From the NCBI GenBank assembly GCA_018398765.1, contig JAHBMJ010001550.1:1-57683 (forward strand): DNA of 57,683 nucleotides, read 5' to 3'. This document shows positions 1 to 57,683 of this stretch, piece after piece. A model generated the notes under the pieces. That model ran no database searches and was not told where the DNA came from. It was given only the letters and a program-made list of their open reading frames with translations. The first letter of the stretch is position 1; each line of letters starts with the position of its first letter. The position numbers were made by a program, and so were the translations under genes. This DNA is from Chromera velia. Taxonomy: Eukaryota; Sar; Chromeraceae.

Positions 1-1188
1 TAGTGACCATGTTTGATTTGATTTGATTTGATTTGATTTGAGGTAGGGCTTAAGCTCAAATCAAATATCCAGTCAGGGAGGACCTAGTGTTTAAAGACCT
101 ATCAAATACGATCAAATATTTGATCAATATGACTTTCAACCTCAAATATGAAGGTCCCGAAAAAACTTGTGCAAGTACCGATCCGTCACGCATGCTGATT
201 CAAATGAAAAAACCTAAATCTTGATGGTTTGCTCTCAAAAAAAAAATGTTTTGAACTGCACTGAAATTGATGTTTCACCCCTTTTTACTTCATGCAGAGG
301 TAAACCAATCAGCTGAACGTTTTCCCGAACAGCTGTGTTGACTTTTCCGGTGCTGGAACATCTTTTACGGCCCCCTTTTTGAGCGTCTACAAACATTTTA
401 CACCCTGTAAAGACATGTCACACAATCCGACAGGGTCGAACGGGAAGAAAGAGGCATTTGTTTTTAGAGCCGGGTACGCAAAAAAAATATGGTCCGTGTA
501 AAAAGAGGCAAATATAATTCAGTGTCAGGTGAAAATACAAAGAGCCGAGGGGGAAGGAGAAACTATTTATGGCTGTGAGTATGCAGCAGCGGCAACCAGT
601 TCTTTTCAAACCCACCTCATCAATCAGCATGGCTTGACGATCCCGTCTGACAAACATGTGCAGCTGCTCCAAGAACGACAGGAAAAGCAGTCGGAGGGGG
701 CGGGGCAGTCGATTCGATTCACACCACCGATCAATTCGATTTACATTGAAGAAAGTGATTATAAAGAAGAAGAAAAGGAAGTGCCATAAAGCTGAGTGAT
801 TGTCACCTCAATTTTGGTACGTGCTCTAACTTTATCGTATCAACAAAAAGTCATATGCAATTTTAAATCTATCAATTTTACGTTCTTAATCTCTATTAGT
901 ACTAGAGTGAATCTCAGTGACTAGTATATATACACTGCCACACAGGCATATTTTTTTTACAGAACTGATAAGTTATAATTTTATATATATTTTTTTAAAT
1001 TTTTGAAACACACATCAGAAAATGTTCAATATAACTATTGTCATGAGAAAAATGATCAGAGAGAAGTAAGTTACAGTGACTTAGTGAGGAACCCTAAGAG
1101 GTTAACCTCAAATCTTACCTCAAATATCAAATATTTGGGGTTGAAACTCAAATCAAATCAAATATAATCAAATCAAACATGGTCACTA
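1..1188. mobile_element. hAT-like non-autonomous DNA element, copy 1
   Basis: The element begins at the first base of the window with TAGTGACCATGTTTGATTTG and ends with the reverse complement of that terminus at about 1188, giving terminal inverted repeats extended by ATTTG/CAAAT iterations. The terminus fits the loose hAT consensus (YARNG). The middle (about 529-789) holds a short reading frame with one Cys and an H-x4-H pair spaced like a decayed BED zinc finger; no transposase catalytic domain is present. Close relatives lie at 24517-26138. The left target duplication is outside the window, so the 8-bp duplication cannot be checked for this copy. Confidence 0.75.
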
Positions 1189-1260
1189 TAGTTAAATTTC
1201 GGGTTTAATCTCCAACATGTTCACTTTTTGAGTTTAAGGGCAAATTAAATTAAACATGCA

Positions 1261-1528
1261 CTAGGGGTGATCCTAATATATTTATTTACAATTTTACATT
1301 AAAGTGACGATAATTTCACTTTAAATAAATAATTCAAAACATTAAAACACTTAAAGGAGAAAGGTTGAAACTAGAACTGAAAGAAAACATCACTTTTCTA
1401 GCGTTCTTTGCAGGGTAGTTTTAAAGTGTTTAAAAGGAAAATTTTAAAGTTTACACTGCTTTACAGTTAGTAAAGTGGGGGTGTCATCACTTTATTTAAA
1501 AATTAAAAACTATTGGGATCACTCCTAG
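1261..1528. mobile_element. 268-bp MITE with 8-bp target duplication
   Basis: The ends are imperfect inverted repeats (CTAGGGGTGATCCTAATA at the left; the right end reads CTAGGAGTGATCCCAATA on the other strand). Identical 8-bp direct repeats AACATGCA flank it at 1253-1260 and 1529-1536. An 8-bp duplication and a C/TAGGGGTG terminus are typical of hAT-family MITEs. The interior is AT-rich, rich in ACTTTAAA motifs, and has no coding potential. It is unrelated in sequence to the neighbouring copy at 1-1188. Confidence 0.7.
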
Positions 1529-2025
1529 AACATGCAAGTTCTGTTCACCATAAATCATTCGTAGAATCACTCTAAATTTAGGCGTCGCATCATATGATAT
1601 TGAAAAAAAAAAACTTAAAGCAAAGGATTGAGTTTCTCTGACTATTTTTTTTTAAACTTTATTCTAGACTTTATTATATACGATGTGCGGCTTCCACCTT
1701 GAATCGACAAGAAGGCTTCACTAGGCTTCACAATATCCCGAAACAAAAATATAATTGAATTGTAGTTTTCTACAGACTACACTTTTCTATAGTATATAAG
1801 GCTGAAGATACAAGCATACATCTATACCACCTCAATTCAGTATTCAATTCACCAGTATATATTATACAAAAAATTAAAAATTGGTATGCATAGGTTAGTC
1901 AGCTTAGTCTAGAGGTTAGTACATATACATGGAGGTGCCATGAGTAGATAATCCGTACTAGAATCCGTATCAGCAAATGTATCATCTACTAACGTGAATT
2001 TGAAGTGCGTCATGCAACGCCATAA
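1529..2025. other. AT-rich intergenic stretch
   Basis: No credible reading frame or RNA gene is seen. It lies between the MITE and the 3' end of the long minus-strand gene and may contain that gene's 3' UTR and polyadenylation region. Confidence 0.5.
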
Positions 2026-3189
2026 TCATCGTGGAGGCACTTCGCTCGAACTCCGTCCAAGTCCATCCTTCCGGTTTTCTCTTTCTTGCGCTTCCACCAC
2101 CCTCACACCGCCATGCACTGTGCTCAGACCTTCTGGAGGCGGCGAAGGTGCGGCGTTGCGCTGTGCTGAATGGGAAAGGGGACCAGAGGGGGGGACTGAG
2201 GTAGCCGGACTTTGTCGGGGTCGCCGTACAGCATCCCCAGTCTGTCGGAAAGGCTTTCCTGGAACCGCCCTTCGTGCGCGTCCAGTTTCGGCAGCGTTCG
2301 AGGATGAATAAGCGGCGATTTTTGTGAGCTCATCCACGGTCGGGTCTCTGCGTTTTGGGTATTGTGGGGTCGGTGCCCTGGCCTTTCGCGGTGTGGAGGA
2401 GGTGCCATAATCAGGTCGGTAGCGGGGCGCCGCCATTGGAGAGGATTCCCTTCTGGAACGATAGTTGGGTGCCGCGGCCGATCTATCAGCGTTTGATCGC
2501 TGAACGGACGTTCGTGTGGCTGTGGCAGGACCACTTGGTGAAGGCGGAGTGGAAGGAGAAGACTCCGGGACAAACGGTCCTCTGTGTTCTCCATCCCGTC
2601 TCCAAGCCTCGCCCATATAACGCTTCCTGGGAGGTTTCTCCGCTCGTCCCCCCCCTGCCTTTTGGAGGGGCCCCCACTTCTTCTTCCCCCCCCGCCCAAA
2701 TGTTGGTTGGCTGAGGGCAGGAAGAGACGGCAGAATGGAGGAGATCTTCGGAGGAGCCATTTGAGGGAAGTCCTCGATGTCGCATGGCTCTAGGAGCTCC
2801 TGCAGAGGCCTCCTGCAACAAACAAAAGGAAGAAGGAGGGAGATGTGTGTGGAACAAGAATCTTCAAAAACAAGTGGGCGAGCACATAAAAACATGCATT
2901 TGAAAACTACTGCTTTCTCGTACATTCATTCTCCTCAAGCCCACGCCAGAAAAGGAACGTTGCAGCGTTGGTAAGGCACCGTGCCCCGTCTTGCTCTGTC
3001 GATTTCTTGCAGAACATGCCTGCTTCTTTTCTGCACATGCCTTTCGATGATCTTCACGAACGCGGCGGCAGCCCTAAGAGTGGGCATGCAGCAGGAATAC
3101 TGAAGGAGACAGCAAGAAAGGGAGGAACGGAAAGAAAAAAAAAAAAGAGAGAACAAACGAGCCAGCGAGAGAGAGACATACAGAGAGAC

Positions 3190-3220
<31 letters not shown>

Positions 3221-6200
3221 ATGGGGGATAAGAAGAAAGGGCAAAAGAAGAAGAATCAAATTCTGCAGTTTGATACATTTGCATTCACACAATCTTTACG
3301 CATTCCCTACGCACTTATTTTCCAACAGAGCCACTGCTCTCTCCAGTTCATAGTTCACCAGATTCCACGCCTCAGTCGACCTCAGGACCCGACACAAATT
3401 GTGCTGCACATACAGACAGACACACACGGCAAGGGAAAAGAGGAACCAAACAAGCTACCATGCAGTACTTTTTTCGCTCTCAACCTTCTTGAACTCCCTT
3501 TAACGCGGGATAACCTATGGGCCTTCGCTTCCTCTCCCCTTGCCGTACTCAGCTCCCGGAAGGCTATTTCAGCGAGGTAAGAGGCGAAAAAAGAAAAAGG
3601 GGGCGGGCCTCCCACTAGCCTGTCAGACCAACGTGCAGTAAAGAGTCATGAATACTCACAGGGAGCAAAAGAACAGTTGCCTGGCTCTTCTTTCCAGCCT
3701 CTACATTAATGAATCAATCGAATGAAACAAACCCCCCACCGACCAACAGGCCGACCTCAGATTCGAATGGGTCTTCTACTGTGAACCCTTTCCACTCTCT
3801 CTGGCCCTCCCCCTGTGCCCCCCCGGTCTTCCGAGAACTGAACGAAGTCCTTGACACTGAAGGAGCCACGTACAGAGAAGGATGCTTGGACACGAAGTTA
3901 CCCAAACGAAGCGAGGACGTTTCCTGCCCCCTCACAAAAACCCCCGAGAGGAAAGTGAAGAATCCCAGCAGAAGAGAAGCCACTGTTGCCTGACTAGGGT
4001 CCAGAACCCACGAGGAGGACGACCCTCCTGAGGGATCTGCAGGCTCGGTTGTTCTACCGCCGCTGTGTTGTGCTTTCTGCTGCTGTAGTTCCCGGTGTTC
4101 GCTCATTCGCCTCTCCAGGCCGGCGGGAGTACCCACAAATCTGACAGGGGGGCGGTAGAGGAAAGGAAGAACACCGAGTTGTGTGACAGGGTCAGGCACT
4201 GATTTCTGACGACTACAGACAGAAAAAGAGGGACCGAAGTTAAAAAAACGAACTCTTTCGAGTCGGAGGAACCACAAATGAAATGTGGCTGAACCAAAGA
4301 AGGATGGAAGGAAAGGAAGAACAAATTGAATAGATAGAGACACATGCAGACAGACCTGCAGTCATACCAGTGCCCTTGCACCTCCACAATGGCACCTGCA
4401 GGCAGACACACACAAACAAACAAACTCTCCATGCAGGTTCAGATAGAGGCCTCTTCGTTGCATCCTCTCGGCATTTTGCAAGGAACGTTTTGCTCTATCT
4501 AGACGCCAGCTGTGAATTTCGGGGAGCAGAGAAAATGAACGTTGGATGACAAGGGATCAAGGACTAGCTAGCTTGAAAGCACACGAACAGATTCTCGGAA
4601 AGCAAATGTCACATAGGAAGTCCAGCACAAGACGCAGAGTCAAGGAACTTAGGTGTAGAGGATGTGTGGAGTGAGTGTACCTGTGTCAGGGGTGCCCTCC
4701 TGGAGGTTGGGGATCACCCCGGACCTCTGCAGAAAGTTGAGGGCCAGGAGCACGTAGGCGTATGGAGACAGCCCCGTGCCTCTTGAGGGGTCGCAGATGC
4801 CTCTGCGTTTGGCCCACGCCTTCACTGTGAGGACGAAAGGACGGACCTGCACGCACAGGGAAGACAAAAAGGAACGAATGAGATTGATTGTATCGATTCA
4901 AGTTGAAGTGCAAAACACTTCGAGGGAAGAAAAGGTAGAGGCAGACAGTTCCATGTTTTGATGCAAATAAAAAAAGAGCAGACAAGATGCCGAAGCGAAA
5001 ACCCTCACAGACCGAAGGGTGGGACTCCCAATGGATGGAGCGACAAAAATTCAGGGGAGCTAGGGAAGAAGCAAGCGAAGAAGGAAGTGGGGAACAAGAC
5101 GAACCGGTCTGTTTGGATAAAAGAAAGCGAAAATTCTGTCTGGGCTCTCGAATTGACGCTCTCTCTCTCTCTTCACACTTCCACGTGCCTCATGTCTGAC
5201 GGATTCAAATACCTCCATTGGAACACGACAGCTACCAATCACGCATCTCACACCAAAATTCGCGACTTTTCTCTCTTCCCCCCTTTCTGTCTTTTCTCAA
5301 AGTCAACTCCTACCGCTGTCTCAATGGCGTCAAATCCACCAACCCACCCCCCAACCCCGTCACCCACCCATGCACCCCCCCATCAGACTGACCCTCGGAT
5401 CCAGACTCGCGTAGGATCTCAGCAATTCCGTGTTCAACACCCCGAGCCTTCCATCAACAGAAATGTCTGCATCAAGCCCTGTGGCAGGGTCGTGGAGTTT
5501 CACGATGGGGGTCCGTGCATTGGAAAGGAATTGAATCTTCGACAACATAGGCTGCTCCGCCTCTTCTTCTCTGTCTTCATCCTCAGTCTCCCCTTCACCC
5601 TCAGACTGCTCCTCCTCTTCTTCTCTGTCTTCATCCTCACTCTCCCCTTCACCCTCTGTTTCTCTCACACTCTTCTCCTGTCTGTGTTGGCTTTCTTGTA
5701 CTACAGCGCTACAGAGCGCTTTGGTGACCCTTGAGAGGACGTCTTTCTTGTCTTCTTTCTTCAGAGGGAACTCAACCTGGCCCTCAAACATCGAAGTGTC
5801 CAGAGGCAGCAGATCACCCCTCAGAGGGGGCAGCCAGTCCACTTCCTCAGGCCACAACATCTCCACTGTGCCCCTCGGCATAAACAGGGAGACGGAGTGA
5901 CGGGCAGGCATCAGACGACGAGTGGCACTAGAGGTTACTCCAGCCGCACCTCTGGAGAGAATCAACTGTCTGAGCATTCCAGGAGGAAGACGCATGAGCT
6001 TCCATAACGTCACAAGATCAGCAGTGGTGTACCAAGGTTGGCTGAACTCCTCGGTCTCTGTCTCCCCTTCCTCCGAGAACTCTTCCTCCTGCTGATCTGA
6101 GTCAAACACCTCGTGTACTGCTGTATCTGTCACAGGCGGAGGGAATTTGTGCAGGAGGTCCAAGTAGCGTCTCACATCCTCACAGCTGATGTCAGTGCAG

Positions 6201-6562
6201 TTACCTCCTCTGACCAAACAGGTCATATCGACGTCTGCTTTGGGCTGACCAAACCTGGAGGCAGAGGAGCCAAAGAAGGCAAGATCAATTGGGATGCCTC
6301 TCCAAGTGTTACTCCCAAATTCTCTCAATGCGTCCTTCACCTTCTTCCTCGTTTGATCCCGTCCGGATGAGAATCGAGGGTGCGTCTCGCCATCAAGCTC
6401 GGACTCGAAAAGAGAGGTGATGTTCTCATTCAAACTCTGCACGAAGTCAGCCCAGTCATGGGTAGACCCCTCCTCCTCGCTGCCTGGGGCTGCCTGCTGC
6501 TGACTGCAGATCTGCCACCAGGGCAACATGGACCCAAGCCGGTTTCGTATCAGCTGGTCGTT
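2026..6562 (-). CDS. Cid1/TUTase-type RNA nucleotidyltransferase module (3' part of a long gene)
   Basis: It transfers nucleotides (poly(A) or oligo(U)) to RNA 3' ends. Exons read on the minus strand: 6562-5393, 4846-4681, 4395-4356 and 4140-3756, all phase-compatible, then one or two unresolved exons between about 3600 and 2950, and a last exon 2812-2026. The first exon carries the catalytic loop FGSS...G followed by Asp-Val-Asp (about 6235-6227). A third Asp lies in GLDADISVDG near 5470, so the metal-binding triad is intact. Between them is an insertion of about 200 residues with acidic repeats rich in Glu/Asp. The next exon has the hallmark VKAWAKRRGI and FLQ...IPNLQ, and 4140-3756 has the PAP-associated domain (LLLGFFTF, FTVEDPFE). 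The last exon encodes a basic, Pro/Arg/Ser-rich tail. Upstream exons connect in phase 0 from 6826, so this is probably the C-terminal part of a fusion rather than a separate gene. Polymerase versus uridylyltransferase cannot be told from sequence alone. Confidence 0.85.
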
Positions 6563-6825
6563 CTGCAACCACTCAGCGGAGGAGAGGCGGAGAGGGAAAG
6601 AGAGAGCTTTAGAGAAAGGAGAATCAAGTGAGGGTGCCTTGAAATACAACAGAGCAGCATTCATACACAAGAAAAGGCAGTCGACAGAAAAAAGAAACCG
6701 CAGACGGACAAAAGAAACAGAAAGGCACGAAAAATGTCAACAATCATTAAGGGGTTGTGAAGGTGCTTCCCCCCTCTCCAAGCCCCGAACCAAGGAGAGG
6801 ACTGTAAATCAAGGCCCCCACCCAC

Positions 6826-7174
6826 CCTCTCCTTCCGCACAGAAGATTCCAAAACGCCCATCGATGCGAAGAGTTCGGTCAAGGCTGCATCTCTCCGCCA
6901 CTCCTCTTCAAAAATTCGAAGCACATCGGGGGCAATGGTGCGAAACTTTCTGCAGGCGGGTATCGCAAAAAGATAAGAGCAGAGAGAAAGTGAAACACCT
7001 CAGACCAACTGTCGACGATGTAGAGCAAAAGTTGCAGACAAAGCCCGTCCGTTCACGATTTTCTTTTGCTCTCTTCTTTTGATCAAAAGGAAATCGAAAA
7101 ATCAGAAAGAAGTTCTAACTGAGCGAGACGGGCGTCCAGCCACCCCCTCCCTCCTTCCCTCCCTCCCCCAGACT

Positions 7175-7205
<31 letters not shown>

Positions 7206-7910
7206 GGACCGAGCCAAAGGAATCCCAGAGGTCGACATCGAGGCAATGTTGAGGATCACATCAGGTCGCAGGATGAACCGGACGAAGGAGGCCGACTGCC
7301 TTTGAGAGTTTTGTCTGCAAGGAAGAAGAACAAACAGAAATGAACTTGTTTGCGATACTGGGAGAAACAAGATAAGAGATCCCTCACGTCATGTGAAGAA
7401 GTTGTAGACAATTGTAAAGAAAAAAGAGAACAAGAAGGATATGAAGGAGAGACGAAAAAAGAATTGAGAACTACTCGACCAACAAGAAACTAAAGAAAGG
7501 CTTCACTAACAGAGTTCACTTCTCTTTTAGGCGCACCCACTGAGAACAGCATCCATCAAGGCGCCGGAGGGGAGGGTAACGATGACTCACTCATCTGGAT
7601 GGATGGATAGATACCTAATTTTCATCGCTGCATTCGTTCACTTACGCGAAGTTTTGGAGTCTCTGGTGTATCCGCAGCTCCACACAATTCAGACGCATCC
7701 CCACAGGTTCACGCCGCAGTCCCACCGTCCCTGTGCACACAACTGCAGTCTCAACAGGGACCGAAGTAAGGAAGGAAGGAAGGAAGGGAGGAAGGAAGGA
7801 AGGAAGGAAGGATGGAAGGAAGGGCACAATCAAAGGAGATCCTGTGCACACTGATTCCCTTTTTTGAAAAAGGGAGAGTAACTAGATAGATAGATAGACA
7901 GTAAGAAGGA

Positions 7911-7941
<31 letters not shown>

Positions 7942-8654
7942 GAAGGAAGGAAGGAAGGAAGAAAGAAAGAAAGAAACAAAGAAGAAAGGAAGGAAGGAAG
8001 GAAGTAAGGAAGGAACGAAGGAAAACAACCGGAAAAAGAAGACAGCCTGCGACCTGAGACTCCACTGAGTGCTATCGAGAGGAGAGACACAGCAAAAAGA
8101 GGCGAGGGTCTCTCTGACTCCGTCCTGTACTTCGTCTCTAAAGACCTGGAAGTTGGGAGGCATTGAGAATATCTAAGCTGGGTTACGAGAGCAGAGAGAG
8201 AATTAATGAACGCACGTACTTCTGAGCAGTGAGGGTACTTGATTTTTTCTGTAGAGAGAATGGACTCCGCTCCATTGGCTATCCGTGAGGCGGTCGGGGG
8301 AATGGAGGTCCAATTCTTCATCTTCGTTTTCGTCTTCTTCTCCGTCTCCGTCTGATTCAGATCCGTCCCGCTCCCCTTCCGTGTCAGCGGTTTCATCTTC
8401 CTGGAAGTGACTTGGCTTGCCTTTCTTCCCACTCAAACTCGGGCCAACTCCTCTCATTGCTGCTTCTGCACTCGCAAGCCTCCTCTCCCTCTCATTCTCT
8501 CTAACTGACTTAGGAGAGTCTCTATCGTTGTCGTCTTCGTCTTCGTCTGCCTCCTCGATTGCACCCTCTTCTCCCTCAAGGGACCGACCCACAAGCCTTG
8601 CGCGAAGAGACAAAGAGGAGGAAGTTCCATCCTGCACGCACGAACGCTCATCAC

Positions 8655-8695
<41 letters not shown>

Positions 8696-9670
8696 CAACG
8701 AAAAAGGAATCTGATTTCTTCCCCTCGAATCTTGGACTGAACAGTTTCTCATTTTCAGTCGGCCTCCGAGGAGGAGCATCTTAAGGGCGCGTCTTAAGGG
8801 TTGAAGAAAAACTTGCTTGCGGCCACTCCACTCAGTTTGTGGACCTAACAACAGGAAAGCTGCCTTCCTCATTCTCCTTCGTTTTCGTGTTTCGCATCTC
8901 ATTGATGGATGCCCTCTCGCTTCGAAGAAAAAGTCGCTGAAGTCAAATGTCACCGACCTGGTCAACTCTCTGTACTGCCCTCAGAGCTTCAGACTGTCTG
9001 ACGTGCAGCATGTGAACAACCAGCGCAGCGTGACAGAATCTATCCTGAGTACCCGCATCAACCGGGATTTGGTTCATTCCCCCCCCCCCCTCTGTCTGCA
9101 GGTCCGCAGTAGTCGGCAAGTCTAGAGGCAGCCTCGGCTTTCTCTCGTTCCCGCGGTTTGTGGAATGCCCTTCAGGTTTTTTGAAATGAGCATCTATGAT
9201 GGCAGAAAACAAATCAGCGGAGTCCCCGGATTTGAGAGACCCTCTGACCAAATCACCAGGACGGATGAGCCCCGCAGAGGAAAGCCACTCTGGAGGCAAC
9301 CACTCGGAAGCTGCGGATTCCAACGCATCGGAAAGGGAATCCAAAGGGGGCAGGGGCATGCCCTCTGATGGGCGCACAAAAGAACGAAGTGTTGCTTCTT
9401 CGTTCTCTGTCTCCATCTCCTCGCCGAGGGCATGCTTCAGCTTAGGAGGAGGGAGCTGAACGTCAAAGAGGTTAATCATGGGTGCATTAGTCAGTCGCAG
9501 GATGGCAGGCGCTGCCCGATGAGTGCCAGAGGAAACTTTGACGATTTCAGGATCTGCAAGGAGCTGCGCAATCGGCGCAAACAGGGGCACTCCCGCCAGC
9601 CGACCCGTTCCCCCCAACGTCTTTGTGGCAGAGCTTCCATGGTCACTCGTGCCAAATCCCGCGTGGAGGC

Positions 9671-9721
<51 letters not shown>

Positions 9722-11845
9722 GAGGCGGGATATCCAACCCGAGGGTTAGGAGAATCGCCAGGTCAAAGAACAGACTTCGCTGCAAGCAAGAAGAGAAATG
9801 ACAAGCGTGAGCAACATTGCAAGCACATGCATGAAGAATGGCAGTAGGCAAAACATAGAAACGAATTGAATTGCCTGTTCAAGCTTCCTCCGTCTCTACT
9901 AAAGTATTGACTGATTGGCTGACTGACCGTGCCGAGGATCGACTTGCTTCCATCCGCCTCCTCCCGCACCCGCAGAAACGAAAACTGCAGAACGGCCCCT
10001 CCAGCAGGGGACCGGGGAGTGGGAGCGGACCTGAATGGCGTGTTTTTGCTCTGACCTCTGCAGGACAGAGAAGAGAAGAGAAAAGGATCAGAAAAGCAAA
10101 GCGAGAACCTCCAGATGACATTCTTACACGATGCCATGAAGGCTCAAGAGGAAACCACTCTTTGTGATTGGAGACACCGGACCACTGTTGACAGGATCTT
10201 CCGACAGGTGAAGCACGAACAAACAATGCACCTGACCTTGCTCTTTTCGTAGAGATGACGGGTGTGAGGGGGTCTCCGTGGAGAGTCACGACGAGAGAGG
10301 ACCCCCAGCCTTCCTTCCGAAAACTCGCCACGAAGTCTTCCACTTCCCTGCAGAACAGCAAAAACAAAAAGAGAATATTTACTTAATCGAAATGAAACGC
10401 ATAGGGAGCACACAGAGCAGTACTGAAACCGGGAGAAAACATAAGTTATCGACATTTTGTCGACGCCAAAACGGACTGTCAGTGGTATTCGTTCGCTTCC
10501 TGCTCTACCAGAAAAGCGACTTTAGAGAGGCAAAACAACTGGCAGAGGATGCCAACACCTGTGAGCTCTCCTCCTAGATTCCATTTCATGGACCCACGCT
10601 GCCCCTCAATCCCCCCCCCCCTCTCACGTTTGTCCCTCCGGATGGGGCCACCCATGGTCGTTGGAAGTCGCCCAGGCTGCCTGCTTCTCCAGACCACCCC
10701 ACCTGCATCCATCCATCCGACAGACACGTACACCAGTCAATTCGTTCACTCTTCCTGAGAATCAGAGCTGAATGAATAAGTTGTGCGAGGACTCTTCGGG
10801 AGACTCGCATGCAGGGCTTGCAAGGTTTGCGCATGCAAACACAGAGCGAACTCAGGGACGTGGACAGAGACGCGCGTATATCGGCAATGGGAAGAAATAT
10901 CGCGTAAAGAAGAAAAAGATGGAAACACACCGACGCCACACACCAGACACAAAAGCGGTTTCTTGCCCTTCTCCCCTGAGGCAACTGACTGGATGGCTTC
11001 CTTCAGGCAGCTCAGAGGGGGGCTCTCCCAGGGGGTCTGCAGAAGGCACAAAGGGAATTCCTTGGGGATGTGAAAGAAGCAGGGAGAGAGAAGAAAAGAA
11101 AGTGGGAAGCTTGAGTGAGGCCAAAACAAAAACCTGCTTCGACGGATCGACTGCGCAAACAGAGGGACGAATCTTTTGCTTGCAGGCTCAGACCTCAGAC
11201 AGGACCTGCACGAGGCCTAAGTCACACACTCAATTTCAGCAGCACTTTACAGATTTGAAAAGTAGAAGCAACAAGGCACGCGTGACCACCCTCCAGTTGA
11301 CTGACCGCAGAGTTCCTCTCGACTTTCTCACGGATGAGTCCGATCACCTCAGACTCCCATTCGATCGGAGACGGCAAGGGAGCGCCGAGACGATCGTAAA
11401 AAAGAGGTGGTTGGAGAGCGCCTGCAATGAAGTGAGGAGAAGAGAAGAATAGCGAGCAATCAGTGGTCTCCCTCCTTTTCACAGGAAAAACAAGAGACGG
11501 AAAAGCGCCAATCAACCTCCTTTCAAAAACGCAAACAAAATGCGGAAAAGTCCAATCAACCGACGAACCTCGAGGAAGCAGGAAGGGAAGCCGACTAGCT
11601 CCATGTGGGCTTGTGGCTTGGCGTAGACGGGAGACGTCTCTGATGCTTCTGGAGAGGCTTTGGAACTTCGCCTCATCAGTGCTCGGAATGGGAGGGAGAC
11701 GGGTCCCGTCCTTCAAGGTTGGAGAGGAGAGGGGCGTCGCGTTGCCCGAAAGCCGCCCTTCCTCTCTCTCTTTGAGGACATCGAGGAGGTGAGAGATGGC
11801 CCCGTCGGCTTCCTCGGCCTCCGCCTCCGCGTCTTCGTCCTCTGA
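6826..11845 (-). CDS. RNase D/Rrp6-like (degenerate exonuclease plus HRDC-like) unit 1
   Basis: Eleven minus-strand exons join in phase: 11845-11596, 11421-11332, 11036-10949, 10702-10628, 10347-10237, 10057-9928, 9779-8958, 8631-8220, 7742-7646, 7314-7210 and 6949-6826. The order of motifs follows a DEDD 3'-5' exonuclease: SSLVVTLHGDP (first strand), VLQFSFLRV, LFFDLAILLTL, LLADPEIVKV, then NLFDVQL. A helical stretch with RPDVILNIASM and FRTIAPDVLRIFEEEW resembles an HRDC domain. The usual D-x-E is T-x-H and the middle Asp is absent, so catalysis is doubtful. A polyalanine run sits in the 9779-8958 exon and exon 8631-8220 is very acidic. Its first exon (SEDEDAEAEAEEADG) joins unit 2 in phase 0 and its last joins the nucleotidyltransferase in phase 0. 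The family call is by eye; substitution patterns against unit 2 favour third codon positions where I tested them. Confidence 0.55.
7764..8031. repeat. (GGAA)n and (GAAA)n microsatellites in an intron
   Basis: Two purine-rich tetranucleotide arrays (about 7764-7832 and 7906-8031) lie in the intron between exons 8631-8220 and 7742-7646 of the long minus-strand gene. The apparent Phe/Leu/Ser-rich frames across them are artefacts of the repeat. Confidence 0.9.
9671..9720 (-). repeat. CAG/CTG trinucleotide run coding polyalanine
   Basis: A GCA/GCG-type triplet run on the minus strand encodes about 15 alanines inside the 9779-8958 exon. The duplicate exon has a shorter, interrupted version at about 14950-14997. 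The length difference (9 bases) preserves frame. Confidence 0.85.
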
Positions 11846-12071
11846 CTGCAGAAAGAAAGGAAGGGAGAAACAAATATGAGAGGAGACACACATGGAGGCA
11901 ACCAAGGAGGATTGTGAATTGAACGGACGCGAAGATGCATGTCAGGGCTGTAGGTGGCGCTCACAGAGATATTTACTGTTTAAATCCGAGCTGCTGGAAG
12001 AGGAGGCAGTGAAAGATAGTGGCTAGGCAGGAAGAAAGAGGCGTTCCAAACGAACACTTCAAGACACTCAC

Positions 12072-13804
12072 CTCATCTCCTCGGACGAAAAGTTTGGCCA
12101 CCTCCGAATTCTTTTTCCATTGGTCTTCAAAGATGCGCAACACATCCGGCGCAATCGTCCGAAATCTCCTGCACAACCCCACAATAAATGAGAAGCAACG
12201 CACATAAAAACAGGGTTCAGCACAATACCCGTACAGAGCACTGAAGTCTCCACAGGGCAGACCCAAACAATCCATTGTGTCACAGAGAATTTTCAAAAAG
12301 ACACTGAGAAAGGTGGCGACAGAAATCAGGAGACCTCAAACTCACCGGAATTATTCTTCTTCGTTGCTTGTTTTTTATCTTTGTTTGTTTTTTTCTTTCG
12401 TTCGTTCGGTCGTTCGCACTTTCTTTCTCTTTCTCTTTCTTTCTTTTTGCATTTCTCTCCCTCTCCCTTTCCCTCTCCCTCTCTCCCTCCCTCTCTCTCT
12501 CTCCCCCTTCCTCCTCTACTCAGACGCATTCAAACGCACCCACTCAATCCGAGTTACTCACTCACACTCACTCACTGTCGCACTCACTCACTCACGTACT
12601 CACCCACACACTCCACACACACACACACCCTCTCTCCTTACAGTCAGACAGACCTTGGAAGCGGCTTCCTTGAGGACGACATCGCGGCCAGGTTCAGAAG
12701 CACTTCAGGTGTCAGGGCAATCTGAAGAAAAGCGCGCTGCTCCTCTCTGCATCTCAGACACATCAGAAGGATTTTACCACGAGAACAAATATCTACCAAG
12801 ACAGATGTGTGTGGCAATGAAACCTTTACCACCAGCGCACCCTCACGAAATGCTAGAGGATGCACATTCTTTGCGACACGCGAGTAGGCCCTACTGTCTC
12901 CCGTTTCTCTTTCTCTATCTATCTACTGCCACTGCTCCTTCACCATTCGCGCCCCCGTCTTCTCTTTAGGCTCTTCTCTTGCCCCCCAAATCCGCACTCA
13001 CGGGCTGGCCGTCACGGCAGGCAGCCACACATGCACACCCTGGCCGCTCTGTGCGTCCCTCAAGCTCATTCTGTTTGAGCAGCTGTGTCTTTCGGCCCAT
13101 TCTGCCCAAGGAAAAACGAAGAGTCATGCACTGTACCACAAACGCAGTGGCATCAATCAAGAAATATGAAGGTAGGAAAAGTTTTAAGAAAGCTGTAAGC
13201 ATGGGCGCGGGCGCGTGCTCGTGTCCGTTCGAATCTGATTCTTCTGTCTGCTTCCCACCCATGAGTTGGTGGACTGACGCGAAAGCTTGGAGCTTCTCGT
13301 GAATGCGCAGTTCCAGTGTGTTCAGACGGACCCCCACAGACTCTGCCTCTGAGGCCGGGGCACTCCCTGTGTGCACAACTGGAACCAGGGAAAACGAAGG
13401 AAAGAGAGAAGTGTGGTCGGAAATGACAAAGAGAAATTGATGCAGTGGGCAACTCCCAACAGAAAGAGGACCAGGAGTCAGAGAAACGAAAACTCTAAAA
13501 GATGTCGCAGAAGAAAAGCAAAATGCTGTACCACTGAATTGTCTTCAACTGTATGTGTCTCTTTGGCCGATCTGTGGTGGGTAGTCTGGCAGAGAGAATG
13601 AGTGTGAGACCCTCCCGAAAAAAAGGACTTGCAAGCCACCAAAACAGGTCAGACACAATCCAGGAGAGATCGCACTGATCTCAGGCAGGAGTGCGGGAGG
13701 GAAGGCATCGAGGGAGGGGGTGGAACGCCAAACGATAGGCAAGAACATCTAATAAACCAGCAAACAAAGAAAGAGGGAAGGAAGGAAAGAAAGAAAGGAA
13801 GGAG

Positions 13805-13838
<34 letters not shown>

Positions 13839-13899
13839 AAAAAAGAAAGAGAGAGAGAGAGAGAGAAAGAAAGAAAGAAGGAAGGAAAAAAAGAAAGAA

Positions 13900-13948
<49 letters not shown>

Positions 13949-14953
13949 GAAAGAAAGAAAGAAAGAAAACATGCGCCGACTGACTTCTCTGCAGGGAAGG
14001 CAGTTGATTGCTTCGATGAAGAGAATGGACGCCGAACCGCTTTCTTCGACTGGTGTCCCCTTCGACCTCTCCTTCTGTATCCGCGCTTTCTTTGTCCCAA
14101 TCAATTTTGTCAGCTTCAACGTCCTGCAAAGACAGAAAGAAAAACACAGACCAAAGCTATCACGACTGCTAGCTACATGGGCATGCGCTAGAAAAGGACT
14201 GCAACCTCTCGTTGCCCAAAAGCAAAGAAACAGTGGACCGACCTGCTCAAGTCTTTGCACCGCCCTCAGAGCTTCCGACTGTCTGATGTGCAGCATGTGG
14301 ACAACCAGCGCAGCGTGACAGAGTCTTTCCTCAGTATCTGGAGTAATGGAAAGGTCGCTGAGCCCCCCATCACCCTCTGTCTGTAGGTTCTCAGTAGTCG
14401 GCAAATCCAGAGGCAGCTTCATTTTTTTTCTCTGTTCCCAGTCTACGCCTCGATTCATGGGCAGAAAGCGCTTCAATCCCCGAAAGAAAAACAAGGAATC
14501 TGAAATGTGTTGATGGGAAGACTCGAGAAGACCTCCTGGACGGATCAGTTGAGCAGAAGAGAGCCACTCTGGAGGTAACCAAAAGGAAGCGGCGGATTCC
14601 AACGCATCGGAAAGGTCATCCAGAGGAGGGGAACTCCCGCTTTCTGAAGGGCGCACAAACGGACGAAGTGTTGCTTCTTCGTTCTCTGTCTCCATCTCCT
14701 CGCCGAGGGCATGCTTCAGCTTAGGAGGAGGGAGCTGAACGTCAAAGAGGTTAATCATGGGTGCATTAGTCAGTCGCAGGATGGCAGGCGCCGCCCGATG
14801 AGTGCCAGAGGAAACTTTGACGATTTCAGGATCTGCAAGGAGCTGCGCAATCGGCGCAAACAGGGGCACCCCCGCCAGCCGACCCGTTCCCCCCAACGTC
14901 TTTGTGGCAGAGCTTCCTTGGTCACTCGTGCCAAATCCCGCGTGGAGGCTTGC

Positions 14954-14988
<35 letters not shown>

Positions 14989-16967
14989 CTGCTGCTGGAG
15001 GCGGGATGTCCAACCCGAGGGTTAGGAGAATCGCCAGGTCAAAGAACAGACTTCGCTGCAAGCAAGAAGAGAAATGACAAGCGTGAGCAACATTGCAAGC
15101 ACTTGCATGAAGAATGGCAGTAGGCAAAACATAGAGACGAATGGAATTGCCTGTTCAAGCTTCCTCCGTCTCTACTAAAGTATTGACTGATTGGCTGACT
15201 GACCGTGCCGAGGATCGACTTGCTTCCATCCGCCTCCTCCCGCACCCGCAGAAACGAAAATTGCAGGACAGTTCCTCTAGCAGAAGGCCGAGGAGGAGAC
15301 GGCCTCGATGGTGAGGTGGAAGGATTTTGTTGCTGCCGCCTGCAGGACTAGACACAGGGAAAGAAAGGGACGGGGGGGAATTTAGTGCGTACAACTATCC
15401 GCTCTATGGAAACGCAACGAAGAAAGCGACAGCTGTCTCTCCAAGTGTCAATCTGATTGATTCGGCAAGTGGGACGCAGACGCAAGGGGGGCACCCACTT
15501 TGCTCCTGGCGTTATAGCTGTTCACAAGAGCTGTCTGCCATTGATCGTAGATCAATCAGTCGCGCCAAAGGAGAAACACCACCACAATCCTGCCCTTATA
15601 TCAACCGGCAGCACCCCAAAACACGCAAGAAAATCGACAGACCAAGCATTTTTTGCAGACACAACGGGTGTGAGGGGGTCTCCGTGGAGAGTCACGACCA
15701 GCGAGGAGCCCCAGCCTTCCTTCCGAAAACTCGCAACAAAGTCCTCTGCCTCCCTGCAAGAAAGAAGAACAAAGAAAAGAGAGAAGAGAAGAACAAAGCA
15801 AAAAGAGAAGACCAATACAAGTGTGTCATGATCAGCGCCAGAAAAGACTTCTAAGCCAGTAGAGCACAATGACTGTGCCAGAAAAGTCAAATCAGCTACA
15901 GGCCCGACCAACTTGAAAAAGACAAGGACACTCACTGCATTACGAAAGTGCAGTTGATTTTCTTTTCTATGTTCATCTTTCAACCTACCCCGTGCCACCA
16001 CCCACCGACCTCTGTCCCTCAGAAACGAGCCACGCTTCCTCGTTGGAGGTCGCCCACGCTGTCTGCCGCTCCAGACGGTCCCACCTGCATGTGTCCATCC
16101 AGAGCAATTCAATTCAATCAAACCAAGTTTCGCAGAGAACGGATCGCGCATGCACACACAGAGGCGAGGGAGGTCGTGAAGAAGTCCAACAGAAAAGGGG
16201 GAGTGGTAACAAGAGCTCATCAAAAGTGTCCCCACGCCCAAACGAGACAAAAAAGCGGTTTCTTGCCCTTCTCCCCTAAGGCAACTGACTGGATGGGTTC
16301 CTTCAGGCAGCTCAGAGGGGGGCTCTCCCAGGGGGTCTGCAGAAGGCACAAGGAGAGGTCAAAGGCAAAAGTGGAAAGAAAAGACACAGATAAATCGAGG
16401 AACAAAATAATGAGCAAGGTTTTGACTGATGGATCGATTGTCAGTTGGCTTGTACAGAGAGGGTCTTCCCGTCAAACAAATGCACAGGGGGCTTTGTCTG
16501 TTCCTTTGATGAGCTTGAGAAGGACCGTTCATTAGTGAACCTGACGCAATGCAAGTCGGTATGATCGGATAACGCACCGAAGATCTTCCCTCCTCCCTCC
16601 CATGGATGAGGTCGATCACTTCAGAGTCCCATTCGATAGGAGACGGCAACGGAGCTCCGAGGCGTTCATAAAAGAGAGGGGGCCGGTGTTTTCCTTCACC
16701 TTCCGACGTACGGCCTGCAAGCAACCAATAGTTGGTAGCACAGAAGTGTGCTGTGCAATTAAGACCCTTAGGAAGCAGGGAATGGCGCAAGAAACTGACC
16801 TGTAGAGAGGTGGACCGGGCGCGTCTCTGCCGTCTGGACGCTCCCGTCTCCGACCCCGTCTCCACCCCATTCCGACGAAGAGGACCTCAACGACCATTGC
16901 TCGGTCCGTCTCTCTGAGCTCGTGACGAATTGATGCCTGGAGTTTCGTACTCGAAGATCGTTGCGAC
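12072..16967 (-). CDS. RNase D/Rrp6-like (degenerate exonuclease plus HRDC-like) unit 2, N-terminal side
   Basis: This is the tandem paralogue of the 6826-11845 unit, with the same exon order and phases: 16714-16541, 16336-16249, 16084-16010, 15753-15643, 15339-15204, 15055-14243, 14123-13985, 13378-13279, 12746-12654 and 12168-12072. A first exon 16967-16800 is less certain, and the true start codon, probably upstream of 16967, was not located. Conserved blocks are PPLFYERLGAPLPSPIEW, EDFVASFRKEGWGSS, LQFSFLRVREE, LADPEIVKVSSG, LELRIHEKLQAFA and RFRTIAPDVLRIFEDQW. The exonuclease acidic residues are missing here too. Reading 16084-16010 in the frame set by its neighbours avoids the stop seen in another frame. 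The last exon ends in phase 0 before GTGAGT and meets the first exon of unit 1. Together with unit 1 and the nucleotidyltransferase it would encode well over 2,000 residues. Two adjacent genes instead of one remain possible. Confidence 0.5.
13769..13967. repeat. (GAAA)n/(GA)n purine microsatellite in an intron
   Basis: About 200 bases are almost pure A/G on the plus strand. They lie in the intron between exons 14123-13985 and 13378-13279, the positional equivalent of the intron that carries purine arrays in the paralogous unit. Confidence 0.9.
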
Positions 16968-17931
16968 CTGGGAGCAAAAAACCCAGCTGATCAGAAACCG
17001 CAGAGGAGTTAGCAGGGCAACAGGCAAAGACAACAGAAGAAAAAATAAGCGCCTTCATTGCACCCCACGCCCGGCTCAGCAGGAAACTAAAGTAGTAGCC
17101 GACCAGCTGTTCCATTCAACAGACTGGCATTCTTCCACTCTTACGGAACTGAGTGCTTTCCGAGAACAACTGTGGCACTGAGTCTAATCTGAGGCTATAT
17201 GCTTGAAATATGCCACGCAGATTTTGAAAGTAAGTGCCCCCCATGCAGCTTTCTTTCCGGGGCCGTCCGGACCTGATGCGCGCGGCCCCGTAACTCCGTC
17301 GATTTTTCCCGAACTTTTTGAGGCACTCACCCGATCTCACGCGAGGGTGTGTGTGTCCCGCGAGGAGTCTGTATATTTAATTCAAAAAATATTATATTCT
17401 GTTCCAAACTTCCAATATATATATATATCTGTATTAATAGAAACTTGTCTTTTTTTGTTCATATTGGGTGGCTTGTTGTGGGCAGCTACTTTGATACATC
17501 CCCTTGCGAGACACACATTTGCGACGTCGGGTGAGTGCCTCAAAATGTTCTAACTTCTACGAGCAAAATCAAAAAATACTCTCGGGCCATCCGAGGATCT
17601 CACTCGCGCACGCGCCTGAATTATTTTTTCAAAATTGAAGTCTGTTTTCTGCGTGCTGCGTTTCGGCCTCTATGCATCTGTACGTATTCATCTGTCACAT
17701 TCTGTCACGCGCTCTGTTGCCTTCTATCTCACCTCTGCAGCTGCAGTCACACAGCGTTTGCAACCTTTCCTGTTGTGAGAGAAGTCTGTTTCTTGTAAAG
17801 AGCTTCAGACACGAAAAGAACGCCGCTGCCTTCTTGGAATTTACTTCAATCTACGTGCCAGCACGTTTCAGTCAGAGACCTTTTCTCCAGCCTTGTCTTG
17901 TCCAAGCATCTCTCTTTGCTGAACGAAGACA
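16968..17931. promoter_or_regulatory. Divergent intergenic region between the long minus-strand gene and U2AF65
   Basis: About 0.9 kb separates the 5' part of the minus-strand gene from the U2AF65 start codon. It holds the 5' leaders and presumably both promoters. An 18-bp perfect inverted repeat, TTTTGAGGCACTCACCCG, occurs at 17316-17333 and inverted at 17528-17545, enclosing an AT-rich core. No TATA box or other named motif is claimed. Confidence 0.4.
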
Positions 17932-20900
17932 ATGGGACGTCGCAGCAGAAGCAGGTCTCCTAGACGCAGGTCTCCTTCGTACGGGAGAGAGAGGGATTAC
18001 AGAGGAAGAGACAGAGATAATAGAAGTCCCAGGAGAAGAGATGATGTCGATCGCTACTCTCGTCGTGATGATCGTGGAAGGTATGACGATTACGGCAGAG
18101 ACCGGAGGAGAGAGGACCGCTATGATCGCTATGACAGAGACAGAGGAAGGGATTATGACAGACGGAGGAGGGACAGTCCCCCTCGCAGGAGGGACAGCCC
18201 ACCCAGGTACGTCTTTTCCTCTTCTTCCAAGGCTGTTAAGACGTCCTCCGGCTATCCTGATTATCCGAGGACCCGTTTTGGCTCTCTTTGCAGACGTCGC
18301 CGAAGCCCTTCAAGGAGCCGCACCCCTCCGCCCAGACAGCGCATCTCCAGGGACAAATCTCCCAGAGGCAGGGAGAGAGCTGTCGGCAACACCAAGCCCG
18401 CCAAATTCCGGTCAGCCTCCTGCATTCATCTTCATCGTTGTGTGCGTTTTTCGCTTGCTTCCACTAAACTCTCTTCGGCCCTGCTGTTATAACTCCTGCC
18501 CATCATTTGTTCATTGAGGTTATTCTATTGGTGTTATCTGCGAGGGACTCTCTGTGGACAACAGAGATGATTGTCTGGATGTAAGATTCTCGGAATGTCA
18601 TTCTGTTTTCTCTGTAGACTGGCATCATTGTTCTTCTGTTGTTGTTTTCGCTTCCCTGTTTCCCTTTGCAGATTCGACTCCCCCCCCCGAGAAGACGAAC
18701 AGAAGTCCTCAGCCCTCCTCAACGCAGCAATCAAGGACCAGCCCCACCTGATCAGAGTCCTCCAGGGGGCTCACAGCTCTACCTACATGCCTGCAGCCGT
18801 ACAGGCACAGCTGATTCTCAACAAAAAGTCCCAAGCAGCAGCAGCACAGGCAGCGGTTCAGGGGGTGTCTGTCGAGTCTTTTGGTGCCGCAAACTCCGTC
18901 GCCTTGGCAGCAGAAAGGGCCGCCCAGGCTGCGATGGCGAGTGGAATCCCGGCAGCCACCAGCATGCAGGGCAGTGCACCTGCCGCCACCCTTGCCGCTG
19001 TGCAACAGGCAGCTGCCCAAGTCTCTGGAGGTGCGGGTCTGGCTACCCAAGCCACTATCGATGTAGACGCAGAGGAGTTGATCCCTCTCCGCAAGCAGAT
19101 GTTCCTCGAAGTGTCCATCACCGGTATCCCTCTGGGAATGGACGTCCTCAGTGTAACCTCCTTCCTCAACAAAGCGATGGAATCATCCAAGCTTACCATG
19201 GGGGGTGGGGATGCGTGTGTGGGGGGATGGATTTCGACTGACGGTGCTGCTGCATACGTGCAGATGCGATCGATCGAAGAAGCCACTTCCATTCTTTCTC
19301 TGAACGGTATTCCCCTGATGCACAACCCCCTAAAGATCGTCAGACCCCCCCCTCTAGTGGAGCTCCAAGCTGCCGAGCAGGCACGCGAGCAGCTGGGGTT
19401 GATGTTCAAGGGCTCCCGCCCAGAGAGGGTTTGGATTTCAGGTCTGACAAAGGAGTACACCCCCGTGTTTTTCAAACAAATCCTGCAGGCCTTCGGTACA
19501 GTGCAGTACTTCTACATGCCTGTCGACGAAAAAGACCCCGAGAGACCCCATTTGGGCTGTGCGCTCGTGGAGTGGGAGCGTTACTGTCAGCAGCACAGCG
19601 CGATGGAGATCCTTCAGGGGGTAGAGTTCCGCACTCCTTCCGGGAAGCCGGGGCCCGAGGGGGGCCTTTCCTTGAAGTTGGCTGCAGACGCTCTGCAGGA
19701 GCCTGCCGGGGCCTTGCGAGAGTTGCTGGAGGAGTCCCTCGGGTACAAGTCGGGTCAGAGGGCGGCTCCTAGAATGCTGGTGCCGACGCGGATTCTGTAC
19801 TTGGAGAACGCAGTCTCGAGAGAGGAGGTCAGTGTGTGTGTGGGGGTTGGTGGATACAAGAAAGAGGGAACGGGGGGACAGATAGACAGACGAGGAGGGG
19901 GGGCCGTCACATTTGTGTTCAGTAATGGTTCGTAGCACCTAGAGTGCACTTCCTAGAGCACACGACGGTTGGGAAAGGAGTCACTTGGAATATTACGAGA
20001 GTAGTGTGCTGCTGCTTGGTTTGGTTCAGTCGTCTGTCTTGAGAAGAAAGAGGCAACGGGAAGATAGTTAGACAGTCGTTTCTCTTGCTCGTTGTCTGTC
20101 TGCCATGCGTGTCGTTGGTTCAGTCTGCGTGTGGGGGAGTGGGGTCAGACACTGTGTTAGAGGATGCTTCGCGAGCTATCTTCACGGGTCTGACTCCGGG
20201 TGCCCTCTCTCTGTTTCTCGTTTCTCTTCGCTCGTCTCTCGTTTGCGTACTGGCTTGCATGTCTCCCTGCCCCTCTGCCCCCCCTGTCTCGTGTGTGTGT
20301 TTGCGTGTGTGTATGTGCAGTTGGTTGATGACGAAGTGTACGACGAGATCTACCAGGACATCAAGATGGAATGTGCCGAGAAGGCAGGTGAAGTCCTTGA
20401 CTGCATCATTCCTCGACCTGAAGAGAGGAACCCCCTCGATCCTGTGGAGGCCATGGAGAAGGAGAGACTACAGGGGGTCGGGTACTGCTTCATCGAGTTT
20501 GCCTCCGTCGAGGGGGCGGTGAAGGCTCGCAAGGTCAGTCAGCCAGGCGAGCAGGCGGGGAGTGGAATGGAAAATAAGGGTAAACCTTTTTTTGTTTTCG
20601 GGCTGAGGGTCTTTGCGTCAATTATTTCGCTGCGCCCTGTGACCAAGTTCGTGTCTCGAGGCAGGGAGGGAGGGAGGATGGTCGAGGCGGGCAATTTTTT
20701 TCCCTTTTCTTTTGTGCATTTCCCTCTGACCGCTCAAAGGTTGTCCTGTTTTTTGAGCTTCTTGCGTGTCTTTTCGATCGATCAGACCTTGTGGCTGTTT
20801 CGTTTCCTACCTCCTCTCTCTCTGTGTGTGTGTGTGTGTGTGTTCGTTCTCTGCAGATGCTGGAGGGTCGCCGATTCGGGAACAATTACGTGAGAGCGAA

Positions 20901-21246
20901 CTACCTGAGTGAGAAGAAGTACCTGGACAGAGACTTCGAGAACCCCCAACCGAACACGAACGCCGACTCCTCCTCTTCCTCTGCCTCGGGAAGGGGCAGG
21001 CCTGTGGGGGGAGACTCCAGCGACACCAAGTCTGCCCCATCTGTGTCTCAGGAGAGAGACATGGCTGCCGGGGGCCCGTCTCCTCCTCCTGAGCCTTCCT
21101 CTTCGACCGAATCTGCTGTGCCCCTCCCCATGCCAGTGTCTGCAGACGAGCCCATGGCAGACGCAGCCGCGCAACCGGCAGGAGACGGCAGCATCCCCAT
21201 GGCCCTCCCTCCCCCTCCAGGAGCCCCCATCCCCCTGGGTGCTTGA
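17932..21246 (+). CDS. U2AF large subunit (U2AF65), pre-mRNA splicing factor
   Basis: It recognises the polypyrimidine tract at 3' splice sites and recruits the U2 snRNP in the nucleus. Five exons: 17932-18206, 18294-18410, 18672-19827, 20321-20533 and 20857-21246. All phases close and give 716 aa. Residues 1-125 form an Arg/Ser-rich domain (RSRSPRRRSPS). Residues about 170-260 are Ala/Gln-rich. RRM1 starts near 273 (FLEVSITGIP, ending PLKIVRPP). RRM2 starts near 383 (RVWISGLTK). The C-terminal U2AF homology motif starts near 504 (ILYLENAV... GYCFIEFASVEGAVKA... GRRFGNNYV), with the Arg-x-Phe loop preserved. A Pro/Ser-rich acidic tail follows. The start is the first Met ahead of the RS repeats. 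Human U2AF65 is shorter (about 475 aa); the extra length is the RS, Ala-rich and tail segments. No clear U2AF35-binding Trp motif was found between the RS domain and RRM1. Confidence 0.92.
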
Positions 21247-22405
21247 GAGAGTGGTGAGAGGAAGGAAGAAAGAAAGGCCTGTTTGTTTGAATGATTGAAT
21301 GAATGAGTTGAATGAATAGAGTGACATTAATTCGAGGGGGTGAGGGAAGACAAACTTTGGTTGGGGTAGGGGAGAGGAAGAAAGTTTGGGCGGGATGTGA
21401 TGTTAGAAGGGTAGACAAAAAGTTCCTCGAAAGAAATGAAATCAAAAGAATTTTATGAACCAAGGAAGGAAAAACGCCGAGATGACGTTTGGAGTCGGGG
21501 TGCTTTCTTTTGCCCCCTCCAACCTTCCGCCAGCTGCCTGCCTGTATGCGGTGTGAGTGAGTGAGTGAGTGAGTGACATCAACCAACGCATCTTCACCTC
21601 CCTTCCTCGTTTTACACCTTTCCTCCCTCGCGTCTTGTGTGTGCATGTATGTGTTGGTCCCTCCTTGCCTCCCGTATGGAACGTGTCGGGTGAATGCAGG
21701 TGAATGGAGGACCGCCCAGAAACTGACCTTGATTCTGCTTGTTGATGGATGCCGTTGGTTGGGTTCATGCCGATGCATGATTATGGATGGATGCGTGGGT
21801 GCATGGACTGGCACTGAGGCATGCGGTACTACCGAGAAACAAGGAAGAAAAGAGAATATTAGCTGCCTTCCTTCGCTGGTTTGGCTGGGGGATCCTTTCT
21901 CTATTCCGTTTGACTGTTTCTCTTCGTCATCCGGCTTCTTTATTCATTCACGTTTTGTTCCAAAGGCAAAAAGAAGGAAGGGTCCCGATGATGTCGAGAA
22001 ACAAGAAAAAAAAAAACAGACAGAAAGGACTTTGAGACAGAAAGCAAATGCGGTTGGTCTCCTTCTGTATGGTATTCCCATTCTCTGCAGCAGCCTCTCT
22101 TCTGTTCCTTCCGAAGCATCTACTGAGCTTGGCGGAGCTCCCCCTGGCCCCATCAAACAACACAACCACTCTACTGGTAGATGCATGTGCATGGGCCGCA
22201 CTGGCCCCAGAATTCAGCAGTCCTTCCATCCATCCATCCATATGTATGAAAAGCGTGAAGTCGATGAGGAAGTCTGTCGTGATTGATTGATGTATCCGTT
22301 TGTGCGTGCGTCCATCTGGATTGTTGATCTATTCTGTGTTTCTTTCATTCTCTCTCTTCTTCACTGTCTTTTGTATCTATTCTTCGTTTCCCTTCGCTCG
22401 GGGAG
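21247..22405. other. Intergenic region after U2AF65
   Basis: It contains the U2AF65 3' UTR, a short (GTGA)n run near 21556-21577 and low-complexity pyrimidine stretches. No convincing exon was found. Confidence 0.4.
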
Positions 22406-23002
22406 ATGGAGAGAAGAGAACGGCGTTGGGTAGGGGAAGAGGGTAAGTTGGAAAGTAATTTTGGAAGGTTTCGCTCATTTCTGCAGTGGTCGCTCACGAC
22501 TGCTTCCTTCCGGCACTTTCGTCACCGTCCACCCGTTTTGCCGTCCGTCGTCATTTTCTGGTTCGATTCGCCTCCGTGGAACGGGCCCTCGAGATGGAGT
22601 TGGAGGCAGACTGCAGGAGAGGGGGAGGGGGGGGTTATGGGTCCAGGCACGGAATCGATCGAGGAAGCAGGGGAGTGCTGACTCGTTGTAACGCCTGTCT
22701 CGTCTCTCTTTTGTCTTTCTGACTTGTCTGTCATCTTCCTATCTACGTGTCTTGTCTTCCCCATCTGTATCTTCCTCCCTATCTTCCTTGTCTAGAAGCA
22801 ACTTCCTTGCCGGTTGACCAGAAAGAGACAGAGAGAGGAAAGGAAAGGGCAATCTCTGCCTGTCCAACCGCTCACTTGGTACCCTGACCGCAGGCAGAGA
22901 AGAGAAACAGACCACCTCCTGAAGGACGGAGCCCATCAACAACCCCCCCTGGATTGAAGACACCGATCGAGATCATCCATCACCTGCTTGCCGACCAGTA
23001 CG
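22406..23002 (+). CDS. Candidate Gly/Arg-rich protein, partial model
   Basis: Three exons with good signals and matching phases: 22406-22442 (ATG, GTAAGT donor), 22487-22674 and 22894-23002. The product begins MERRERRWVGEE and contains the RNA-binding-style stretch GGGGGYGSRHGIDRGSRG, followed by RNRPPPEGRSPSTTPPG and IEIIHHLLADQY. Downstream, 23170-23340 could supply a further exon in more than one frame, so the 3' end is open. I do not recognise a family. An SR/RGG-type RNA-binding factor next to U2AF65 is conceivable, but low-complexity chance coding cannot be excluded. Confidence 0.35.
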
Positions 23003-24508
23003 GTGCGGTAAAGGAAGCAACATGCCTACCTAGTCCCTTTCCACGCGTCTCCCTTGGTTGTTTCTCCTCTCCTCTTTTTGAGGAAGAAAGATGGAGTTGC
23101 TTCCGATCTATCTTCAACGTTTTCGTCCTTTCGTCCTGCCTTCTTTCGTGTTCGCGGAGTCAGGGCGCAGTACAGTTATGGCAGTACACCCTATGGTCGT
23201 TCTACCCACCCCACAATTTCTGCAGGCAGAGGCACAAAGTGCGTCGATACACGTTCCTTCCCTACTTCCTTGTCGGGACCGAAAAGGGGCGTTCGATGTC
23301 GTGCGAGGATCTGCTCTGCTGCGCGTTGGGAAGAGCGTAAGACAGACGGACAGTTCTTCGAATGAAACCTCTACGCATGCAGTTTTGTCTGTCTGACAGT
23401 TCGAAAGCGCGTTCTGTCTGTCTCTGCCCAGCCATTCTGGCTCTTCTGCCTCCACTACCCACAGCAGCAAATGGTTGTCTCTACCACCCACTGCATCACC
23501 ACACCACTCACTCCCCACTGAGTGCAGCGACCTGAGGCCGAAGGAAAACTGCGGAACAGCAAAGCAGATCAAAGTGGAGATGTTCAGGTCCGGTCTTGTC
23601 GATCATTTTGCGACAGAATCCGTTAGACGATCCGACCGAAGAGAAGTTTCTGAAGGCGGGAGCGCCACAGTCCCAGTCAAAGTCTTCGTTCCAGTAGTCG
23701 TTCCATCGAGCGAGATTGTTGAAAGAATGGTGGAATAGTAAAAGGGGCAGCACTTCTGTTTATATGCCCATGCAGTCGTAGTTGCAAGACTTCCAATTAA
23801 TTCGTTCCATGAGCGCCATGGAATGATAGTAAGGAATGCTAATTCTAACAATAGCTGCTGAATAGCATTAAAGTAAAGAAGCGGTCTATACCTAGGTGTA
23901 TCACAGAATTGGCTTTAATATATTTTTTTTGGTTTAATACCTAACTTATAGTAAGTGAATCATTTAAAGTGATAAGTGTCTTAGAGGTTGTATTGTGGCC
24001 GTTTTGTCTTATAGAGGTCGTAATACCACAGCGGTTACCCAAGTAATGCAACGTTCAAACAACCTAACATCAGAAGAAATATACTAGAACTATAGTGTTT
24101 CACAATGAGAATTTCCAGAACCTTCTGTGTCACAATGATTTGTGACACAATAATTGTGATTTTAAGAGGTTTTGACTGATTCAATTAAATCACACTTATG
24201 TGTGAAAAAAATAGTTGTAGATTGCGTGTTTGTTATGCTTGGCACGGTTTTGCGTGCGTCGGGAGGTAGTGTTACAGCCGCTGTGGGCCGCGCAGACCGG
24301 CTCCGTATATAGATGATCGATTCCGCGGGGGAGACGGCTGTGCGCGGACGACTTGTGTGAGCTGTACGGCGCAGCTTTAGTCAAGCCAAAACCGTCAAGC
24401 CATGATCCGCTTCATTATGAACTCGCAGCATCTCTCTTGAGATTGCAATACTCTTGAGCAGCAGTTTATATCTGAACCGCTGTGCGGTGAGTGAGATGAG
24501 TGAATGAG
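23003..24508. other. Intergenic region left of the composite hAT element
   Basis: 23003-23760 has scattered pyrimidine-rich sequence and a minus-strand frame (23753-23508, with WNDYWNEDFDW) that could be a fragment of a gene but has no supporting splice context. From 23880 the sequence is AT-rich. 24085-24210 has a distant inverted counterpart at 26440-26560. Confidence 0.35.
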
Positions 24509-24516
24509 TGAGTAAG
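24509..24516. repeat. Left target-site duplication of the composite hAT-like element
   Basis: TGAGTAAG directly precedes the terminal TAGTGACC and is repeated exactly after the right terminus at 26139-26146. The surrounding sequence is itself TGAG-rich, so chance matching is somewhat easier than usual. Confidence 0.65.
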
Positions 24517-26138
24517 TAGTGACCATGTTTGATTTAATTTGATTTGATTTGATTTGAGGTAGGGCTTAAACTCAAATCAAATATCCAGTCAGGGAGGACC
24601 TAGTGTTTAAAGACCTATCAAATACGATCAAATATTTGATCAATATGACTTTCAACCTCAAATATGAAGGTCCCCCAAAAACTTTTGCAAGTACCGATCC
24701 GTCACGCATGCTGATTCTTGAATGAAAAAACCCAATTAAATCTTGATGGTTTGCTCTAAAAAAAAAAACGTGTTGAGCTGCACTGAAATTGACGTTTCAC
24801 CCCCTTTTACTTCATGCAGAGGTAAACCGATCAGCTGAAAAGCCAGAGAAAAAGCTCTCAGCAGCTCCCACCACCGATCGATTCGATTCACATTGAAGAA
24901 AGTGATCATGAAGAAGAGGAAAAGGAAGTACCATAAAGCTGAGTGATTGTCACCTCAATTTTGGTATGTGCTCTAACTTTATCGTATCAACAAAAAGTCA
25001 TATATAATTTCAAATCTATCAATTTTACGTTCTTAATCTCTATTAGTACTAGAGTGAGTCTCAGTGACTAGTGTATATACACTGCCACACAGGCATATTT
25101 TTTTAACAGAACTGATAAGTTATAATTTTATATATATATTTTTAAATTTTTGAAACACACATCGGAAATGTTCTGATAACTATTGTCATGAGAAAAATGA
25201 TCAGAGTGACAGTAAGTCAGTGACTCAGTGAGGAACCCTAAGAGGTTAACCTCAAATCTTACCTCAAATATCAAATATTTGAGATTGAAGCTCAAATCAA
25301 ATCAAATCAAACATGGTCACTATCCAGGTCCGTGCAAAAGGGGGCAAATGTGATTCAGTGTCAGGTGAAAATACAAGGAGCCGAGGGGGAAGGAGAAACT
25401 ATTTGTGGCTATGAGTATGCAGCAGCGGCAACCAGTTCCTTTCAAACCCACCTCATCAATCAGCATGGCTTAACAATCACGTCTAACAAACATGTGCAGC
25501 TGTTCTAAGAAAGACAGGAGAAGCGGTCGGAGGGGGCGGGGGGGACGGTTCCAACACCAACAGCAATAGCAAACGTGTGCGCGGTTCTCCGTCTCACCCC
25601 GTTGTCATCTCTCCGCAACCGAATAGAAACCCAGGAGCACCCACTCCTGGAAAGCCGAAAAGCCAGAGAAAAAGCTCTCAGCAGCTCCCACCACCGATCG
25701 ATTCGATTCACATTGAAGAAAGTGATCATGAAGAAGAGGAAAAGGAAGTACCATAAAGCTGAGTGATTGTTACCTCAATTTTGGTACGTGCTCTAACTTT
25801 ATCGTATCAACAAAAAGTCATATATAATTTCAAATCTATCAATTTTACGTTCTTAATCTCTATTAGTACTAGAGTGAGTCTCAGTGACTAGTGTATATAC
25901 ACCACACAGGCATATTTTTTTTACAGAACTACTGATAAGTTATAATTTTATATATATTTTTTTAAATTTTTGAAACACTCATCAGAAATGTTCTGATAAC
26001 TATTGTCATGAGAAAAATGATCAGAGTGACAGTAAGTCAGTGACTCAGTAAATCTTACCTCAAATATCAAATATTTGAGGTTGAAGCTCAAATCAAATCA
26101 AATCAAATCAAATATAATCAAATCAAACATGATCACTA
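24517..26138. mobile_element. Composite hAT-like element (head-to-tail partial dimer)
   Basis: The left end is TAGTGACCATGTTTGATTT. The inverted terminus occurs twice, internally at about 25311-25322 and at the outer end near 26126-26138. The left part (24517-25322) is a copy lacking the zinc-finger-like centre. The right part (25326-26138) lacks the left terminus but keeps the centre, including a longer segment (about 25500-25660) absent from the other copies. The outer ends are flanked by an identical 8-bp repeat, as expected if the dimer moved as a unit. The same family fills 1-1188. No functional transposase is encoded; the BED-like finger has lost cysteines. Confidence 0.75.
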
Positions 26139-26146
26139 TGAGTAAG

Positions 26147-26399
26147 TACAGGAGTGACTGAGTAACTGAGTAAGTGAGTGAGTAAGTGAGTGAGTGAGTA
26201 AGTGAGTGGGGTGACTGAGTGAGTGGATGAGTGAGTGAGTGAGTGAGTGAGTGAGTGAGTGAGTGAGTGAGGTGACTGAGTGAGTGAGTGAGTGAATGAG
26301 TGAATGAGTGAGTGAATGAGTGAGTGACTAAGTGAGTGAATGAGTGAGTGAGTGAGTGAGTGAATAAGTGAGGTGAGTGAAGTGAGTGAATGACGACTC
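26147..26399. repeat. (GTGA)n array
   Basis: About 250 bases of GTGA/GAGT tetranucleotide repeat with scattered substitutions lie immediately right of the hAT-like element. A shorter tract of the same repeat lies on its left, so the element appears to have inserted into the array. Confidence 0.9.
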
Positions 26400-26989
26400 T
26401 GAAGACTTTAAGTCACTTTAAAAGTCTAGGATCACTTCAATTTTTATCTGACAATTTCATCACACATAAGTTACTTTGACTATTTCATCACACCTATTGT
26501 AACACAATTATTTCTGTCACTGGTACTAGTGTATAGGGTATTGTGTCACACTATAGTTTCAGTGTAAGAAGAAAAAAAAAAGAATTGATTTTACTTATTT
26601 CTTTTTCTGTGATATGCCTGTAGCAATCCCTGTAGCAGTCGATCTACAGCAATCCTAGCAGCGATCGTTTTAGACTAAATTTTTAGTATAGGATAAGATT
26701 AAGTTGCGACCTAGGTTGCGACAAATATTTGTAGCTAAAGGAAGTTAAGCAGAAACTAGAGTAGAAACTGTTTCAAGTCTTTTGAACTCAGTGTAGCTCA
26801 GTGTTCAACTCACTTTGTTTACTGTATAAATTTGAAAAGAAATTTAGCATTGAGTTGGTAAAAACGCTTTTTATATCTTTTTATGCAATTAAGCTAGAGC
26901 AAATGATATCTGTTAAATATTTTAAAATGATGAATCATCATGAATCATCGTGAATGCAAAACAATGATGTATAGAGAACGCCGCATTGT
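26400..26989. other. AT-rich spacer downstream of the Notum-like gene
   Basis: It holds the probable 3' flank of the minus-strand gene. 26440-26560 carries motifs (TCACACATAAGT, TTGTGTCACACTATAG) that occur inverted at 24085-24210. No gene seen. Confidence 0.4.
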
Positions 26990-28471
26990 TTAGATCAAGA
27001 CGGTCTGGTAATTTGCTTTTTCGGGCTTGGGCGCTTCTGAATCTGTGGTTGAAGCACTTGAGCGCCATGCGCAGCAGTCGTCACAAGGGTACTTTTGGCT
27101 TTCTTGGCTGTCAAAAATCACTTTCTCTGTCCCACTTCCGTCGATGTTTCCGCCTCTGCTTTCTGAATTCTTCGCGTCGAAATTTAATGTCCACCAGTCG
27201 GCAAACAGCTGTAAGACAGTCTTTCCCGTACGCTCCCCGACGGGAAGGCTGTGCGGATCGTTTCCGCAGTGGCGGTCACAACTGTCCAGGAGCGCACCGT
27301 GACTACGCACAGGCCGCGTCAGAAGGCGGTCGTGCATGGTCTTTGTAACCGTGCCACCATACTCATTCACACAGATCGGGTCTTTTGCACATTCATCAGT
27401 GATCTCACAGTCCAACTGATCCCAGTCGAATCGGGACTGGGAAGAGAACCACGGAGTGTCCAGGTGCTCTGCTACCACGGACCCGATCAAACAGGTCTCG
27501 GGACCCCGGTCTTTCGGCTGAGCGTCAACGCACCGCTTGTTCAGCAGCGCTGTTGCGTTGTGCCCCTTCGGTGAGACGAGAAACTGCTTTGGGTTTCTGT
27601 ATAAGTCCGTATCGATATAGAAGCCGGAATCTGGGAAGATCGCAAAATGCGTCGGGGGGAAATCGGCTTCCTCATCATCCGAACAGTTCAATTTACCTTC
27701 GAGGAGTCTAAAACTTCGCATTTCAGATTTGATCTTCTCCACCAGATAATCTGCATGGGAAAAAGTTCGAATCGCACCGGAACTGCACCCTGCAATCACG
27801 ACCCGGTCAGCGGCCTCCATACCTCGCGAACGGACCAAATCAACAATCCCTGCATCAGTGATTACTCTTCCCCGAAAATACATATGCTTTACAGACTTCG
27901 GGCCCAATCCCTGAGTATTAGAGGAAACAGGCACTTCCCCTTCTCTGTGCCCAGACATATACCCACCATCACAGTACCTGAGAAACACATGGTTCCAGTT
28001 GTACAGAAGGGGGTTCATCTGTGAGTCCAGGGAAAACATAAAACTCTGTGCGGTCATATTGTACCGGCTTTTCTCACTCTCGGCCTTCGAACTTCCCGCC
28101 CAACTCCCAGCCCGATTGAAGCAACCATCGAGGTCACCACAAAACCCGTTTCCTTCATGAAACAAAAGCCAAGAATTGACCCCCGACCCCCACCCCGCAC
28201 GATGGTAGTAGAGGGCTGGTGACCCGTCGAGACACTTTGCCTCTGGGTCCACGCCCTCGAGGAAATGGGGAAACCCGAGGTTCGGGTCTGAGTCGTCACC
28301 TGTCCCCCTTGGCAATAGGTTCTCCATGTTTTCATTCAAGTTAGGAGGGCCAGTCAGGAACGTGGGCTCATGGTTGTCGCCGTCAAGCACAGACAGGCCA
28401 ATGAAGAGGCATGCTGTCAGGAAGAAGAACATGCCAAGAAAGGTCTGAAAAAGTCGGAGTCTCCAGATCAT
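26990..28471 (-). CDS. Notum/pectin-acetylesterase family carboxylesterase, membrane-anchored or secreted
   Basis: A single uninterrupted 493-aa frame. Residues 7-29 are strongly hydrophobic after MIWRLRLFQ, giving a signal anchor or signal peptide. Family blocks are CLDGSPALYYHRAG (80-93), WLLFHEGNGFC (101-111), CDGGYMSGH (167-175) and FRGRVI (199-204). The nucleophile elbow GCSSGA spans 228-233 with Ser230 as likely nucleophile. Asp281 (FPDSGFY) and His401 (DSCDRHC) complete a plausible Ser-Asp-His triad. Several cysteines suit an oxidising compartment. The family removes acetyl or acyl esters from polysaccharides (plant PAE) or palmitoleate from Wnt (animal Notum). The substrate here is unknown, most likely an extracellular or cell-wall polysaccharide ester. 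It is the only intronless gene in a window of intron-rich genes and sits next to transposons and AT-rich DNA, which could mean transfer or retroposition. Confidence 0.85.
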   Translation of the reverse strand: MIWRLRLFQTFLGMFFFLTACLFIGLSVLDGDNHEPTFLTGPPNLNENMENLLPRGTGDDSDPNLGFPHFLEGVDPEAKCLDGSPALYYHRAGWGSGVNSWLLFHEGNGFCGDLDGCFNRAGSWAGSSKAESEKSRYNMTAQSFMFSLDSQMNPLLYNWNHVFLRYCDGGYMSGHREGEVPVSSNTQGLGPKSVKHMYFRGRVITDAGIVDLVRSRGMEAADRVVIAGCSSGAIRTFSHADYLVEKIKSEMRSFRLLEGKLNCSDDEEADFPPTHFAIFPDSGFYIDTDLYRNPKQFLVSPKGHNATALLNKRCVDAQPKDRGPETCLIGSVVAEHLDTPWFSSQSRFDWDQLDCEITDECAKDPICVNEYGGTVTKTMHDRLLTRPVRSHGALLDSCDRHCGNDPHSLPVGERTGKTVLQLFADWWTLNFDAKNSESRGGNIDGSGTEKVIFDSQESQKYPCDDCCAWRSSASTTDSEAPKPEKANYQTVLI

Positions 28472-29354
28472 TTTTAGATTTCTTCTTTCAAAGACGATTC
28501 GCTTTTGCCCTTCAAATCAGCTTACTCTGGCGTTGCTAATCACGTGGAGTGCATGTCAGTGTAATTTCTCGACTGCATACATAGAAGAGTTATTCTTCAT
28601 CGACTGACGTGCGTGCATGTATATATATATTTGCTCGGTGATCGACCTTCAAACTTTGAAGCTGTGCAATCTGACATATGATGATGAGGGGGAACGTCCG
28701 ACTGAGCTGTACACAGTGCTTGAATCTGCAATTGGCAAAAAGTCTTGAAAAAGATCCAGTGATCGAACTGCTGTGATGGAGTCAGTCTCAGTCAGATCGA
28801 CTATATAGCCGCATAGCCGGGTCTGGAAGTTGCTCATGCAAAATCTTAGTATACACGGCCGTCTACGCACAACTTGCGCGCTCGTGCATGCATGTGCGCG
28901 GCAAAGTCAGACGGATGTCAGACTGCCTGGCATTGACTGCATGCGTGGGCGAGTGCAAGCTAATGATGCCGGACCAGACGAATATAGGACCCATCATAAC
29001 CTCCCATGGGATTTGCGACACATAAGCACCGCAAGAATGGTATTGTGATGGTGTTGTAAGCATAAGCGCGCTGCACTTCCTTCAGCCATGTAGATGGACA
29101 GGGGAAACTTCCGCTGCCTTGAGACGAGACGGCACTGTGAAAGTGGAGATCCAAATTTTTATCAGGGCCTCGGCAGCTGGCGGCCTCTTCTCTCTCCACA
29201 GTCTTCCACGGCTCGTGACCAGACGTGCACTCCGTCCGGGACCTGAAAGGCTTCATTACATACATCCCAACTTTCTGTCATGAGTCGTTCTTTTGAGAAC
29301 ATCATATCGGTCTGACGCTCCTTCGCACTCTTTGTATCTAGGCGGTCGTCGGGG
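28472..29354. other. Divergent spacer between the Notum-like gene and the mitochondrial-protein gene
   Basis: It should contain both promoters. A (TA)n run occurs near 28620. Minus-strand frames at 28960-29551 overlap the neighbouring first exon antisense and show no conserved features, so I do not call them. Confidence 0.4.
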
Positions 29355-30868
29355 ATGCTGGGGACCTGTAACTGGGCTCTGCCGTCGTGCGGGTTCCTGT
29401 CAGGGCAGATCCGGGCATTCTCTTGCGGCGCAGTGGTAGGCACCCTCGTTCTGTCACAGACCTCCCCAGCAGTCTCGCTCCGTCGCACTTGTTGTCCACA
29501 CACTCTTCGTTTTCCTTCAAAGCCCTGTTTTCCTCGAGGGTCTCGACGCATTCACCGATCTGTCCTCCCATTCTTGCACTTGCCTTCCTTGAATGCCTCC
29601 ATCTGTCGGGTTGCTTGACTGTTTACTGCAGGATCGGGCGGTGAGAGAGCTGCCCACCAAGTCGAGATTTGACCTCCTCAAACAGAGGAAGGCGCCCAGG
29701 TACATGTCTGAGTGTCCTGGAACCCCCAGGAGAGACAGCGTGCAGGAGAACCTCATAGACGGGATCCGGGTCCGACCCACCTTCAACCCGTATGTGAGGA
29801 TCCGAAACAAGTTCAGGTGGCCACTCGACAGATGGAAGTCCAGGTATGTCCGTTCGTTTGCTCTCCTCTCCTCTACTTGAACTTCCAGTCACGTCTCTCT
29901 TTCAGTTGATCGTCCAGACGCTCTTCCTCCTTATAGTAGTGGAGCGGAGGAGGGCACTGACCGCCTCCGTCCGTCTTTCTCTATCTTCATGCGGTTTAGT
30001 GACGGGCTTCTTTCAACTAATCGGTACATAGGGGGAATGTACATTTCGGACACACAACATGACCACCCGGACACATGCTTCTCCTTGCCACTTCATCAGT
30101 CAAGGAGTCAGCTAGGTGTATCCTTATTCAAGCGCCTGGGCTGAGTCACTGTGGTGTGGAGCCATTTTCCGCGATGAGTCGTCGTGCCATCTCAAGAGTG
30201 AAATCAAAAAAAGATTTCTTTCAACTTTCCTGACCCACCGTTCCTTCCTGGACTGCCTTCCCTCCTGCCTTCCTGCCTGTTTGTTTTTTATCTGTCTGCA
30301 GAGATTGGGAGAACTGGCGGCCCGATCTCTGCTACGTGAGGGGCAGCAGGAAGCCCTGCAACGTGCCTGACGACTTCCTTCCAACAAAGGACGAACTCGG
30401 AGAGATGCACCCCCCCAAGTCAGTCAGTCAGCCAGCCAATGAGTGAATCATTTGAATAGAATCTGAAAGGAATAAAAGGGAGGCCCTTTTCACAAGCAGC
30501 AAAATATACCCCATGCCCGTGAAATGCACACAAAGAAGCAAATCGAGAGACTGTCCATCCGTGCCTGCCTGCCTGCCTGGTTTCCCGCCTGTCCTTGTTT
30601 GCCCTTGTGTACTCTTTCGTCCCTCTCTGCCTCACCTCCGCCTGGCTCTCTTTTTCTTCCGCTTCGGCGATTATTTTGTCGCTTTTTTTTTGTCGACATA
30701 GTTGTTAACTGCGACGCGAATTCGTTCAAGTGCTCGTGGAGGTGTGTTCTGAAACATGTCAGGTCTAGCATCTGTATGCAAAATATCCACCGATTGCTTG
30801 TCCGTGCTTACAGAATTTCTGGAAGATACAGAGCGGACATCAGGAAGCAGTATCACATCAATGGTGGG

Positions 30869-30901
<33 letters not shown>

Positions 30902-32399
30902 TTGCTTGTCTGTCTCGCTGTCTGCAAGTGTTTTGGTCTAGGGTGGGAGCTGTGTCTTCATTCATTCATTCATTCATTCATTCATTCATTCACTCACTCG
31001 CTCACTCACTCACTCACTCACTCATTCATTCATTCATTCATTCACTCACTCACTCACTCACTCACTCACTCACTCACTCAAATTCGCCTCCATGATCGCT
31101 GTTTGGGTGGATATGTTGACTCATTCATTTGACGCGTTTTGGGAAGAAGCCTTTTTAAAAAGCGATCTTGTTTCTCGGCCACACTGATTGGTGAAGAAGA
31201 AAAACACAAAACAGAAAAAGAGGACAACGAACATGAAAAAAGAACACGCAACGCCTCAACGCTTAGCTTGGGGCCTCCTCCTCGTTCGGCCAGATGGGTT
31301 GGTCTCTCGGTGTCCATGTCTGTAGCTGCGGTGTCTTGTCGTTGTCTTCTTCGAGGGTCACTTTCATTCACTCTTTTCCTCTTTTTGCTTTCTCTCTCAA
31401 TCCACCACTGTGGTGTCGACCCGTGCATGCATGCATGTAGGTCCCTCAGGGATCAACCATAATATCGATCCAGGTTTTTTTTGTCGCATTCTCCTTTCGA
31501 AGAGTCTCATGAATGAATCCTCTCTGCGACATGCGATGCAGGACTGCCGTGGATGTGGGCTCCGAACTTCTACACGGGGAGTATGCACTTCCATGACCGT
31601 CCATTGCTGGGACCGAAAATGTTCTACAGACAGGAGTACAAGTCAGTCAGTCAGTCAGTTTGTCAGTCAGTCAGTCAGTCTGTCAGTAGTCAGTCAGTCA
31701 GTCAGTCAGTTAGTTAGTCAGTCAGTCAGTCAGTCAGTCAGGCGACGTGACAGATAACCTTCAGGACAAGATCAATGGGGGGGGGCACTGGCAGCCATAA
31801 AAGGAGTAGGGGGCAAAATGTTCTTCTGGGCAGAGGCAGCAGCATCTAGTTGCCTCTCGTCTCTCTTTCATGCCAATCTCTGCATCAAGCTCCCTTCGAG
31901 ACGCCTTATCCATCCATAACGTTCATCTCCGGAAAGAGGGGTGGGGGGGTTGGAGGAGGGAATCGCCTTGGAAGGAACAGCGTTCGTTCAGTTCGTTCAG
32001 TTCACATAGACAAACAAACACACGGGAATTTCTGTGTTCGTGTCTTTATGAAAATTGTTGGCGTACGTTCATTACCGAAAGGGGGACAGAGAAGGCTGCA
32101 TGTGAGACTTTGCAAAATTCCTCTCTACCTCATTCATGTTCATCATGTGCATCACCTTGTCTCTGAACGCATCTGTGCATCTCTCTTCTCAGTGACGTCT
32201 CTTTCCATTTCTTCCCTTTCCCTTCAGGAAAGAGGTGATCAAGGAGGCGATGCGAAAGATGGATGAGCTGTACCTGGAGCACAGGAGGGAGAGAAGGAAC
32301 AAAAAGGCCTACACTTATTTCGAGAAGGCTGTCTTGGATATGACTGGAGACGAGATTGCATATGATTTCGTCAGACAGAGAAAAGTCCCCAAACTGTAA
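29355..32399 (+). CDS. Unrecognised 243-aa protein with predicted mitochondrial presequence
   Basis: Six exons with continuous phases: 29355-29435, 29632-29843, 30302-30418, 30814-30863, 31542-31641 and 32228-32399 (TAA). The first exon encodes MLGTCNWALPSCGFLSGQIR followed by AFSCGAV. It has no acidic residue and an Arg two residues before Phe-Ser, like a mitochondrial processing site. The mature part is basic and rich in Trp, Tyr and Arg: FNPYVRIRNKFRWPLDRW, DWENWRPDLCYVRG, LPWMWAPNFYTGSMHFHDRP and a Lys/Glu/Arg-rich helix MRKMDELYLEHRRERR, ending RQRKVPKL. I recognise no family. Its size, charge and presequence suggest a structural subunit of a mitochondrial complex (ribosome or respiratory), but that is inference. 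Two donors lie in GTCA tandem repeats. Start choice rests on the presequence and splice phase. Confidence 0.75.
30958..31080. repeat. (CATT)n/(CACT)n microsatellite in an intron
   Basis: About 120 bases of TTCA and CTCA tetranucleotides lie in the fourth intron of the 29355-32399 gene. Confidence 0.95.
31642..31741. repeat. (GTCA)n microsatellite beginning at a 5' splice site
   Basis: The fifth intron of the 29355-32399 gene starts inside the array, so the donor GTCAGT is repeated many times in tandem. Confidence 0.85.
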
Positions 32400-34263
32400 A
32401 TCGGATTGTCGCTTGGGGAGTGAATCGAAGATCAACAAAGAGATTGACAGCCTTCTTTCCTAGACTGCTTACATTCTCTAAACCAGTTTTTAAATTCATC
32501 TTAGTATGTATTAGTATGATACTACAGATTCTAAGTGCATGTATGAAATTACTATGAATGTGACCATATATAGTAGACTATAGTAAACTTGTGACTCAAA
32601 TCGGAGTGTGATCCCTCTGTATGGAGTGTACGTCGGGGTCTAAGGACCTAAAATCGGAGTCTAGCTAGATCGGAGTGTGTACTCAGGCTAGTACTCAGGC
32701 ACACTGCGACAGGTATTGACCTAGGTATATTGACCTATAGAAAAGCTTAAACCTTTAATTCTAATACACTTTTAAAAACTGTAAACACCGTGTTTGTACA
32801 TGCTGCTAAACACTAGATTCTTAATGTAACTTTGCATTTTGAGCCTAAGTTCCAAATTAAACCCACTCAAAATTTAAATCGCTATGGCGATGTTTGGCGT
32901 GCTTGCTGCGACTAAGTCTTGAATTGCAAATAAATCACCCCAAAAATAGTGTAAACTGTAAAGTAAGTCCCTCCACTCTCTTTAAGAGTCAGACTCTCTA
33001 TGTAGACCATCATAGTGCTGGCGGATCACTTCCCTTTGGACCCTTTTGGTCGCTCTTTTAAGACTTTCTTCTGTGCCTGCGCTGACGAGTTGGTGACAGG
33101 TGTTGCAGCACTGCTAGAAGAGGGAGAGGGGCCGGGGGGGAAGGTACGTATTCCTCGTCACTGGTCTTCTTCGCTGGATGCAGCTGTCCAGAGCTGTTAG
33201 AGACGTTCTCAGCCTTCTCAGTCTGCATGCAAAGATCGACGTTTGTATGTATGTATGGGAAACGAAAGTGTGGTGAAACAGAAAGTGCCAGTGACTATTA
33301 AATTAGGTATGCCGCCATGTGCACTCTGCATTTTCTATCATATTGTAGCCGATTGTAGCCAGACCTTCTAATGATAAAAAAGAACAATACGCTGATATAA
33401 AATGAAGAACAGAAGACCACTGACACCAGAATATACAAAACCATCGATTATTACAGATATATGGTGGAGAACATTATCCTCAACCAGAAACCAAATTGAA
33501 TGCTCAAAAAGCCTTTAAGCCTATATAGATTCAAGCAATTGCATCTGCATGGTAAACAATATAACGTTGTACACTTTGCAAGTACCCAAAGACAAACAAG
33601 TCGCACTCCCTGCAGCTAGCCAGCCAACCAAGCAGTCGGACTACCCATGAAAGCCCACCAAATTGGGAACCACAAGCCGTTGCGGTATGCTCATATGAAT
33701 ATAAATGACAACGGACTGGTGTGAAGGTGACATTGACTCCCCGAAGGCGCGTACTGAAAGGACCCGAGAGAGGACCTGCATTATCAAAGTCTGAAAGGTT
33801 GAGATCGACGGCATAGGTACCGTAGATCGTCGTCGATGCCCGACGCTGCTCCCTGAAGCGAGCCTTGACGACGAGGCCGCCGCCCCCGCCATCTATGAGG
33901 AATAACAAACTGAAATATCTGAGATATTTCAGGATATTTGGAGATATTTCTATCCCCCATTAAATATCTTTACATATCCCAAATATCTAAGATATTTCAT
34001 AATAGTTCATATCTTCAAATATCTGACTACATCAAATTATGTGAAAGGAAGATATTTGAAGATATTTCCAGATCATCAGTGAGGCACACACCCCTACCGT
34101 TTGCGTGGGCGACCTCTAAAAGACAAAACAGTAACAGTGTCAATCCTAGGACACCAATAAATCACTTATCACTTATTATCGGTGTAATAAAATAATTTAC
34201 TATAGTAATTTTATATGCTATATTAATTAATTATACGTTATGTATATAAACTTGTAGCAATGT
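32400..34263. other. Intergenic region with possible gene relics
   Basis: Mostly AT-rich. An isolated exon-like stretch at 33018-33143 (ADHFPLDPFGRSFKTFF... before GTACGT) and a minus-strand stretch at 33908-33700 (KARFREQRRASTTIYGTY) look coding but stand alone. 33911-34075 is dense in GATATTT/AAATATC motifs. Confidence 0.3.
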
Positions 34264-34376
34264 AAAATTAGGGAAGGAAGGAAGGGAAGGAAGAAAGGAA
34301 GGGAAGGAAGGAAGGAAGGAAGGAAGGAAGGAAGGAAGAAAGGAACGAAGGAACGAAGGAAGGAAGAAAGGAAGAT
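34264..34376. repeat. (GGAA)n microsatellite
   Basis: About 110 bases of GGAA/GAAG repeats directly adjoin the 146-bp minisatellite. Confidence 0.95.
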
Positions 34377-35125
34377 GGAACTGCAGAAGAGTCTCCTTTC
34401 TGTAAGAATAAGGGTCTGTGTTGCCAGGAAAAATGTCTGCCTTGCTGTTGTGTGGATGGGAACAGAGGAAAAAAAAGAGAGACGTCGACTGGGGGGAGGA
34501 TACACTCACTGCTCGTGCTGTGGAACTGCTGAGGAGTCTCCTTCCTATCAGTACGACTGCTCGTCTTATCAAGAAAAAATGTCTGCCACGTTGTTGTATG
34601 GATGGGGACAGCGGGAAAAAAAGAGAGACGTTGACTGGGGGAGGATACACTCACTGTTTGTGCTGTGGAACTGCTGAGGAGTCTCTTTCCTGTCAGTACG
34701 ACGGCCCGTCTCGCCAAGGAAAAATGTCTGCCACGCTGTTGTGTGGATGGGGACAGCGGGAAAAAAAGAGAGACATTGACTGGGGGGAGGATACACTCAC
34801 TGCTCATGCTGTGAAACTGCTGAGGACTCAGTGAGGAGTCTCCTTCCTGTCAGTACGACGGCCCGTCTTGCCAAGGAAAAATGTCTGCCACGCTGTTGTA
34901 TGGATGGGGACAGCGGAAGAAAAAGAAAGACGTCGACTGGGGGGAGGATACACTCACTGCTCGTGCTGTGAAACTGCTGAAGAGTCTCCTTCCTATCAGC
35001 ACGACGGCTCGTCTCACCAAAGAAAAATGTCTGCCATGCTGTTGTGTGGATGGGGACAGCAGGAAAAAAAGAGAGACGTTGACTGGGGGGAGGATACACT
35101 CACTGCTCGTGCCGGTCTGGACCAT
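34377..35125. repeat. Minisatellite of about 146 bp, roughly five copies
   Basis: The marker TACACTCACTG recurs at 34501, 34646, 34792, 34949 and 35095, giving spacings of 145, 146, 157 and 146. The 157 comes from a short partial duplication (ACTCAGTGAGGAGTC) in the fourth interval. Copies are about 90 percent alike. The unit length is not a multiple of three, so the frames that run through it do not indicate a repeat protein. Confidence 0.9.
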
Positions 35126-35603
35126 CCCCTCCTTTAATGTAGTGTAATGTAGTGAAAGGATTTTATGATGCTTTTTTAAGACATTTTTCATACGAGGGTA
35201 GACTAGGGCTGAGAATCTCAACCCCGACAGCGTGTAAAAAAATTTGGCCACGTGTACACAATCGAAAACGCTTTTCTATGACTCGTAGATGTAGTCCTAG
35301 ATGCAGTCTAGTAATGTTTGGCTAGCAAATTAGTCATTGACATCGCTAAGATATCATAAAATTTATATAAATGCTTCACGGGTTAATTAAAATGATGCAG
35401 TCTGACCAACAATCATATGATCTAGCATATGATCTTAAAGTTAGGGTAAGCTAGCGTTCAAGCTTACTACAGTGACCACACTCATCTAGACTTTTACTAG
35501 CCGCTGTTAGCTACCACGTCAGTATGCATGTAATAAAATTTCAAGTTAACACTCCAAAAGTAATTAAATCCTTCTTACACTGCGTCATCCTTCATGCAGT
35601 CTA
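35126..35603. other. Intergenic stretch beyond the YME1-like gene's 3' end
   Basis: AT-rich sequence with no coding signal; it presumably contains the 3' UTR of the minus-strand protease gene. Confidence 0.4.
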
Positions 35604-41749
<6,146 letters not shown>

Positions 41750-42626
41750 CAGAGAGGGAACAAGCTGTTGCCCTGTTCAGGCTTTCAACTTTAATGATTC
41801 ATGCAAGTATACTGTTAGGTCCTTAGGACGCCTCTGTCTGGTTCGATAGAGGGCAGAGTTTTCGAGGTGTTTTCTCCCCGATAAAACGAATACGTGCCCG
41901 CTTCAGAACGCAATTCTGCAACTTGTAGCTTGCAGGGAGGGGTGTGCAAAAGAAGCCAATGCTTCACAAAGAGTGGACTGTGTGTTTCAGCTTTACAGAA
42001 AGGTCAGACGAGAGACGAGACGGCTGGGCGGCCGGCCGGGGGATGGGTCGGCGCGATGGTCGGCGCGCGCGCCTGGCCCGCCCGCGGGCCATGCGTGGGT
42101 CATGCCCTCAAGACTCTTCGACCTCTTTGTGAGTCATTTTGTGACTGCGTCTGCGACTTGGCACGCACTCTTTTGCCAGTCACAAGCTCTTTGCAAGCTG
42201 TATAGGATTTGTAATCTGCTGTCCCTCCAGTAAGAGACGAACCTCTCTGTGCATCTGTATATCGAAGAATGTTTGTGAAGAGAAGTGGACCCCTCGAAGT
42301 CTTCTTGCTGTTATCCGTCTCCGTCTCCAGTCAGTAAACCTCAATTCTCAAACATTTGGACTCAACAGCTACACCTCGTGTGGCATTTTTCCTCATCTCT
42401 CCGAGGAAACCGCACTTGCCACAGTGTTGTTCTCCCGCTCCCTCTTTCGTGTCTCTGCAGACGCCTTTTCTCCTGTAGTGAGGACTGCCTTTCTCTCTTC
42501 TGGCTTTTGGAAGAGGCCCCAGGTCGGTTGGTCGTCTTCTTCGTTCAGTCCGAAATGCATACACCGAAGCTCAAGTCTAGCATAATTTCAGTGTGTCTTG
42601 TGAACGGTGTTTTTGTGTGCGTGCAG
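41750..42626. promoter_or_regulatory. Divergent region between the YME1-type and oligopeptidase genes
   Basis: About 0.9 kb lies between the protease start codon and the first confident exon of the peptidase. It includes a GC-rich block (about 42028-42095, GGCCGGCCGG and GCGCGCGCG). It must hold the protease promoter and probably the peptidase promoter and a leader exon. No motif was identified with confidence. Confidence 0.4.
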
Positions 42627-43886
42627 TTCCAGCAGCCGTCCCTGAATCGCCTTCAGAGTGTGCTGATGTCTACCGCTGTTGCGGAGGCTGGTCAGTCCTC
42701 GTGAGACATCTCTCCTTGTCTCTTTATTTGTTCCTTCCTTTCTCCTATTTGGTCTTTCTTTCCCTGTTTGCTTTTCTTTGTTTCTATCTGTGAGTCTGAG
42801 GACGAGAGCAAGTGCACCAGCTCTAAGTAATCCGTAAGAGAAACCCGCCCGGTCGTTGAGTGAAGTTGTACTTTTCTCTTCAGTTCACTCTCTGCAGAGG
42901 CTCTGAAACATTTGTCCTGATGGTTGCTGAAATTGACAACATGCATGCGTGCATACTTTGTACGGACACTGTAGAGTCATTGAAAAACTTAGTGTGCTCA
43001 CTTTCTTTCTGAGTTGAAACCAGAAAGATATCTCTCCATGAAACCTACACAGTAACCGTAAGTGCTTTGTGTATGTATGAAAGTACTCAGAAATTGACTG
43101 CTTTATCTTCATATTCACTTTCTGCCCGTGCAGATGCCTTGAATGACCTTCCAAGGTGGGACCTGGAACGTCACTTTCCCTTCCCGTCTCCTCACGACTC
43201 GAAGGTTGACGCGACCATCGATGAGGTGGAAGCCCTCGCAAAAAGCTTCAACGAACAGTTCAAAGGCAAACTGGAGGCCCGCCTGGGAGACGCAGTGCTT
43301 GCAATGGAGAAGATCGTGGAGAAGTGGCATCTCACCTCGTCGTACCTCTCTCTCTCCCAGGCCACACAGCTCGCCAATGAGGAAATGATCCGACGCGCTT
43401 CTTCTGCACAGGCTCGGTCAGTCTGCAGAAAGAAATGATTTCTGTGTTCATTCGTGGAAGTAGCTGAAAAAAGCGCGAACGACACAACGGAAATCTTGTA
43501 GTCCCAGGGGATAGCAAACGCTTATCTGTCTGGCTGTTTTTCCAGTATTCGGTGTTGTTCGTTTCCCCTTGCGTTCGACCTCCACGGCGCATTGCCCTCC
43601 TTCCTTCTCCTTTGTCCGAACATGTTTTTTTTTGCAGTTGCTTCTTCTCTTTCTTCTCCGCTTTAAGCCTGTATAAGTGTCTGGGGTCCCAGCTTCAACA
43701 AAAGTGAACAGAGGAGGGAAGAATGTGAAGGGAGTCTCCTGAATGGACCTTCCTTGAGTGTCCTCTCAGGTTTGCCAAGATTAGTGCCGACTTTTTGAAT
43801 TTCTTTAAAATCGAATTGGCGGCTCTTGGAGACGAAGAATTCGAGAAGGCGATGAAGGCAGACAGCCGTCTCGAGAGGTAAGCATT

Positions 43887-43926
<40 letters not shown>

Positions 43927-44103
43927 TGCGTGGAGGGGGAAGAGGAGGAACGAAGGGAAGGCGAGTGAATCTCCGTCATGATGCGCGCACGGGAACCGAA
44001 GGGAAATGGACGGGGGAGGTTGAGGGCGTTCGTTGCTGCCGTTCTCCGAAGCAATTAAGCATGCACATACATATACACACACTCACGCTCGCACACACGC
44101 ACG

Positions 44104-44135
<32 letters not shown>

Positions 44136-46671
44136 CACACACACACACGCACACATACACGCACACATACACGCACACANCACGCACACAGACACACACA
44201 GGGTCATCAGGAAGAGGAAGAGAATCCAGCTTTCATCCCTCCCTCACCCCCCCTTTTGTCGTCCTCGAAGCTCACTTGGAAGATTTTCCGCTTCCCTTTT
44301 TAATCTGTAGGCTTTCAGGTGCTCTTTGTTGCCATTTGTGCCCCTGTTCGGTTGTCGCTCTTTCCCTTCATGTGTGTCAACCTGCCGTGATGCCTTTTGC
44401 CTGTCTGTCTCTTCTTCCCTTTCCATTGTTCCTGCAGGTACCGGTCGTTCCTGGAGGAGACGAGGAAGTCGAAGCCGTTTCTTCTGGAGGAGTCAGTGGA
44501 GAGGGCCCTGACCGTGAGGGGCCCATGGGCAGGCACCCGGACGGTCACAGAGTTCTTCGAGCAAGAGCTCTCGAAGGCCAAATTCAAAGTCGAGGGGGAG
44601 GAAGAGGAGCTCGGTCTCGAGCAGGTAGGTGCATGAGGGGGTGCATGGAGGGAGGGAATATGAATATACACAGAAGCAGACAACGACTACTCGAAAAGGG
44701 AAGGAACCTGATTGAACGAAGGGGCGTGCCATCTCCTCTATCAACCTACCCAAAGTCTTTGAGAGATCTCCTTCTGTCCTGCATGTGGAGAATCAAAATA
44801 CTCCTTCCATTTTCACTGCTTTTGATCGATGAGCAGTAGCTGTTCACCTGTTTTCTTCTTTCACGTCGAAGCACGAACATGTCCTTTGTTTCCTTGCGAA
44901 TCCATTGTCCTCTGTCTGCATAGGATCCGGCTAGTTTTTTTTTTAATTCACCAGGTTTGCTCTCTTGACCTCGTCGAGTCGTGTCAATCCACATCTCTCG
45001 ATGGTGCTGTTTATACCCTGATGCCCTTCCCTCTTTCCGTGTTGTCTCCTTCCTGCAGCTTCTCTCCCGTCTCTCCTCTCCGGATCAGTCTGTGCGTCAG
45101 ACTGCTCTGAAGAGTCTGAACGCGGGGCTGGAGTTGAACAAGGTCGACAAGATCGCCTGTCTGTCTCTGAACATGGTCTGCGGGTCCTGGCACATTGAGA
45201 ACGAGGAGAGAGGGTACAAGAACCTTCGGTCAAAGAGAAATCTGAACAACAACGTGCCGGATGAAGTGGTGGATGCTCTGCTGGAAACTGTCAGGTCAGT
45301 CAGGCTGCTCGGTTGGGAGAATGGAGGCGTGGATCTGCAAAAGATACGTCTGAATGTTAGCACAGTACAGACAGGAAAAAACAGTTCAGTAACGTCTTCT
45401 CCCTTTTTCTTTTCTTTACTCGATTGTGGGACGTTCCTTCGCTTCACAACTCGACAGACCTCGTCTTTGAGAATTAAAGTTTTTGCTGTTTTGCTTGCTG
45501 TCTGCCTGTTTGTCTCCCTCTTCCTTTGTCTCTCTCCCGGATTGATTCTCTTTTGTTCCATCCTCACATTCTCTCTTTGTCTATCTGTCTGTCTGTCCGT
45601 GATGTTCTTTTGTCTTTGTTGCTTGTGTTCATGAAGAAAAGAAGGGAGAAAAAGAAACATATAGTCTGTCTGTCTGTCTGTCTGTCGCATCCGTATGCAG
45701 ATCCTATGGGCCCTCTCTGACGAAGCGCTATTACCAGTTAAAGAAAAAGGTCCTGCAGAGAACTGCGGGATTGAAGGAATTCACGTGGGCAGACAGGAAC
45801 GCTCCGCTGGAGGTGAAGGGGGGTGACAAGGTGTACAGCTGGAACGAGGCCGTTGAGATCTGCTTGAGAGGGTATAAAAAGTTTTCCCCCCGCATGGCGA
45901 CTTTGTTTCAGAACATGGTTGCCGAGGGCCGTCTCGACGCTCCTGCAGCAGATGGGAAACGCTCAGGGGCCTTTTGCTCCGGGGTGATTCCCGGTGTGGG
46001 CCCATTTCAGTTGCACAACTATCAGGGTACAAAGAGGTGTATTGCCACTCTGGCACATGAGAGTGGTCACGGCTGTCATTACATTTTGTCAGGAAAGCAG
46101 GGGGCGTTGATGCACCACGCTCCTCTGACCCTTGCGGAGACTGCCTCCATATTTGGGGAGATGGTGGTGTTCAGAGACCTCCTCGACCAGACGGGCAGCA
46201 AGACGGAGAGACTGGGGATGATCCTGTTGAAGATCGACGACATCGTCAACAGCGTTGTCAGACAGTGCTCTTTCGACAGGTACGAGCGAGGGGGGGAGAC
46301 GGCTGGGTTAAGTGGCCGTACAAGCTGAGTCTGTACACCGAACTTGTCGCTAGCTTCCTGCAGCAATTATGAGATGAGACGCTCTAGGGGAAGAAGTTAT
46401 ACTTCGTCCCGTGATTTCCCTGTTGTCTGTCTGTTTGTCTGCCTGCCTGCCTGCCTGCCTGTCTGTCTGTCTGTCTGTCTGGAGGGAGGGAGAAGACGAA
46501 GAAACATATAGTCTGTTTGTCTGTTCTGATTGCGAAGTGTGGGCAGACAGAAAACGATCTGAGGGGTCAACACAACAGGTAGCTTCGAATTTCCGTCCCC
46601 TCTCTGTCTTCGACGAAGCCTTTGTGGCGTTCCATGCTTCTCTCTCTCTCTCTCTCCCCCTCTGTGTATGT

Positions 46672-46710
<39 letters not shown>

Positions 46711-46952
46711 TGTGTGTGTGTGTTTTATCTATATGTGTGTCTCTGTGTGTGTGTGCGCGCGCGCAGGTTTGAGGAGCTTGCGCATACCGCCCGATCAACG
46801 GGAAGATTTTCTGTCGCAAACCTCGACTCCTTCTGGAAGCAGACCGTCGTGTACGTCTCTCAATCATGTAGGAAGGAAGAGAGATGAGCTGAGACTTTGA
46901 CATAGAGAGAAAGTGTATGAGTTCTTCTTTGTTTCTTCACAGACAGACAGAC

Positions 46953-46987
<35 letters not shown>

Positions 46988-48581
46988 GACAGACAGACAG
47001 ACAGGGACGGACAGACAGACAGAGACAGACAGACACAGACAGATAGACACGAGGACAGACGGGTGGACAGACAAACAAACAGGCCTATGGGGTGCACATG
47101 TGGAGCCGGTAGAGTTTCGTCTCTTTCTCTCATTCCACTGCCCTTGCGCAGACCTCGTTTCTCCCTTTCGCTTACCGGCTTTCTATGCTTTATCCTGTGG
47201 CACGCAACTCGCCTTTACGGACTGACGGGAGGAAGCTCTTATAAACGGTTTTGTATACACGTAGACATGTATGTATGTGCGGATGCTCTTGAAAGAGGGG
47301 CTTGCAAGAATTCACCTGTGTTCCTGTGCGCCGTTTGTGCCCTTCTTTCTGACTTACAGAGAGTACTACGGAGCTGAGGGAGAGGTGTTCGACAAGTACG
47401 AGGACATCGACAAGCTCTGGTCGTATGTGCCTCATTTCCACTCTGTGCCGTTCTACGTGTACGCATACGCATTCGCAGGTGAGTAGGTAGCGTTTTCCTT
47501 TTCAGGTGGTCGGTAACGCTTTGAGTCTTCCTGTAATTGCTTCGATGAGAGATTGAGCACTCCAATTCTGTCTGGCACCAGAGGCCGCTTTGGCTCTCTC
47601 CTGCTGCATCGATCTGTGTGTGTGTGTGTGTATTTATTGGAGGGTGTATGTGCAGACATGGTCGTGGGTTCTCTCTATTCCGTGTATGCGAAGAACAGCG
47701 AAGGATTTGAGGAGAAGTTGATCGATTTGTTGGAGGCAGGAGGAACGAGAGACTTTGTGGAGGCCCTGAAGGTGGGCCTCTCTCTTCGCTGCAAGGGGAT
47801 ACCGGGAAACAAGGAAAGATGAAACAAAATCATTCGTTCGATCTGCATTCTTGCACTGACTATCTCAAACATGGACAGGACATCCACAAGAGTGAAGATT
47901 CCTTGTCTCACTTTTTTTCCCTCGTGTCGTATGTTTCTCAGAGTTTATTTCTTTTCTTTTGAGCCGTGTATAGCTTTCTTGTTCTGCTGCCGTTCTCTCC
48001 GAGTGTGCACTTCTCTTCAAATCCTGAGTGCATGCATGGGTGCATGCAGCCTTTCGGACTTGACCCCTCTCGATCGGAATTCTGGAAGGAGGCTTTTGAT
48101 GCCTATCTCGGTGAGTTTGAGGTTGTTTTGGGTCTGTCTGTCTGTTGGATTCTTTCTTTCAGTGAGACAGGATTTCGTTTGTCTGCATGGAATTTGTTCA
48201 TCCTTTTCTCTCTTTCACGGGAGCTGTTTTTTCTGTCAACAAAAGCTTCTCTCACCCGTTTCATAGAGATTCGTGTGGCTTTCTCCCACCGACTTCCAAG
48301 TATCAAAACAATTACCATGGTGCAGTCCTCTGAGCTTCGCATTTCCCCTGCCGTCGGACACCCGGACCCCCTTTTCCCTTTCTACGGCGCGGCTTTGCTT
48401 TGCTTCCCACTTCGCGCGTCTCCGTCAAAAGTGAAGTCGCCCACGCCTGTTCAGTTTCTGCTTACCCTCTGACAAGTGTGGCGCTGACTGAACATCTATT
48501 TGAACGAAATCTCTTGCAGAACCTCTCCTCTCTGAGGCCGAGGAGCTCGCCGAGGAAATCGAGAAGAACCCAGAAGCCTGA
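42627..48581 (+). CDS. Oligoendopeptidase F-like zinc metallopeptidase (M3 family)
   Basis: It cleaves short peptides in a closed tunnel-shaped fold. Eleven exons with continuous phases: 42627-42690 (Met at 42666), 43134-43416, 43770-43877, 44438-44624, 45059-45294, 45701-46279, 46767-46850, 47360-47478, 47656-47771, 48050-48110 and 48520-48581. From Met 42666 the product is 619 aa, near the usual 600. The N-terminus has LPRWDLERHFPFPSP, typical of PepF. The zinc motif HESGH is at 399-403 with the third ligand Glu426 (LAETASIFGE). The C-terminal motif HFHSVPFYVYAYAFA matches the family's substrate-binding region. An upstream leader exon is possible because the frame stays open before Met 42666 (FQQPSLNRLQSVL, basic), which could be the end of an organelle-targeting sequence. 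M3B enzymes are mostly bacterial, so the gene may descend from a transferred or organellar gene. Confidence 0.9.
44069..44200. repeat. (CA)n microsatellite with an ambiguous base
   Basis: A CACACA/CACGCA tract in the third intron of the peptidase gene. Position 44180 is N, so exact length is unreliable. Confidence 0.9.
46429..46480. repeat. (GTCT)n/(GCCT)n microsatellite
   Basis: A tetranucleotide array in the peptidase intron between 46279 and 46767. Its reverse-complement relative (GACA)n fills about 46940-47075 in the next intron. Confidence 0.9.
46940..47075. repeat. (GACA)n microsatellite
   Basis: About 135 bases of GACA with interruptions lie in the peptidase intron between 46850 and 47360. 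Confidence 0.9.
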
Positions 48582-49861
48582 CCCATCGATCGATTCACTG
48601 ACGCGTACCATCGTGAAGAGATACACCCACGCATCCAGTGGAGCGGCAAATAGACAAAGGAAGAGCTAGAACAAGGAGATGACGGTCGTAGCGTGGGATT
48701 CGCTCAATTTGTCATGCCTTGAGCAGCCATTCCAGGTCGACTTGTGCGGATGCGTTTGAGTCAAATTCAAATGAATTGAACTTCAGCAGTGGCGCAGTTG
48801 AACTTAACAGGCTAATAGCAGCATGCAAAAAGAATTAGACATTCTATCTATTCACAGTTTTTTTCTAGGTTTTTTTATGTTCTCCTCGTCATACAGTCAA
48901 TTAACTTTGGATTTAAAATTTAAGAAAAAAATATTTAAACAAGTTTCTAATTTAATTAACATATTTAATATTATGTTTGATTCAAATTATGAATTGAATT
49001 GAATTGAGCCGGTTTAAGCCTAGGTTTAAGTATGCTAAAGCTGGTGAGCCACCACTAAGGCTCTAGCTAACCTGGGAACATGACATGCAGATTATATAAA
49101 TTGCTAATTGATATAATCGATTTGAAGAATAAATTATTCATGCAGGAAACTATCAAACATATATTTGATTATGATGTTGCACAGTTGCTGTGATCTAATA
49201 TTTGGAGCCGCAGGCGGCACCCAGGGTGGCGCCAGGTGCGCGAGCGGCGCGGCCCCGGAAAATACAACTTTGAAGGCGTCTAGCGAAGACGTAAAAGTTA
49301 AATCATGTCTTTCAAAGTTCTTACTAGAGTTCTTACAGTAATAAATAATAGTATTTGCCTAAGTAGTAAGTATTTAGACAATTGTGATGCGTAATTTAGA
49401 TAATGATGTCTACCCGGATGCTTTTAGAAGATGATGATAATTATGGCTTTAACATTGGCTTATAGAGCAATCAATTAGAGCTTAGCAATTAATTGAATAA
49501 TAGAGGATTACTACTGCTGCTGCATTATATACTCAATTAATTATATATTGCATTCATGTACTAATGATAATAATACTACCAGTATACTAATAATGAGTAA
49601 TAATAATCAGAATGACGTAATACATCTAATAATATATATATTAGCTAAATCAATCATGCAATCAAGTATTAATAAACAATTAATCAATCATAATCAATCA
49701 ATCAATCAATCAACAAATAATAATATTAATAATAACAATTATAACAACAATAATAATCAAATTTAAATCAATCAACATGATAATAATAAATAAATATTGA
49801 ATAATAATAATAATGATGATGATGATGAATAATAATACTGATAATGATGATGATGATGATG
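48582..49861. other. AT-rich intergenic region ending in (AAT)n/(ATG)n repeats
   Basis: No gene seen. 49530-49860 is built of AAT, ATCA and GATGAT repeats and ends GATGTATATAGACCGAT, the motif that also recurs in the tail of the retrotransposon at 53330-53500. It may be the tail of an older upstream copy. Confidence 0.5.
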
Positions 49862-52800
49862 TATATAGACCGATTTCATTCCCTTTCAACAGCCAGACAG
49901 TAAAGAGAACTCCCTTTTACCTATCTCCTCCCTTCATCGCTCTATCAGATCCACTCCTGTCTCAGACGGGGAGCTTCTCCCCTCGGCTACAGCAGCTGGT
50001 CAACTAGCTGGTCAATTGGCTGAACAGCTATGGCCTGAACTTGTGAAAATGGCTTGCGAAGCTGAAAACATTGATCTCTCTTCTTTTCCATCCGCTCCCC
50101 CCCTCCCACTGTTTGCTCCCAACTTATGTGAGCAACCGGTGTCCTTGTCTTTCTGTGAACAGGAAAAGTTACTGCTGAAGGAATGAGAAACCACATTGGC
50201 TGGCGTGACAAAAGAAATCAAACGGAAGGATTTGGATGGTCGACAGGGCAGGAAAAAAGTGAGATAAAAGAAAAAGGCCGAATGGTTTGATAATGAATGC
50301 AAGGAAGCAGCAACACTTTGGAGGGAAGCAAGGAAGACGTTGAACAAACTTATGCAATCATGTGAGAATGAGGGAAAAAGTGGGAGCAGCAGAGTGAACG
50401 TGGTTGCCTTAAGACAGACAGTTGAGAGGCAGGCCTGCAGATGTCAGCGATTGCACAACAGGAAAAGAAAGGCGTACGAAAAGCTCTATGCAGAAAAGGT
50501 TGCACTCGAGTTGTCCTCCAACCCTTCAAAGGTCTGGTCATTGAGAAGAAAGCTGCAAAGAAACAATAGAGAGAAAGCCCCTCCTGGTTCCCAGCCTTCA
50601 GTAAAGGACTTTTCTTACCACTGGGCTTCCATCTTCGCTGACTCTCCCTCTGGCAGGGAATCCGCACAAAGAAGTGCCCCCCCTTTCCCTCCTTTACAGC
50701 CAGCCCCGCCCGTTTTTAACTCTTCTTTGCACCCTGGCGCCTTTTCGCAACTGCATGCCCACTCTTATCAGGTTCTCTCTGGCATTCACTCTCCCCCCTT
50801 GCCCCCACCAATCCCTCTGTCTCGCCCTTATTTTTGTATAGAAGAAATAAGGAAAGTCCTTCGGTCCACAAAGGAGGAAAAGGCTGCAGGTTTGTCCGGA
50901 CTCGTCCCTAACTACCTCTCCCTCTGCTTTCAATATTCACCTCTTTCTTGTGCTTTGTTATTTATTTATTTGAACTTAATTCATTTGATATCCGCTTGGC
51001 GAGATGAATGGAATGTAATTAAAATCTGTCCGGTTCCAAAGGGGCCTCCTTCCCCCGACCTTGGTGAATGGCGTCCGATTCATGTTGTCTCACTCTTACC
51101 AAAACTCTTTTCTTCACTCCTCTCTGCCCGTCTTACATCGCAAGTGAAGATTAATCATAGGCAGTTGGGTTTTCAGCAAGGGGTAGGAACAAGAAAAGCC
51201 ATTGGAGCACTTACCGCGCTGATGCAAAAGGCAAAGAAATGAAAGAAGCCCTTGTTAGCATGCTTTGTAGGCTTTAGCAAAGCCTTTGACTCCCTTCCCA
51301 GGGATGTTTTGTTTGAAGTTTTGTTGAAGCAAGGGGTGAGTGTAGTCGATGTTAAAATAATTTGGGCAATGTATACAAATGTGTACGGAAGCATCACTGG
51401 CAGCTCTTTTATGTTTAAAGAAGAGAAAGGGGTGAAACAAGGGGATCCTCTCTCCCCTCTTCTCTTCTTGATTTTCATCAATCATCTGCATGAAAGAGTG
51501 AAGGCTTCCGGTCGTACAGAGGTTCTGCTCGGTGGGGTTGAGTACGATAGCCGTGGTTATGTCGATGACCTTGTTCTCATTGCTGAGAGCGTGCATGACC
51601 TGCAGGTCAGCTTGAATGAATTGAATTCTTTTTGTGAAGAGAGAGGGCTCACTGTTAATTTAAAAAAGATGAAAATCATGTGTCTGTCTGACTCTTACCC
51701 TGCAATTGAAGGCAAGATTATGTTTGGAGGAAAAGAAGTCAAGAGAGTGGGGTCGTATAAGTATCTAAGTGTTCTTTTGTTCGAAGGGGGAGACTTAAAG
51801 GAGGTAATAGAAGAGAAGCTTAGCATAACGAGTAGACGGATGGGTCATGCAAAGAGCGTGGCACTCTCTTTAGGTCGCCTGCCCCCCGCAACAAAAATTT
51901 TGTGTCTATGCGCTTTCTGGTTGCCTGTTGCTCTATACGCGTTTGACTGTCTGCCTGTCTGCAAGTCAGACATAGATGCATTAGATGCCCTTCAATTGTA
52001 CTTTGCCTGTTGCCAATGGGCTTTGAATTTGTCTCTCTCCTCTTTCTGTGTATCTACTCTGTGTGCTGTTGGTCTACTTCCTGCACGTGTGCATATGTCG
52101 ATGAGACTTGCGGGGTATTTGACTAACTTAAAACATATTGACCTCAAGATGCCTGCGGGTACCTGGTTGGCTTTAATAAATGGTGATTGTCCTTCCTCCA
52201 TGATGCACGCATAAAAATTGATTGGGTTGATCGGATTAGAAGAATTTGTGACTGTTAATCCAAGTTATCAAACCATCAGGAGAAGGAAGAAAGCCACCAA
52301 GGTTGGCCGTCTCCTTCTCTTAAGAGCAGTGATCAACCGGGAAGTTGATAAATGGATTGATGCTGGTCTAGAAAGGGCCGCTTCACGGGGGGCGGTTTTA
52401 CAGTTTGGCAGAGGCATTAGACCGAATGTGTTCCAAACGTCTTATCTTACTGCTCAACGTTCGTCTCTCCTTTTTCTTTCCTCTACTTTTCCCTCATCCC
52501 CTTCGTCCCCCCGTTTCGTATCCCTCCCTCACACTACGATCTGATCCTCAGGCCCCTTTTCAACCTTGCTGTATATGTTGCTCGGTGGTTGCCCCTATGC
52601 ACCTTATAGAGGGCTGGAAGACGTGGTTTGCTCTACATGCAAGGGCAAAGCAGACGATCTGCTGCACCGACTGATTGAATACACAGAAACAAGAGTAGAT
52701 TGAGAGGCTCTGAATGCAATTGTAACCGAAATTGAAGCCAAATTAGACAGAGCCCAAGAAAAAAAGAGAAAGTGGTTGCTATCGAAAGACTCTACCCCTC

Positions 52801-53515
52801 TAAAATACGTAACGCAAAGCGAATTATTGGCATGAATGAAGGTCACCCTGGTACTCAGACACTCACCCATACCGGCCCTGCGACTCTTGTGAAACATCTG
52901 TCTACGCCCTCCATCGTAAGGCCTGTAATTCGATGCATGTGATGGTTACTTACCCCTCTGCCCGTCTCACCTTTTGAATGTTCTTTTTCTATCTCCCAAG
53001 TACATCTCCTGACAGTGTCCCCCCTCTCTACCGGTCTTCCTGTCTGCCTCTACTGCCTGACAGTCTCTGTTGCAGTCGTCGTACTCCTCCCACAGAAGGG
53101 AAACAATATCAGCGATTGAGAAAATATCTTCTAGATGCAGGGTGTTTAGAGTTGCGAGAATGAAGCTCCCTCCCGTTGTATGATGCAGGTCTGGCAAAGT
53201 GGCAATAAAGCATTGTCCTAGACTCATGCATTGCATGATAGCCTATAAACCGATAAAGAATAATAATAATAATAACAATAATAATAATGATCATGATGAT
53301 TATCAATAAAAATAATCAATAATAATGATGATAATAATGTATAGACCGATCAATAATAATAATGATGATGATGATGGGCAATGCAGCATTGTCCTAGACT
53401 CATATATTGCATGATGGCCATAGACCGATCAATGATCATGGTTGTGATGATGATACATGATGGCCTATAGACCGATCAATAATAATAATAATGATGATGA
53501 TGATAATGACAGTAA
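49862..53515 (+). mobile_element. Decayed non-LTR retrotransposon (LINE-like)
   Basis: A reverse transcriptase region at about 50340-52214 is flanked on the right by a repetitive tail (53200-53515) of AAT/GAT runs alternating with the unit CATTGTCCTAGACTCAT and GGCCTATAGACCGATCAA. No long terminal repeats were found. The 5' boundary is uncertain. A Cys/His-rich stretch near 52564-52660 could be the remnant of a C-terminal zinc knuckle. Confidence 0.75.
50340..52214 (+). pseudogene. Reverse transcriptase of a non-LTR retrotransposon, broken
   Basis: One frame runs from 50340 to 52214 with a single in-frame TGA at 51240-51242. Motifs are in LINE order: EWRPIHVVSLLPKLF, QLGFQQGVGT, FSKAFDSLP, GVKQGDPLSPLLF, YVDDLVLIAE, then LTVNLKKMKIM and YKYLSVLL. 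Motif A reads CFVGFSKAFD, with Gly where the catalytic Asp is expected. The stop codon and this change indicate an inactive copy. Further frames to about 52550 are degraded continuation. Confidence 0.85.
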
Positions 53516-53571
53516 TTAAGGGAAGACAAAAACTTCATGATCAAAATAAATTAAGTGAAGCGGGGGCAGCG

Positions 53572-53712
53572 TCAGGAGTATAAAGCTCCTGTGTTTTTAC
53601 AACAGATGTCAGAAGCAAGAAGCTCCTGTGTTTTCAGAAAGCGTCAGGAGCATGAGGCTCCTGTGTTCAGAGAGCACTAGCTTGAGGAAGACTGTCTAAA
53701 GGAGCGTCAAAA
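53572..53712. repeat. Triplicated stem-loop-like repeat
   Basis: Three degenerate copies of a roughly 35-base unit containing CAGGAG, a 7-base loop and CTCCTG occur from 53573. The first (53573-53591) and third (53645-53663) have perfect 6-bp stems; the middle one is imperfect. A fourth, weaker copy follows near 53705. Function unknown. Confidence 0.6.
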
Positions 53713-53966
53713 GTTTGAAACTCCCATTTTTTTATGTGTGGACTCATGAGTCACTCGCTTCCGATCACCAGTTACTCCACTTACTCGCTCGTACTCACTC
53801 ACTCGTTCACTCACTGGCTTTCTCATGCAGTCTCCTCCTCCTCGAACACAAGTTGAGGCTGCACTGCTGCCTCGATCTGGCTGGCCTGAAAGAAGAAAGT
53901 AGAAGTCAGCGGGGCCCCCTTAGCGCAGAATCAGACGCCGCAGATACTTTGAAAATTGGAGCGCAT

Positions 53967-54827
53967 CTACTCCACCGCCCCCTCCTCTCCCGACTCTGCC
54001 GCCATTTGTAGCTTGGCGGCAAAGAGATCCTGTACCTGCACAGCCGTCGCCTCGAACTTGGATTGCCCCAGGGAAACCGCCATACAGACAACAATCCCAA
54101 GACTGCAAACGGCCTTCATGAGCAAGAGGAGGTTCTCAAACCCCCCTAGGGCTCCGTCATAGGCATAGTACATACCATAGGCTCCCAACTTCCAAGCAGC
54201 AGAGGCTGTCTGGAGAAAAGGAATGCCTCTAGGGCAGGAGAGCTCACGATGCCGGATGACTGGGTCTAACTGACAGCGTAGGTTCCCGCGCATGTAATGC
54301 AAACAGAGGGGGTCGCAAGGGCGATGTGCGTGTACATATAGACGTCGCAAGAACCCTGAAGAGAGACATCCGCAGGGTCCTGGACGTACATGAAGACACG
54401 GAGGCCAACCGAGATCATGGAAAAGACCCTCCACAGGAGAAGAGTGGCCGTCCTCTTCCACGAAAAGAGGAGGAGGCGCTGCTGCGGCTGGGGGGAGGGG
54501 TCTGTCGTGGTGGTTGCCAGCAGTCTCTCGCGGATTTTGCGCTGATACAAGAACCACACCACGAGCGGATCACCTACGTCATGCAAGGCTTTCAGCCAAA
54601 GCATGGGAAGAAGAGTAGCAGCGTCGTCGCCATTGACTGGCGTGTACAGGATTTCTAGTGGGTACACACTGAGCACATACAACAAAGGAAGCATGGCATC
54701 ATCGGAGTCGATCCAGCATGGGATCAGTCTCCCTCACAACTCTTAATGCACGAAGTAAGACGGGTGCAAACAACATTGCCGTCACAGTACATGCTATGCA
54801 GATAATCAATTGTACTACCAACTCCAT
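53967..54827 (-). CDS. Small multi-pass membrane protein, frame interrupted
   Basis: The product begins MELVVQLIICIACTVTAMLF (one membrane span) from 54827. The next part, from about 54694 or 54669 to 54275, holds LPLLYVLSVYPLEILY, LLLWRVFSMISVGLRVF and short loops. A 65-bp intron (54274-54210, GTCAGT to CTCCAG) leads in phase to the last exon 54209-53967, which has a span FENLLLLMKAVCSLGIVVCM and an acidic end. Between the first and second parts, an intron GTGAGG...TGCTCAG (about 54765-54670) has good signals but leaves the wrong phase, so a one-base error, a mutation or another splice choice must be involved. I recognise no family. Confidence 0.45.
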
Positions 54828-55945
54828 TGTCTCGTTTTTGATTTCCTTCTTTATTTTCACTGAAAGTCTTATATATATATCGAAGTGACAATTTAACTCC
54901 ATGTATTGATATATGCATCTGATTCAGATCGAGACGGCATGCAATCTACACTTTTGTTCTTATATATAATTAAATTACATGATCAAGACGCGCGCGTACA
55001 CGTATATATACATGCAAAAAAAAAGCAAATTAATTGATTGCATGCATGAATGCATGCATGAAAAGGCGACACCGAGCTTGCGAGGCCAGCGCCTGCATGC
55101 GTTTTAGCGCGTACCAGACGGAATTCCGATCGAGCGCGGCGCCGCACAAAGAATTAAAAATCGGCAATATATATAATTAAACGAATATATATGCAAAAGA
55201 AGAACTAAGAAGAAGATTCAAGGGACCAAGCCCTCTGCCAGTTTCGGGACGCTCGAAAAAGCCCTCTCGGCGTCCTAACGAGGCTCTGGTCAAGTTGTTA
55301 GCACAAGGCTCTTCTATCCTCACAAGGTCAGCTGATGGTTGCTGTGAACACTTACCAAACACTGTCACACAGCAACACATGCTCCTAACGAGCACCACAC
55401 TTTCCGCGGTACCCTCCTGTCACACAATAACACCCCCCTTTCACCTCAGCGGCACCCAAAGGGACCAGGTCCGCTCTCGCTTGCTTCCACACAGGATGCT
55501 CAGGCTCAAAAAAAGTCAGCCGCTGGTCGCGTCTACAAGCTGGCGCAACTCCAACACTCATCTCAACCCGATTACTTAACTGGTATATGCGATTCGATTC
55601 TCCCACTTCCTCCTGCACTCTGCATGCAGGCAAGCGACGCAGGCTGGTGCTCACCAATGACGCCCCCGCCTGCCGCTCTCAAGCTCTCCGGTCTCCAGAG
55701 GTCAGTTTACACGCATCGCACAAGGTCTCTTCCTCAAGCAACACGCGAGCCAAAGACACGGAACACATGACGACACAGGCTTGTCCAGCTGGTTGCAACC
55801 ATCTACAACTCCCTCCGTGAATTGTACCTTGTAATATCAGGTCACATCACACTGGAAGTCTCCCAGACTGCTCAGACACTTGCCATAGAGCTCCTCACGC
55901 CCAGATTAACGCGTGCGTGGCCCTTGCCTTGCAAGACTGTCTGAC
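54828..55945. other. Intergenic or untranslated stretch
   Basis: 54850-55190 is AT-rich with TATATA and GCATGCAT palindromes. 55200-55900 is mixed sequence with short minus-strand frames (55657-55385) lacking recognisable motifs. Confidence 0.3.
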
Positions 55946-56272
55946 CTTTATTCCCCCCCCTGCGACCTGCAGGCCAACGCAGTGGTCAGCGACTCCAGGG
56001 ACAGAATTTAAATGGAAACCTTCACAGACGTTGGAAAAGCCGGCATCGGTGAGTCCTACCTTCTCCCCTAAAATTACGTGCCGCACAGGCATTCCACACT
56101 TCTTTCACATCTCTGAGCACCTCCTTCAAACTATGCCTGCCACGTTCCAGCAAACGCCCACTGGCATCACTTACATGTCACTCACATACCTTTCAAGCTT
56201 ACATGCCTTCCAGTACCCCTCAACGTCCTCCTGCCGAATCAACTCATCTTCGGAATCCGAAGCATCTTTCAT
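55946..56272 (-). CDS. Candidate short exons of an unrecognised gene
   Basis: Three phase-matched pieces read on the minus strand: 56272-56190 (MKDASDSEDELIRQEDVEGY... before GTATGTGAG), 56136-56060 (HSLKEVLRDVKEVWNACAAR before GTAGG) and a 21-base microexon 55966-55946 before GTCAG. The acidic and helical composition looks coding. No downstream exon with a good phase was found, and the 5' side runs into repeats. Confidence is low. Confidence 0.3.
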
Positions 56273-56287
56273 TCCATGTTCACAGCG

Positions 56288-56811
56288 CGCCCTACTCACT
56301 CTTGCAAACAAACGACGACATAGCCCCTCTCTCTATGTAACACACAGCTGCAGATAGGAAAGGCACAACCCCTTTTCGACATTTGGCCACTCTTGCGACA
56401 AAAGCACGGTGCCAGCATACTGCCTCTCTACGCCTTTCTCACTCTTGCAGGCAGAAGTGGACAAAACCTCTCTCCCTGTATGTTTGCTCTTACAGACAGA
56501 ACACGACACCGCCCCCCTCTCGGTGTTACTCATTCTTGCACACACAGCACAATGCCAGCGCACTCGGCGCCTTTCTCGCTCTTGCAGATAGAGCAGGCCA
56601 CCGCCCCTCTCCTTTAGTTTATTCACTCTGCAGACAAAGCACAATCTCAGCACACTGCCTAGCGTACTGCCTCTGTACGCCCCTTTTCACTCTTGCAGAT
56701 AGCAGAGGACAAAGCCCTTCTCTCTGTAATTACTGACCTTGCAGACAGAAGCACAATGCCAGCATATTGCCCCTACGCCTTTCCGACTCTTGCAGACAAA
56801 AGGGGATACCG
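56288..56811. repeat. Degenerate array of short repeats with CACTCTTGCAGAC motifs
   Basis: A roughly 50-60 base unit recurs with many substitutions and length changes; the constant parts are CACTCTTGCAG, ACGACACCGCCC and CTCTCTGTGT. It is evidently related to the adjoining 120-bp satellite and probably older. Confidence 0.75.
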
Positions 56812-57683
56812 CCCCTCTCTCTGTGTTGCTCACTCTTACAGACAGAAGACGACACCGCCCTTCTCTCGGTGTTTACTCACTCTTGCAAACTTCTCCAGGT
56901 TGCTCACTGTTAAAGCCAAAGAAGGACACAACCCCTCTCTCTGTGTTGCTCACTCTTACAGACAGAAGACGACACCGCCCTTCTCTCGGTGTTTACTCAC
57001 TCTTGCAAACTTCTCCAGGTTGCTCACTGTTAAAGCCAAAGAAGGACACAACCCCTCTCTCTGTGTTGCTCACTCTTACAGACAGAAGACGACACCGCCC
57101 TTCTCTCGGTGTTTACTCACTCTTGCAAACTTCTCCAGGTTGCTCACTGTTAAAGCCAAAGAAGGACACAACCCCTCTCTCTGTGTTGCTCACTCTTACA
57201 GACAGAAGACGACACCGCCCTTCTCTCGGTGTTTACTCACTCTTGCAAACTTCTCCAGGTTGCTCACTGTTAAAGCCAAAGAAGGACACAACCCCTCTCT
57301 CTGTGTTGCTCACTCTTACAGACAGAAGACGACACCGCCCTTCTCTCGGTGTTTACTCACTCTTGCAAACTTCTCCAGGTTGCTCACTGTTAAAGCCAAA
57401 GAAGGACACAACCCCTCTCTCTGTGTTGCTCACTCTTACAGACAGAAGACGACACCGCCCTTCTCTCGGTGTTTACTCACTCTTGCAAACTTCTCCAGGT
57501 TGCTCACTGTTAAAGCCAAAGAAGGACACAACCCCTCTCTCTGTGTTGCTCACTCTTACAGACAGAAGACGACACCGCCCTTCTCTCGGTGTTTACTCAC
57601 TCTTGCAAACTTCTCCAGGTTGCTCACTGTTAAAGCCAAAGAAGGACACAACCCCTCTCTCTGTGTTGCTCACTCTTACAGAC
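56812..57683. repeat. 120-bp tandem satellite, perfect copies, running off the right edge
   Basis: A 120-base unit beginning CTGTGTTGCTCACTCTTACA repeats without a visible difference for just over seven copies to the end of the window. The unit is a higher-order repeat of two or three related sub-blocks, each with a (T/C)-rich CACTCTTRCA motif. The array length is unknown because it continues past the sequence end. Confidence 0.97.

Follow-up and report, generated by a model that had tools for sequence, protein, structure and literature searches.

Can an enzyme that adds tails to RNA and modules that resemble an RNA exonuclease be joined in one polypeptide? The question is raised by a minus-strand locus in the window, the whole 57,683-nt stretch of DNA analysed here, in which Rfam at gathering scores finds no match anywhere. 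The original prediction linked about 26 exons from 16714 to 3756, with agreeing phases, into a possible single protein of two RNase D/HRDC-like units and a Cid1-type nucleotidyltransferase, with Trf4-type enzymes and Rrp6 named for comparison. The chain was reproduced as 25 exons connected via GT-AG introns, but 3756 is not its end: the gene continues on both sides, by one exon upstream and two downstream, the last closing with TGA (Table 1). The 2338 residues traced are a lower bound for the polypeptide, with a provisional N-terminus and 5' end. An alternative first exon is possible at 17244-17145 (donor GTAAGA, phase 1, score -0.08).

The chain and its splice phases can be read directly from the DNA, and codon usage agrees with them. 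A positive leave-one-out codon score is obtained for every exon but tE3, which is slightly negative (27 of 28), and none of the 27 introns rises above zero in any frame; the predicted frame is the best-scoring one in 24 of 28 exons. TGCAG is the acceptor at 24 of 27 internal sites. Weak donors follow the second exon of each unit, for which another frame scores better in both copies. Units 1 and 2 are evidently paralogues with matching exon borders, which makes the exon chain more than chance. Their intron phases are the same at 10 of 10 homologous introns, a count in which paralogy steered the choice of exons and one intron (E2 to E3) was picked to fit. Divergence between the units over 581 codons amounts to dN 0.22 and dS 0.52.

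Table 1. Features of the minus-strand gene model, in order of transcription after the whole model.
Feature	Position	Strand	Remarks
Whole spliced gene model	2026..16967	-	28 exons, CDS 7019 nt, 2338 aa as traced
First traced exon u1E0, linker	16800..16967	-	acceptor TCCCAG, atypical for gene
Unit 1, ten exons E1-E10	12072..16714	-	exon-by-exon paralogous to unit 2
Unit 1 E1-E5	16714-16578, 16336-16236, 16084-16010, 15753-15643, 15339-15204	-	
Unit 1 E6-E10	15055-14243, 14123-13985, 13366-13279, 12746-12654, 12168-12072	-	
Unit 1 E6	14243..15055	-	motif-II-like segment (ADPEIVKVSSGTHRAAPAIL...NLFDVQ; profile) and motif-III-like helix (by eye)
Unit 1 HRDC-like counterpart, E8-E10	12072..13366	-	paralogy with unit 2 and two-unit alignment; no HMM match
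Joint 1, unit 1/unit 2	11846..12071	-	226-nt intron, phase 0, donor GTGAGT, acceptor TGCAG
Acidic linker exon u2E0	11569..11845	-	
Unit 2, ten exons E1-E10	6826..11421	-	exon-by-exon paralogous to unit 1
Unit 2 E1-E5	11421-11306, 11036-10942, 10702-10628, 10347-10237, 10057-9928	-	
Unit 2 E6-E10	9779-8958, 8631-8220, 7730-7646, 7314-7210, 6949-6826	-	
Unit 2 E6	8958..9779	-	motif-II-like segment, profile-based
Unit 2 HRDC-like segment, E8-E10	6826..7730	-	HMM and two-unit hhalign
Joint 2, unit 2/transferase	6563..6825	-	263-nt intron, phase 0, donor GTGGGT, acceptor TGCAG
tE1	5393..6562	-	palm with DxD (ADVDM), third-carboxylate region (LDADISVDG); PF22600
tE2	4681..4846	-	VKAWAKRRGI... SPYAYVLLALNFLQ
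tE3	4356..4395	-	leave-one-out score slightly negative
tE4	3756..4212	-	PAP_assoc-like, under Pfam cut-off
tE5	3315..3403	-	EDPFESEHN together with tE4, histidine placed as in URT1 and Cid1
tE6, last exon	2026..2812	-	transferase fold end (RPLQELLEP), then tail; stop 2026-2028

Standard family searches do not connect the units with nucleases. Neither unit matches an exonuclease or HRDC family in Pfam, taken as single ORFs or, at E<=10, spliced or loop-trimmed; the curated DNA_pol_A_exo1 and HRDC (PF00570) profiles likewise give no match to the repeated unit at E<=10. NCBIfam gives no exonuclease or HRDC match for the units, PDB sequences yield no match to unit 2, and a search for HRDC in the same genome found none at E<=0.01. 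As no exonuclease or HRDC profile matches, the proposal of RNase D/HRDC-like units fails at standard sensitivity.

A remote similarity is seen with a purpose-built profile combining RNase D and Rrp6. Among 2005 sequences, unit 2 came first (11.1 bits, E 0.016) and unit 1 second (7.8 bits, E 0.17); the best of 2000 shuffles reached 4.3 bits, and 0 of 198 control ORFs scored 7.8 bits or more. Extending the profile by four DEDD pieces from this genome gave 12.3 for unit 2 and 9.2 for unit 1, the best shuffle again scoring 4.3, and loop-trimmed units gave 13.7 and 8.9 against 7.9 for the top of 4000 shuffles. Only the combined profile puts the units first; Rrp6-only (ranks 12 and 18) and RNase D-only (ranks 3 and 5) profiles fail to separate them from shuffles. 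Each unit aligns with the combined profile over a motif-II-like stretch; an HRDC-like stretch (2.2-2.5 bits) is picked up in unit 2 alone. When the two units were aligned jointly with hhalign, motif II scored 42.6 (probability 55%), reached by 0 of 400 column shuffles, and a second, HRDC-like segment scored 28.7 (probability 4%), matched by 0 of 400 second-best shuffle matches but beaten by the best matches of 2 of the 400 shuffles (36.3 and 29.8); among single-sequence controls, 1 of 150 reached 41.6. What stands of the proposed units is thus the motif-II likeness of both and the HRDC likeness of unit 2, a weak and remote profile similarity to the RNase D/Rrp6 family that lies above controls and suggests nuclease ancestry.

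If so, the units can be no more than pseudo-nucleases, because the motif II Asp is lost and the acidic residues of motifs I and III apparently are as well. The motif II position that is Asp in 12 of 12 displayed rows (of 37) is Ala in unit 1 and in unit 2. Motifs I and III, which the profile alignment leaves unaligned, were placed by eye only; the motif I place reads TLH instead of D-x-E, and the motif III helix contains no Asp. Nuclease activity has probably been lost from both units. An AlphaFold prediction of exon E6 alone showed no fold and is uninformative (mean pLDDT 35). This, together with the unrecognised catalytic residues, the low hhalign probabilities, the confinement of the HRDC-like HMM segment to unit 2 and the lack of any family match at E<=10 save a stray Pfam match to PSME4_C (0.032) on the C-terminal segment of unit 1, leaves a real if lesser chance that the units of the single polypeptide are unrelated to DEDD nucleases, forming a lineage-specific RNA- or protein-binding module in which the motif-II-like stretch is accidental. 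That the two segments are arranged as in the RNase D/Rrp6 family, both within unit 2 and when the two units are aligned together, and that both units outrank all the shuffles and control ORFs, makes such an accident the less probable account.

The joints between the modules lie exactly where they were predicted, from 12072 to 11845 and from 6826 to 6562, both in phase 0, and the spliced model and coding scores bear out a single open chain across them. E10 of both units closes with a donor and lacks a stop; read-through of these donors meets stops at 11973 and 6661, and 127 and 98 nt then remain before the following exon. No frame of either joint intron scores as coding, and their splice signals and lengths are usual for the gene. 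These features speak against two or three tandem separate genes, in which a duplicated unknown gene would lie upstream of a stand-alone uridylyltransferase gene and the phase match at both joints would be chance (1 in 9). We consider this arrangement unlikely, even with the single ATG that the in-frame extensions of u2E0 and tE1 each contain in the tail of a joint intron, and even with no homologue of the fused architecture among 8000 candidates scored. In that search the fused query (residues 1-2100) gave two matches at 5-6% coverage, both PF22600 proteins, and residues 1-480 of unit 2, without its HRDC-like part, had no homologue at E<=10 among 8000 candidates. Given the limits on length and the queries chosen, both searches reached stand-alone transferase models only from about 1286 aa upwards. 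The whole chain probably belongs to a single transcript.

The C-terminal module is, from its sequence, a nucleotidyltransferase of the Cid1/URT1 type, nearest URT1 (the Arabidopsis UTP:RNA uridylyltransferase 1) and TUT4/TUT7. A PF22600 match of 8.2e-18 (65 bits against a cut-off of 27) and matches to URT1 (1.8e-28), TUT4 (3.2e-25) and Cid1 (1.6e-17) confirm the predicted Cid1 type. A Trf4 type fits less well: yeast Trf4, which appears under the name poly(A) RNA polymerase protein 2, matches far more weakly (2.4e-5); adenylating GLD2 also matches well (7.6e-19). PAP_assoc (PF03828) scores 0.042 and 0.26, both under the cut-off, and over the same stretch there are alignments (0.06-0.23) to a 3' terminal uridylyl transferase and to Cid1. 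The 3' exons are colinear with the C-terminus of solved URT1, weakly on their own (E 0.0067); at E<1 the C-terminal piece matches only URT1, a 3' terminal uridylyl transferase and Cid1, and Trf4 is not among its 10 matches. ADVDM aligns with SDIDV of URT1, and in the column of the third strand the second Asp of LDADISVDG faces an Ala that we take to be a mutated Asp in the crystallised URT1 chain; all three catalytic carboxylates of the family are accounted for in this way. EDPFESEHN aligns with EDPFETSHD of URT1 and EDPFEISHN of Cid1; the 3' terminal uridylyl transferase matched by the C-terminal piece, a true uridylyl transferase (EDPYEENLN), lacks histidine at the same place. Histidine at this position of EDPFExxHN/D favours UTP, according to the accessible part of one account (PMC6053540). 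Given these carboxylates and the UTP-type histidine, addition of uridines is a better fit than adenylation of the Trf4 type, and the enzyme may be expected to prefer UTP. Scarcely tenable is a single-chain nuclear surveillance machine of working exonuclease modules and an adenylating, Trf4-type transferase: the order of DEDD-like, HRDC-like and nucleotidyltransferase parts, the PAP_assoc-like segment and the GLD2 match would suit it, but Ala replaces the motif II Asp in both units, no acidic residue stands where motifs I and III were placed by eye, and the top transferase matches are uridylyltransferases, with Trf4 so far behind.

The reading that we prefer, with confidence evenly balanced, is that a single protein, 2338 residues long or longer, would combine two tandem, catalytically dead modules of RNase D/Rrp6 (DEDD exonuclease plus HRDC) descent with a working Cid1/URT1-like terminal uridylyltransferase. 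In this scheme the pseudo-nuclease modules would capture either the 3' ends of RNA or a partner complex, and the transferase would receive the 3' end from them and extend it with uridines; a former nuclease deprived of its cleavage residues may have turned into an RNA holder for the enzyme that adds the tail. The units may thus serve as RNA or protein adaptors, in a role analogous to that of the pseudo-nuclease EXD1 or of the N-terminal half of TUT4/TUT7, which is inactive.

With URT1 and Cid1 the transferase shares the palm with three carboxylates, the EDPFExxHN/D histidine and, below the Pfam cut-off, a PAP_assoc-like region; it differs in an insertion of about 200 residues with acidic repeats, placed in tE1 after the DxD strand and before the strand of the third carboxylate, and in the long basic, proline/serine-rich tail of tE6. 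To our knowledge, neither URT1 nor Cid1 carries two extra N-terminal modules. The units resemble Rrp6/EXOSC10 and RNase D in the succession of a motif-II-like segment (both units) and an HRDC-like one (unit 2, two-unit alignment), and depart from them in the missing motif II Asp, in motifs I and III unrecognised by the profile, in long loops and tandem duplication, and in having no Pfam match. EXD1, Exuperantia and Maelstrom are of DEDD kinship, and we know of none fused to a nucleotidyltransferase. Like the units as proposed here, they are nuclease-derived and inactive, being described in the available portion of one source as pseudonucleases in RNA-regulating complexes (PMC8097288). TUT4/TUT7 likewise pair an active C-terminal uridylyltransferase with an enzyme-derived, inactive N-terminal half, which meets Lin28 and pre-let-7 (PMC6240794, as far as accessible); their inactive half is a dead nucleotidyltransferase, whereas here the modules are nuclease-like. 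Should the modules form one protein, a decayed exonuclease, present twice, would have been acquired by a uridylyltransferase for targeting, so that a tail-destroying fold became a helper of tail addition, in parallel to the dead half of TUT4/TUT7 with a different enzyme as origin.

The host is apparently a photosynthetic alveolate. Chromerid plastid mRNAs bear 3' poly(U) tails (PMC3894158, in the part available), and a paper naming the enzyme that adds them was not found in the accessible open-access literature, which makes the localisation of this gene's product of interest, its targeting being hypothetical. It is conceivable, but very unlikely, that the product is the missing plastid poly(U) polymerase of chromerids and by extension of dinoflagellates, nucleus-encoded and plastid-imported; the pseudo-nuclease modules would then recognise processed 3' ends of plastid mRNAs and the transferase add the poly(U) tails. 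The open ORF 17115-16768 begins MEQLVGYYFSFLLSRAWGAMKALIFSSVVFACCPANSSAVSDQLGF; a plastid presequence via 17115-16800, attractive at first, looks unlikely, because the stretch that starts at the second Met has a codon score of -0.40 and a pyrimidine content of 0.68, as the end of an intron would. RuBisCO was searched for in the genome and not found; chlorophyll-binding exons gave 58 matches there.

The minus-strand gene rebuilt from the sequence comprises 28 exons from 16967 to 2026, with a coding length of 7019 nt (2338 residues) and a single stop, at its end. It contains the roughly 26-exon minus-strand chain of the original prediction, with the proposed phase 0 introns at joint 1, between the two repeated units (12072 to 11845), and joint 2, between unit 2 and the transferase (6826 to 6562), but it does not end at 3756, since exons 3403-3315 and 2812-2026 come after. 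Their product is colinear with the C-terminus of URT1 (solved structure) and is a weak match alone (0.0067). Leave-one-out codon scores, with each exon and its paralogue withheld from training, are above zero in 27 of 28 exons, and none of the 27 introns scores above zero in any frame. The predicted frame scores best in 24 of the 28 exons; both copies of E2, second of the ten exons in each unit, are among the four that differ, and the E2 frame is thus uncertain over ~33 residues. The exon chain is real. Directly downstream of its stop lies the AT-rich contig end (1-2000; GC 0.35 vs 0.39-0.56 in other 2-kb windows).

A single predicted polypeptide very likely spans all modules. E10, the last exon of each unit, terminates in both at a donor site without a stop. 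Read-through would reach stops at 11973 (unit 1) and 6661 (unit 2), 127 nt (joint 1) and 98 nt (joint 2) before the next coding exon, distances that appear too short to hold a gene end and a gene start in a 178-Mb genome. The joint introns (226 and 263 nt; median intron, 263) carry the gene's usual splice signals and score as non-coding. Fusion of the units with the transferase is therefore probable; literature searches found no comparable fusion, which does not prove its absence.

Features of the window and their coordinates
Feature	Coordinates	Strand	Remarks
Unit 1	16714-12072	-	Ten exons, paralogue of unit 2
Unit 2	11421-6826	-	Same ten exons as unit 1
Divergent neighbour gene	17923-21243 (limits approximate)	+	RRM (PF00076, 1.1e-6); arginine/serine-rich start
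Exons resembling FtsH-type AAA protease	36673-39753	-	By eye
Reverse-transcriptase-like ORFs, non-LTR-type element	50268-52211	+	By eye

The C-terminal module is, by sequence, a uridylyltransferase. Exon 6562-5393 matches PF22600 (8.2e-18, spliced protein), and among PDB sequences the transferase matches Arabidopsis URT1 (1.8e-28), TUT4 (3.2e-25), TUT7, GLD2 (7.6e-19) and Cid1 (1.6e-17), with yeast Trf4 (entry name poly(A) RNA polymerase protein 2) at 2.4e-5; the PF22600 and Cid1 matches bear out the Cid1-type assignment made originally. The DxD (ADVDM) and third carboxylate (LDADISVDG) are both in place. Searched by itself, the C-terminal piece has no matches at E<1 other than URT1, Cid1 and a 3' terminal uridylyl transferase. 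Its segment EDPFESEHN shares a histidine with URT1 and Cid1 but not with the third protein, so this residue is not universal in U-adders. In enzymes of this kind, insertion of an active-site histidine moves the choice of nucleotide from ATP to UTP (PMC6053540), and from this uridylylation activity is predicted. The palm domain is divided by a ~200-residue insertion rich in acidic repeats, which a 54-bp in-frame tandem duplication (5549-5656, minus strand, 94% identical) extends. This gene is one of 11 PF22600 matches in the genome; two others, L006 (contig C3942) and L008 (contig C111), are by eye near-identical copies of another nucleotidyltransferase gene.

All 10 homologous introns of the two units agree in phase, with the proviso that exon choice was steered by their paralogy, the E2-E3 donors, weak in both, being picked to fit. 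Between units, dN is 0.22 and dS 0.52 (581 aligned codons), or 0.25 and 0.79 without exon E6 (310 codons). Of the nine homologous introns, eight show 44-62% identity (free alignment, no null run), and the E5-E6 intron (15203-15056 vs 9927-9780, minus strand) is 98% identical, within DNA (15295-14553 vs 10019-9274) that is 94% identical. These two observations suggest gene conversion, probably recent, over that stretch and reaching into E6. Long microsatellites (GAAA/GGAA type on the plus strand; 13760-13970 and 7880-8030) lie one per unit within the homologous E7-E8 intron.

That the units are RNase D/HRDC-like, as originally proposed, receives mixed support. No exonuclease or HRDC profile matched in Pfam or NCBIfam, neither of which gave anything relevant in the units (a single stray PSME4_C match in Pfam, 0.032); PDB sequences gave nothing relevant for unit 2, a protein search with its residues 1-480 scored 8000 candidates with no hit at E<=10, and its first 468 residues gave 12 exon matches in the own genome, all inside the window. 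Under the refutation test attached to the original prediction, these negatives would overturn the exonuclease claim. A custom profile (28 bacterial RNase D proteins and nine Rrp6 rows, one of them a consensus sequence) nonetheless ranked, unfiltered, unit 2 first (11.1 bits, E 0.016; motif II and HRDC) and unit 1 second (7.8 bits, E 0.17; motif II only) of 2005 sequences, 2000 of them shuffles (best 4.3). Scores were 12.3 and 9.2 with four own-genome DEDD pieces added to the profile, and 13.7 and 8.9 for loop-trimmed units (4000 shuffles, maximum 7.9). No control ORF reached 7.8 bits among 198 (stop-to-stop, at least 200 aa, some antisense; 308 minus 110 above 25 bits, removed as family). Profiles of Rrp6 only and RNase D only did not clearly separate the units. 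Profile-profile alignment of both units recovered the motif II segment (42.6) and the HRDC segment (28.7) in order, at low stated probabilities (55% and 4%). Of 400 column shuffles, none had a best match reaching 42.6 or a second reaching 28.7, and two had a best match above 28.7 (36.3, 29.8); one of 150 single-sequence controls was at 41.6. AlphaFold, given E6 from two sequences, returned pLDDT 35, too low to be informative. Set against the controls, the ranks and scores make DEDD-plus-HRDC ancestry likely but unproven.

The two units are probably inactive descendants of RNase D/Rrp6. Each has Ala at the motif II position at which Asp stands in every one of the 12 profile rows displayed (37 in total, one of the 12 being the consensus sequence). 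By eye, in stretches unaligned by the profile, motif I reads VVTLHGD vs A-V-D-x-E in relatives, and the helix taken as motif III, CHAALVVHMLHIRQ, carries neither Asp nor Tyr at the usual positions. The units are not expected to cut RNA. RNA-regulating complexes repeatedly include pseudo-nucleases (EXD1, Maelstrom and Exuperantia; PMC8097288), and TUT4/TUT7 are described in PMC6240794 as meeting their substrate via a dead enzyme half. The same logic, an inactive enzyme-derived part for recruitment, is favoured here: the units would act as adaptors gripping either a complex or the RNA, leaving the addition of U to the C-terminal enzyme. The new aspect would be the origin of such a recruiting part on a uridylyltransferase.

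The genome (177.8 Mb, 4040 contigs) holds 58 chlorophyll-binding exon matches and a plastid-type Prex polymerase exon; RuBisCO was sought there and not found. We infer a photosynthetic alveolate host, probably Chromera velia, and poly(U) tails are added to chromerid plastid transcripts (PMC3894158). The upstream ORF 17115-16768 has a signal-peptide-like start, but from its second Met the codon score (-0.40) resembles that of intron ends (-0.52, SD 0.20). Because of this, and because a different first exon is possible, a plastid role for the protein is, on present evidence, very improbable. By eye, the divergent neighbour resembles a splicing factor of the U2AF65 type.
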